64,000 nucleotides of DNA from Echinometra lucunter (taxonomy: Eukaryota; Echinodermata; Echinoidea; Camarodonta; Echinometridae), in contig CM057161.1 of NCBI GenBank assembly GCA_029962745.1, positions 7,081,876 to 7,145,875 on the forward strand, in the 5' to 3' direction. The translations under genes and the position numbers were made by a program. Of this stretch, positions 1-64,000 are shown piece by piece (the first letter of the stretch is position 1; each line of letters opens with the position of its first letter). The notes beneath the pieces are model-generated. The model saw only the letters and a list, made by a program, of their open reading frames with translations, ran no database searches and was not told where the DNA came from.

Positions 1-747
1 TGTTGCACTATATTTCATAATTCTAGATTTTATGTCTTAACTTCTGTCTTGATTCTCTGATCCCTTTGTGGAAAATGAACTATGCCGTCTGGACTTTGTA
101 CTGGATAACAACCTGTGTGCATGCATATATGTACTGTACGTGTGCTGCGCATGCCTGGCTCGTGCGTGTGCATGAACGAGAGTGTTTGTTACGTTGGCAT
201 TGAAGAGTGATGGATAAATGTAATTTTTATGAACTTGCAAGAACCAAACGGGGGTGGAAAGGTGAGAAATTTCCTCCAAATTAGAACGTTCGGTACATGA
301 CATTGATGTGACAAGTATATAAATATTTTTAACTATGAAACAACTCTAAAATCAGCAATATACTAGGTCTTATTGATATGATGAAAACCCGAAACCCGAG
401 AACACAAAACCGGGTTTCAGCTCGACGGACGGGGCCCGGGCGGGGAACCGTTTCGACTCAGGCCTAGAAAAAAGCAGATATCCTGGTACTGTGAAAAAAA
501 AAAACTATAGCGTTTTTTACAGATGTAATAAGTAGTCAATACTGAGAGATGGCTTATTGCTACATAGATGTCCTTTATCCTGTTATGCCTGCAACCTTGA
601 CTTATACAGTACACTGACTGTTCTAAGGGCCATTCCATAAACTTTGCTTTGAATAACGCCTGCCACAATCCCACAATGCATTTACTTGGCGCTAATCAAA
701 TTCAGTGATTTTTAAGCTTATTCCTGGTTACTGTAACTTGTATCAGC
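1..747. other. Downstream flank, no gene seen
   Basis: AT-rich flank beyond BRCA2. Positions 30-100 resemble 12150-12215 inside the 2.25-kb TTAA element (shared 'tgatccctttgtg' and 'gccgtctggactttt'), so an old repeat fragment lies here. A short hairpin (accc...cgggttt) sits at about 385-416. No reading frame looks like a gene. Confidence 0.5.
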
Positions 748-753
748 TTTATT
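748..753 (-). terminator. Candidate poly(A) signal AATAAA
   Basis: The minus strand reads AATAAA here, only about 17 nt after the BRCA2 stop codon at 770. No other canonical hexamer appears close by in the next 400 nt. If used, the 3' UTR would be only about 40 nt long. Confidence 0.45.
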
Positions 754-769
754 TCAACAGGGTTCTGGT

Positions 770-2614
770 CTAAAATTTGTAACTCTTCTGCTGCTGTTGT
801 CGAAGCCTTGAGGATCTCTTGGGTATGGGCGAGTCGTCATCTTCCAAGATCTCTATCACAGCATCAGGGTCAGGAACAGGTCTCCTCCCACGAAGACTAA
901 GGCACTTCCTCTTGTTGCCCTTGGGGCTTGAAGACCCTGATGGTTGGTCCTGTTTAGAGATATCATGTGATCCATCTGCAGGTGTCAAGTTCTGAGAAGA
1001 GCCATCACTTCTGAATTGTTGCAATGCAATGTTTTCTTGAGAGCTGCCTTCCTTGGTAGAGTCTTTTGGGCTGGAGGATATTGAACATTGAGATTTCAGG
1101 TGATCCTCGATTGCATGTGCTTCCTTAATGTCTTGAGAATCTTTCAGATCAGCACTAACCTGTTCTGATACATCTGCAACAAGATTGATATTTTCTGCAG
1201 TGGTTACACTGTTGGTTTGAACAACATCACCAATGGTTTCTTGATGCAAAGGCAAAATTAGAGTACTGGAGTCTTCAGTTTGGCATATACTAGTAGTTTC
1301 AGCTGCACTGTCAATCTTACAATCAGAATCATTCCCCAAAGATGGCTGAAGAACAGCTCCATGGGCTGGATTGGTTGAGTCACCACATTTCACACCAGAA
1401 TTATTATCATTATGTTGTTCAGCTCTAAGAGGCTCTGCACATGGTACTATATCATGCTTTGTTTCATGAACATTAACCATATCTGTGCATGCCTGAACTG
1501 TTCCCTCCTTGGTTTCTTCAACATCAGGAACTATATGTTTCTTTTCCTGTGGGATTTCACTAATCTGATCATCCTTCTCTAAGCTCACATCAGCAGGAAT
1601 GTCCACCTTGTTATCTTCCTGGCTGTCTTTGCTTCTGGATGGACAACTCTCTTCACGTGAATAAATCTTCAAGGGTTGGTCTTTGGTGGAAGGTTCACGC
1701 AAGGACTCTGACTGGGACCAACTCATCTCTAGTTCTCTCAAGCCTGATGGAGATAGACCAAGGTCATCACCAAAGTCAGCATCATCCACATCATCATCTC
1801 CCTTTGTGTTCTCTTCCAGGTTAGGGTGATCTCCAGTCTGAGATTGAACCTCATTCTCACATGGAGTCTCTACATGATTGTCTACTTTCTGCTTTTTGTT
1901 TGTGCTGTCACTATCATTATAGTCAACATCTGATTGGTCCATGCCCTGCTTCCCAGGGTCGGTTTCCTCCTGTTCCTCCAGTTCATCTCGAAGTCGCTTT
2001 CTTAGTCCCTTCTCAGGGTCTGCTTTCTGAGACCCTCTGACCAATGGGGATGGTGTCTTGAAGCCACGCCTAAGCGCAGATGAAGCTGCAGGGTACGGGA
2101 GTGGGGTGAGGGGTGGAGGGGATGGTATGCGAGACAAGAGCTGAGATCTTCTTTCCTGCTCTAGGTGCTGTGCCATCAGTCTTGGAGACACACCCACTTC
2201 TGACATGGAAGACATCGGAGACTGATAGGGTGTCCTTACAGTAGCAGCAGTAGATCCCCTTGGCGCACCTGAATAAACATGTGGTGTTGTGCTACCCAGT
2301 ACCTGTACTCCAGGGTTTAAGGCACCATCCCAGGGCAGAACACCTGATGGCTGAGATGTTTTCAGGAAATTCTTTGGACATGAGCGGACGGTCATCAACT
2401 GATACGGCTGACCCTGTGGAGTCACTGAGGTAGGAGGAGAATACCGAGTGCCAGACCACGCTCGATTCAGCCCAGCAAGTGGAGTGGTGATCCTTTCTCT
2501 CCCAGCTGCGTATGGTTGATTTCTTGGGGTAGAGCCAGGATAGGCTGACTGAGAAGGGGCATCTTTCAGGCTCTGAACTCTCCTCTGCATAATCTCTACA
2601 AATTTGGACACATC
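770..2614 (-). CDS. BRCA2: BRCA2 exon 24, C-terminal exon with TR2-like site
   Basis: A 1,845-nt exon from TCTAACAG|GATGTG to the TAG at 772-770. After [18 protein letters not shown], equivalent to the helix after OB3, comes [20 protein letters not shown] with [13 protein letters not shown] (about residues 3700-3735). This parallels human DFLSRLPLPPPVSPICTF...FQPP, the TR2 region that binds RAD51 filaments and is switched by CDK at Ser3291; a Thr-Pro stands in that place. A 400-residue acidic, Ser/Thr-rich stretch follows, then [19 protein letters not shown] (NLS-like) and [11 protein letters not shown] (SUMO-interaction-like) near the end. The human C-terminus after OB3 is much shorter. Confidence 0.92.
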   Translation of the reverse strand, partial: DVSKFVEIMQRRVQSLKDAPSQSAYPGSTPRNQPYAAGRERITTPLAGLNRAWSGTRYSPPTSVTPQGQPYQLMTVRSCPKNFLKTSQPSGVLPWDGALNPGVQVLGSTTPHVYSGAPRGSTAATVRTPYQSPMSSMSEVGVSPRLMAQHLEQERRSQLLSRIPSPPPLTPLPYPAASSALRRGFKTPSPLVRGSQKADPEKGLRKRLRDELEEQEETDPGKQGMDQSDVDYNDSDSTNKKQKVDNHVETPCENEVQSQTGDHPNLEENTKGDDDVDDADFGDDLGLSPSGLRELEMSWSQSESLREPSTKDQPLKIYSREESCPSRSKDSQEDNKVDIPADVSLEKDDQISEIPQEKKHIVPDVEETKEGTVQACTDMVNVHETKHDIVPCAEPLRAEQHNDNNSGVKCGDSTNPAHGAVLQPSLGNDSDCKIDSAAETTSICQTEDSSTLILPLHQETIGDVVQTNSVTTAENINLVADVSEQVSADLKDSQDIKEAHAIEDHLKSQCSISSSPKDSTKEGSSQENIALQQFRSDGSSQNLTPADGSHDISKQDQPSGSSSPKGNKRKCLSLRGRRPVPDPDAVIEILEDDDSPIPKRSSRLRQQQQKSYKF

Positions 2615-5600
2615 CTGTTAGAGAAAATTTGATAAAATCATATCGGATTTCACAACAAATTAAAGGCCATGATAATTTCTGGCAGCAAAAAAAAGGGCAT
2701 TAGAATATCTTTCCATCTGGATCAAAAGATACATTTGCTAGAAATCATGATTTTCCATCCATAAATATTTGCACCTCCCTCTCCCCCTCCCCCCAACACA
2801 AACATGAAAAACTAACAATAAAATAAGAAACACACTATCTATGAGCCACTCTTTACAAGAAGCTTCTAAGATGAGAAGTAGAATGTTCCAAAATATATTT
2901 TGAATAAACAGCCAGGAATATAAAGGTTTTGAAATATAATTTGTTATTATCCAGATATCCATTTGTAAAATCACCTTGGTTATGCTTTGTGTTACACTGC
3001 AGTCTATGGGTTTAAAAAATGTCTGGCATTTCTGGTTGCTTGTATATTTTCACTTTTTGTGAAGCACATTTTTCAGGGCTTCATATTTACACAATACTAC
3101 ATACACTGATAGCATGTAGCAGGCAGCTCAAACTTTTTATAAAGTTACTCAATGGCTTTAACCCATAGAGGTACAGTGTCTCCTTTAGGAGACACTTTGG
3201 CAGTATCTGCTGATCCAGAATGCTAGACATTACACACTATACATGAGCAGAAAGAGAAAATTTCACTGAAAGTTTTGAGTCCATTCCCAATGCAGTATGT
3301 TGTTGTGTTTTCAAATTAGAGCAGCTTAAATGTAACTGATCATTAATCTCTTTAAATTGGCAATGCCGTGAATATCATATAATCACTATTTCCGTGTTCA
3401 AATTGGCAGTTACAGCTTAAATTTTGCAATCATAATTCATTAGGTTTCATGTTTTATCTATATTTATTTTTTTCAAGTTATGTAAGAGTGGAAAAAATAT
3501 TATTTGTTGCCAATTTGAGGAATGAAGATGATTATTTTAGACCTCTAAAAAGCTCCATACTTCTTTGGGTTAAGCAAAATAAAGCACCTTTATCCCTGCT
3601 TTGAGCTGACCGAGAGCAGTCTGCAGGTAGCCTGCCTTGGGGTTGGGTGTAAACATGGTGGAGTCTGTTGCCAATGCTGTAGGGAGAGGCACAGCTGCTG
3701 GGGTAGACCGGTACTGCAGGTTGGTGACAGAAACGAAGGAGCCAGGCTTCAGCATGTCCTCAAGTTGGAGAGCCTACAAAATAGTGATGGTATATTGCCT
3801 CATTTTTACAGTATTACTGATCCCCCTCCTCCTCCCCCCCCCCCCCCCCCACCCCCAGTACAGTGAGGGTTAAATTAATCAGAAGGGTAATGATGGAAAA
3901 CAATTACAAATACAAGGAGAACCACATTTTTGCTACAGACATTTGCCATGTGCTTCTTATAAAGCAAATTAACAAAATTTCTCAAAATGAACACCCCCCC
4001 CCCCCCCCCGAAAAAAAAGGCAAAACAAAAATATGGAACTCTTTTCATTAAAAAAATGATAATTATTTGTTTGAAGCTTGTTAGATTTCTCCTTTTCCCC
4101 CAAGGTATTTTAAGATATGGTTACAGTATGCTTGCTTACAATAAAGGATAAGGTTATACAACGATTCTATGTTTAATTTTGATACAAGTAGCTACTCAGG
4201 TGCATCTTCTTCATGCGGTAAATAAAAACTTGGTTGTTAGGCACAGTAATCAGCAAAATAATTAAGTGGTCATGTCTTCTTATAATACAAATCTGATGTA
4301 CCTTTCCTGAAATCAAGTCAAATATTTTGGATGGTGACATTAAAGATCAGTCCCTAGATGTAAATAATCGTATTTGATCAAAACATGTTAGATAAAAACC
4401 CTACCAGACTTATGAATGTAACATTAGTTGTGTATCAATCATATGAACTAACATTCCATCTAAACTTACCGCTGGGCTTGTCCAAAATTTGATGGCCATG
4501 ACCGCACCATCCTGATCGGCTAGGTAAACTGCATGGTAGTGTGAGCTCCCTAGCTGCTGTCTGCTGAGGTAAGGGAAAAATAGGTTTGTCGAAGATATCA
4601 ACTAGAGAGGGCAATTATGTTCATGCTAAAGTTGTCTACATACATGATAACAGCACACTAATACTGCATAGGATAGAAGTGATCAAACCAAACTAATGCA
4701 TTTTATTAAAAACAATACTGCAATAAAAACAAAGTTTTCTGTTCTTCAAAACCATAAGTTAATGCAAAACAGAAGTCTTGCATGTTGCACTAGACTTCCA
4801 CGAAAAAGTGGGTAAAAATAACACTTAATTGTTTGAAGAAGCAAACTGTATAACAAAAACATGAAAACTTTGTGGGAAATTATATTGGATGAAACCCTGC
4901 ACTCTATTTGACACATGGTCATGTTTATGATTTTTCCAATACCAACTGCTAATGTTCTAAATCACTGAAATCATTTTGAAAAGAGAATTCATTTCCCCAC
5001 AGCTTTGAACATTCAGTTTATGTTGGTTTGTATCTAACATTTTAAGCTCTATTATCACACGAATTGAACTATTTAAGACATCCTTCAATATTTTAAATTA
5101 TTTTGAACATGTGGCAAAATGTAGGAATAAAATCTCTGATCAAAAAGATTTTACATTACAGTCTTTTATAGGGGCATGAAAAAGCAGTTCAAACACTAAA
5201 CCACAGCTTGATTCAAAAAATTTCTAGTTCATGCAACACCACATGAAATACGAAAAGAATGCAATACTCCTTGTATATTTTGATTGGCAGCTCTTGTAAA
5301 TTTCACTGGAGCATCTCCGGTAATCTACTTCCATTCCTGTCTGAAACCTACCACTACAGATAGCAGTGACATGATATTTACAACCTCAAACAATACACTT
5401 GGCTAACACCTGCAAATTCCTCTGCTGTAATGTACACAAAAAGAATTTTGTTTGTTAAGAATGTGATGTTAATTTCGCTCAATGGACTTCAGTAGGTCAA
5501 GTTCACAAGTGCATGACCTATTTTTAAATGCTGCTTGGCATTTGATACATTTCTTGGACTGATTGTCTTACATTGTAATGTTAATTTGATTGCCAGACAC

Positions 5601-8600
5601 TGTGTATGACTTTTAGTGCATCATTCTTCAAACAAAACAGGGACTGATGACTGTACGAAAAATGATAAACTCCAACTGGACAAAATTTTAGTATGAAGCT
5701 GTATCATTTTAAAGTGATTACACAATGGTAAAAAAAAAAGTGATATATGAACGAGAATAGAATTCTAAGAAAAATTACATTAAAAATATGATGATTTTCA
5801 ATCGAAATCAATGCATTTTGGCTAATTTTCTCATAAAAAGGTCAAGAGCTGACCAAAAAATTTGAGTATAAGGTATGACGTAAAAGTGGGTACCCAGCTT
5901 CGCGCATTGCAGTTGTGCTGCACGCTAGACTGTACAATATGTATTGTACCTTACACGCATTTTGCTAGAAGTGTGCGATAAGGTACCCACTTTGACGTCA
6001 TTTTGACATAAAAGTGGGTACCAGATGAAACTGGGTCACCGCTGAGGGGTCAAAAATATCCTGAAATTTTACCATATTTGGGGGTTTCCTTGGCAACACG
6101 ACTTATTAAAAAATTTTAGGCAGATGATTTTCTGCTAATAAAATCATGCTCTTTTAAATGAGCTAACATTGTTTCAGTATTGGGTACCCCCTTTAACAAG
6201 CATATACACAGGCTCCCAGAAGCCTCTTTTCTTTGAAAGTTGCATTCTGAAAAGTTCAAGAATATTTTTAGTCTGCTAATGGGTCCCCTTATGTTTCAAC
6301 TAAACCATAACAATTTGCCTCAGGCACTTTGCTCTATGTTTACAAAAAACAACCACCTGCACAATTATTCCATGCAACCAAGTTTTGAATATCATCTTCC
6401 AAAAATCAGAACACGATTTGCCAACAATACTGTAGTCTATTCAGGTCCCATAGGATGGAACTCTCTAAATCCTAAAATAACAAGATCTGCAAGTGTATTT
6501 GCATTTAAAAGAAATTAAAGGCGAAAGCATAATGCAATCAACACTACACAGCTAATAGCTACAACTCATTTATAATGCATTTGATTAGCTTGCAGTATTC
6601 TTTCTTCAATATGCAAGTGTACAATCATAGTTGTGCACTGTTCTATTTACGTATTGCTGCATTTACTATGTTATGACGCAGAAGTTTTTATTTTGTGCAA
6701 TCAAAATTCCAGCTCTAGATGCCTAACTCTTCTGCTATTCTTTTTTATTTTTATTTTTCATTTTGTTTTAGTATGCTTGTGTACCTGTTCTGGTTGCAAT
6801 TTTTAGTTTTGTCTTCTATTGTTCTTTCTCTCTCTCTCTCTCTATTCTGCCCCTTTCCATTTCTCTCTTCCCGTACCTCCATTTCTCTTTCTTTCTCCCC
6901 TTTACTACTTTCCCTTCCTGTCTGAAACTATCAATATACCGGGCCTATCCATGACAAGCTCTGCTTCACTTTAGGCCCCTCTACTATATGAATGATATCA
7001 CTGAATCATTGAATTACTCTTTTTGTATTTATTTTTGTATTGCTATTACACATTTGATGCTAACTGATATATATTATATTCACAATAATGCATAATTTGT
7101 AAAGATGTTGATTTCTGTGGAAAAATAAATTGAAATTGAAATTGAAAAAAAAAAAGACAAACAACAGCAATGACATGTACCGCATCCGACTGCTATCATC
7201 TCGCTAACGAAGACTTGATCAAGATTCATAACAAAGACGAAGACACTGAGGACTCATTGTTATCTGATGCTACATATAGCATCATCAGATATCTGGATGA
7301 AATGGACAGTGATAGTTTCACAGATGTCTCCAGCATTACAACCGACAATGAAGATGATGACGACACTTTTTCAACCGTCACTGATTCGACAAACTACACT
7401 CATGATCTTTCCGTTGACGATATCAGCAATGTCATATATGATGCCTGGCTAGCCACTAGAATCTTACAGAAAGGATCACTGATGTCACCTTCAGATTGCA
7501 TTTTCACTGAACCCATATTTCTTATTCAAACAACCACAACCATTTAAATGTTAACTTCTAAATACTTGTAAATAAATTTGGATTAATAGTATTGAAGGTA
7601 CTTCAGCTATACCTGACTGACTATTTCATACACTTTTCATCAATGATGCTCTTTTGTACATATCTTTATTACCTTGGTTAGTTTGTAATATTTTGTTGTT
7701 TATTTATTTGCTTTGTTTATGTTGATGACTTTGGTGTCTGCAATATGCATGTAAACAAAACAAACTTCCCTTGATATGGACATCAAAAGCATTGAAATGA
7801 ACTGAACTGAATGAAAGGTAAAACTGCCTGGTTTCAACAGGAAGTCAGATCACCTGTTTTTTTAACATAACCAAAAGGTACAATTTGAAGCAATTTCATT
7901 TTTTTCTGGGGGATCCACAAATTATGATCACTGCTTTTTAGTGGATCCCTCTATTTCCACAGAATTTCGGATTTTTTTTAAAATCAATGATTGATTTAGA
8001 TGTATATGTACTTTCTTATCAGGAAAAAAAATTGAATATGTATATATTATTTCATCTTTGCTGTAATTATACCTTTGTAATTCCATTCTATTTCTTTTCT
8101 TTCTATAGCAAATGAATAAATATGAATGTGAATTTGAATTCGAATATGACCAAACTCATGTAGCATTTGTCAGACATAACCTTCACAGAGAACTCACTTG
8201 GGATCTTCTGATGCAACTACCACCCCTACAACATCCAGTTCACCATACGCTGCTTGAGTGTAGCCTCTTTCCAGCCACTGCATGGAAGCAGCTGCCCTGG
8301 GTATATAGCTTTTCTGTAAGATTTGGTTGGCGGTGGGTAATTCCTCATATCGCGTGGCCCTGGTGGAGGCTAGCTGAACGGGACACATCCCAGGCATGTT
8401 CCTGTGTGTGGAGTTGTTGTATTGAGAAGAGTTACAGTTTAGATATGTTAAGAAGTGACCTAGAAATAATTTGACTAATTTTGAAATTTTGTGCAATACA
8501 TCAAATTTGGTGTGATCTTCTCCAGTAACAAAATGCCATGCCATTGAGCTTTAAGACAGGATCCTTAATTCAAGCATTTTTAGAAACATAACACTTATAG

Positions 8601-9246
8601 AGATAGATCATTGAAAATTAGATATGACCCCCCCCCCCCTCCCCTTTTAATATTGAATTTAATTTCTCATTTCCTCAATCATCAAGTTATATGATATCAA
8701 CAACATATTGACATGAACAATGAAAATTTTTTGAAAACAAAACTGCTCCAAATATGTTCCACATGCACAAATTAATGAATAACCCTATCATCACTACTTT
8801 CACAGTTCATTCCTTACAGCTTTAAGTATTCAGATACAACATGAAAAATTTGAAAAGTACACAAAATAGCAAACCCTTACAAGAACAAATGAATCTTAAT
8901 ATCAGAATGAAGTTGTTGACATTACATGAATAATCAAAATTTCAACTCTACTTGAGATTTTCCGATAAAAAAAAAAAACATTTAAATTACCTTCCTGCTG
9001 AGGTAGATACGGATGATATTCTAAATCTCTTCCCTTCAACTAGCTGGGATACAAGGTCATCTGTAGGCGCCCATATTGTCAGGAAAGTGGTCTGCTGCCC
9101 CTTGGTGGCGGAAGGTTTATAGTCTGCGACTCGTATCTTGAGTAGAGGGACTACGGTTCTTTCAAATTTGCCCTAGAATAGAGAGAGAGAGGGAGAGAAA
9201 GGAAAAGAGAGAGAGGTAAAGGAGATAGGCAGAGAAGAAAAAGACA

Positions 9247-9277
<31 letters not shown>

Positions 9278-11061
9278 GGAGAGAAAGAAGTAAACAGATA
9301 GACAGCAATACAGAGAAGATGAGTAGAAAAAAGACAATGAACCATCGATTGTCCACTTGTATATTGTTTGCACTAAATACTGCACAATGCTTTCACAAAA
9401 AAACAAAATATGAACAGAGTGAATTCTGGAAAGTATTCTCCTTACAGAGAGAAAATAATGCACGCATGAATGGGCTAAGATATTCAGAGACCAGGGCCCT
9501 GTTTCATAAAACTTGTTATCAATAACAAGTTGCAATAACTGTTATAGGCTACTGAAATCCTTGCATCTGATTGGCTGAGAGCATCTTTGTCATAGAAATG
9601 AGGCAGTTCTTACTGATAACAAGTTTTATAAAATGGTAGAGGTGCCGTAGTCTAGTGGTTTAAGGCGCTTGACAGGAGATGCAAAAGTCGGGGATTTGAT
9701 CCCCAGCACAGCATTTATGCCCTTAAGCAAGGCATTTTATCTACACTGCTGTTTTATCTTATGTCAAATACATTAATGTGCTATATGCATATTGATACCA
9801 ACGTGTGCCTGTGTTTTTTTTTTTTTTTAAGTTTTATGAAACAGGGCCCAGTGCTAACAGTAACAGGCATGAAAGCATATATGTACTGCAGTACACTTAT
9901 ATATACATATATGATGATTGTGTTTTCAAACGCATCATCAACATGAGCTAATATCCTTCTGGTTCTAAGCATACGGCACGTAACAATTTCTTTTGATTTG
10001 TAATACCTACCTCTTTCTTCTGTCGAGCAAGAGCTTGATTCAGGGCAGCCTGCATGTTAGCTTGTTTCATCTCATTCTGTAATCTCTGATAGGTATGTAG
10101 GGTAGATCTTTGTTGATCACTCAAGACAGCCTGAAAAGACAGAGAAAAACATTCAAAACAGCAGGATTAAAAGTAATACTGTATAAGCCAATATTTTCGT
10201 GTACAGATATTTTCGGGATTCACAGGCTCACGGACAATTTCGTGAGTCATTGATTTCGCGAGTGCAAGAGCAGTAGCAAGATGGGACTTGCAGTTAACCC
10301 ATAGACGTACAGCGTCGCCTAAAGGCGACGTTTTGCATGTTGTGAGAAAACTAGGCCTTCCCATGACCTGGGACCTGGACAGGAAGAAAGAGCGAAAATT
10401 GGCCAATCAGGAGGTACCTCTCTTACCTCATGAATAAATTTGCATGCTGAGCTATTCATTTTAGAAAGGCCCCAATTGGACATTTCACTCTGAGTCCGTA
10501 CGAGCCTGGAAAATGTTGACGTCACTGCATAGAAACCGCGCGTATCCCGGGAAATCCCCTATTATCGATATTTGCGATCGCAATATTGTCTGACTGGGAC
10601 TCAAACATGGCCACCAGTTTGACTCTGCGATACGCAGGGGAGCTAGTTTTCATCCTTTATTTGCATTGTCTCATTTTTTTTCATTCATTTACATCTATTT
10701 AAACATTTTTTCAGGATAATTCTTACTTTCTGTGGATTTATTAGCGTTTGAATTTTTGTCTAGTGGAGTTTTGGTGAGTCGTGGTTGAGCATTGTGTTTC
10801 TTTGATGCGACGTTGATCTGTGCACTGTGCACTAGCACAACAGTTTTTAGTTTGACTACGTCAGTGTGCGATTTTTTCCCCTGTCGTTTCTGCATTTAGT
10901 TTTGCTTCTACACCCTTCTGTCGTCACTATGAATAACTGTCATGTGATGTATCTTTATTTCTTTACGGAAAATTGTGTTCCTTTGTTGTGTATTTTCCAT
11001 GGTTTAGCCTGAATTTCGCCTAAACCAATAATCTGTTTTATTTGTGCAGCGCCATGCTGTG

Positions 11062-11098
<37 letters not shown>

Positions 11099-14000
11099 GG
11101 ATGCACTACGTTACGTGTCGTGTATACGTTTGACTGTGAAGTGTGTGTGTAAACAACCAAGCGACTTGTGTTATGTCTCGTACATCATTTTTTCATCGAC
11201 ATCGTGAATCAGTGCCTTGCATGTCTGCACCTGCACCAAGTTGGTGGCCATGCATTCCAACGCCTAGACTATATGGCTTTGCCATTTATGAAAAATATAA
11301 ATAGCCACCCCTAATCCCCCCTCCCCCTAATCCTAAAGTAAAGACAATCACAAAAACAATTCTACTTCTCTTCCAAAATTTTCCCCCTGAATTTCTCTTC
11401 CTCTTTGATGATAGAGACAGTGTATCGCTATTGGGGAAAAATGGGGAGAGGAACACTTGTTACAAAACTGATTCATAATTCAGGCCTTGTTTCCCATTCT
11501 CAACCTCTCTTCTTATCATCTCAATTTATTTTCTGGCTGGCCAAGACCGAATTTGTTTATAAACAGGAGATAACATTTCGATAAACACCAAAAATCTGTA
11601 AACACAATGCAGCTGGCCTGTGTACTGTGCACGTGGCCTGGCCTGGGAGCTTGATCGAGCTGGGGTCGCTAGTCTTTATTTCTAGTAATTATTCACTTAC
11701 TATTTATTCAAATAAGCTTCTTTATTACAGTTTTGATGTATTTTCATTCATTTGAATGTCGAATCCAATTCAGATAAATGTGTCACTTGCTCAAATTTCT
11801 TATTACAATATTTGCCTAAATAACATGTTTCTAAAAATGCTTACATACATTTGAAAGGTTTAGAAGATAAGACTACACATTCACGCTTCGTTCAGATCAC
11901 GATACACATTCACTGCACTGCACAATGTCTGTTATCGAGCGGGAAAGTGATAAGCGTATGGCACTGTCCTAAAATTTGCATACGCAGTGTGGGTTGTTCT
12001 ATTTCTTTCAGGGGGGGTGAAACTTTCGGATTTCATTGATTTTGCATTATGTATAAGTCAAAACATGATTGCATGTACATACCTATTCATTTTTCATGTA
12101 AATAAATTCAAATTATACAACAATCCATTCTATAATTCTACATATTTATGATCATACTTTTGACGTAATTGTTTGATCCCTTTGTGAGAAATAAACTCTG
12201 CCGTCTGGACTTTTTCGTGGATGGGAAATTCCATGATCGTATGGGGGTGAAACATGCAAAAGGTTTGGAAAATGAATGGACAATAATGATATATTACACT
12301 ATATGAAGAACAGAGCAGAGTGATAAGCTGTTTGAATTATTCCATTCTATCGACAAGACACAGAAAATGAAGAGACACGTGATGGCATTTTTTCCCCCAA
12401 TGAATAAAACATTTTCTTGAGCGCGGACCCTTCAACTAAAATGCAGATGCCAAGGGCTAAAAATAGGATGAGACTAGCGTTGCCGGCGGGAAGGTGTGTA
12501 CTTTTTGAGTGATCAATGAAAAACATAGTAAAGGCTTGTACGTCTATGGGTTAACTTATTTGTACTTATTTGTAGGGCCCCGGCTATAAGCAGTCTTGCT
12601 TCTTAGGGGTCCTGACCATTAAGAAACTTGTAACCTGTTATATTTTGAATTTGTTGTATTATGTTATTTTTGTAAATATTTTTGATGTCTTTTTAATGGT
12701 CAATAAATTGAATTGAATTGAAAAAAAAAAAAAAGAAATTGAATTGAAAACATGAAAGAGCCATATCAGCAGATCCGGAGGATTTGTTTTTCGATCACCC
12801 AAATAGGCACAGCCCCACATAGTAATGGTCCCATGAGTTATGTCAGAGCATCACTGACTCACCTCAAAGGCTGCAGGATCAAGAGCGGCTTCCATGGCTT
12901 CAAACAGTTCCTCCCCAGACTGGAGTTTCTCTATGTCCACAGCATTTCTACCTCTGGATGAAGGCAGAGATCTCTTCCCCTTGCCTCCTTGACCTGCGCA
13001 AGTGGGAGAAGACAGAAAATCAGCTATCAAGAATCATTTTCTAAGCAATGAAATTCAAAGAGTTTTCTGTCAATGTTTCAAATTTTATTGATTCCTCTAT
13101 GACAAAAATAATTCCTAGGTCTTCACGAATATAAACAATTATATCCCTCATTAATGAAATCCTGTTCAGTGATTGGTCTACATAGTGTCATGTGACCAAA
13201 CAGACATTGCAGTGATGTTGATGATGTTGAAAACAATATGCTGGTGGAAAAAAAATGTACTGTACTGTGATGAAATTCATGGTATAGTGCACTATACCAT
13301 GAATGCCGACATAGATAATGCGATCAATCAATGGTTTTTCACTGAAAGTGTGTGAAAAGTGCTATCGGTATCAGCCTCATACAATGGGGTCCACCGCGAT
13401 AAGTGCAACATTTATATCATTTTTTCAAGATTCATTGGAGGGATATCCAAAGTCCTTTGGAAGCACATAGAGATGTTAGATGATAATGTGATATGCACTT
13501 TACAAGAATGGATTATTACTATTAATATCGTATAAAGCAAATATAACATGCACTGTTATGAGCCACAAGTAAAATTAAGGATTCCTTGGTGACAGAAACC
13601 GCACTATTTTCTTGCCACCTCAGAATCCATAATTTCAAATAGAGCCTCTCAGTGCATGGTATATTTGTTTACTATTCCAGGGGCCAGGGCTTCACACTAA
13701 CTCTTTTTGTACGGGTAAATGAAAATATCTTTGATTACCTTTACCAGCTTGCTTAGCTTCAAACTGTCTTTGAATCTGGTTAAAGAGTTGCTCCATCTTG
13801 TTCTGTTTCTGATTAGCATGAAGAGCAGCTGCCTTGGCCTCTTCCTTGGCGTTGCGGAACACGCTGCCTCCCTCGGGAAGCTTCTCCATGAACTGACCAA
13901 GAAAGGATAATTATATATTCTACTGGTTAAATTGGTTGAACAGAAAAGATGCCTACATATCGTATTCTCAGTGGTGTTTCCTGGGGTAGTATTGTGAGCG

Positions 14001-17000
14001 TCAATTTATCTCTAAATTTTTTTTATCATGCTTTTAGAATTACCTGCATGGGGTATGTTCTCAGAACCAGGATGTCCACACACCCTACTGTGCCACCATC
14101 AGTATGAAGAGAGGTAGTAGGTAGGGGGAAGGGTCGAGGGTCAGCTTGGAGACCCAGTCTTGCATCGTAGCGGGCACGTCTGGTGGAGTTGGCTGTGATC
14201 TTCAGCTTCAGCCCCTCAGGGATCTGCAAAAACATGTAATATCAGGTTTAAATTTACAGTCAACCTGTCTCAGTGGCCACATCTCTATAAAGGCCCTGTC
14301 TCCTTGAAGCAAGATAATGCATTATTGAACCTGCCTTTAGCAGTCACCAGTCTGAAATGCCCAATTTTTTTTCTGTTTCTCTTCAGTGGTGCTTTTAGAC
14401 AGGCTTGACTGCACCTAGATTTCATGTTTCTTGGGTGACATTTCCTTCTACACAGCAAATTTCACAAAAAGAAACAAAAACAAAACTGTAGGACAGCTTT
14501 CAAATATTTACATGAGGGCATAATCAAAAATACTTTTGAAGTCCAGAACCTGAGAATTTATCTCCTGAATTTGCCAAATGGATAAATTACCACTGAAAAC
14601 ATAACACAGTTCCAATGGCTCCATAATATGTTCATACAATTTTTGAAGACTGAGAAAAAAGAGTACTTGGGTAAAATCCATACACAAAAAACAAAACAAA
14701 ACAAAACAAATATCTTACATGAACTTTAAACCAGCCCCAAACAGCTATACTTTCTAAAATCTAAATTCAATGCGCTGAAAAATATATTCAATTATTTGTA
14801 AATAATATCTATACTCAAATTTGAATATTAGAAGACATTGAAGCACAAGTTTTTTCAAGACAAACTTTTTCGCGTTTTCATAATTTTTTTTTATAACAGC
14901 TTAATATGCTGGTACTTCTTCATATTACACACCTATTCAGTTTTATAACATTGTAACTACTATTGGCCATAACTGGGGGCTTCCAAAATAAGAAGAAAAG
15001 ATGATTCAATGGGTTATGAATCAGTCAGGAGTATTGCCATGTCAGTGCATAAATTAGCTATTGTTAGCCGTACTTGAAGCCGCCATTTATGGTTGAAATA
15101 GACATTAACATGAAAAAAAAAAAGGAACCAACTCAACAGGGCCCTTTTGCATAAAACTTTCCACTGGTGGTAAACTTTGCCATCAATGGTAACTTCTATG
15201 GAAACCTTGAATTTGATTGGCTGTTGAGCAATGTTACCATGGTGGTTAATATTGATGGCAAAGTTACCATTAATGGTCAGTTCTTTGCAACAGGGCTGAG
15301 GTCTATACTAACCTCAAGAGGAGAGCAAGCATCTTGTGATCCCACTAGTTCTGCTCCATATACACACAGCTTGGTACCACAAACGATTTTGCCAGACCTG
15401 ACGTAGTTTGCGAGGGGTGGGTCTATGGAAGCAGGGATGCTGTACCAGCCATCTGTCAGCTCTAAGGTGGGGTACGAAGGGGTCTGTAGACTCTAGAGGA
15501 GGGCAGAGAGATAAATAAGGGGAGAAACTGCTTGGTTTTTCCTCAGTCAGCCTGATAGCATACTCGTGTCTAAGTGCCATGAGCGTCACAACGTAGTGAA
15601 TATGAGCTCTATACAAATGGCTATTATGATTATCATTACATAAAGGCTCGTTCAGATATCGAGTGGAAAATCACCTCGGCAAACCCCAACTGGTTGTATA
15701 GTGTTCACATATGGCAAGGTAAACCGCACCAATGATAATGAGACGCGCATTAACACATCAACTCCAAATAAAAGACAGCTTTGCCAGAAGTTAAGCAGAC
15801 AAACTTGTGATGTCATATTTTGTGCCAACTTTATAAGAATTTGATAGGTCTACACTTTTTGGCCTGCAGGGGGCAAAAATGGTATTTTTTCTGAGGTATT
15901 TCTTTTTTTTTGGCAGCCTCATATCCCATTTATCTATACAAATACAAAAGAGGTGGAGGTTTACTGTGGTGATTTCTGCTTCATATGTGAACAAGCCTGG
16001 AGTGTACATTATGGTGCCTAACCCATTTTGAAATATTGTACAAAGCCTAAAAAATGCATGAATCTAAACAGAGAAATGTTGGAGCCTGCAATCATATAAC
16101 ACCCAGAAAATTGGAATCCATGAAGAAGTCTTTAAGAAATACCAAAGCTTGAGGGCTTGTTTCCACATAAAGTCATAAAACATCTCATTCTTGTTGGGTA
16201 AAATGGAAATCATGTCAAAGTTTACATGAGAGGAAATAATGCAGCATAAACCAAATTAATGCAATGCTTACTGCACATCATCATTTATTTTGTTTTGGGT
16301 GCTTCACAAGAGGTGATTTACCCCCCCCCCCACAGGTATGAACATGCCCTAATGATAGTACACACTGGACAATACACCTGTCATCTGATGGAATTTACAT
16401 GTATCATCTTTGAGCCAATTTCAGAATTGTACTGTACAAGTGCTGGCTGATACGATATCACCTACATTTATCAAGACCATGTGCAGAAGACTACAGAGAA
16501 GTTTTTAAATTGGTAATAACTTTAAAATTTCACAATTTAGAATGAAACACCTTGGACAATACAACCGTCACCTGCTGAAATTTATCATCTTTAAGCTAAT
16601 TTCAGAATTGAACTACATAAATGCTGTATAAAACAATATCAAATACATTTATCAAAGTCTATGTGCAGAAGACTACAAAGTTGTGACTTTGTACTAATTT
16701 CAATATTTCACAAATTAAATACTGTATAAGCTGTTATTTTCGCGAGGGTTTTATTTTCGCAAATTTCGCGAATGAACGAGCAAACGCGAATTTAACAACA
16801 CGCGAAAATATTCTCATATGAACTTGCCACATTACGAGATTATACTAAATGCATGGCAAACAAATGCAGCAGCACACAGCGCATGCCTCACACACAGTAC
16901 AGCTACTGACTAAGCATGAGCACGACCCGCCCAGCGACATCAATATCCTTGCTTAGAATTGGCCCCATTCCAATTCCCGCGATGTGTAGATTTGTTCGCT

Positions 17001-20000
17001 GTTTCCACTTTCAGCTAGGGAAAATTAGCTATGTCTAGTCCAGGATACTTCCCCTTCATGCCGTTTACAGTACTCACGCTTTTCCCCAATCCCGTTGCAC
17101 ATGAAAATGATCATCCCTCTCTTTTTATCGAACTGGTCCATATCGAAAGACATACTAGTAGTACAGTAGGTGTGTGTGTGTCAATGAAAGCGCATGTACT
17201 AGTAATCCCTGCTTACATTTCTGTGGTGTGTGTATATGTGAGAATGGGCTGACTGTACCGTACAAGAGAAAATTGATGACGTACATGTACATGTAGATTC
17301 ATTCATGACAGTTAATGACTGGACAGCATGGGAAATTTATGTGTCGTCATATCAAATTTGCATACTACTACTACTAGTAGTACTACTTCGTGTTGTTGAG
17401 CTTGTACGTGGAGAGAGAGAGACAGAGAGAGAGAGAAAGAGAGAGAGACAGACAGACAGAAGAGGAGAGTTTGTGAGTGTACGTGAATTCTATTGTACTA
17501 GTACATGTATGTTTTATATTTATAATTTCATTCATTGAATTTCAAGTGTGACTGTGAACAATTCTTTTTGGATCTTATTTTGGAAGTAATAAATATGCTT
17601 CCCTACTTCAAGCCTATCAACGACCGACCACTGAATCTTCCAAAACCAAATGATGCATCACATGGACTCCAGCCAGCAGCTGTTAGATCAGCTAATGAGA
17701 AAGTTGAAGAGGTTCTCAACATTCAACATCATCATCTACCAATCCAAAGAAAAGACGCGGGCCCTATGGGGTTTACAGCGGTGAGTTACGAGCTAAGATT
17801 GGCTTATATGCCGCCGAAAATGGTGTTGCAGCTGCGAGGCAAAAGTTTTTGAGAGAGATGGAAAAGCCAATAAATGAAAGTACTGTCCGCGGTATGAAGG
17901 AAGGTTATCTGAAAATCATCAAGGCCGGTGGTGATCCTAATGCTCTCCCAAAGAGAACGAGAGGACGTCCGCTTCTTCTTGGAGAGGAATGGGACAACAA
18001 AGTGAAGAACTTTGTCAAAGCTGTGAGAAGAAGTGGTGGGAGTGTCAGCACGAAGTTGGTGTTGGCATTTGCCTCTGGATTGCTTCAGTCAGCCAAGCCA
18101 CCCATCCTCGCCGAGCATGGTGGCTCCATCACAATCGATAAGGCTTGGGCACGATCTCTTCTTAACAGGATGGGGTATACCAAAAGAAAGGGGACAAAGG
18201 GTGTGAAGACGCGACCAGGAGATTACGATGATATCGCAGGGAGGTTCCACAGACGCATTGGTAGGAGAGTTCACAAGGTTGACATCCCCGACGATCTTAT
18301 AATCAACTGGGATCAAACAGGAGTTGATGTGGTCCCTGCAACGAAGTGGACTATGCACCCTAAAGGAGAGCAACAGGTCCCTATAAAGGGCAGTGATGAT
18401 AAGAGGCAGTTCACATCACTACTGGCTTGCACTGTGAGCGGAGAGCTCCTGCCACCCCAGGTGCTATACCAGGGAAAGACTGAACAATGTCATCCCCAAG
18501 TTGAATTCCCACCTGAATGGGATGTGTGGCATAGTGAAAGCCATTGGAGCAACAGCAGCACCATGATGTGCTACCTAGACAAAGTGATCGTCCCTTATGT
18601 CCAACAGGTCAGGGAGAAGCTGGGCCGTCCTGATGTGAGGCCATTGTTGATCTTCGATGTCTTCAGGGCACACCGCACACCGGAATTTCTGGCGAAGCTC
18701 AAAGATCTCAATTTCCTCTATGTCTTCGTGCCAGGCTCCTGCACCGACACATTGCAACCTCTGGATGCCACTGTAAACAATGTTTACAAGAAGGAGCTAC
18801 AATCCCAGTTCTCCAACTGGTATGCAAAGATGGTTGCTGATGGGATCAAAAGAGGGGACAGCGTGAACGACATCGTCAAGGCGATCGACCTCAGGACATC
18901 CGTCATCAAGCCTGTCCATGCCTGATGGATGATATGCGTCCACGACAATGTGCGACTGGATCGAGATCTCATCGTTAAGGGATTTCAAGAAACAGTCGCC
19001 GATGCTCGCCGAGAACCAGTACCCAGCTATGACGACAGCGACGCCGAGGATGGAGATTGGGAAGAATGATTTCCATTGAACTGCCTCTACTAATTTGCAT
19101 TTCATATTTCATTTCATGTATTCTTTTATAGTTTTTAATGCTGATCAGGCTCCTCTTCATAAAGAAATAGATAGATAAACAAATGAATGAATAAATAAAT
19201 AGATAAAGGTCTTTTAGTAAATGAATGAATAAAACAATATTATGTTTTTCGACGATAAAACATTAATACTAGTAATGACATCATGATACTGTGTATGCAA
19301 ATGTTTATCTCAATTCAGGCTACATAGCTAGATTGACGAATATTTTTACTGCTGACGCGCACCAATAACAACAAAGGGTTCACTAGCTTTTTGATATTTT
19401 CATAGCATTTTACAATTCTATATTTGTTGTGATTATGTGTTTTATTAGCTTCACTGAGCAGCTTGTTTTCTTTTTCCTTAAGCCAAAACAAACATTAAAA
19501 CATTGCATGGATGCTTATCTCCTTAATTGTAATAGTAATTAATTGCACCGTACTTGTAAAATAATTGTAATACGGTAATACTAGTACTAGAAGCTAGAAA
19601 ATTATCTGAGTTTCACAAGATATTGTTGAAAACCATGCCAAAATGTGTGTGTTAGTATAACATGTTTGGAAGTTGCACGAATTTCAAAGTGCCTCTATTG
19701 TATTAATGAGAAGCATGAGAAGAGAGAGGAAAACTTTAATACAGCTCAAGAAAAAAAATGTTTTTCCACATCAATTGTTTCCCCCTCCCTTTCTCTCTAT
19801 TGTTTTGCAAATATTTCTCAGAAGGCTGAGTAGTAAAGTTTAGCAGTAAACGCACTGCTACATGTTAAATGAACTTAAACACGATAGCATTGTCTTTACT
19901 AGTTTAACAGTGTTTTCTCCCTTTAGTTTCTCTTGTACAAATATGCGCAGCCGGCCTCACAAGCTCCAACAATCAATCGACACAACGAACAACCCTTCCT

Positions 20001-20870
20001 TCAATCAAATTACTTAAATTCCATCCCACCCCTCCACGCCTTTGTACGCTGTTCATGAAGGGTAACGAGACCATGCAGTCACAAATACGTATGTTCAAAA
20101 CCGGGCAGGCCAGGGATTTCACCATCGGGGTTTCCTTTTTCGGTATCCAGGGACAACAACAATGAAGCATGAAGCGTAGGGCCGGGCTTGCAAAGGCTGC
20201 GCTGCGCATATGAGTACTGTGTACTGTGTGTTTAATACGAGATCGAGCTAGCGAAATCCAGGGGCGTGCATGCAGTTTGGAGTTGTGTGCACATGCACAT
20301 GTATGTTATAGATTGGGGCTCGGTGCATGTGAAAGAAATACTATACACGGCGACAATATGTGAGTAATGGATTTGTTATTGTGAATGGAGCTGTATGTAC
20401 AAACATCACGAGAACGAGTGAGCCGAGTGTTTACAAACAGCATGGTCGTATGATGTCAGGGAATTTCCCTGGATGAGTGTACGTGAACACGAATTTAACA
20501 ACACGCGAATATGTGGCAGAAGCCGCCATTCGCGAAAATAACAGCTTATACAGTAATGATAAAGTACTTCTCTTGAAAGACATTGATGACACAAAATAAA
20601 CCCACCTTCCTCTGTTCTGTGCCCTTCCCATCTTGCCCGGATGACAATTCTGAACTCTGAATAGTTGCTACACATAGGATCATCCTCCTGGATGCTGCAT
20701 CATCTCTCTCCAAGATCTTCCTCAGAGCAGGGCGTTGACTGTGGTCTATCTCTCTGTCGTAGCGGTACTTCAACTGGAGCAGGACCCAGTTTGGTGTCAG
20801 GAACCTGCAGAATATATGGGTGAGCAAAAGGCACTAAATCCCTGATGCAGTGAATAAAAGCACAAAGCAG

Positions 20871-20909
<39 letters not shown>

Positions 20910-23900
20910 TGTGTGTGTGCCTGTCTGACTTGTCTGTCTGTCTGTCTCTCTCTGTCTCTCTCTAGGTTCTTCCTCAGTGCAGGGTATTGACTGTAGTCAA
21001 TCTCTCTGTCATAGCAGCAGTACTTCAACTGAAGAAGGACCCAGTTCAGTATCAGATATGATTATGACTGATAGAAACTTATTCCACTTAACCCATTAAG
21101 CAAAATTTGATTTCACTATAACACGCATTTGCCATAGACCCTAGCCTGAGTTATCTCAGGCTTAGTGTTCAACAGGTTAATGCGGTAAACTGTCTTTCAA
21201 AAATGCAGTCTTTATTTAAAAAAAAAACAAAAACAAAAAACAAAAAGGGCCTCCAAGGCTTTCACATATGTGTATTTCATAATGTCACTCAAATGAGGGA
21301 TCTGTAAAAGGTGATGTAAAAATGACACAGAAGCCTTGGCAACCAACTTAGGAATAAACACGACATCTAGCAGGCAAGTCATCTAAAACTTTAATCCTCT
21401 ACCATTTCAATTCAATACCATTTCAATAACTGGTATCATCTCATGTAAAGTTCTTTGATGACAAGGGGATAAAAAAAAAAAGCTTCAATGGCTTTGCATA
21501 TCTGTATTTCATAATGCCACTCAAATGAGTGCTGAATGATGTTGAAATGATACGGAAGCCTTGACAACCAATTTAACTAAGATAAGCAGGGCATCTACAG
21601 GCAAGTCATCTAAACTTATAAATCATTTGCCATTCGAATTCAAAATACATGTAAGGCAAAAAAAAAAAAAAAATTTTTGTTTGCCGCAACCCGAACGACC
21701 CTAGTAAAACCTGCCGACTTTTATTTTTTTATTGAAATTTGACCCAAAAAAAAGAAGAAATGTGCCGACCGACCTTAATTTTCATTGTTTTGCCTACATT
21801 TTTTTTTTTTTCACTGGCGAATGGTGCGGTAGAATATCGTCCATATTAGTACTAAACATATCATGAGTAGAGGACTCAAGTACCCTCGATCTCCATTTTA
21901 CGCGTATCGTTCGAATGCATGGTACGGCTCTTTGATATATGTGAGGAGTCCCGCCGCACGTACAACTTCAAGCAGTATGTGAGACCACAATACATGGGAT
22001 GCCTGAGTACCATGGCAGCATGTTGGGTAAAAAAAAAAAAAGAAAAAGAAAAGAAAAAACACCAACCGACCAACCCTATTTTTTTCCCTCTGTTACGGCA
22101 AACAAACATTTTTTTTTTTAGGCCTAACTGCTATCATCTGATAAATTCTTCCCAATATCTCTCCGCTTTTCTGACCTTCCACCTAGCTGGAGAGGATAGG
22201 CCACTTCCATGGCAGCTGCTTTCCAGATGATCCACTTGTAGTGGTTAAACACCCATTCCTCCTTCAGCAGCCTGGGGTCTACACCAGGAGTGTCAAGCAG
22301 AGCACTGCAAAGACAACAGATAAAACAAGATAGCATTCATTATTAACACCTTTTAATCTAGCACTACACCTTAAGGGTGTTCCGAAAAGGCTTTGAATAC
22401 ATGTACACATCACACATCATGAAAAGTATTTTGAAGATTTTCAACAGATTTGAATTTGAACCCTTGGTCTCAGGTGTGTCAAGCAGAGCACTGCAAAGAC
22501 ACAGATAAATCAAGGTAAGATTCATTATTAACACCTTTAATCTAGCACTACACCTCTGGTGTTTAGAAAAAGACTTTGATTACACATATCACACATCATG
22601 AAAAAAAAATATTTTGGAGAATTTGAAACAGCTATGAATTTGAAACATTGGTCCCAAGAACAGCACTTTCACGACATACTTGCAAGACACTAGTATACCG
22701 GTACATATTCTATGATGTAGTAATTACACATTGCATGTCTTACAGAATACTTTCAAAAGATGAAGATATGCTGAACTGGACAAGTATGTTTGGTAGCTTT
22801 ATAACCGATTTCTTTCATCTTATTATCAAGCATAAACAAACCACAGAGAGTGAGATTTTCAAAGTATGTCATATTAATGGACAACATGGAAGTTTCTATT
22901 TAGCTGATTTTGCCTTTTTTTCTAATCATCATAAAGCATACACATATAATACTTCAAGTTCCACTGATTTCATATGAATTTTCCAGTTACACATGTAATG
23001 AACCCATGCTGTGAAAAATCTAAACAAATCTAATATACAATGATTAAAATAAAAATAACTAGAAATATCACTGAAGGTGTTTATGTACCTTGGCACCAAT
23101 GTATGTACTAAATTTCCTGAGCATTGCTTGAAAAATGAGGAAGTAGTTTGATTGGCAATATTTTCCCAATTTATTGCCATGATATGCCGTTACCATGGCA
23201 ATGCAGTTTCTGACAGATAAAAAAAAAAAACATGTCTTGCACATCTTCACCACAAGACCAATGTGTGTGCCAAATTTCATGAGCATTGCTCGAAAACTGA
23301 GAAAGTATTAATATTTCCTGATTTATTGTCATAATATGCTGTTACCATTGCAACACAATACTCACAACTGAAGGATATGTGCCGTAAAAACTAAACCAAT
23401 AACATCATGTGAATAACATGTGAATTCTTACTTGTAGAATTCCTTCTTGCCAGCAAGACCACTGGGGTTGAGAACCAGTCTACCGCCATCGGCTAGGGGA
23501 ATCCCCAGACTGCTCTCCAGACAGGAGGGGCTGAAATGATCCTCTCCTGCAAACTCGTACCCTTCCGCGTTGCTGGGTCGGACAGACAAGGTGCTGGACA
23601 GGATCCCATGACCAAACAGCTGATAGTGAAAGTGACAAAGGGACAAACAGATAATAAAATAATAATGACAGTGGGTGATTTCAAGTTCGGTGTGCGGTGT
23701 TGGTGTTGGTGTTGAGAGCGTGGAAAGGCTGCTGAACCGAGCTCCAACACCGACGGTCAGTTTAGAGGGACGATACCGATCTGATCCAATCACCTTATCG
23801 ATAGCTCAACACCGAGTGACGTCATACGCTATAGCGAAAAATCTCGACGATAAAGTCATTTCCCCTCAGAATTTTTAATAAATCTACATCTTTTTGGATT

Positions 23901-26900
23901 CGAATTGCATAATCATTTGAAGAATCCAAGAGGAAAATTATCACTCTTCCAAGGAAAATATATGGTTTTGATTATTCCAAGTTGTTTTGACTGCGATATG
24001 GGTTTAACCACCAACATGTCACGAGTGGCCATAGCAAAGAGTGCCGCTGCTCCGCGAGGGACAAGCAGCAATAACATGTATGATTACAACACCAACACCA
24101 ACACCGTACTTGAAATCATGAATTTCCCAATCCCTAGGGGCTGGTGTTGGTGAATGGGGAAATTACATGTAAATCGTCAACACGAACCGTGATACTCGGT
24201 TCAGCAGATGACATTCAACACCAGAAAGCAACACTGACTACTGGAAATACGTCAAATCTTGCGAGGTCAATCCCAACACCAGCCTAATTTCAAGTTCGGT
24301 GTTAAGGCTGGTGTTGGTGTTCTCACAACACCAACACCAGCCTCCAACACCGTACTTGAAATCACCCAATATTTATACTGTGCTACATGTTCACCTCAAA
24401 GAGTGCTCACGGAGCTGCCAACCCCATCTGGAAAAATATCATATTCTTTACTTCTTTTAAAGGCATTGGCTAACTTTGTGAGCAGCCGAATTTAAAAAAT
24501 TCTCAAACTAAGATGAAACCTGTGAATGAGTACTTGTATTTGTACTCAATTACCCTGAAACCAACCACAATTTGGAATGAAAAACTGCTAATACGATGCA
24601 AACCGCGATTTTATTAATTTTGGTCTCAGAGACAATAAAATAAGAGGACCGTTTTGCTTGAATTAAAAAAGAAAAAAAAAAAAGTTATTTACCTCCCTCC
24701 GCGTGATACGCCAATACACACAGTACAGTCCAGTGAGCCATGCACGCATGCGCACTCCTTACTCTAGTCCATGCAACTGACCCTTATTTATCAAACATTG
24801 GTTCACATTTTTGATATTTGAAAATACTTCCTGTGGATATTATTCTCTGAAACTTTCAGACTGGTATTTTTGCATGTTTATGTTTATCCCACTTTCAAGT
24901 AGCAAAACAAGTTTTTTTTTAAATCATAACAATGTTGTTAACCAATGCCTTTAATCCTAATTTCAAGCCAAAAATGCTAATTTGGGGCTTGAAAATTCAA
25001 AACATACAGCAGTGTGACTCCTTTGCCACCCAGTATGATATCCTAACTAAATATCACATTAATGACATACAGGGGTTATTTGATCCTTACTTGCTTCCTT
25101 TAAAATGATCTACAGTAATACACAGGTGGAATATACTGAGCATCAGGATGAACTTAAATGTTGATAATATAACACAGAAATAGGATAAAATAGGTAAAAA
25201 AGAATCACTGTCAGAACTTTCAAAAGTCCTATTTTGATGGGAAAAATCCTATTGTCATATTCCCTTTAAAAAATTCTACTAAATGGGATAAAATCGTACT
25301 AGTTGGTAGCTCTGTCCTCACGGTGTTTACAATGCATTATTATCATCTAAAATGATCTACAGTAATACACAGGTGGAATATACTGAGCATCAGGATGAAC
25401 TTAAATGTTGATAATATAACACAAAAATAGGATAAAATAAAGGTAAAAAAGAATTACTGTCAGAACTTTCAAAAATCCTATTTTAATGGGAAAAATCCTA
25501 TTGTCATATTCCCTTTAAAATAATTCTACTAAATAGGATAAAATCATACCAGTTGGTAGCTCTCTACTCACAGTGTTTACAATGCATTATTATCATCACC
25601 CCAGCAGTGCCAGGTACCCATTTATACACCTGGGTAGAGTACAGCAAAGGTAGATTAACCCATTCGTGACAGAGGTCCACATTTTGTGGTTTGGCCTAAT
25701 ATCTCTTGATGCAAAGCCCTAAAAATCATACCAAATACATGAGCAGAAAGAGCAAAAAATTCTATACAAACTGTGCCCATTTTAGTTGCGTCAATATTCA
25801 TTGTTTGATGCTGAAAATTTTTTAAAGGAAAATAAGCATTAAAATCCTTAAATTGGCGATGTGACAGAAAGTTTAAAATCACCATTTTCCCCTGCAAATT
25901 GGCAACTTTTTGACTACTCATCATAATTCCTGTCAATTTATATTCATTTCAGATACATGACGTTTTATAAGAAAAATGTAGCAATAATATAAAAATGTTG
26001 GTGTTGCCAATTTGAAGGATAAAAGCTGATCAAATTTGGCTATAAATAATTCCTGTAACGAATGGGTTAAATGACTTGCTGAACTTAGGAGCCAGGCATC
26101 AGTGGGAATCGAGCCCACAGCCCTTTGATTGAGAGCGTGTGTTTTTTACCAACTTTGCCACAACACCTCCACATAGCATTTGTGAAAGACTGTTCATTGT
26201 ACAACATGAAGTAACTTGCACTGTCATGAAGGGCTTGCAATACAAATTACTGCCGATTTTAAATATTACACTAAATCATGGTGATTTTGAAAAAAAAGAA
26301 AAGATTACTAACTTTAATTTGATACACATGACGAATTTAATAAAAAAAGAGTTTGGGTAAAATCCTGGACATGAGGTTTAAGAAAATCTAATACGCTTAT
26401 TGAATTAATTAATATGTACTGATAAGTCCCATAAATTATTCACAAGAGTTCAGATTACTGTTAAAGGTCTGGTCACTGGTAAAATAACTGCCTGTACAAC
26501 AACAACAACAACAACAACAACAAAATAAATGAAATACATACTTGTATTTTTCCTCACAACATAACAATAAATGTAAAACATAATCCCCATCCCCTTGGGG
26601 GAGGGTTCTTACTTGGGGTCAATTTGTGAAGGCACATTAGAGATAATTCCCTTTCCAATCCTTGCATGCACATTCATGTACACATTTGAAAATCACTTCT
26701 ATACTTAGCATTACTTGTCAAGTATGATTTTCTCCAAGTTATAACAGAGAGTGGGAATTAATCTTTGGACAAATTTTTCAGGAAGTGCTGATTCATCTCA
26801 TTTCTCTGGGTTCAACCTCTTTGAGTATACCCACAAGTCATATGAAATTAAGTGCATGCACTGTCTATCCATTGCAATAATGAACAACTAATATTACTTC

Positions 26901-29900
26901 CATCATAACCCCTGGGCATGATCAGGAAAAGTACATAGTGAAGAAAGAATTTTGTTTTTTTTCTCATCAAGTACAGAAATTAATACAAAAAAGGAGGGAA
27001 TGGCCAACCTAATTAGTATCACTTATTGTCAGTATGTCTGTTGGGGTTGGGTTTTACAAATACAAGCTCACAAGGCATTGAAACAAAGACAAAGAAATGC
27101 AAAACTACCATCAATGCTTGAAGTGCATTTTCTCTTTTTCAAATTGTGCAGGACTAAATTAGCTTCAATGTCATACAAAACAATGCTAATGATGGGGGAA
27201 ATGAAAGCTGTATGGCTTTACAATAATATGAAGAAAGAAATTATGCAACACTTTAATCAGCATGTAGTGAGATGATATTATGCAATCTTGTCTCTGAAGG
27301 AAATATGCAAAATCAATGGATAAAAACTGAAAAAAGAAGAACTAAACCAATTATATGAGGTGCATTCACACAAAAGAGGAAGTGAAATTGAAACGGCCTT
27401 GAAGCAACCCCGAATCGACATGTGTTTTCCAAAGACCAAAGCAAACGAGCCATTTTTGCAGGCAAAAAGTATGACATGTTGATTATTAATGGGTGCCCTT
27501 GTTGGGGAGAGTTTGCACTTGGTATTTTCCTGAAGTTGCTAATTTATATGATTTTCCATGGAATCAAAGGTACCATAGAAGACCAAATGGTCTTGTCAAG
27601 ACAGTCCCTTTATAGAAAACAGAGAGGCAATGTACTCCGTACTTGCAAGAATCCTGCCTTCATCTTACCTCAGAGTCTGACATGGAGCATGGATGCTGGT
27701 GATCCACAAAGTCCCTTAGACTGATACGGTCATGCTGTTTCCTGGATCGCCACAGGCTTCCAAGTTCAGGCTTGATTACTTTTTTCTACAAGTAAAAACA
27801 AAATAACAACTCAATGAAAACAAGTAGATTAACAATGTATTTATTAGTTGAATAAACACAGTCCTGACTACAGTGACACTCTTTTTTTTTTTTGGGGGGG
27901 GGGGGAGGTCCTCACTAAAGTAAGGGATTTCATGAAATTACAAAATTACAAGAAATTGCAGCAACATAGTGTCATGAACTGCTAAAATTAACCCCTTCGT
28001 GACAGAGGTCCACATTTTGTGGTTTGGCCCAAAGATGATAGAGCGCCGCGAAGCGGCGCAAGATGGTTCACTCTCCGAAAAACGTGATGTACGCAATGGA
28101 GCGTGGCCAGCCGCCATTTTGGTGTGCAAAGCGAGCCCTGAACCCGGAAGTGCTGTACGAGTGTAATTGCCTTTCCTGTGCATTTTGCGTGCAAATCATG
28201 GCAACAAAGTCCCGTTCGTCCGCTCATGAACATCATGATAGATTACCTGCTACAGGGAAATGATTTTTGTTGTCTCACACTACACTTTCTTAATATATTT
28301 TATATGTTTATTTCCCCGTGTATTTCATTGTCATGTTCAATTCATACTATTTGTTTGCAACTTTGCAACTGTGATACAAGGTAAAATGTACAATTATTAA
28401 CTGGTTACACTCAAGAAATATTATTGATTGCTACAATAGTCCACTAAATGCACTTTTTGTACGAACTTGGGATCCGGAGTAACATACTGTGAACTTACTT
28501 TTTTTCTATATTTTTGTTTTTGTTTTTGTTTTTTTTTTTTTTTGTTACAGCATTCACTGCATTCAGCATAACGTTTGACAGATTAATGATTGAGTTCAAA
28601 TTTTCCTAATAAAACTTATTCCTGCTTGCCTTTAAAATGTGACTCCAGATGTTTTTTTAATATTGAAGTAAGCTTGTGTGATGTAAAACAAGGCAAACGC
28701 CAAGCGTTGTCTCGCCTGCATATTGCAGTCATGAAGAGACTGCATGTCAAAACTATGCTATATGACTTCTGAGGCTGTCAGCAGTTTAGGGGGTGAATTG
28801 TGGTTCTGACAGTTTACATATGCAATAATGGTATAGGCCTACTTTATCCCTAGGAAATCAGATAACACTAAGAATGCTGTTAATACTATGAAGCTATAAT
28901 TATTTCCATGCAAGTAAGGAAATGAATGTTAGTGAAAAAGAATGTAACTGATAATAATGTGAGTAAAATTGTAAAATTAAATTAATTATTAAGGTGTTAT
29001 GGCAAACTTATTGTTTGAAAAATGGTATGAATTTGGTGATTCCACGTCAAAGCTATAGGAAGTTATTAGGTGTACAACATAGCACAGTGCCAGTTATGAA
29101 AAGTTCATTGACCTTTGACCTTTGACCTTAATCAAATTCAACTCACATTCGAACTTGACCTGCACCTTCAAGAGATGGACCTCTCATATGAATTTGGCAA
29201 TCCTACCTCGAAGGTATAGAAAGTTATTGTGTGTACAACATAGCACAGTGCCAGTCATGGAAAGTTCATTGACCTTTGACCTCTGACCTTATTCAAATTC
29301 AACTCATACTCAAACTTGACCTGTGCCTTCAAGAGATGTACCTCTGGTATAAATTTGGTGATCCCACCTCGAAGCTATAGAAAGTTATTGTGTGTACAAC
29401 ACAGCACAGTGCCAGTCATGGAAAGTTCATTGACCTTTGACCTTTGACCTTAATCAAATTCAACTCACATTCGAACTTGACCTGCACCTTCAAGAGATGG
29501 ACCTCTTGTATGAATTTGGCAATCCTACCTCGAAGGTATAAAAAGTTATTGTGTGTACAATATAGCACAGTGCCAGTCATGGAAAGTTCATTGACCTTTG
29601 ACCTTTGACCTTATTCAAATTCGACTCATATTCGAACTTGACCTGTGCCTTCAAGAGATGGACCTCTGGTATGAATTTGGTGATTCCACGTCAAAGCTAT
29701 AGAAAGTTATTAGGTGTACAACATAGCACAGTGCCAGTTATGAAAAGTTCATTGACCTTTGACCTTTGACCTTGATCAAATTCAACTCACATTCGAACTT
29801 GACCTGCACCTTCAAGAGATGGACCTCTCATATGAATTTGGCAATCCTACCTCGAAGGTATAGAAAGTTATTGTGTGTACAACATAGCACAGTGCCAGTC

Positions 29901-32900
29901 ATGGAAAGTTCATTGACCTTTGCCTCTGACCTTATTCAAATTCAACTCATACTCAAACTTGACCTGTGCCTTCAAGAGATGTACCTCTGGTATAAATTTG
30001 GTGATCCCACCTCGAAGCTATAGAAAGTTATTGTGTGTACAACACAGCACAGTGCCAGTCATGGAAAGTTCATTGACCTTTGACCTTTGACCTTAATCAA
30101 ATTCAACTCACATTCGAACTTGACCTGCACCTTCAAGAGATGGACCTCTTGTATGAATTTGGCAATCCTACCTCGAAGGTATAAAAAGTTATTGTGTGTA
30201 CAATATAGCACAGTGCCAGTCATGGAAAGTTCATTGACCTTTGACCTTTGACCTTATTCAAATTCGACTCATATTCGAACTTGACCTGCGCCTTCAAGAG
30301 ATGGACCTCTGGTATGAATTTGGTGATCCCACCTTAAAGCTATAGAAAGTTATTGGGTGTACAACACAATTGTTGACGACGACGCCGACGCCGCCGACGA
30401 TGCCGACGACGACGCCTACGCCGACACCGGAAATAGTGATACCTATGTCTCGCTCTGCTACGCAGGCGAGACAAAAATGTAGATATCCCTATTGCAATAA
30501 GGAGAATGTTGTGTGTTTGATTCTATATTATCGTCAGTCGAGAACCAGAAGGGGGCTATAACTTAAAGATGTTGCGTTGAAAATCAGAAGAGTGCAGATG
30601 CTATACAGCCTGTAGCGACAGTACCCAATAATATAATAATATCCAAGTCCTTTGGAAGCGCATAGAGACGTTATATCATAATGTGATATGCGCCATACAA
30701 GAACTATATATTATTATTATTATTATTACCCTTGACTATCTTTTGTAGTGGTGGAGGTGTGTGCATGCACATGTGTGTTTGTGACTGTGCAAGGCCCCGT
30801 AGGCAGAGATTTTTTCCGGGGGGGGGGGGGCAAGACCCTCATTTACTCTTCAAAACATTTCAAAATTTAAAATCTTGAGAAAAAAAGTGGGATTTAAACA
30901 TTTCTGGGCACCCCCCGGCTACGCGGCCATGTGTGTGTGTTGTCTTTGTGTGTAGGTGCGGCATACATACCAGTTTGCCCATTTTTGACAAGTAAATTTT
31001 TTTTGAGTTGTCAACTTAGTGATTTGAAATAATGTTGATATTGTTCTGTATTCTGCATGGCCATCTTCCCATAGTCGCTTCCTAATTCATTAGGTTTTTT
31101 TTCCACCTCATTATTTTACAAAGCTATTTCCCTCCAATTTTTGCATCTATAGCATACTCCATGCCCGACTCCATGGCGTATGATTCAGAAGCCGCGGAAC
31201 TTTTTGAAAGTGGGGGGGGGGGGGCGGGGGGGGAGCTTTTGTACAGAGGCAAATGTGTCAACTGAAAAAGGGGGGCTACCCCCCCCCCCCCGGTTCCGCG
31301 ACCCATGTGATTTTCATGGACGTACAATAAAAAAAAGTTAATAAAATCGGCATGTACCCTATAATCATTCACGCCAAATGTTTAATTCATACGCTATACT
31401 AATTATGTATGCTACCCTCCCCAGTGAACAAACAACGCGAATATATCGTATTAAACCTCCACCCCCCAATGTATAAATAGCTATGAATTCAAATAGACCT
31501 ACATGTTACACAATTTATCGACCTTTTTCAATGAAAAGCGAAAGTCTCCTTTCCAAATTTCCAAAGACTACGAAGCGAAACACCATGCGGCTCGCGGGCA
31601 CCGTGAGGGTATGTTGCACACTAAGATGGCGGCCGTTCCGACCCACAGATTTGAACGTACTTTTCGGAGAGTGAACCATCTTGCGCCGCTTCGCGGCGCT
31701 CTATCATCTTTGGTTTGGCCTAATATCTTTTGATGCAAAGCCCTAAAAATCATACCAAATACATGAGCAGAAAGAGCAAAAAATTCTACACAAACTGCCC
31801 ATTTTGGTTGCGTCAATATTCGTTGTTTGATGCTGAAAATTTTGTAAAGGAAAATAAGCATTAAAATCCTTAAATTGGCAATGTGATAGAAAGTTTAAAA
31901 TCACTGTTTTCCCCTGCAAATTGGCAACTTTTTGACTTCTCATCATAATTTCTGTCAATTTATATTCATTTCAGATACATGGCGTTTTATAAGAAAAATG
32001 CAGCAATAAAATAAAAATGTTGGTGTTGCCAATTTGAAGAATAAAAGCTGATCAAATTAGGCTTTAAATAATTCAATGCAGAGAGGGCACAAAACTCTTA
32101 CAAATTAGGACTATTTGTACAATTTGTGATACTTGCTTGAAAATGAAAATTTCTGGTTGTGCTATACTGATTAGTGTGTATTTAGACTTTAAACAAGGCG
32201 TTTGCGATGTTGTGTCTCGCCCACTTGTGAAAATAACTAGAAATATCGCGATCTGTGATGGCACACAACAGAACTGTATCGAAAGCTCATTGTGAAATAA
32301 CTGGGATGGAATAACATTTGATAAAATATGAGAAGGGTTTTTTATGAAATGGTACTGCATTTTCACGTGCATGTACTTTCCCTGCTTCTACTCTCATCCC
32401 TCTGATATGAGTAACATTGTATGATGACCTTTGACCTGACCATGTGACCTCTGACTGGACCATAACATGCAGGTCCCCTTAGTGCATCTACAACCCAAGT
32501 TTGATAGATAAGTGTCACATGGTTGCAGAGTTTTGTGTCATAAGAGAGTCTTGCACGTAAACTTTAATGTTTGACCTGAAATGACCTTTGACCTTACCAT
32601 GTGACCTATGACTGGACCATAACATGCAGGTTCCCTTAGTGCATCGACAACCCAAGTTTGATAGATAAGTGTCACACGGTTGCAGAGTTTTGAGTCATAA
32701 GAGAGTCTTGCACGTAAACTTCAACGTTTGACCTGAAATGACCTTTGACCTTACCATGTGACCTCTGACTGGACCATAACATGCAGGTCCCCTCAGTGCA
32801 TCTACAACCCAAGTTTGGTTGAAAAGTGAGTCACGGTTGCAAAGTTATGTGTGATAAGAGAGTCTTGCACGTCAACTTTAACATTTGACCTGAAATGACC

Positions 32901-35900
32901 TTTGACCTTACCATGTGACCTCTGACTGGACAATAAGATGCAGGTCCCCTTAGTGCATCTACAACCCAAGTTTGATTGAACAGTGTCACACAGTTGCAGA
33001 GTTTTGTGTCATAAGAGAGTCTTGCACGTAAATTTTAACGTTTGACCTAAAATGACCTTTGACCTTACCATGTGACCTCTGACTAGAGCATAACATGCAG
33101 GTCCGCTTAGGGCATCTACAACCCAAGTTTGGTTGAAAAGTGAGTCACGGTTGCAGAGTTTTGTGTCATAAGAGAGTCTTGCACGTAAACTTTAACGTTT
33201 GACCTGAAATGACCTTTGACCTTACCATGTGACCTCTGACTGGACCATAACATGCAGGTCCCCTTAGTGCATCTACAACCCAAGTTTGGTTGAAAAGTGA
33301 GTCACGGTTGCCAAGTTATCTTTCATAACGTTTGTGACGGACGGACGGACGGACGACGGACGGACGACGGACGGACGGACGACGGACGGACGACATTTGG
33401 ATCCCTTAGTCTCGCCTTCACCTCCGGTGGGCGAGACAAAAAGCAAGCAAATGCCAAATTTTATACTGGGTGCATCATAAGTTGATTAACAGGTTTCATG
33501 GGTTATTTAAAAAAGAAAAATCAATTGCGAAATTCAGAGGCTATCTAATAACTGCAGATGACATTAATCTTGAGGAGATAGTGTCTTACATCATCATTCA
33601 TGCTTTATTTCAAATCATTTGTTCATGTAAAACTGAAGAATAGATCATATTTCCTGCAATAACGTCTTTTGAAGTGACATTTGCTACCTTGCCAACAATT
33701 TCTACAAGACTATTTTTTCAACTGTATTTGTTTCCTGTTATTCTATATGCAACATATTCACTATGTGCATTGTCTTACCTCTTTTTACCTTTACCCTCTT
33801 CATATGAATAGAAATATTTTAATAGTAATAGTTAGCATTTCCATGTGCTGTGCTTTGATACATTACAATTTGTCATGAATCCAACTTTTATGTGCCTTGC
33901 CACTATTTGCAAATTGACAATGTTTTAGATATGTATATGTTTAAATTGTTATTACGCCAAACATGTAAACATGAATAATCCAGCTTTGGCTGTTTTTCAT
34001 GTGAAATGATTTATATTGTGTATCAAACATGTTTATGCCTAATATTCTTTAATTGAATTGAATTGTTATTCATTGATTAAAAAAAAAAAGTACTTTAAAA
34101 ACATAGTGAATAACACACATTTCCTGGTGTAACAACTTCTGAAAGATCACTTTCTACCATGTCAACACACCCTGTATACATGAATTAATTGCTTTTCCCT
34201 GGTCAAATCTATTTCATGGTTTTGCTTAAGAAATATAAGGATGGCAAAAAACACCGAAAATAACTATTAATAAAGTTGAAATATGCAGTCATGTCCACTG
34301 ATCCAAGAACAGACAGATCTCCCCCATTTTAAACAGTGTAACCAAAAGAAAAAAACAAAAACAAAAACAAAAACAACAAAATGAATCAACAGTAGTTACT
34401 ATAATGTAAGAAATTCTTGTGGAAAGAAATATATTAAGCCAATATTGGCAATTCATGAATTGTATGCATAAGCACAATCACAAGAGCAATGTACAATTAA
34501 AAGATTATCACATTCATCCAGTCGTACACAGGAAATGTCTTGTTTTCATTTTTCAAGTGTTGATAAGGATGAAATATCAATCAGGTTCAGTGAAAAATAG
34601 GAGTCCCCTCTTCACTGCATAATAAATAAAAAGCAATTGTGTCTTATCGATTCATTATAAAGGAGATTTATTACATTTGGGGAAAAGCCAAACAAACTGC
34701 ATATGAGAAGGAGTTTAGATTTGTTTCTGCGGCTTCATTCAATTGATATCAACTGTCAGTTTGAAAAATAAACATCAGCGATTATCTCAAGAGTACATGT
34801 ATGAGTAATATGTTAGGTAATGGAATTCACAGGTACTGTCAATGGGTATGTATGCTGATAAAGTAGGACATACCGTCTGCCTGGGATCGTGTTAGTCCAA
34901 TTAGCGAAAGTATTTCTTATTGAAAGATACTGCAATTGTAAAAAACAATCGTACTACAAGTCAGTAGTTTGGTTAAATTCTTTTCTTAGATAGTTAGAAT
35001 TTGATTAAAATGGTTAAGAGTGTAAGTTATAATTCTATTGTATTGAATATATTTTAGCAGTTTGATATTGTTTTCATTTTGTAAAGCTCCTAGAGATTGA
35101 TTTTCTATCTAAGCACTATATTAGGCTCAACTTATATTATCATTATTAGTAGTAGTAAATATCATATATAGAGTTTTGTGATAATTTTAGAGAGATCTCT
35201 TGACTTTACAACAGCTCTAGATTGTACATACCCTCCTTGCATCAATCCGTAGTTGCTGTGCTCTTCGTGCTTCAGCCCATTTCACTTCAAATGAACATGC
35301 TCCCTCTGCTCCAGTGGGTGTGGCTTCATGCTGGCTCTGTGATTGGTCAGTTGCATCCTCATCTGGACATGGCTTCACAAAAGGCCCTGCAGGATGTAGG
35401 CTTGCATCACTTACATGGAGGCTACTGTAGAAACAACCATATGGTAATGATCAAATTTATTGTTTCAACATCACAAGCTTTGGGAATACTAGAAGAAGGC
35501 AGAGATTAATTAGACATATCCACACTATATCTTACTTTACACAGAATGTAAGCAACACATATTTCATACACTATGGAAAAACAGTCATTGAAGTAAGTTT
35601 TGTTTCTAAGACTATTTACATTATAACTGTAGTCAGATTTTTACCCAAACACACATCTTCAAACTTGCATTTAGGCTTTAAAACATTCTCTCCTCAAATC
35701 TTGGTGAGTTGCTACAACAGCTTACCTGATACTTTGTCTGGCAGGGGGAGATGACTGCAGAGCTTTTAATTGGTTTGTCCTATCATTCAAAACAACTGCC
35801 AAAGAGATCAAACACATAAAAATCAATTAAAAAACACCCAACACTCTAAATAAATGCATATACATACACGTATGTTTTAACCCATTCGTGACAGAGGGTC

Positions 35901-38900
35901 CACATTTTGTGGTTTGGCCTAATATCTTTTGATGCAAAGCCCTAAAAATCATACCAAATACATGAGCAGAAAGAGCAAAAAATTTTACACATACTGTCCC
36001 CATTTTGATTGCGTCAATATTCGTTGTTTGATGCTGAAATTTTTGTAAAGGAAAATAAGCATTAAAATCCTTAAATTGGTAATGTGATAGAAAGTTTAAA
36101 ATCACCATTTTCCCCTGCAAATTGGCAATTTTTTGACTTCTCATCATAATTTCTGTCAATTTATATTCATTTCAGATACATGACGTTTTATAAGAAAAAT
36201 GTAGCAATAAAATAAAAAAGTTGGTGTTGCCAATTTGAAGAATAAAAGCTGATCAAATTAGGCTTTAAATAATTCCTGTACATGCTCTCCCCTTTTTGTC
36301 TTCAATATCACAGTTGCTACTCTCTACTTCTTCCCTGAGCTGATGATGAATTATGTCAAGATGCTGAGTAAATCTGGAAGTCATGAAATGTCCCAAAATT
36401 TAAATGAAAACTTAGCTGAAGCATTTGGCATCTCTCATCTTGGTGAAATGCTCCTTCCGATTAAATTCTCGCAAAGGATTATTATGTATAGTGCTTCCAG
36501 TATGTATAGTGCTCAAGGCCTGTTTTCTAAGGGCATGCAAACAATTTGCGAAGGATGCGAATGTAAAAAAAAAAAAAAAAAAGGAAAATCTTACATTTGT
36601 ATTTTAGGCTCCAAAACTGCGGCAAAAATGTGCGGGGGTTTGGAAGTGAGTTTTATTGCTCGTTTTTAGTTCGGATGGAATTTCCGAAAATTTTTCAATT
36701 TCTTGTGAACGTTTCCAGCATCTTGCAAAGAACTGACAACACTTCCGAACCCCTGCACATGCTTGGCGAACTTTTGGAGTCCAAAATAGAAATGTTGACC
36801 TTGTTCATTTTTCAACATCCGCATCCTTTCTGAATTTCGTGTGCTTCGTTAGAAAGGGGCCTTTAAAAAAAACAAGCCAATAGCAAGATTGTGTCTCGCC
36901 CACCCGTGACTAAATAACACGAAGGTTTCCCCAAGTACATCCCTAACCAAGTTTGATATCGCAAAGTCTTGCAGGTAAACTTTAATGTTTGACCTCAAAT
37001 GACCTTTGACCTCACCATGTGAACTCCGACAGCACCACAACATGATGTTACCCCTAGTGCATCTATGACCCAAGTTTGGTTGCCATTTGACCATCAGTTG
37101 TCAAGTTATGTGTCATAAGAGAGTCGTGCATGTAAACTGTAATGTTTGAAATAAAATAACCTTTGACCTTACCACGTGACATCCGATGCCACTATAACAT
37201 GAAGGTCTCCCAAGTGCATCCATGACCCAAGTTTAGTTAAAAAGGGAGCAGACGTTGCAAAGTTACTTATCATAAGAGAGTCTTGCAAGTAAACTTTCAC
37301 GTTTGATATAAAATGACCTTTGACCTTACCATGTGACCTCTGATACCACTATAACATGAAGGTCCCCCAAGAACCCTTTCACCTTATCATGTGAAGTCCA
37401 ACAGAATGATAACATGCACTTCCCCTTAGTGATCTGCAACCCAAGTTTGACTCAAAAGTGTGACACGGTTGCAAAGTTTTGTGTCATAAGAGAGTCTTGC
37501 ACGTAAACTTTAACCGTTCAACGTTTGACCTGTAATGACCTTTGACCTGACCATGTGACCTCTGACTGGACCATAACATGCAGGTCCCCTTAGTGCATCT
37601 ACAACCCAAGTTTGATAGATAAGTGTCACACGGTTGCAGAGTTTTGTGTCATAAGAGAGTCTTGCACGTAAACTTCAATGTTTGACCTGAAATGACCTTT
37701 GACCTTACCATGTGACCTATGACTGGACCATAACATGCAGGTCCCCTTAGTGCATCGACAACCCAAGTTTGATAGATAAGTGTCACACGGTTGCAGAGTT
37801 TTGAGTCATAAGAGAGTCTTGCACGTAAACTTCAACGTTTGACCTGAAATGACCTTTGACCTTACCATGTGACCTCTGACTGGACCATAACATGCAGGTC
37901 CCCTCAGTGCATCTACAACCCAAGTTTGGTTGAAAAGTGAGTCACGGTTGCAAAGTTATGTGTGATAAGAGAGTCTTGCACGTCAACTTTAACATTTGAC
38001 CTGAAATGACCTTTGACCTTACCATGTGACCTCTGACTGGACAATAAGATGCAGGTCCCCTTAGTGCATCTACAACCCAAGTTTGATTGAACAGTGTCAC
38101 ACAGTTGCAGAGTTTTGTGTCATAAGAGAGTCTTGCACGTAAATTTTAACGTTTGACCTAAAATGACCTTTGACCTTACCATGTGACCTCTGACTAGAGC
38201 ATAACATGCAGGTCCGCTTAGGGCAGCTACAACCCAAGTTTGGTTGAAAAGTGAGTCACGGTTGCAGAGTTTTGTGTCATAAGAGAGTCTTGCACGTAAA
38301 CTTTAACGTTTGACCTGAAATGACCTTTGACCTTACCATGTGACCTCTGACTGGACCATAACATGCAGGTCCCCTTACTGCATCTACAACCCAAGTTTGG
38401 TTGAAAAGTGAGTCACGGTTGCCAAGTTATCTTTCATAACGTTTGTGACGGACGGACGGACGACGGACGGATGACGGACGGACGACGGACGGACGACGGA
38501 CGGACGACATTTGGATCCCTTAGTCTCGCCTTCACCTCCGGTGGGCGAGACAAAAATTAAAGTTTTACAGATGCAGAAAATAGGGATGGCATTTCCATCC
38601 GTTTAATATGCAAAAGTCTACAAATGAGTAATTTACCAGTTGGGTTGGATCGTCTAGGATTCAAGCCCCTGTCAGAGGGAGATCCCTTGTCGGTGACTCT
38701 TCTAGGAGCTAAAATGAGAAGGAATGAGTAAATAATGTCAAATTTGCACGGCAGTAGCGATATGGTACTGTTAGCATAGCATCAACCCTGGCTTTATCTT
38801 GAATTTTCAACCATCGTTTCACAGGAAGAAACATGTAACTTGCAAAAATGAAACTGACATTGTGTCGCTTTTTGATATTTCCCACATGAACTGGAATATT

Positions 38901-41900
38901 TACAAACATTTATAATGTACCTGAAACTATTATGATAAATGATGTCTGTTCTGTTGAGATATTGTAATGTTTTGAAAGAAAACCTTTGAAAAACAGCCCT
39001 TCTATTCTATTTTTCTGACAGAAGTCTACACATCGATGAATATTCATGAAATATGGTTTCCTTATTCGGGTACCTTTTTAAACAATTTTTATGAGATTTT
39101 GGGAAAATGCAAGGATTTGTGAGGTCACAGAGGTCAATTCCTTTGATCACTTTCTCAGTAGTTACACTGCTTCGCTAGGACTATGCGGTTACAACCAACA
39201 ACCACAACCATTCCCTGAACTACTATCCAGTCAACTACAAGCAGCCCCATGATAATTACGAATAGGGCAGCTTCCATGCAATTACACCAACACTGTCTTA
39301 CAATGAGTCTTCTTAAACAAATTTTTCTAAAGTATGAAGAAAGCAGAAAGACTAAATGCAATACAAATACACTGACAAGTTTCTTTCAGTCAGGTTTGGT
39401 GAGAGATCTGTATATGGAAGCTACAACATATTAAAAGCAAGAAGTTCATCATAGCTTAACTGACTCATGGCAGAAATTATCTGAAGCTTCATTTGATCAG
39501 TTTTCTGCTAAAAATTGGCAACACCACTATTTTTAATTGCTAAACATTTTTTTCATAAAAACATGTATCTGAAATGAATTCAAATTTACAGAAAGTATAC
39601 TGAGAAGTTAAAAAGTTACCAATTATGAATTTGCATGGAAAAACAGAGATTGTGAACTTTTCATCACATTGCTAATTTATAGATTAGTGCTTTATTATTC
39701 CTTTCAAAAAATTTCAGCATCAAAGGACAAAATTATGTACTGATGCAACCAAAAAGGGCACAGTACTCTTTCTGCTCATGTATTTGGTATGGTTTTTAAG
39801 GCTTTGTATCGAAAATTATTTGGCCAAACCACACAATGTGGACTCTAATTGGTTAAGGCTCTAAACATCTCTTATCATGGGTCTTATGATATACATATTG
39901 CACTGAACCTACTTTCCAGTTTACATGATATCTCATTAATCAGATAATTGGAAAATGGAGGAATGACTCATAGCCTTAAGCAAACTACATTCATTATAAC
40001 AATGAAAAAAAATAATGGGTTTCAGCAAACAATACTTGTCATAATAATGAAAAATAATGGTTTTAGGTAAATGGCACTCATTATAATAATGAAAAAATAA
40101 TGTGTTGTTATATCACACTTAGTGCCTGAAAGACATTATTTCATAATTTCATTCAACACAGCATTTCCAAATAGGGCAATTATATGAAAGACACAATATC
40201 AATATCATGAAAGACACAATATCTTCTTTCTCCAGTAAATTGAATTAAATGATACATGATACAATATCAATATTATAAAAGACACAATATCTTCTTTCTC
40301 CAGTAAAATGAATTAAATGATACATGAGAATGGATCTAATTTACAAGAAGCATGTAACATTAAAAAAAAAAAAAAAAATTAATGTGGAAGCCATCTAGCC
40401 AATGGAGGGTCTGTAACTAGTGGCAGTGGAGGGGGGATCGAAGTAGAATCTGTCCATTCCAATCCACTTTTTTTTAAAGTAAAACCTGAAAAATATGGAA
40501 TCAAGGAAAAATAAAAATTCTTCCTATGAGTACATCCCATCCCATTCTAGTCAACTTTTTGATAATAAAACCTACAAAAATATGGAATAAGGAAAATAAG
40601 GAAAATGAATAATTCCTGTAATGAGTACGGAAAAATAAATTACTTACGCTTATAGGGCTTTGGTCCAGTTCCAAGGCTGCCTCTGCTTAAGATCCTCTGC
40701 AGGTTGCTTGGTCTGTGCTTCAAGTCCATTGAACCTCTCCTTGCAAGCCCCCTAGTTGCAGGTCTCTTCTGTGGTAGAGTTGATGGCAATGGAAGACAAT
40801 TTTGCCCTCCGACGGACATGCCAGTCCTTTCTTGTTGAAAATGCTCTTCCTTTGAATCTATTCTTGTGCAAGAAGGGTAATCATCAACACCTCTAGAGGC
40901 AGTTGTCTGCTGCTGACCGCCATGTAGCTGCTTTTCCCTGGAAGGTTCTCTGCTGACATGACCATTAATGGACTGGGAGCCTAAGGTTTTCCTTGCTTGT
41001 TGCAAAGATACCTCTGAGACTCGGACCTTCCTCCCATCCCCTGTTTTGAATCCTGCAATCTCAGAGGAATTCCCAGCAAGTGTTCTTTCATTTGCTACAC
41101 CAGAAACAGCAGAATGACTTGAACTTGTTTCTGTTCCTGCATCATTTTCATCAGTTAAGAACTGTTTTGCTTTTAAAATGGCTGCCTCAGAGATCTGAGC
41201 CTTCTTGCCATGTCCTGTTTGAAAGCCAACCCCAATGGTTTGATCTGGAAGTGCATCAGTTTCATCAGCTAAGTACTGCCTTGCTCTATGAATGGATGCC
41301 TCATAAATTTGAACTGTCTTCCCCTGAGCTGAATGGAACCCAACTCCTGCATTTTGATCAGCAATTGTCTCATTTCCATCTGCTAAGAACTGTCTTGCTT
41401 TCCTCATAGATGCCTCTGAAAACTGAACTACCTTTCCATGCCCAGTTTGAAAGCCAACTCCGACAATCTGATTAGGCATTATGTCACTCCCATCCACTAA
41501 AAATTGCCTAGCTTTCTTGATGGATTCCTCAGAAGTCTGAACCTTCTTTCCATGTCCTGTTTGAAAGCCAACTGCATTGGTTTCATTAGCAAGTGCATCA
41601 GTTTCATCTGCTACGAATTGCCTCGCGTTCTTGATGGATTCCTCAGAAATCTGAACCTTTTTTCCATGTCCCGTTTGAAAGCCAACTGCAATGGTTTGAT
41701 CAGGAAGGGCATCAGTTTCATCTGCTAAGAATTGCCTAGCTTTCTTGATGGATTCCTCAGAAATCTGAACCTTCTTGCCATGTCCTGTTTGAAAGCCAAT
41801 TGTATTGGTTTCATTGGGAAGTGCATCAGTTTCATCTGCTAAGAATTGCCTCGCTTTCTTGATGGATTCCTCAGATATCTGAACCTTCTTTCCATGTCCC

Positions 41901-44900
41901 GTTTGAAAGCCAACTGCAATGGTTTGATCAGGAAGTGCATCAGTTTCATCTGCTAAGAATTGCCTCGCTTTCTTGATGGATTCCTCAGAAATCTGAACCT
42001 TCTTTCCATGTCCCGTTTGAAAGCCAACTGCAATGGTTTGATCAGGAAGTGCATCAGTTTCATCTGCTAAGAATTGCCTAGCTTTCTTGATGGATTCCTC
42101 AGAAATCTGAACCTTCTTGCCATGTCCTGTTTGAAAGCCAACCCTAATGGTCTGCTCCGGAAGTGCATCAGATTCATCAGCTAAGAGCTGCCTTGCTCTC
42201 TGAATGGATGCCTCACAGATTTGAATTTTCTTCCCCTGAGCTGTTTGGAAGCCAACTGCAACATTTTGATCTGGTACTTCAACAGTCTCAACAGCTAAAA
42301 ACTGCTTTGCTTTTTGTAGCGATGTCTCCGAAATCTGGATCTTCTTCCCACGTCCAGTTTGAAAGCCAGCTGTCACTGTTTCATTCCACAAGTCCTGGTT
42401 TATGGGAGACTGAGCAACTTTGTCCACTTCCTCATAGTCACTGCCTAATAGACTGCGAGCATGCTGAAGCATTTCTTCTGAAATCTCAATCTTCTTTCCT
42501 CCACCTGTCTGAAAACCTGCCAATTTTGCAGAGTCCACATCTGAATTAATTTTCCTTCTCGGACCACTGCATTGAGATTTCATGACATTCTGGTTAGCAT
42601 CCCTTTCACTGTCAGAGAATAACTGCCCTTCAACATCAAGAGAAAATAGGCCTTCCTGACTGTTGACATCAGTTGACGGAAACTGCTTAGCTTCCTGAAT
42701 TGCAGATTCAGAAACATGGATGAGCTTTCCACTGCCAGTTTGAAAGCCTGTCATGGGTGGAGTTTGTTTGGTAACAGTCTGTTTCACTTGTTCTTTTTCT
42801 TGACAACTGCCATGATCTGGATCATCATCTCCCAACAGCTGCTTTGCCTTCCTTAAAGATTCATCAGAAACAGAAATAGCATCTCCCTTAGCTGTCTGGA
42901 AACCAATCTGTCTTGGAGGTGAATGTTTAGCCTTCACCGAGTCCCTGTGGCCAGATGTATCTAATGGACATTCAGGTTTAACATGTCTTGTTATGGCTAA
43001 TGACATCTCAGAATTCACATTTCTACCATCACTTGCTAGGTTGTGTAGATAATCTGTATGTATGTCTTTTGTGTCACATGAGTCTGGATCACGGTCTAGC
43101 AGCTGAGTAGCTTTTAGTAGAGATGCCTTAGATATCTCAATAGAGTTGCCACTAGCTGTTTGGAACCCAACCACAGCAAAATCTTGTTCAGATAAGGAAT
43201 CATCAGCAGCTTTTCTGACAGCCCCCTCATCAGAGCTATTTATTTCACTGGAAAGCAGTTTTCTTGCCTTTTGAAGAGGAACATCTGAAATATTGATTTT
43301 GCTCTCTCTTGCTGGTTGGAAGCCTACAGCATTAGGAATGTTGGCAGGCTCAAGGCCACTTTCACAATCTGTGAACATTGCAGATTCAGCAAAGAGTTGC
43401 CTAGCTCTGGATAATGATTCCTCTGACATGGTAACATAATTCCCACTTGCTGTTTGGAAACCTACAGTATCTGAAATGACTGATAAAGACTTCTTTGTCA
43501 ACTGCTGTGACTCAAGAGTAGGATGATGTTTGTTTACATCGCATGATGCACTTGGTGATGATTCAGAACTATGGGTGTTTGGAGGTGATGTAGGGGAACC
43601 TCTTGCAGCAGAGTCAGGAATATGTTCAATTTCTGCTTCAAGTATCTTTCTGGCCCTTTGCAGTGCAGCCCTTGACACCTGAATCTTGTTCCCTCCAGCT
43701 GTCTGGAACCTCACATTCATAGAATCATGTCTACTTCCATGAAAGCATGCAGCAGATCTAGAGTCTGAGGAATAGTCATTAAGCTTCTCATCAAAGTGAA
43801 CTTCATCGTTTTCTCCAATAACAAGCTTGGCCTTCTGCAGAGCGGATTCTGATATCTTGATATCCTTGCCTCCAGCAGTCTGAAAACCAACCTGACAAAG
43901 ATTGGGTAAAGCACTGGATACACAAGATGGTAAGTGTTCATCACTGGACAAATTGGTATCTTTCATGGCCAAACAATTGCTGTCATTATCAGTCCTCATT
44001 TCTCCATGATGTTGCACATTATCTGAGGAGATACCACTACTCCTATCATCACTCTTACTGGGCTCCATATTTTCCTCAGGATATGTGACATCTGTCATGT
44101 ATTCCATAATTCTTGCTTCGTCTGAGTTGCAGTCAGAGAGAAGAGCACTAGCTGTTTTCAAAGCTGACTCTGAAACCTGAATATGCTTTCCACCAGCTGT
44201 CTTAAAACTAACAGAACTGAGTATTTCAAAGTTGTTGTCCATCCTTGATCCTGGCTTGTTCTGCTCTGCTGAAGAATCTCTCTCTAGATTTGACATCACA
44301 TTTGCTCTGTTCTTGTGCAGGTGATCTGCTTGAAGACATACTGTTTTGGGAGATAAACTGGGATTAGACTGTTCCTGAGTTTCATTCTTTTCATGAGCTG
44401 TGGATTCATCATCAACATCTGTCAAATTAGCGGATTCCCTGATAGGATTAGTAATTTCACTGTGGTCTGCATCTGGATCCTCAATCAGTATGGAACTGTC
44501 TTCCATAAGCTGCTTGACAGTGTGCATGGATAGGTCTGCCAAGGGAACTTCTCTATTGAATGCATTAGGCCTATGTACATGGTCCTCTCCTGCTGCCTTA
44601 GAAGGACGTCTGTCTGGAGTCTCTGTTGTGGTACATTTTGGAGAAGGTGGACTTTCTTCATTTCCAGATTCACAAGATCTCGCCAATACCTGGCTCTGCA
44701 CAAGAGCCACATCAAGGTTACTTTCTTTGTCTAGATCGCTTACAGGAATTTCTTCATTGCTAATTGTGGACTCTCCTACAGCATCATTGGTAGCATCTGC
44801 CTGATGATGGGGTTCAGGTACAATGAAATGACTGGTATGTTCAGTAGGAAAGTTTTTTGGTGGGACAAGCTTTATTCCAATCTCTGGTTGATCCTCCTTC

Positions 44901-47900
44901 TGCACTGAATCTTCTTTCTTGTCTGCACATCTGAAAAGCTGTGCTCCTCCACTCTCAATTCGATTAGATGCCAAGATTGAAGACACATCAAGCTGAGAAA
45001 ATCCTGTGTCTTCCTCCTGCATGAAATTATAGACCAGCTCCATCTCCTCTGCTGCTTTGATCTCTCTAGCAGCCTGTGATGCTGAAAGACAGTCATCATC
45101 TTCAGTAATATCAAGTTCACCATCTTCTACAGGGTGTCCATTCAAATTGTCTGCTAGTTCCCGTTTGTTCTGATGTTGTTCTGGGACCCTACTGCATTCA
45201 TCTGGAACACTGACTCTACACATCTCAAGCCCTCCTTCTCTTTGTGTTTCTCTTACAACATCAATTGCACTAATTTGGTTTACAGATGAGATGCTTGTTG
45301 GTGATGCCAAATTGGATGGTTTCTGGACTTTTGCAACCAGACTTGGTGGTTTGAATGGACGGAATCCTTTGTGACGGTGTCTGCTGTCTGCTTTTCCTCT
45401 AGGTAGAGCATTTCCTGGCAAGCTCATCTTAAGTTCTGTTACCCCATTTTGTATCCTACTACCATCTCCACCTCCATTCATGCTGTGCTTGCCAGAAGTT
45501 TGTTCTACCTTTCCTTTAAGTACAGCAGTATCTGATTCTTCATCCTGGTTGATATCATTCATCATCTTTCTTGCCTTAGCCATCGCAGCTTCTGAGACCT
45601 TGATCATGCTACCCTTGGCAGATATAAATCCTATGGAAGTTGGCTCCTTCAGGTTGGAAACTTGTGTTTCTTCATCACCTGAAGTTACTTCTGCAATGAT
45701 TTTCTTTGCTTTTGAAAGTGCAGCTTCTGATACTGCAATAGACTTCCCACTTGCACTCTGAAAACCATATTGGTTGTCTCCAGCAGATAAATTGAGTTGA
45801 AATTCTTCAGCTGGCTTTTCCTTGTCCACATCTTCCAACAGTTTTTCAGCTTTCTTAAGTGCTTCAGAGGACACAAATATGGCTTTGCCACTAGCACTTG
45901 AGAATCCACCACTGGAGGCCATCTGATTGGTGTTACTTTGACTCTGCAAGTGAGGCTGGTGATGACCTCCTGAAGATGAAACATGACCCTTGGAGATGAC
46001 TTTGTATGGGAAATCTTCAAGACCTTTGTCATCACTTCCACGTTTGTCCTGGTTTGGAGATATGAGATTATTTTGCACAAGATGTGACGCCACATCCCTT
46101 TTAAGGGAAGCTTTCAACTCCTCAGTCTCTTCCTCATGTTCGTTTGCAGCTGAGGAAAGGTCTTTTAAAGCAATTTCTGTAGGAAACTCGTCTCTTTCTT
46201 CCTCAAGTCGTAATCGCTTTGGCGAGGGCCAACTATGAGGAATCTCCCTGATCCTTACCAAGGTCTTGTTATGTGGTGGTGCGCTTTGAACAATCGATCT
46301 GCTAGAGGTAGGTGTGGTGCTTGTTCTCTGGATGGTCTGGTTTTGAGAGCTGGAAACTAGTCTGGAGGGAGGATTTGGAGCTGTCTTACAAAATGTTGAA
46401 AATGTTGTAAATGCTGAAAAAAAGGGATAAATAATGGTGCATAAGAAGTTTTTACAAACATCAAATGCTAAATTTTTTATACTAAATATAAAATTTAATG
46501 GAAATTATCAAACTACAGAATTTTTTTTTTTTTGAATTACCAAAGTACATTCAAATTTGGGATGGGTATATTCTATGGAGTCAAACTATACAGAAGAAAA
46601 TAAATGCAATTTATGATAAATTTGCCCTTTTCCAAGATTTAATGAAGTACATAAAATTCATGCATAATTCATACTTTTCTATTTAGCTGAGTGTCACTTA
46701 TTCAAATGACATCAAAGAGCACTGTTGATCATGAAAGTACAATGATATCTTCATCACTAAATGGGGTGGATGATGTCAAAGAAAGTCATGGAAAGCTCTG
46801 AAAATGATTTGGAAAACTTAAGAAAACTCTTAAAAAGATAATATGGTTCGTTGGTTGGTTGGTTATTTTACCAGACTGCCAAGAAAGCATGTGCATGCTT
46901 GTTAGCAAGCAACCAGGGGACCAACATGGTAATGAGGAATAACCCCATACCACAGGGCACTGACACAACAACTTTGTTTTGAACCCAGGTACTCCCGGTT
47001 ACGAGACCACTGCTCTACCACTGAGCCACAGCGCCTTTTCCTATATAATATAATCTCATTGAAGAATATTTTACCAATACAATCGGCAAAAATCCAAAAT
47101 CTTTTCTTCTCATACTTGGCAGAGAAAATGCAAACACCGTAAAACTCAAGACTTACATTGTGCTGTTCTGCAAGGCCTCTTCATTGTCCATGGCTTCTGA
47201 GATGATACATCTTTTGGTTCTTCCTCTACAGTGTCCTTTGTCTTCTCCTCATCTTTCTCTACATAAACAGCTCTGGTAAGCCAGCTTGGAATCTTTGACT
47301 CACTTCCTGCATCCTTTCTTGGCATGCCTGCTGAGTATTTGAAACGTCCCTTTGTCGTAGTTTGTGTATTGAGATTGCTAATTGCAGAGGGTTTGGTTAA
47401 AGGCATTGCTGGACGGGTTTCTTGCTTTGACAACAGAGGTTTTGGAAGCTGCTTGTTTGCACTAGTGGAAAGACTTGGAATGATGGGTGTGGAAAGGTGC
47501 TGTGCTATTGCAATTTGCCCACTTGTTCCAGAAGAACAGGAGTCTTTCTTTAGCAAGGTGTCAGAATGATCTCCTGACCTCAAATGATCCATAGCCTTTT
47601 CCTTGCTCTTGAAGATGTCTGAATCAGGATTGATGAAATCACCTATCAGGTTTCTTTCTACTCCAAGACACTTCTGAACTGTAAGGGTGCTGTTACTGCC
47701 ACTGGGTTGTGCCTTAGAGGCAATATCAGTAACTCTACAGAGAGCCTCTGCAAAGTTTGGGGATATTGGTGACAGCAGATCCACATCTGGTGCCGGTCTG
47801 TTAGGTGTATCCACTTGTCGCCCATTGGTCTTCGCATCCACACTGCATTCAGTGTCTATTACAGTTCCAAGTGGCTCATCAGAAGGATGGAATTTTGATG

Positions 47901-50900
47901 GCTTCCTGAATAAACCTGGATGAGGACTCATCAAAGAATCATCTGAAATGCTGTTCGTTGGAAAGCTACTATTAGTGGCAGGTGAATCACACTTTCTATC
48001 CAAGTTTGAGGAAACACTATTGTAACCAGCTTGCTCAATGGTAGTAAGTTCATTCATGCTCCCATCAGATGCACCTAAGCTTTTAAGTAGCTTTTCTCTC
48101 CTACTAGGAGGTGTAGCTAGAAAGAATGCTAGCGTCTCTTCAATTGTAGTCTTCTCATTCTTGGTACTTTCCTGTGAGTTGAACAGAGTTTGGCTTGCAT
48201 GACTGCAGCCATTGAAAGAGTTATCCTGAAGCGACATTGCAGATTGTATGGATGAATGACTTCTACTGCTATCACGGGTTCCAGATGCAAGTTTTGAAGA
48301 TACATTACTGGTATTTTCTATGCATTCATCTATTGTTATCCTGGATTTCAATTCGGCAGCACTATTCATACCAAGTTCAACAGCATCTTGAACAGCTACA
48401 TCCTTCACTTTGATAGCTACCTTTTCTCCTGAGTACTGATCTGGGGCTTTCTTTACAGGTGCATGTTCATTGATGCTGTCATGTCTTTCCTGATTGGCAA
48501 GATGAGGCTTTCCATGATCTATCAAGGGTGAATGTACTGAGGTAGAAGGTGGTCTCTGCAAGTTGTTGGTCATCATGCCATCAGCAGCCTGGTCTGCCTT
48601 GTGATTATCTCTCACTTCAGTACCATTACTGACATCAGAGCGACTGGACTGCTTATCCCCCGGTGCTGATGCTTTGCTCCCCTCTTGTCCACTTTTATCA
48701 CTTTCTCCAACATCCTCTGTTTCCATGGTGAATTCTTCTTCCTGGCTTTCATCTGTTATAGAGGGTAGCTTGATGACCTGCAGGGGTTGAGTCGATCCCT
48801 CATCTCCCTCCTCACAGCTATCCATCTCCACAACAGAACAGCTTTCTTTGAAGAGAACCTTGGCAACATCCTGTCAAAAGTACAAAAAGGGGAATATTTA
48901 ACAGAACAGCCAGTTTGGAAAGAAACCATCTGTCACAAATATTTTGTTGGATGAGGAAATGACATTCTGCAACACATGCTCAGCAACAATTTTCCCACAC
49001 AAATCCAATGCTAACCTACAAGCTTAAAAACTTATTCAAGTCTACATCTTTTACAAAGTAAATCTGGAAAATCGGTTGGGTAATCCAGTGAAATGAATGC
49101 TACTCCGGTGAAAAGGGTGTCTTGTAAGGCATCGTGATTTTCAGTCCCACCATACTCTGTTTGTGTACAAACCAAACTGATCATGTTTCAACATACAGGG
49201 AGTAATTATTCAGAACTAAATGCATTGGAAAGGCATATATCATATCAAAATGAAATCATCAGTCACAAGTTAATGTATCATAATCATGTGATTGGATATT
49301 TTCATGGCATATCTGTTTAATTTTAACCCACAGAGGTACAGTGTCACCTTTAGGAGACGCTTTTGCAGTATCTGTTGGTCTAGAATGCTGGGCATTACAC
49401 ATTATACATGAGCAGAAAGAGAAAAATTCACTGAAAAATTTGAGTCCATTCCCAATGCCATATAGTGTGGCATTCTCGAATCAGAGCAATTTAATTGTAA
49501 CTAGTCATTCCACTCCCTAAATTGGCAATGCAGTGAATATAACATAATCCCTCTTTACATGTTCAAATTGGCAATGTTTGATTAAATTTTACAATTACAA
49601 TTCATTTTGGTTCATGTTATATCCATATTTATTTTTTTCAAACTATGTAAGAGTGGAAGAAAAATAATAGTTGTTGCCAATTTGAGGATTGAAAATGATT
49701 AATCTAGACCTCAAGAAAGCTCTGTACCTCTATGGGTTAATGAAAAGAAATCACAAGCAGTATCTCCAAATCCTTTTCACTCACATGGGTTTGCCAGGTG
49801 TCATCGTGGATGCCTTTCTTGTCAGAGCTAGTGACTGTTTTACTCCCCTTCGTACTCATAGGAGGAGTTGCTAGGGAGCTGGTCCAAGAAAGATCGGAGT
49901 CCTCCGGTTCGGCACCAAGGCTTCTGGATAATCTCTGAGGGGTAGACTGGTGGGGTAATAAGAGAGATTGGTAAAGAAAAAGAGTGATATCCTGAAGGGA
50001 TGGATCTGAGTTGATTTGAAAGCTAAAGGTCAACATTCTGCAACAGGTTGTGTAGAGTGATTTCTTAAACACTATTTGTATATTAAACAACTCCCTAGCA
50101 CGACGATTCCTTTTAAACTTTATTCAAAGCAATTCGCTTTTGAAAAATTTCACTGAAAACCGAATGGACAATTTTCAGGCCATAATCAATCTGGAGTTTC
50201 CTACTGCTTTATCATTTGGAAGTTCTAGGGGTACTGTGTGAATTTTCATACAACGTTCAAAGTGTAAACTTAACATACCAAACGCTGCAGCGGAGTGCTG
50301 CAGGCTCTCTTGTCCCCTGTTCCACACAACGTGGACGGAGTCTTGAAAAGTTGCTTTATGAATATGGGCGTGTCCTTCTGGTGGGTGGGGTTCCAAGTGG
50401 GGAATGGACTGAACTGGATCTCGGTGGGTGGGTCTTGGGGTTCTGCAACCTCCTCCTCATCTTCATCCTCCTCTTCAATGGGTACTGCAGTCGGTGCAGA
50501 GGTGGGTTGGTGCGATGTGATGATTTGCGAATTTGGTGTTGTGTGCATGCTGCTGGGTACTATTTCAAAATGAACACAGAATACAATTTTTTTTTTTCAG
50601 TTTAATAAGTCCTATTAAATCAATATTTATATATAATTTGGAAAAAACAACAACATATTAATAAGAATTTTGAAGCAATAGACCTATCATCACATCCCCC
50701 CCCCCTTCACAGTAAAGAATAATTATGCAGAACTGAGCAGAGTAGGGGTGTGTACTATGAACTTCAGAGTCAAACCTAAAGATTATAAGTGTATGACATT
50801 TTAATATATATGTCTACATGGAAGCATTTGTAGTGTATATGTCCAATTTAAACCAAAAATAGAGTTGCTGTGTCAATAATGGCAATGTCACTACCAATTT

Positions 50901-53900
50901 CAAAGTTTTTCTTCCCTATCTCAAGTTAGTACAGTTTGTTGTTTGATTACATATCAATATGACCTTCACATCTGTTTTAATTAAATCCATGATAAGTAAT
51001 TCAAAGAGAAGCTTTTAATTCTAGGAATTACCCATTCTTTTTTCTTTTTCTTTTTTGTAAGGAAGAATATCATAGTAATAATAGTAATAATAATAATATT
51101 GGATATTTATATAGCGCACATATCCACCTAATAAGGTGCTCAAGGCACTCCCAATATTACCCCGGCTAAGCTAGGCTACCAATTTCAGTGCTCATAGCTT
51201 TCAAGGAATTCCTTCCTGCCGGTACCCATTTTTACGTGGGTAGAGTGTAGCAAAGGACATTAGTGTTGCAGCAGGGATTCGAACCCCGTACCTTGCGGTT
51301 CAAAGCCCAGAGACTTATCCACTGCACCACAACACCTCTACAGAGAGAAAGGTATCCGGAAAGGATGACTCTTCAAATCCCCTCATATTCCAAATAAGAC
51401 TAGAAATAGCTTAAACGTTTAAGCCTAATATTAATGCTACCTTTGTGCGTGGTCCCAAGTATTCATTTCTGTGTGCAGGGCACATGCCTCTTGGGGAAAG
51501 TGAGTAAATTTCTTTATCAATTAGACCATTTCAAAATCTCACATTAGACACCTGTTTTTATGTACAATTATTCTACCTTTCCCAGTGGCTTTGAAAATAA
51601 TTTCTTTCACAATCTAAGCTGCATGACCAGAACTCTTGTTTGTCTTTGTGTCTCCAACTATAAAAGCAAAGGCAACTTTCTCACCTTTCCTGAACCTTTT
51701 CGGTTGAGCGAAAGAAGAAGTGGACTCTTCGTCTGGAGGAGCGTGGCCGTCCGGGTAATCTTTCTGTCTCCTAGCAACAGGGGACAACCCATCAGGAGTG
51801 AACAGCCCCGGGGTGGAGCAGCCTTTGTTCTCTCTTTGGCTTGCTTGTGGAGTTTTGAGAAAGTCCTGGAAAGGAAAATACTGGGATATTATTAAGTAAT
51901 CATTGAGATCAATGAAAATACAAGGCAAATAGCCATAATGTGTCTTGCCACATTTGTGTCCAATCATTCTTGCAGGTAATTGTAATATTTGACCTCATTT
52001 GACCTTTGACCCCCAAATAACATTTAGGTCCCAGTAAGGCATCTACCCTCCAAGTTTGGTTACAAACAGGCAAATGGTCGCAAGTTTCATAATTGCTATG
52101 GACAGACCAATGGACGGACGGACACCGCTAATAAGGATCCTTTGGTCTCACTCCATCTTGGTGGCTAAACAAAAATGAGTGGCCTTACTGATCTACATGT
52201 AACTGATCTTCACATGTGTAATCATGACCATGTAATCAAGAATGATGTGAGTCAAGAGATTGCATATTACTCCTTCAATTTTACATTGCCCCAAACCAGT
52301 AATTTCGTTTAATTCAACATCAACCCATGGCAACTGTGAAGCATGCTGAACTTATTCAGTGACATGTTGCAGTTGACAGCTGACACATGATCTTGTAAAA
52401 TGATATAAATTCATTATCTAAGCTTGGGATTTCAGAGCTTAAATTCAACCAACTGATTTGGGTGCTGAATCCTAAATGACATAATGTAACAACAGGAATC
52501 AGCAAAGATGCTAAAGATAAGCTTGAGTTTTAGGAAAGGTGAAAAATAATTTGTGAGCCTTCTTATTCTTTCCATGTCGGTTAGGAAGAATTTCATAGTA
52601 AAAATGTACCCTAGAAAGGATTGCTCTTCAAATGCCCTCATATTGGAAAAATGACAAGAAAAGCTGATAAGTTTGGGGGGAACCTTCATGCCAGATTTGT
52701 GTGTGGTCCTGTATCCTCATTTCTTGTGCAGTGCAAGTACGTTTGGGGGAAAGTGAGTGAATTTCTTATGAATTCAATAATCTCCAAATCTCACACTAGA
52801 CATCTGTGTTTATATACGACTAATCTAACTCTCCCAGTTGCTCTGGAACAGTTTCTTTTACATTACAGGAGGGGGCGCTGTGGCTCAGTGGATAGAGCAG
52901 TGGTCTCGTAACCGGGAGTACCCGGGTCCGAAACCAAGTGGATGCGCTAATGCCCTTTGGTAAGGTATTAATCCTCATTACCAAGTCCTTCGGAGGGGAC
53001 TTAAAGCCGTCAGTCCCCTGGTTGCTTTACTAACAAGCATACACATGCTTTCTTAGCAGTCAGGTAAATTAACCGTTTAACATTATGATCACATGACCAA
53101 AACTCCAGTTTATCTTTCAACACCCAGGATGTACATGTATTGTCTTTTCAAATGAACTATCATCATACAGGCAAGGCACATCATATTTTGATGCAGTAGA
53201 CAAGTACAGGCAAGTCCTACAATTACAAGTACATGTACATGCTCACCTCCTTTATCCACTTGCTCTCTTCATGTGATGTCCATCTTTCACTGTCGAACCA
53301 GCTGGTGTCTACCTCTCCCAGGGAACTACAGAGGGAGTTCTCTTCTAGGAGGGATGTCAGTGAAGCATTGGAGTGTAGTGAGTGGTGGCTAGATTTGAAG
53401 TCTAGTAAAAGTTTACAGGAATTCAGAAGATAACAGATTAAAGATGCTTGAAAGAAAAGGTTACAGGCAAATGTGAATTTGGAAAGGATAATAGTGAATT
53501 CACGCATCAGTGATGTATCCCAATGCAGATAATTTCTTATTCTTTGTTTTCAATCAATGATTTACGCAAGATATATGGTTTATCATACAAGTAGAAATAG
53601 CACAATTAAGAATTCCCTATCAAAGGCATTCAGAAGTGAAATGTTCTGCAGAGTTTCAAAAATGTACTATGATCAAATATAAATCTAAAGAGCTAAAATT
53701 CTGAACACCTTGGCAATTTCACTGTCACTGAAACTAATGGAATGTTACCATGGATGAAGGAATTGAAATGAATTAATGAACTTTACTGAATTTACTGATT
53801 CATTTGCCATTTTAACAGAAATTCTTCTTCCATTGGTTTACAGTAACAGGCATTTCACAACATAATCATACATCTTGCAGTGAAGTGTACAAACATGAAT

Positions 53901-56900
53901 TAACATGTAACAAAATATCAGAATTAAAGACAAAATGAAGTTTTAACTAAATTACAAAAATAATAACTTTCAATTTATTTAGCACGTAATAATTAACACC
54001 GAATTCTCTATACACTTTACACTGTCAAAGAAAAAAAACACAAGAGTGTTTTTCAGAAATGACAGAGAGAAAAGGAAATTCAGCTCATTGACTCAGCCTT
54101 ACATATGTATGCCCTCTTATAATGTGTGAAGGAATGGAATATCAATTTATGATGATCTTTATAGAAAATGTTCTTTTGAACATATCAGTTACAGTATAAC
54201 TTCTTGGACATCCCTTTGAAACATGTGTTGTAGAATTAACACACGTTCCAATAGGAAGTCCATGAACTTAAAGACTTATGATGGTTTCGAGAAATGCAGC
54301 CAAGGTCTTCTGTGTAAAATGGCTATGGAATGTGAGAATTCAGTTGTAAAGGGGCTCAAGATAGTGGAGAACAATAAACACATAACCCATGTTAAACCGG
54401 AAGCCTACTGGAAGTGGGTGACACCTGTATTAGCCTATGGGAAGGAGAGAATTAAACAGTCAATGGGGTTACAAACTTGCAATATAGCTCACCTTGGACG
54501 AACTGCAATGGACGAAGCCTCAGTTTGGTGTGTTTCTGACAACCATGTGCAACATATCTAGCCTGGGTGCTTTTTGGTGTTGATTCCATTACAGCAACTA
54601 ACGAAAACACTCAAAACCTTTTGATAGTCAAAAACAAGAGTAGCAATTTTTCAGTCAGCTGAGCTGTCTTCAAGTTTTAACATTAGAAGTGAAAAAGCAT
54701 AAAATCATATCCCCTCCCCTCCCCCCCCCCCCAAAAAAAAATAGCATTGAAAGTGAATAGTAGAGCCAAAAGCCTAATTGTAAAATACTGCCAACTTCAC
54801 AAGACTTAAAAATGTTCTGTGCCAGAATAATAAGAAAAAAATATCTAAACGAAGTAGGATTTTTCAGTATTATAATTCCTTCAACTGGGTTTCTACATCA
54901 TCAGGATCATGGAGCATTTGAAGCTGTTTTCAGTTACCATGGTAGCTTGCAAATCAACAATCTTGCTCCTTTGAAACTTAACAGCTTCCTGTATAATCAT
55001 TATAAGGATAATGTTTACATCAGTGGCAGCTAGCCAAAAACCGAGCATAAAGGTGCGTTCAGATATGATGCGACTTTTGAAGTTAGTGCTGCCACATTGT
55101 GCCGGCACATTTTTTGTGTTCAGATATGATGCAACTTTGTGCCGCCACTCATGCTAACGAACATGCATTAACTCTCAAATGAGAGAAAACTTTGTGAAAA
55201 CTTGCACAAACAATCTCATGACAACTTTTTAGGAATTTGATTTGTGCACATTTTTTTTTGCAGCCCGGCAGCAAACCAAAAATAGACCTGTACACAAAAA
55301 TTGTGGTGGCACAATGTGGCGGCACAAAGTCGCATCATAATATCTGAACGCACCTTTAGTGTGGGTGATTACACCCTAGCTGCTGTGTGTACATGTACAT
55401 GTTCGTTTGTAGATCATCAGAGATTTTCATAGACCTGTGAGCTACATGTAATCCAACCAAGATGATGAGGGGAGTGGGTTCTAGCCTTCTCCCCAGGATT
55501 TTTAATACACATGGTGAAAACGTAACGTTCGGCAAGGAGGAAAAATTAACGCATGTAACCAAACGCGTGGCCTTGTTCTGGTTGGGTAACTTTTAATACA
55601 AAAAGTGCCAATGGCAAATGATTGGCTGCACTTTCATGCTAAAATTTACACATGGTGGTATGTCCTCTTCTAATTCACCAGTGGTGGCAAAAGTTTTGTT
55701 TAAATTTCCATACTGGCTTCAGTATGGAAATTGGTATACTGGTCCTAACCGATACCAGTTGATTCCAGTAAAATAAACTGGTTTCAATATGGACATTGGT
55801 ATACTGGTCCTGACTGGTACCAGTTGAACCAATACTTCCAACTGGTAGGGCCTACCAGCTGACAACTGGTATTCCAACTGGGACCACCAGCTGAAATTTC
55901 TCAAGTGGAAACCAGTTGATTCCATACCAATTTCCATATTGAATTGATACACTGGAATCAACTGGTTCACTTAACTGGTACCAGTTCCAGTTGCCTTGAT
56001 CTGGGCCTTATAAACTTTTTTTTTTTAACCTGGGACAGGAATCAATTACAAATAAGTTTCTTATTCAAAATATCTGTACTTACTAAAGAATCAATTCAAA
56101 TGAGTCAACAATCATTGAATTAAAGAATATTAACGCACAAAATAAATGCAAGACAAATGTATGTACGCCTAGGTGACTTTAGTTTGTGTCCAAATATGAT
56201 AATCTTTGATTGCGAAGACATGCTTAATAGTCGGTTAGACAGTCCTATTTAGCTAACAGTGTAATCTAGAAAAGTTCTTTCCACTGAACTTTTTTCTTTG
56301 ATTTAGGCTCCTATATAGTTTGTGAACATTTTCAGCTTGGTTGCCTAAACAGCAACCTTGAGCAATTTGCATAATTTGCATAAATGCGTATAGGTTTTAC
56401 AACGCAAAGACAACTTACACAGAACGTTCAAACTGAATTACGTGCCAGTTGTGTATGTGCAGTGATACGGAACTTCAATAGCGTTGTCAATCTTGTGAAT
56501 TCAACCTTTGATGAAACAAAACAACCTTAATACACACAATCAGATATGGATGTTCATCCAATTAGGGGTTTGTGGGACATGGAAATCATTTCAGTGATAT
56601 TTTTACATTTAGAAATCACGTTTTTGTACTAAGAATCATGTTGATATCAACTTAATATCTGTAAACAACCGTGAGTGTACTTTTTTGCACCTGGAATGTG
56701 AGTAGGCCTGCTCCTAGTGAACCGGTATTAATGCGCGCAGGCAGGTTGGCAGCCTGGTTGGCAGCCTTCTTGTATTGTTTTAGTTCCTTCGGGTGTACTT
56801 CTTCGTGTAATGTTAGCTGTATGGATCGAATCAACGTTATTTGAATACCCTTGCACCACAAGTATGTTTCCAATTCAATTGCACATTTCAAAAAGATGGT

Positions 56901-59900
56901 TTTTTTTATTTTTAATATGATACGATTGTTGCAGACATAGGGTGCATCATGATGTACATAATCTATTTAATTATAAGACTTTGTATTTTGTTAAAATGCT
57001 AGAGCCCAAATATTTTCTACCACTGATATGTGATTCTGTGCATGAACGCTACTTAATTCCGACTAGAATATGGCTGTAGTAAACTTTTTTTTTATAAAGA
57101 TTGGCCTGAACAAAAAATAAAAATACTGCTGTTAGTACCATTCTTGATGAACGTAAGACCAAGTTTTCAATCATTAAGATAACGAAGTTGACATTTCCTT
57201 GATTTTCAGTACTAAACCCTGACCTGTAATTGCCAAAATATGTTTAAACTCTATTCTACATCCCTACGAAACCCCTATATTATGGAAGTATCACACATCA
57301 GAGTACCCCGTTTCGTTTCATCAAAGGTTGAATTCACAAGATTGACAACGCTATTAAATTATTCCGTATCACCGAACATACACAATTAGTCCGTAGTTCA
57401 GTTTACATATTCTGTGTAAGTTATCTTGGGTGGCATATCCTTTATCCATACAGATGTATGCAAATTATGCAAATTGTTCAAGGTTGCTGTTTGGGCAACC
57501 AAGCTGAAAATGTTCATAAACCACATAGGAACCAGGGAAAAAATTAATTTTTTTTTTCAGGGGCTACTCTTTGAGCCCACCCACCCAAATTTTCTACATT
57601 GTATTACAGTTTACATTGAACCCTATGAGAATTTCAGGGGCTCTTTTTTTAGTTTTCCAGGGCTCTTTTTGGCATTTCAGGGGCGAATTTTTTTCCCTAA
57701 CAGGAACCTCAATCAATGAAAAAACTTCAGCGGAAAGAATTTTTCTAGGTTTTTAAATGGTCAAACCGACTACAAACAGTTCAATCAAGTCCAGAAAAAA
57801 TCTTGACCAATCAGAAAAATAACAATTGGAAAACGCAATACGCTGAAGAAAATGGTTCAATAGTTGTGATACAGCTCTATGATGGTAGTCCAGATTCTGC
57901 ACTATTTTTTTCCATCCATCTTAAACATGCACACATCATGTGGCGCTATGCCCTCAGACCGCGATACTCATACCTCACTGATTCACTTACTGCAAAAACG
58001 GGTGTGTGTAACACTATTTCACTGAAATTTATGCAAGTGATTCGATATTTGAAAATATTGTCAGAAATTTTGATTAAATTTTGACAAGTGGAAAATGAGA
58101 TGTCCGTTTGGATACGAAACTGCATTAGCGCCAAAATTCCCTGGACTCGTGTCACATGTCACTTCTTCTTCTCCTTCTTCTTCTTCATCTGGTGTATTCT
58201 CGTACTGGTTTGGCTGGCCGGTGCAGTGTATGTACAGTGCCACATAAAAAGACTACATGATAACTATATGCAGCTAAAAACAACGGTAACCCCTTTCACC
58301 GGAGCTGGATTTCCTGTACCTCCTGCCTAAAGGAGATGGCAGAGGTACGGTTCAGAAGATCTCCAGGAAGCGAGTTCCAAAGTCTTATAGAGTCTGGGAA
58401 AAAAATGACTTCTGGTAGACCAGAGTCCTTGTGAAGGGGATTTGGAATTGTTGTGAATGTCCATGGTGTGATGTTGTTACCCGGAAAAGGTTGGCATGAG
58501 GAATGTCTGTGAGTTGATTTACAATGCAGTACATCAGCATCATCTTGAGTTGTGCTCGGCGTTCTTGGAGAGATGGCCACTGGAGTTCGGTTAGCATCGC
58601 CGTAACACTGCTTGTTCGATGATAATTTCCTGTGACAAAGTGAGCATATCGACGCTGGACTATTTCCAGTCTCTGGATGTTGTCTTGGGTACATGTATGT
58701 GGATTCCACACCGTGCTGGCATACTCAAGGATGGGTTGTACTAGTGTGATGTAGCACAGTGCTTTAGTCTTCCTCTGGCAGGGTCTGATGTTTCGCTGCA
58801 GAAATGCGCTGATGCTGCTTGCCTTCTTGGTGACAGTTTTGATGTGGTGGGTTCAGTTCATGTTGTTCTTGAGATGAATGCCAAGATATTTTGCAGTGTC
58901 TGCTTTCTCAAGAACTTGCTCATGGATGATGTATGATCACTCAACAGGCCTCCTTTTGTTTGTGACCCTGAGAACCTGGCACTTCTTGGGATTGAATTCC
59001 ATTAGCCAGTTTCTTTCCTATTTTGGCAAGGCATCCAGGTCCTTTTGGAGCAGTCTTGAGTCAGCATCCCAGTTGATCTTGCGATAGAGCATACAATCGT
59101 CTACAAAGAGACGTACAGTGCAGTTTGGAGAAACATGCTCAGGTAGGTCATCGATGAACAGAAGAAAGAGAAGCCCGCCTAACACACTACCCTGCGGTAC
59201 TCCTGAAGTGACTTTGGCAGTGCCTGATGTTGATCCTTCAAGGAGTACTTGCTGGCTCCGATTATGTAGGAAGTCAGTGATCCATCTATGGGTGCTGCCC
59301 CTGATGCCATAATGTTGAAGCTTGTAAAGGAGACAAGCATGGGGATCCTTGTCAAATGCTTTTGAGAAGTCGAGGAGGATGACATCATGCTGCTGTTTGT
59401 CGTAATCCCTTTGGCAAGGTCTTGGATGGCAAGAATGAGCTGGGACTCACAAGATCAGCATTTTTTAAATCCATGCTGAGCATCAGAGAGGGCATTCTTG
59501 GCTTCAAGGTGATCCATAATGGCACCGCAGATAATATGCTCTACAACTTTACAAGAGACTGATGTCAGCGAGATGGAGCGGTAGTGTATTTTAAAATTCA
59601 GCCTTCCCTTTACTGGCTTTAGTTACATGTACACTGTAGGCTACATGATGTATGATGTAGAAATGACCAAGAAATCATGGATTACGATTAGATATTCCAC
59701 TCATCATGCTCATAAATTAAAATTTGCAAAAAATTTAGTCATCCCATCAAAGGGGCTAGAAGTGACTACTGTCGTTAAGTTTGACCTCAAATCGGTTAAA
59801 TTTACAAAATGTTTTCAATGTTTTCACAAAATTCAGGAATCAGGTAGATTAATTTCCTCCCTACGACTGAAGATGTCTATGATTTTGACTCGTTATTCTT

Positions 59901-60202
59901 TAAATATAACAACCAGTGAAGGCAATACAACATTTAAAACCTCAAGCCAAGAAGATTTACATCATCAACATCAAGTCATCATGACTGTTTGACACTGATT
60001 ACTGTCTCCACTCTCTGCTCTGCAACTGTTTGGTTTTTACTGTCTCAGAGTCAGTGTCTGTGCATCTCTGATTTTGAGTTTAAATACTAGGCCTAGTAAA
60101 ACTTGATATTGATCAGAAACAAGCAACAACTGTGAATAGCTTAAATATAGGTTATAACTTCTGAATGAGAAATCATCGGACTTACCAAACATCCACTGTC
60201 AT
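770..60202 (-). CDS. BRCA2: BRCA2 homologue, 24-exon gene model
   Basis: Overall gene; exons are listed separately. BRCA2 loads RAD51 on single-stranded DNA during homologous recombination and protects stalled forks in the nucleus. Seen here, N to C: a PALB2-type LGxxxxxWF motif, an SLGAE...SSLATPP block, about 24 BRC repeats, and the helical-OB1-OB2/tower-OB3 region with blocks such as [38 protein letters not shown] and AIKFW, then a TR2-like C-terminus. I placed splice sites by GT/AG and reading phase; coding exons sum to 12,474 nt (4,157 codons plus stop), with no frameshift in the model. The longer protein than human comes mainly from the BRC exon and the last exon. Exon 1 with the start codon and exon 9 are tentative. 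No other family combines these domains. Confidence 0.95.
3162..3569. mobile_element. TTAA-flanked MITE, CCCATAGAGG family
   Basis: 408 bp flanked by TTAA on both sides. The left tip is CCCATAGAGGTACAG; the right tip is decayed (CTTCTTTGGG). A perfect subterminal hairpin GTGTCTCC-TT-AGGAGACAC follows the left tip. TTAA duplication and CCC-starting TIRs are the mark of piggyBac-type elements; it is non-coding and hence non-autonomous. Confidence 0.75.
3588..3773 (-). CDS. BRCA2: BRCA2 exon 23, end of OB3
   Basis: A 186-nt exon (TTTTGTAG|GCT to ATAAAG|GTGCTT), phase 0 both ends. It encodes [20 protein letters not shown]...[20 protein letters not shown]. Human has [20 protein letters not shown]...[20 protein letters not shown]. 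A TTAA-flanked MITE ends 19 bp beyond the exon edge. Confidence 0.92.
4470..4563 (-). CDS. BRCA2: BRCA2 exon 22, OB3
   Basis: A 94-nt exon (TTACCTCAG|CAG to CAGCG|GTAAGT). It encodes [20 protein letters not shown] and [11 protein letters not shown], matching human [24 protein letters not shown] of OB3. Confidence 0.92.
5875..6001. mobile_element. 127-bp foldback element
   Basis: Starts ATGACGTAAAAGTGGGTACC and ends with nearly its reverse complement (GGTACCCACTTTGACGTCAT), around a palindromic centre ACAATATGTATTGT. One more tip copy (ATAAAAGTGGGTACC) lies at about 6008-6022. Small MITE-like structure with no coding. Confidence 0.55.
6200..7150 (+). mobile_element. LINE 3' end fragment
   Basis: Positions 6240-6518 encode a tail with [20 protein letters not shown] and [12 protein letters not shown], a pattern typical of the C-terminus of non-LTR retrotransposon reverse transcriptases. 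A 3' UTR ends in AATAAATTGAAATTGAAATTG plus A11 at about 7150. The catalytic part is absent, so this is a 5'-truncated insertion. Confidence 0.7.
7170..7547 (+). CDS. Orphan acidic reading frame, 125 codons
   Basis: ATG-started frame directly behind the LINE tail. It encodes a Cys/His start ([11 protein letters not shown]), then an acidic Asp/Thr/Ser-rich body ([11 protein letters not shown]), ending [13 protein letters not shown] do not recognise it. It is followed by AT-rich sequence and a 'gaactgaactgaatg' run at about 7800 that looks like another retroelement tail, so it may be part of a retroposed transcript or element ORF. It lies in a BRCA2 intron on the opposite strand. Confidence 0.3.
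   Translation: MTCTASDCYHLANEDLIKIHNKDEDTEDSLLSDATYSIIRYLDEMDSDSFTDVSSITTDNEDDDDTFSTVTDSTNYTHDLSVDDISNVIYDAWLATRILQKGSLMSPSDCIFTEPIFLIQTTTTI
8198..8401 (-). CDS. BRCA2: BRCA2 exon 21, OB2-OB3 junction
   Basis: A 204-nt exon (CACACACAG|GAACATG to CCCAA|GTGAGT). It encodes [20 protein letters not shown]...[16 protein letters not shown], matching human [20 protein letters not shown]...SEVDLIGFVVSVVKK. An inner acceptor (GTTCAG|CTAG) would create an in-frame stop, so the outer one is used. Confidence 0.9.
8991..9172 (-). CDS. BRCA2: BRCA2 exon 20, second half of OB2
   Basis: A 182-nt exon (TATTCTAG|GGC to GGAAG|GTAATT). It encodes [20 protein letters not shown]...[31 protein letters not shown]. 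Human has [49 protein letters not shown]. The EGKR(F/Y)RI core is intact. Confidence 0.92.
9178..9295. repeat. GA-rich microsatellite
   Basis: Interrupted (GA)n run immediately upstream, in transcript sense, of the exon 20 acceptor. On the minus strand it is a long (CT)n pyrimidine tract that merges with the splice-site polypyrimidine tract. Confidence 0.85.
9494..9849. mobile_element. GGGCCC-tipped MITE split by a SINE
   Basis: Tips GGGCCCTGTTTCATAAAACT and its reverse complement at the right end (AAGTTTTATGAAACAGGGCCC). The interior is interrupted at 9636 by a tRNA-derived SINE; the flanking AAGTTTTAT(A/G)AAA occurs on both sides of the SINE, as a target duplication would. Confidence 0.7.
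9636..9830 (+). mobile_element. tRNA-derived SINE
   Basis: The head GGTGCCGTAGTCTAGTGGTT (A-box-like) is followed by GGGGATTTGATCCCC (B-box-like), then a non-tRNA body and a T-rich end. The tRNA cloverleaf is incomplete, so it is not a tRNA gene. It is inserted in the MITE at 9494-9849. Confidence 0.7.
10011..10130 (-). CDS. BRCA2: BRCA2 exon 19, descending tower helix
   Basis: A 120-nt exon (TCTTTTCAG|GCT to AAAGAG|GTAGGT), phase 0 both ends. It encodes [20 protein letters not shown] and [20 protein letters not shown], aligned with human [40 protein letters not shown]. It is helical with no proline. Confidence 0.9.
10298..12550. mobile_element. 2.25-kb TTAA element, long relative of the MITEs
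   Basis: Flanked by TTAA (10294-10297 and 12551-12554). Left tip CCCATAGACGTACAG, right tip GTACGTCTATGGG. A subterminal hairpin GCGTCGCC-TA-AAGGCGACG matches the hairpin position of the 0.4-kb family. There is no transposase frame inside; it contains (TG)n at 11070-11097. It fills most of the exon 18-19 intron. Confidence 0.72.
12555..12745 (+). mobile_element. Retroelement 3' tail
   Basis: AT-rich stretch ending TCAATAAATTGAATTGAATTG followed by A14 and another GAAATTGAATTG. This is the tail style of the LINE copies at 7150 and 34080. Only the 3' end is present. Confidence 0.5.
12863..12993 (-). CDS. BRCA2: BRCA2 exon 18, tower tip
   Basis: A 131-nt exon (TTGCGCAG|GTCAAGG to TTTGAG|GTGAGT). 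It encodes [19 protein letters not shown] and [24 protein letters not shown], aligned with human [35 protein letters not shown]. This belongs to the three-helix bundle at the tower tip. Confidence 0.9.
13275..13304. repeat. 30-bp perfect palindrome
   Basis: ATTCATGGTATAGTG followed directly by its exact reverse complement, with no spacer. It lies in the intron between exons 17 and 18 and is not part of a larger TIR pair that I could see. Confidence 0.85.
13739..13892 (-). CDS. BRCA2: BRCA2 exon 17, first tower helix
   Basis: The acceptor is TTGGTCAG|TTC. It encodes [20 protein letters not shown], then a long helix ([20 protein letters not shown]), matching human [20 protein letters not shown]...LFTKIQEEFE, the ascending tower strand. 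Two donors lie 6 nt apart: GCTG|GTAAAG (exon end 13745) and AAAG|GTAATC (13739); both keep frame and differ by Lys-Gly. Confidence 0.9.
14044..14223 (-). CDS. BRCA2: BRCA2 exon 16, OB1 to OB2
   Basis: A 180-nt exon (TTTTTGCAG|ATC to ATGCAG|GTAATT), phase 0 both ends. It encodes [40 protein letters not shown] and [20 protein letters not shown]. Human has [20 protein letters not shown]...[33 protein letters not shown]. It is the most strongly conserved exon in the window. Confidence 0.95.
15139..15298. mobile_element. 160-bp foldback MITE next to exon 15 donor
   Basis: Starts AGGGCCCTTTTGCATAAAAC and ends TTCTTTGCAACAGGGCT, with inner inverted segments (actttgccatcaatggtaac against attgatggcaaagttaccat). 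It ends about 14 bp from the exon 15 splice donor. Related to the GGGCCC family at 9494. Confidence 0.7.
15313..15492 (-). CDS. BRCA2: BRCA2 exon 15, OB1
   Basis: A 180-nt exon (CTCCTCTAG|AGT to CTTGAG|GTTAGT), phase 0 both ends. It encodes [20 protein letters not shown]...[19 protein letters not shown]. Human has [20 protein letters not shown]...IILHGAELVGSPDACTPLE. This is the central OB1 fold. A MITE ends about 14 bp beyond the donor. Confidence 0.94.
17410..17462. repeat. GA/GACA microsatellite
   Basis: (GA)n run changing to (GACA)n inside the pogo-like element, upstream of its transposase. Confidence 0.8.
17706..19069 (+). pseudogene. Decayed pogo-like DDE transposase
   Basis: The frame is open from about 17706 to a TGA at 18923, then continues 47 codons in the same frame to the TGA at 19067. 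The start region ([19 protein letters not shown]) is the N-terminal helix-turn-helix. Later come [22 protein letters not shown] (Asp at 18311), [10 protein letters not shown] (Asp at 18656) and CTDTLQPLD (Asp at 18764); the last two are 36 residues apart, fitting the pogo DDE_1 domain. The internal stop falls before the conserved WMI...RDLIVKGF segment. Upstream, [13 protein letters not shown] sits in another frame (about 17690), so a second lesion or an intron lies near 17715. All three acidic residues remain, but the enzyme is probably inactive. Confidence 0.88.
20606..20804 (-). CDS. BRCA2: BRCA2 exon 14, helical/OB1
   Basis: A 199-nt exon (TTCTGCAG|GTTCC to GGAAG|GTGGGT). It encodes [20 protein letters not shown] and [28 protein letters not shown]..., aligned with human [43 protein letters not shown]. 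It spans the end of the helical domain and the start of OB1. Confidence 0.94.
20874..20962. repeat. CT/GT/CTGT microsatellite
   Basis: (CT)n then (GT)n then (CTGT)n, located between exon 14 and its decayed partial copy. Confidence 0.85.
20963..21056 (-). pseudogene. Decayed partial copy of BRCA2 exon 14
   Basis: On the minus strand it encodes [20 protein letters not shown] and [10 protein letters not shown], clearly derived from exon 14 ([30 protein letters not shown]). It has a one-codon insertion, no AG at the acceptor position (real: CTGCAG|GTTCC, here 'tatctgat'), and runs into a microsatellite instead of the rest of the exon. It is about 150 bp upstream, in transcript sense, of the real exon. 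Confidence 0.85.
21180..21650. repeat. Two diverged direct repeats of about 250 bp
   Basis: The segments at about 21225-21400 and 21475-21650 share 'tatttcataatg(t/c)cactcaaatgag' and 'gaagccttg(g/a)caacca', each preceded by an A-run. An old tandem duplication within the intron. Confidence 0.65.
21652..22125. mobile_element. MITE with A/T-run tips
   Basis: The left part reads (a)nTTTTTGTTTGCCGCAACCCGAACGACC; the right part ends ACCGACCAACCC...ACGGCAAACAAACATTTTTTTTTT, an imperfect inverted match. It ends about 50 bp from the exon 13 donor. Confidence 0.5.
22176..22304 (-). CDS. BRCA2: BRCA2 exon 13, helical domain core
   Basis: A 129-nt exon (TTTGCAG|TGCTC to GGAAG|GTCAGA). It encodes [20 protein letters not shown], then [23 protein letters not shown], almost identical to human ALCDTPGVDPKLI...[21 protein letters not shown]. 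The less usual GTCAGA donor is required: the upstream CTAG|GTGG donor would break the frame, while this one joins to exon 14 with the same spacing as human. Confidence 0.94.
22472..22600 (-). pseudogene. Duplicated exon 13 acceptor region
   Basis: A copy of 22288-22440, including the splice acceptor (TCTTTGCAG|TGCTCTGCTTGACAC) and about 15 nt of exon 13, then the upstream intron. It could act as a decoy 3' splice site upstream of the real exon. Exon similarity stops after about 15 nt. Confidence 0.7.
23085..23365. repeat. Two diverged tandem units of about 165 bp
   Basis: Both units share 'accaatgt(a/g)tgt' and 'aaattt(c)c(t/a)tgagcattgct(t/c)gaaaa(a/c)tga', plus 'atgc(c/t)gttacca'. They resemble the units of pearl-like minisatellites, but no flanking ends are visible. 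Confidence 0.55.
23432..23619 (-). CDS. BRCA2: BRCA2 exon 12, helical domain
   Basis: A 188-nt exon (ACTATCAG|CTG to TACAA|GTAAGA). It encodes [20 protein letters not shown], then YEFAGEDHF...[28 protein letters not shown]. Human has [23 protein letters not shown]...[25 protein letters not shown], so NAE, LADGG and GK(K/E)EFY are kept. Confidence 0.93.
23671..24367. mobile_element. GGGTGATTTCAAGT element
   Basis: The left tip GGGTGATTTCAAGTTCGGTG and the reverse complement of the right tip GGGTGATTTCAAGTACGGTG match. The interior is full of 'ggtgttggtgtt' repeats, and an inner tip copy near 24285 suggests an internal duplication. No coding. It sits 51 bp from exon 12. Confidence 0.65.
25103..25597. 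repeat. Recent tandem duplication of about 246 bp
   Basis: 25103-25345 and 25349-25597 are nearly identical ('aaaatgatctacagtaatac' through 'gtttacaatgcattattatc'). There are only scattered differences, so the duplication is young. Confidence 0.85.
25598..26175 (-). mobile_element. tRNA-derived SINE split by a MITE
   Basis: The body 'ccaggtacccatttatacacctgggtagag' (25610-25650) matches the SINE body at 51220-51250. The tRNA-like head lies at 26085-26170 (B-box-like GGGCTCGATTCCCAC on the minus strand). Between them sits the TTAA MITE at 25659-26066. Confidence 0.65.
25659..26066. mobile_element. TTAA-flanked MITE, CCCATTCGT family, copy 1
   Basis: 408 bp, flanked by TTAA at 25655-25658 and 26067-26070. 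Left tip CCCATTCGTGACAG, right tip CTGTAACGAATGGG. A subterminal hairpin CCACA-TTT-TGTGG lies just inside. Intact non-autonomous piggyBac-like element inserted in a SINE. Confidence 0.85.
26495..26524. repeat. CAA microsatellite
   Basis: (CAA)n, about nine units, in the exon 11-12 intron. Confidence 0.85.
27669..27785 (-). CDS. BRCA2: BRCA2 exon 11, start of helical domain
   Basis: A 117-nt exon (CTTGTAG|AAA to CTGAG|GTAAGA), phase 0 both ends. It encodes [21 protein letters not shown] and [18 protein letters not shown]. It matches human KKKQRQRVFPQPGSLYLAK...LPRISLKAAVG, including GSL and RISL. This begins the alpha-helical domain that binds DSS1 and single-stranded DNA. Confidence 0.88.
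28689..30477. mobile_element. pearl/HINE-like element A
   Basis: Begins near 'aacaaggcaaacgccaag' with GTCTCGCCTGC and ends GCAGGCGAGACAAAAA, an inverted subterminal pair. The core is a minisatellite (29028-30360), then a GACGCC-rich microsatellite. This architecture (conserved ends, core of about 160-bp repeats, microsatellite) is that of pearl/DINE-1-type Helitron-like non-autonomous elements. Confidence 0.65.
29028..30360. repeat. 161-bp minisatellite with four-unit higher-order repeat
   Basis: Units start near 29028, 29188, 29348, 29510, 29670, 29832, 29993, 30155 and 30315. Units 1-4 and 5-8 match in order (for example 'gattccacgtcaaagctat' only in units 1 and 5), giving a 642-bp higher-order period repeated twice. 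Most units contain TGACCTTTGACC. Confidence 0.88.
30630..30730. mobile_element. SINE-like tail with (TTA)n
   Basis: 'ccaagtcctttggaagcgcatagagacgtta...gatatgcgccatacaagaac' followed by (TTA)n. A diverged copy lies at 13445-13530. Probably a short interspersed element tail; no tRNA head is seen. Confidence 0.45.
31195..31292. repeat. G-run/C-run cluster
   Basis: G14-C-G9 followed 40 bp later by C14; the two runs are complementary and could fold back on each other or form G-quadruplexes. Confidence 0.7.
32192..33442. mobile_element. pearl/HINE-like element B
   Basis: Start 'aacaaggcgtttgcgatgttgtgtctcgcccac', then six units of about 158 bp (TGACCTTTGACCTTACCATG...), then (ACGG)n at 33337-33390, then TCACCTCCGGTGGGCGAGAC and A5. 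Ends and order match element C. Confidence 0.75.
33443..34091 (+). mobile_element. Probable retroelement 3' remnant
   Basis: AT-rich, with 'tttaattgaattgaattgttattcattgatta' then A10 at 34080-34089, the tail style of the other LINE copies. The upstream part carries no recognisable protein. Confidence 0.35.
35232..35424 (-). CDS. BRCA2: BRCA2 exon 10
   Basis: A 193-nt exon (TTTCTACAG|TAGC to GGAGG|GTATGT). It encodes [20 protein letters not shown], an acidic stretch, then [20 protein letters not shown]. The last part aligns with human LITSLQNARDIQDMRIKKK, just ahead of the helical domain, and the PFVKP patch resembles human FVPPFK. It ends in phase 0. Confidence 0.85.
35726..35762 (-). CDS. 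BRCA2: BRCA2 exon 9, 37-nt micro-exon
   Basis: The donor ATCAG|GTAAGC is strong. Two acceptors are possible: TTAAAAG|CTCTGCAG gives 37 nt and keeps frame with exons 8 and 10 ([13 protein letters not shown]), while CTCTGCAG| gives 29 nt and breaks the frame. I chose the in-frame one despite its weak pyrimidine tract. The exon could be skipped or mis-set; transcript data would settle it. Confidence 0.55.
35881..36277. mobile_element. CCCATTCGT-family MITE, copy 3
   Basis: TTAA at 35877-35880, then CCCATTCGTGACAGAGGGTC and the family interior through 'ggctttaaataattcctgta'. The right tip (ACGAATGGGTTAA) is missing. Confidence 0.8.
36873..38556. mobile_element. pearl/HINE-like element C
   Basis: Start 'aacaagccaatagcaagattgtgtctcgcccac', three to four diverged units (36960-37500), then about six units (37530-38440) nearly identical to element B, (ACGG)n at 38448-38508 and the same GTGGGCGAGACAAAAA end. 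Confidence 0.75.
38637..38708 (-). CDS. BRCA2: BRCA2 exon 8
   Basis: A 72-nt exon (CATTTTAG|CTCC to AACTG|GTAAAT), phase 1 in and out. It encodes [23 protein letters not shown], a basic linker between the BRC exon and the DNA-binding region, at the position of human exons 12-13. No known motif is visible. Splice sites and phase support it; there is little sequence conservation. Confidence 0.75.
39460..39852. mobile_element. CCCATTCGT-family MITE, old inverted copy
   Basis: Flanked by TTAA (39456-39459 and 39853-39856), in reverse orientation, with many substitutions. The subterminal CCACACAATGTGG hairpin is still recognisable. Confidence 0.65.
40190..40330. repeat. Tandem duplication of about 65 bp
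   Basis: Two copies of 'aaagacacaatatcttctttctccagtaaa(t/a)tgaattaaatgatacatga' next to exon 7. A looser 'aataatgaaaaaataatg' repeat lies just upstream (39995-40100). Confidence 0.75.
40648..46413 (-). CDS. BRCA2: BRCA2 exon 7, giant BRC-repeat exon
   Basis: A single 5,766-nt exon (TTTTTCAG|CATTTAC to TATAAGC|GTAAGT), equivalent to human exon 11. It encodes about 1,922 residues with about 24 BRC repeats of the form GFQTAxGKxIxVSExxLxKAKxLL. The first three are clustered near the start; after a spacer of about 450 residues come repeats 4-12, scattered, then 13-23 back to back at 38 residues, and a last divergent one. BRC repeats bind RAD51 through FxxA and a downstream hydrophobic-acidic motif. 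Twelve repeats keep FxxA and twelve read FxTG. The tail ([12 protein letters not shown]...) is basic. Confidence 0.95.
40972..45913 (-). repeat. 24 BRC repeats (protein-level array)
   Basis: Counting in protein order I find 24 units. Units 1-10, 14 and 22 contain F-x-x-A (FSSA, FQSA, FISA, FKTA, FQTA, FQPA, FHSA). Units 11-13, 15-21, 23 and 24 contain FQTG or FKTG. Most keep the downstream SExxLxKAxxxL helix and an acidic end (LADE, LAES). Units 8 (FQPARESK) and 11 (KQFPSTD) look the most degenerate. Human BRCA2 has eight such repeats. Confidence 0.9.
41117..42370 (-). repeat. Tandem 114-bp units, BRC repeats 13-23
   Basis: Eleven consecutive units of exactly 38 codons with no linker between them. 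Units 15-19 are nearly identical at DNA level, including spacers that alternate between DALPDQTIA and [18 protein letters not shown]. The edge units (13, 14, 20-23) are more divergent, as expected for an array growing from its middle by unequal exchange. Confidence 0.92.
46846..47035 (-). mobile_element. tRNA-derived SINE, copy on minus strand
   Basis: The minus strand begins GGCGCTGTGGCTCAGTGGTA (A-box) with GTCTCGTAACC (anticodon-like loop) and ACCTGGGTTC (B-box part). The body matches the plus-strand copy at 52868-53070 (aagcatgtgcatgcttgttagcaagcaac). It lies in the exon 6-7 intron. Confidence 0.75.
47157..48870 (-). CDS. BRCA2: BRCA2 exon 6, long disordered exon
   Basis: A 1,714-nt exon from GACAG|GATGTT to CACAAT|GTAAGT, open throughout and in phase with both neighbours. 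It encodes about 571 residues rich in Ser, Asp, Glu and Thr, with segments such as [20 protein letters not shown] and [14 protein letters not shown] find no BRC repeat or folded domain. By position it corresponds to human exons 8-10, where the protein is also poorly conserved. It is probably a disordered linker with Ser/Thr-Pro phosphorylation sites. Confidence 0.87.
49327..49736. mobile_element. TTAA-flanked MITE, CCCATAGAGG family, copy 2
   Basis: Flanked by TTAA (49323-49326 and 49737-49740). Left tip CCCACAGAGGTACAG, right tip CTGTACCTCTATGGG. The interior is aligned with 3162-3569. It ends 49 bp from exon 5. Confidence 0.82.
49785..49946 (-). CDS. BRCA2: BRCA2 exon 5, SLGAE/SSLATPP block
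   Basis: The acceptor is CCACCAG|TCT and the donor CCCAT|GTGAGT (162 nt, phase 0 both ends). It encodes [21 protein letters not shown] followed by TSSLATPP. Human BRCA2 has SLGAEVDPDMSW then SSSLATPP around residues 193-209, a segment phosphorylated by PLK1 and CDK; the Ala-Thr-Pro-Pro core is unchanged here. This is the most diagnostic N-terminal block of the gene. Confidence 0.92.
50279..50559 (-). CDS. BRCA2: BRCA2 exon 4
   Basis: The exon starts after AAATAG| (phase requires this acceptor rather than the nearby CAG alternatives) and ends GTTTG|GTATGT in phase 0. It contains an acidic run (EEEDEDEEE), then [17 protein letters not shown], which resembles human VCGSLFHTPKFVKG ahead of the SLGAE block. 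The acceptor has a poor pyrimidine tract, so the 5' edge is less sure than the 3' edge. Confidence 0.8.
51100..51346 (-). mobile_element. tRNA-derived SINE, full-length-looking
   Basis: Minus-strand head GTAGAGGTGTTGTGGTGCAG with GTGGATAAG (A-box), GGGGTTCGAATCCCTG (B-box), then body 'ctctacccacgtaaaaatgggtaccggcagg', ending in GCGCTATATAAATATCC and (ATT)n. The B-box is the best match to consensus in the window. Confidence 0.78.
51685..51865 (-). CDS. BRCA2: BRCA2 exon 3
   Basis: The acceptor is TTTTCCAG|GAC and the donor AAAG|GTGAGA (181 nt, phase 0 in, one base out). The start, DFLKTPQ, followed by [13 protein letters not shown], parallels human NLFKTPQ...STPIIFKEQGLTLP directly after the PALB2 segment. 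The region is probably disordered. The remainder, rich in Pro, Ser and Lys, has no recognisable domain. Confidence 0.87.
51940..52177. mobile_element. pearl-like element D, single-unit relic
   Basis: One diverged unit (tttgacctcatttgacctttgacc...ccaagtttggttac), then GGACGGACGGACA, then 'atcctttggtctcactcc' and 'ggtggctaaacaaaaa', the decayed end of the family. Confidence 0.6.
52868..53072 (+). mobile_element. tRNA-derived SINE
   Basis: The head GGGCGCTGTGGCTCAGTGGA contains an A-box, then GTCTCGTAACC, then CGGGTCCGAAACC (B-box). It would fold partly as a tRNA, but a non-tRNA body follows and a second copy sits at 46846-47035, so it is a SINE rather than a tRNA gene. Confidence 0.78.
53247..53388 (-). 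CDS. BRCA2: BRCA2 exon 2, PALB2-binding motif
   Basis: The exon encodes [17 protein letters not shown] and then LGEVDTSWF (53321-53295) followed by acidic residues. Human BRCA2 has LGPISLNWFEE at residues 24-34, the segment that binds the PALB2 WD40 domain; Leu, Gly, Trp and Phe are kept at identical spacing. The donor is GGAG|GTGAGC, ending in phase 0. Two acceptors are possible: AATCTAG| gives this exon and fits exon 1, while TTTACTAG| gives a start at 53401 and would need a one-base overhang from a different first exon. Confidence 0.85.
53402..55049. other. Intron 1, AT-rich, little recognisable
   Basis: No gene or clear transposon seen on either strand. A plus-strand reading frame at 54223-54561 has no family I know and no conserved-looking motif. 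C-run/A-run at 54717-54740. Confidence 0.4.
55050..55356. mobile_element. 307-bp TA-flanked MITE
   Basis: Flanked by TA. Tips AAGGTGCGTTCAGATATGAT and the reverse complement of the right tip, AAGGTGCGTTCAGATATTAT; both continue with ATGCGACTTT. No coding. TA target duplication fits a Tc1/mariner-type deletion derivative. Confidence 0.78.
55700..56005. repeat. Foldback cluster of ACTGGTA motifs
   Basis: Many copies of 'tactggt', 'accagtt' and 'ggaaattggtatactgg' in both orientations, the left half complementary to the right half ('ccataccaatttccatattg'). A palindromic MITE-like structure; exact ends not resolved. Confidence 0.5.
56006..58295. other. Intron 1, no gene seen
   Basis: AT-rich, with an inverted-repeat pair: 'agcttggttgcctaaacagcaaccttgagcaatttgcataatttgcat' (about 56333-56380) and its complement near 57460-57508. 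Nearby 'gatacggaacttcaatagcgttgtcaatcttgtgaattcaacctttgatgaaac' (56465-56517) also pairs with 57320-57370. The pairs bracket about 1.1 kb, suggesting a diverged foldback element of about 56330-57510 with no coding capacity. Confidence 0.4.
58296..59625 (-). pseudogene. LINE reverse transcriptase fragment
   Basis: Reading the minus strand from 59625 down: [64 protein letters not shown] (the catalytic YADD-type box, here FVDD), then [20 protein letters not shown] and [20 protein letters not shown]. This is the palm, thumb and C-terminal tail of a CR1/jockey-type reverse transcriptase. A stop after GFKKC and several frameshifts show it is dead. The 5' part (endonuclease) is missing. It lies in BRCA2 intron 1, in the same orientation as the gene. 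Confidence 0.88.
60186..60202 (-). CDS. BRCA2: BRCA2 exon 1, tentative start codon
   Basis: The minus strand has a strong donor (TTTG|GTAAGT, intron starting at 60185). An ATG at 60202-60200 lies 17 nt upstream and gives M-T-V-D-V plus two bases. Joined to the acceptor at 53389 these bases complete a Cys codon and stay in frame, placing the PALB2 motif near residue 29, as against about 24 in human. In human BRCA2 exon 1 is non-coding and the start is in exon 2, so a small unseen coding exon in the 6.8-kb intron is the main alternative. The exon presumably extends upstream as 5' UTR to somewhere between 60300 and 60560. Confidence 0.45.
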
Positions 60203-60600
60203 TCTTGATCTTGCTCGTCTGAATTCAGACTCAGTCAGCAGAATCCTAGTTACTACCCGGTCCCAATTTTTTCTTCATCGGCAACTGCCACACTGCCACG
60301 CCGGCACGGTCGGCTGATTTGATATCAGTTCACCGATGGATGAAAAGTTGCGTAAATTTTTTTTCACAGGGTAAAGACGATTCTGCTGTTCTGATATCTA
60401 AAGCTAGCGAACTTCCAAACCAGACAAAAGATATTCTAAACTAATCTTACACATACACAACAAACATCATAGCATATCAGAGGCACGTTCGGGAATAAGA
60501 GCTACAAATTGGCAAGAATCCAGTTGAAAAATCAAAAGTGGCGCCGCGCCATGTTCAAACGATACCCCCTGTGACGTGACGATACCGTACCGGAGTTTAA
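60203..60600 (-). promoter_or_regulatory. Candidate BRCA2 promoter and 5' UTR
   Basis: This lies directly upstream of the proposed start. On the minus strand I see AACATGGCGCGGCGCC at about 60556-60541, the most CpG-rich patch nearby, with a YY1-like AACATGGCG core. A TGACGTGACG (CRE-like) lies at 60572-60581 on the plus strand. The YY1-like ATG would open only a six-codon reading frame, and another ATG near 60285 opens a ten-codon frame, so transcription may start downstream of these. There is no clear TATA box. The assignment rests on position and base composition only. Confidence 0.3.
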
Positions 60601-62635
60601 GGTATATCGTTTTGTTGTTTTTGTTTTTGTTTTTGTTTTGTTTTTTGGGGGTGGAGCAACATGGAATAGTTCGAGCTAGAGGGGGAGGGGAGGGGGGAAG
60701 GGGGAAGGAGGTGAGGGGAAAAGAACTTGTTCTGCAAAATGAACTACATGTAGCAGTACATCTTGGAGGATGGGAGGGGGCTATAATTATGAGGAGAGAT
60801 GGGGGAGGCGGGATGCGAGGTGGAGGGGGAGGTAGAGGGAATGATCGAACATAAGATTACTTTTAGTTTTCAGTATCTTAATATTTCTCATATAATTTGA
60901 AAGATAATAGGTTTTAAAATAATAGGTATGTTGTATTTCTGTTACTGGAATTTGTTTGTTCAATTGAATATGCATTTCTTATGTTATTGAAATCAGCTTG
61001 TAGAATGTAGAATTTCTTTTGTTGTTGTTGTCATTATTACTTCTTATGATCCCGGATTATAAACTGTTCATCAAATATAAAATAAAATTCTTTTCAAATT
61101 TAAGAATTCAAATTCAAATTCATATTTCTTACAACATAAAAAAAACAGAAAAAGAAAACACTTCGCCCTTGGGGAAGCTTTATCAATACTCATTGGACAG
61201 TTCACTTTAAGATGAAATTTCTTCATTGAGCTATAACATAATATTTCTCATTTCTTACTGATATGGTGAAACAAGATTTTTCCTGGATGAGAATAGAAAC
61301 ACCTAATCCGTAATTTATTGTGTACACTGATTTATGATTTACAGTTAAGATGGAAAACGACAGCCTTTAATTATTTTGTAGAAGCCTAATGGGAGAGTTC
61401 TCAGATGTGTGACGTCACATTATGAATGATCACATTGCCAGTAAAAGGAGAGCGTTTTCCCCATACGATTTGAAAAGTGAAAAATCATTTATTTTCATCA
61501 TCGATCATCGCACGATGCGTATAATTATTTGAGAAATGGAATATTCTATCAGTTGAGTAGCATTACATTCAAACTGCAACAATGATGTAACAACATGAAA
61601 TACGTCAAGAAAATCAACTTTATAATTCCAATGGAAATGGTGCATCCGTAAAAGCATATAGGTTTAATGTGAATGCACCAAGAGCACTATTAGGAGTATT
61701 AGTGAAGTTTAAATGATAGCAATACAGTAATGAAAGACGATTTGAAAAAAAGGGAGGCTGGTAAGAGACACGCATTATTGTTGGTATTCAAATAATTTTT
61801 TTCTCGGTTTTTCCCCCGGAGACCGGAGTGAAACTTTCCACTTTTCATGGGATTGCCCTGTATATAGTTTGAAAGGAATTTTCCATAAATAAGTATAAAC
61901 AATTAATCTTTTCTTGCAGAGGTGAAAAACTGGGTGGGTTATATACTTGCGTGACCAGTGATGAGAACAGGTATTTTAAATGTAGGCCCTCTTTGTGAAA
62001 ACATATCAAGATTGTCGCTGCATGGGAATTTTTTTTTTCTTGTTCAAAAAATGGAACCCTTCTTCTTGTAAAAAAATCCACAAACAAACTGGTGACATAA
62101 AAAAACAGTCGATAAAATGTAAAAGTAATGCGATTTTCCGGCAATGAGGCAAAATTAGACGGTAGCTATTTGTGCCACGTAATGGCACATTTCGGTCAAC
62201 GAGTTTCCCGCAGTTTTCCTATTATTCATGCACGATTAATGCGCCAATATAATGTTCATGATATGAATAAACTTGAAAACCATAATAACTCTACCTCGAA
62301 AACAGTCGTAATTAGTAATTTTTAACATCAACCTTAATTATGTACCTTAAAAAAGGAACCGGTGCGCCGACCCATGAACGATTATTACCAGTGAAATTGT
62401 ACCTAAAATCCAATTACACATGAAAAATTCCCAAATGTCCCCTACACAGGAAGGGACACCCCCGCCCCCCCCCCCCCCTACAGTCGGGTGCCCCCTTTCA
62501 TAATAAGATCAATTTCACATAATGTCTGCAAGCCCATAAAAATGATTTTTACGGACTTGGGGGAGGGGCGTTTCATTAACAGTTGTCCACTGACACAATA
62601 TTCCCTTTAGTTCTTACAACTTTATCAGCGGCTGA
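60601..62635. other. Upstream flank, no gene seen
   Basis: G-rich purine stretch at 60660-60840 (gagggggaggggagggg), then AT-rich sequence. No exon-like or conserved protein segment was seen on either strand. Short C-run at 62460-62478. Confidence 0.45.
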
Positions 62636-62841
62636 CAGGGGCGTAGACAGCGGGGGGGATGAGGGGTATGCATCCCCCCACCTCACAAGGTGGGGGGGAT
62701 GACATGTACAATCATCCCCCCCCAGGTTTTAGGGAAGGATGTTTGCTTACAATTAAACTGAATTAACATTTTTAGAAATGATAGGAACTGCAATAATAAT
62801 AGTAATAACAATGATAATAAATAATAATAATAATAATAATG

Positions 62842-62923
<82 letters not shown>

Positions 62924-62942
62924 ATTACTTATTATCATTATT

Positions 62943-62973
<31 letters not shown>

Positions 62974-63579
62974 CTTATGATAACGATAGTTATCATCATC
63001 ATCATCATCGTTAATGTGACTGGAATGACGATTATTCTGATTTATGTAGTTATTTATATTACGTTAGGGCAATTTCGGCACCGTCACAGTTTTTCTAAAG
63101 TGGTGTAACAACAAAATAATAATAAAAAAGAGCCTGATGCAAATATGCAATAATGTATTTCAGTCCATATTCTATATTTGTTTGTCACGGTGCGTATATC
63201 TTCTATTTATGTCTGTGCATTCGGGTGTATGTTTGTGGGTGTGTGTGGGGGGGGGGGGGGTGGGTGCATGGCTGTACGCAGCGGGGGAGGGGCGGGGCCG
63301 TTGCCCGCCCCCCCCCCTGAGATATTTTGAAATATTACATTTTTTTACTGAAAATTTTCACCAAATTCACCAAAAGTGTGCACCAAATCCTTCAATTTCA
63401 TTTTTAAAAATGCAAAAGCGCCCCCATGACAAGCTCGGTCGCTTCGCTCCCTCGCTTTCGAGTTTCTTCGAAAATGTTTACGCATCTTGCCCCACCCCAG
63501 GAAAAAATTTGATCCTCGATTTCTCGTGAATGGCAAATCATCCCCCCCCCCCAGGTGGAAGAACCTGTCTACGCCACTG
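62636..63579. mobile_element. hAT-like element, 944 bp, 8-bp target duplication
   Basis: GCGGCTGA precedes (62628-62635) and follows (63580-63587) the element. Left tip CAGGGGCGTAGACAG; the reverse complement of the right tip is CAGTGGCGTAGACAG. CAGnGGCGTA tips with an 8-bp duplication are typical of hAT elements. The interior holds G/C runs and a long (AAT)n, and no transposase. Confidence 0.8.
62790..63010. repeat. AAT/TTA trinucleotide microsatellite
   Basis: About 45 units of (AAT)n followed by (TTA)n and (ATC)n inside the hAT-like element. The two halves are complementary and could form a hairpin. Confidence 0.92.
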
Positions 63580-63587
63580 GCGGCTGA

Positions 63588-64000
63588 CAACTGATACCGT
63601 AAATAAGGGTAGTCAGAAATTGTCGGTTAAAACAGACTTTGTCGGTGAAAATCACTGACAAGACACCTGATGAAACGCCCCTCATCATTATCACTATCAC
63701 CACATCAATACATAATATAAGTTCTCTTCCATATTCATTGGAAAAAAAATTCAACCTGCCTATGTAAACTCCTGAATTAATGATAGATTTGTGCCTGCAT
63801 TGCATGCAGGTGGAAACGTTTACTTCGGAAGATACGAAAAAACATCTCAGAATGAAGAGTATCATAATGAAAGTTCCCTGAGGGTACAGAGATAATTAGA
63901 GAGATTGAAATGATAATTATTCTTGAAACAATATTCCCTTCTTTTACAGTGCATATACTGTATATATAGTAACGTCTGTCTGCGCTTCCAAATTAACCCG
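63588..64000. other. Window end, no gene seen
   Basis: AT-rich sequence with no recognisable coding or repeat structure. Confidence 0.4.

Follow-up and report, generated by a model that had tools for sequence, protein, structure and literature searches.

The 64,000-nucleotide stretch of Echinometra lucunter DNA analysed here (the window) contains an intact BRCA2 orthologue of an echinoid, whose single BRC exon (5.8 kb) encodes exactly 24 BRC motifs. FxxA is present in 12/24 repeats and FxxG in the other 12/24, and eleven repeats, most of them with FxxG, form a strictly tandem array. Our preferred explanation, to which we give about an even chance of being right, is that ten FxxA repeats of this intact BRCA2 serve for capture and that the amplified, weaker FxxG array acts by avidity.

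The BRCA2 gene spans ~54.6-0.8 kb of the window on the minus strand and encodes the helical, OB1, Tower, OB2 and OB3 domains in this order. PF09169, PF09103, PF09121, PF21318 and PF09104 each reached at least the cut-off in at least one frame of a Pfam scan, which covered the minus strand of 1-55 kb and the plus strand from 40.6 to 55 kb. The joined model comprises 21 exons and 3928 amino acids and is free of stops; GT-AG at its junctions was imposed by the script, some junctions are uncertain and at least one short OB3 exon is apparently missing. Among 17 proteins compared, the best match was S. purpuratus, with 58% identity over model residues 1-3502 and 70% in the DNA-binding domain. These data bear out a sequence-only reading of the window, which had named BRCA2 and an echinoderm-like animal. 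A BRC-only fragment or pseudogene was ruled out by the whole-gene domains together with the open joined model. The features are as follows:

49785..54589, minus strand: exons 1-5, N-terminal, start codon at 54589; placed with L. pictus P0001 only
47157..48870, minus strand: exon 6, large, N-terminal; 48% identity to L. pictus
40648..46413, minus strand: exon 7, the BRC exon, corresponding to human exon 11; 5766 bp, open, bounded by an AG acceptor and a GT donor
45536..45910, minus strand: N-terminal cluster r1-r3 (FSSA, FQSA, FISA), spacing 47 and 45 aa
42422..44212, minus strand: scattered repeats r4-r12, FxxA in r4-r10 and FxxG in r11 and r12
41117..42370, minus strand: tandem array r13-r23, 11 units, each exactly 38 aa long (114 bp)
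40958..41056, minus strand: terminal repeat r24 (FKTG), nearest to S. purpuratus r27 (its last)
23432..35795, minus strand: exons 8-11, which run into the helical domain; exon 8 placed from weak similarity
23619-23432, minus strand: first match to the helical domain (PF09169, 39 bits)
20606..22304, minus strand: exons 12-13, in which the helical domain continues (PF09169, 65 bits) and OB1 begins (PF09103, 27 bits)
15313..15492, minus strand: exon 14, a further part of OB1 (PF09103; the frame scored 84 bits)
12863..14223, minus strand: exons 15-17, including the Tower (~13889-13764, PF09121, 47 bits)
8221..9172, minus strand: exons 18-19, OB2 (PF21318, 32 bits) and the next exon; acceptor at 8359 or 8401
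3588..3773, minus strand: exon 20, OB3 (PF09104, 51 bits)
770..2155, minus strand: exon 21, TR2-like C-terminal segment; stop codon ends at 770

Exon 2 (53401-53247) shares 71% identity with L. pictus; its TSWF resembles the human segment and may be a PALB2-binding motif. The TR2-like segment of exon 21 reached 23.7 bits with PF22687, below the cut-off of 27. For the BRC exon, PF00634 (BRC) gave 673 bits (cut-off 20.3); other weak Pfam matches to this exon (herpes IE2, ApoO and similar) had no stretch of their own and were dismissed as composition effects.

All repeats (24/24) scored with an HMM built from non-echinoid repeats only, the weakest with an E-value of 3e-5. The sequence-only reading had counted about 24 repeats in one exon, eleven of them strictly tandem; the independent profile returned this number within 46413-40648 of the minus strand, and r13-r23 keep an exact 38-residue register. 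Chance or low-complexity repeats were rejected, as 605 shuffled proteins gave 0 matches. FxxG is found in r11-r13, r15-r21, r23 and r24, and thus in 9/11 array units, r14 and r22 being FxxA. This motif had been overlooked in the sequence-only reading. At the LFDE-like site, a hydrophobic pair is present in 22/24 repeats (exceptions: r11 with FPST and r24 with TLGS) and the fourth place is Asp or Glu in 17/24. A BRC array taken by itself would presumably be disordered.

The claim that the count is without a comparable case did not survive: at least 24 BRC repeats were found in 8/184 proteins scanned, window included. Database gene models gave 27 for S. purpuratus, 24 for L. pictus, 28 for Branchiostoma floridae, 26 for Mya arenaria and 25 for the leafhopper Macrosteles, and urchins ranged from 15 to 27. 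The analogy to Trypanosoma brucei, on the other hand, is fair. Its BRCA2 likewise has near-identical BRC units, constant in length and arranged in tandem, although the unit is 44 aa, with 14/15 predicted repeats identical, and that of the window 38 aa (PMC2408642). In the T. brucei genome strain, however, 15 repeats were predicted and 11 mapped per allele (PMC2408642), which makes an array length taken from one assembly provisional. That false expansion or collapse during assembly produced the array length in the window is nevertheless very improbable: r15, r16 and r18 are 96-98% identical in DNA, as such an artefact might have it, but 52/55 pairs of array units differ at 5% or more of their bases, and the separate S. 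purpuratus and L. pictus database records contain runs of 14 and 12 units with the same 38-aa period.

Gly occupies the alanine site of FxxA in 73/124 repeats of six echinoid proteins (window included). The corresponding numbers were 0/41 in three sea stars, 1/15 in a sea cucumber, 2/14 in an acorn worm and 43/2389 in 177 proteins (the six echinoids and P0125 excluded). In a repeat tree with the FxxA/G site masked, one clade (support 0.76) comprised 80 repeats, of which 79 are echinoid and 71 carry Gly, with all six echinoids represented; 17 changes were needed on this tree, compared to at least 56 in 500 shuffles. P0125, which has no run of six, has Gly in 14/14 repeats found. These 14 sit outside the large Gly clade, indicating that the change arose more than once. 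In the window array, 8/9 Gly codons are GGA, and copying may thus account for part of the Gly retained there.

The S. purpuratus BRCA2 (LOC584780, P0122) has the same architecture as the window, with 27 repeats and a 14-unit 38-aa FxxG array (14/14 units, compared to 9/11 in the window); a UniProt entry for S. purpuratus BRCA2, A5A3F7, has been used in a human-variant alignment, with BRC sequence in a figure (PMC9545528). For r1-r11 and r24, the nearest S. purpuratus unit is the repeat at the same place (identity of r1-r3: 0.63-0.87), and for r12 it differs in number. Within the array, r15-r19 are nearest to one another, closer than to S. purpuratus units; r13 and r23 resemble S. purpuratus units more than they do any other in the window, and for r21 the two are equally close. 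By this sequence comparison, turnover lies in the array, and the flanking repeats r1-r11 and r24 are matched in S. purpuratus.

Among 44 array units from four urchins, F never varies, nor does the G that follows the FxxA/G motif by two places; two Ser, an Ala and a Leu are conserved in 41-42. The 55 pairs of array units in the window gave a mean dS of 0.80 and dN of 0.20 (dN/dS ~0.25), values between paralogous units whose pairs are non-independent and which conversion affects. This constraint, together with the open BRC exon and the 38-aa period common to the window, Strongylocentrotus and Lytechinus, argues against a mostly neutral coding minisatellite that grows and shrinks through unequal crossing-over, in which r1-r10 would do the work and the FxxG repeats would be weakened leftovers of irrelevant number. 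We consider such a neutral array rather unlikely, even though repeat number varies among urchins, r15-r18 are recent copies with 90-98% DNA identity, BRC arrays of D. yakuba grow and shrink with short forms segregating (PMC2882388), and a lone BRC2 or BRC4 suffices for viability and fertility in mouse (PMC12803100).

On the RAD51 side, we compared 10 sequences chosen from 120 matches listed, six of them ambulacrarian (a brittle star, two sea cucumbers, a sea star and two acorn worms), at the residues taken to form the pockets. FTTA and the alanine pocket were unchanged in 6/6 of the ambulacrarian proteins, and their Phe pocket varied slightly. Among the 120 matches listed of 4417, none was an echinoid-named RAD51, so a compensating pocket could still exist. 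If echinoid RAD51 (or DMC1) had co-evolved with FxxG, the array would consist of full-strength sites. The Gly present in 42/44 array units of four urchins although other columns vary, the uniform Gly of P0125 and the Gly in the self-association motif of some archaeal RadA (PMC4855620) would all fit. We regard co-evolution as improbable, given that the pocket is unchanged in the six ambulacrarian proteins (none echinoid) and that the FxxA repeats r1-r10 persist in the same BRCA2.

Published measurements suggest what the exchange might cost. The tetrapeptide FHTG has a KD of 1590 uM compared to 280 uM for FHTA (crystal structure 5fov; PMC4855620), and a full Leishmania repeat lost three-fold as an FxxG mutant (PMC9162458). 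By analogy, Ala to Gly would cost about 3- to 6-fold in affinity, and 24 equal RAD51 sites are therefore unproven. The sequence-only reading had supposed that every repeat can bind RAD51, which is not supported in this form: half of the repeats lack the alanine with which a BRC motif normally anchors RAD51. The authors of the tetrapeptide work concluded that Phe and Ala are both essential and that activity is lost with Gly (PMC4855620), and alanine substitutions in a lone BRC2 were 'largely intolerable' in mouse ES cells (PMC12803100); FxxG repeats may thus be nearly dead. The main text of the latter paper does not name glycine among these substitutions. Leishmania infantum BRC2 is a natural low-affinity FxxG repeat, but a single one, and its Gly to Ala change brought no substantial gain (PMC9162458). 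In human BRC5, Ser replaces Ala (PMC4855620). BRC5-8 of the human protein, themselves weak repeats, show strong binding to the filament (PMC9162458).

In our preferred explanation of FxxA capture and FxxG avidity, capture of RAD51 monomers most likely falls to r1-r10, the old FxxA class, each with its counterpart at the same position in S. purpuratus. The FxxG class would have arisen mainly by an Ala to Gly change in an ancestral echinoid repeat; unequal exchange or slippage would later have multiplied it in units of 38 residues, towards the DNA-binding domain. Each FxxG repeat would still dock on RAD51, ~3- to 6-fold more weakly, and a dozen units in register could by avidity hold RAD51 and hand it over on DNA, or grip the growing filament. 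Such an arrangement would be an exaggerated form of the split between strong BRC1-4 and weak BRC5-8 in human. Human and mouse BRCA2 share with the window one large BRC exon, the helical-OB-Tower domain and, if our explanation is right, a strong/weak repeat split (for human as cited in PMC9162458), but have eight repeats (PMC12803100) and no tandem array.

A further reading, tentative and clearly less probable, is that echinoids have a second, functionally distinct BRC class, in which FxxG was fixed early and separately amplified as a low-affinity, high-avidity module for RAD51 (or DMC1). The module would lie towards the DNA-binding domain, set apart from the FxxA repeats that serve for capture; its amplification in Diadema would consist partly of 55-aa-spaced units, and the 38-aa tandem units would belong to the lineage of the window, Strongylocentrotus and Lytechinus.

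Why several BRC repeats of unequal strength exist has been called unknown or a key open question (PMC12803100, PMC9162458), and resilience to oxidative stress has been proposed as a role (PMC12803100). Sea urchins offer a natural experiment, since one protein combines conserved FxxA repeats with amplified ones that bear a single change, whose cost was measured elsewhere; multiplied repeats with Gly make the purpose of many repeats testable. Sea-urchin embryos are in routine laboratory use, so that the length of the array and the residue at the Ala/Gly position could be tested in vivo.

BRC number and sequence have diversified across metazoans (PMC12803100). None of the titles and abstracts listed in our search, which left most subscription papers outside, concerned BRC expansion or FxxG repeats in echinoderms. 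Tandem runs of at least six units were found in clams, true bugs, corals, urchins and amphioxus (32 runs listed), which suggests many origins of BRC arrays within animals, in addition to the trypanosome case. Mya arenaria (22 x 41 aa), Macrosteles (19 x 33) and Diaphorina (15 x 41) show likewise tandem expansions, in proteins with 18-26 BRC repeats in total. Unlike the window array, these retain FxxA (19/22, 18/19 and 15/15 units, respectively). FxxG as a general array feature was rejected, because Gly is in the majority only in four urchins among the 32 runs. P0012 and P0113 have LxxA throughout their tandem runs, and array-wide motif change is thus not confined to urchins.

The BRCA2 gene lies on the minus strand of the window, where a frame of 1954 codons without a stop (46504-40643) contains 24 BRC motifs (r1 to r24). 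On this frame, the Pfam BRCA2-repeat family scored 673 bits, with 21 stretches individually at an E-value of 1 or better. An iterated custom HMM of 121 sequences detected 24 repeats in the exon, all at an E-value of 2.2e-4 or better, and gave no match to 605 shuffled proteins. To remove circularity, we built a second HMM from 2099 BRC repeats of non-echinoid proteins, which recovered the same 24 repeats, the weakest being r22 (E-value 3e-5). The count of about 24 in the sequence-only reading is correct, together with its coordinates.

Layout of the BRC repeats in the single exon
46413-40648, minus: exon with all BRC repeats
r1-r3: close together, r3 to r4 474 residues
r4-r12: scattered, spacing 46-107 residues
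r13-r23: tandem, spacing exactly 38 residues
r24: terminal repeat, 58 residues after r23

A Pfam scan of the minus-strand read-through frames between 40644 and 1045 located the parts of the DNA-binding domain.

BRCA2 parts around the repeats
54.6-47.2 kb, minus: N-terminal exons (tblastn, placed with Lytechinus pictus alone)
about 23.6 and 22.3 kb, minus: helical-domain pieces (Pfam)
20.7 and 15.4 kb, minus: OB1 (Pfam)
13.9 kb, minus: Tower (Pfam)
9.1 kb, minus: OB2 (Pfam)
3.7 kb, minus: OB3 (Pfam)
2.1 kb, minus: TR2 (Pfam, sub-threshold)

The order of the matches from the helical domain to TR2 is the expected one throughout, and tblastn with six relatives also confirmed these parts; between 30.7 and 40.6 kb, the Pfam scan of the minus-strand frames gave no match. 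A splice-aware join with imposed GT and AG sites resulted in an approximate model of 21 coding exons and 3928 residues (start 54589, stop 770). Its weak points are exon 8, whose placement depends on weak similarity, an ambiguous acceptor near 8.4 kb and, between 8.2 and 3.8 kb, a short OB3 exon that the model probably lacks.

Two overlapping searches of a 5.8-billion-protein set (120 of 266 matches listed; 73 of 73) provided 183 relatives, including L. variegatus, L. pictus, Strongylocentrotus purpuratus, two Diadema species, three sea stars and one sea cucumber. Among 17 proteins compared, S. purpuratus was closest to the window (58% over model residues 1-3502), with 70% identity in the DNA-binding domain. 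The L. pictus model (P0001, LOC135154073) stops before this domain and lists the BRC domain alone, while all domains of the set are present in the model of L. variegatus; the former is probably a truncated gene model.

Across 184 scanned proteins, counting that of the window, the median number of BRC repeats was 13.5. Urchin BRC queries had been used to collect this set, which is biased as a result. At least 24 repeats were present in eight proteins: Branchiostoma floridae (28), S. purpuratus (27), Mya arenaria (26), Macrosteles and one further database protein (25 each), and the window, L. pictus and another database protein (24 each). The sequence-only reading knew of no comparable described case in an echinoderm-like animal; many repeats are not unique to E. 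lucunter.

Tandem runs with at least ten equal spacings among the 184 proteins
Mya arenaria (clam, P0126): 22 x 41 aa
Macrosteles (true bug, P0002): 19 x 33 aa
Diaphorina (true bug, P0003): 15 x 41 aa
S. purpuratus: 14 x 38 aa
L. pictus: 12 x 38 aa
P0020 (database protein): 11 x 42 aa
Window: 11 x 38 aa
Stylophora (coral, P0056): 10 x 45 aa
Porites (coral, P0103): 10 x 49 aa
Ruditapes (clam): 10 x 40 aa
P0046 and P0110 (database proteins): 10 x 49 aa each

Large BRC arrays seem to have arisen repeatedly, and those of Mya, Macrosteles and Diaphorina are apparently separate expansions.

The Phe and Ala of the FxxA motif in BRC repeats are RAD51 contacts. Half of the window repeats are not canonical in this respect: r11-r13, r15-r21, r23 and r24 (12 of 24) read FxxG. 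This substitution was found in all six echinoid proteins (together 73 of 124 repeats).

Gly at the Ala site of FxxA in echinoids
Window: 12/24
S. purpuratus: 17/27
L. pictus: 16/24
L. variegatus: 9/17 (one with Phe changed too)
D. setosum: 9/15
D. antillarum: 10/17 (one with Phe changed too)

None of the repeats of three sea stars carried Gly at this site (0/18, 0/12 and 0/11), and the counts were 1/15 in the sea cucumber, 2/14 in an acorn worm and 43/2389 in all 177 other proteins, a set including these animals and excluding P0125. The latter, an ENA protein of 2139 aa, has Gly in 14 of 14 detected repeats, several with an FQTGHG core as in urchins. Two other ENA proteins (P0012, P0113) have tandem runs with LxxA in every unit (7/7 and 6/6), which is another array-wide departure from FxxA.

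With window units queried against S. purpuratus in this one direction, r1-r11 and r24 were nearest to the same-numbered or last repeat (53-87% identity), and r12 was nearest to a differently numbered one. For r15-r19, identity to another window unit is 89-100%, and to S. purpuratus units it reaches 82% at most; the nearest unit also lies in the window for r14, r20 and r22 and in S. purpuratus for r13 and r23, and r21 is tied. Mean array identity was 0.66 within the window, 0.62 to S. purpuratus and 0.55 to each of L. pictus and L. variegatus. The two Lytechinus arrays had a mean identity of 0.70 to each other, on a par with the values within them (0.69 and 0.71). Taken together, this pattern indicates old flanks around a core that is turning over, too slowly to separate congeners. 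The sole FxxA units of the array, r14 (42158-42256) and r22 (41246-41344), flank the FxxG block, share 87% DNA identity and have Cys/Tyr where Ser is conserved; they are probably copies of one another. Diadema is without the 38-aa run, yet has FxxG repeats, several at 55-residue spacing.

After masking of the Ala/Gly column, 197 repeats from 11 proteins were placed on a tree. One clade (support 0.76) united 79 echinoid tips and one acorn worm tip, 80 in all, and contained 71 of the 90 Gly tips. The tree required 17 Ala/Gly changes, compared to at least 56 in 500 label shuffles, and the 14 Gly repeats of P0125 fell outside the clade. Since short repeats give weak trees, we conclude no more than that the echinoid Gly class is largely of common origin and that Gly also arose elsewhere.

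Over 55 pairs of window array units, which are non-independent because of gene conversion, mean dS was 0.80 and mean dN 0.20. Of the 44 array units of four urchins, 42 retain Gly, whereas the residues in several other columns vary from species to species. Both findings argue against simple decay of the array. The 12 window Gly sites use four codons, but the nine in the array are eight GGA and one GGG, so copying explains part of the Gly retention there.

On the RAD51 side, a search with the human protein resulted in 4417 matches at an E-value of 1e-100 or better, none named as echinoid among the 120 listed (some without a name). Ten sequences were selected for comparison, among them those of a brittle star, two sea cucumbers, a sea star and two acorn worms; all keep FTTA and the same residues in the alanine pocket.

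Several published results concern substitutions of this alanine. For humanised RadA, binding at 280 μM (FHTA) and 1590 μM (FHTG) is reported and the FHTG complex was crystallised; the same authors call Phe and Ala essential, with activity lost with Gly (PMC4855620). Replacing Ala by Gly within a complete Leishmania repeat had a three-fold cost, and the natural FxxG repeat BRC2 of Leishmania is weak for other causes (PMC9162458). Mouse ES cells whose only BRC repeat was BRC2 largely failed to tolerate substitutions of its alanine (PMC12803100). The human repeat BRC5 has Ser in place of Ala and is described as low-affinity (PMC9162458) or regarded as non-binding (PMC4855620). Free RAD51 is bound well by human BRC1-4 and weakly by BRC5-8, which bind the filament strongly (Carreira and Kowalczykowski, cited in PMC9162458). 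Urchin BRCA2 has its FxxA class towards the N terminus and its FxxG class towards the C terminus, where the DNA-binding domain lies. We infer, as our preferred mechanism, that this split may be an amplified version of the human division of labour, in which many weak FxxG sites would act by avidity. The titles and abstracts listed by the searches contained no description of an urchin BRC array or its FxxG class; for array expansion mattering for recombination, T. brucei is the published precedent (PMC2408642).

Some further features were observed in and near the gene. Just upstream of the working exon 13 (20804-20606, minus), 20955-21055 (minus) is a degenerate, gapped partial copy of it (82% identity, 101 bp), which we read as a decayed internal exon duplication. 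Introns of the model contain minisatellites with 157-161 bp units (29023-30368, 32424-33311 and 36965-38422); the unit contains TGACCTTTGACCT. A GACG-type tract comes after every stretch, which suggests that the stretches are copies of a single mobile element bearing the repeats. Broken frames at 58385-59446 (minus), upstream of the BRCA2 start, resemble by eye a LINE-type reverse transcriptase.
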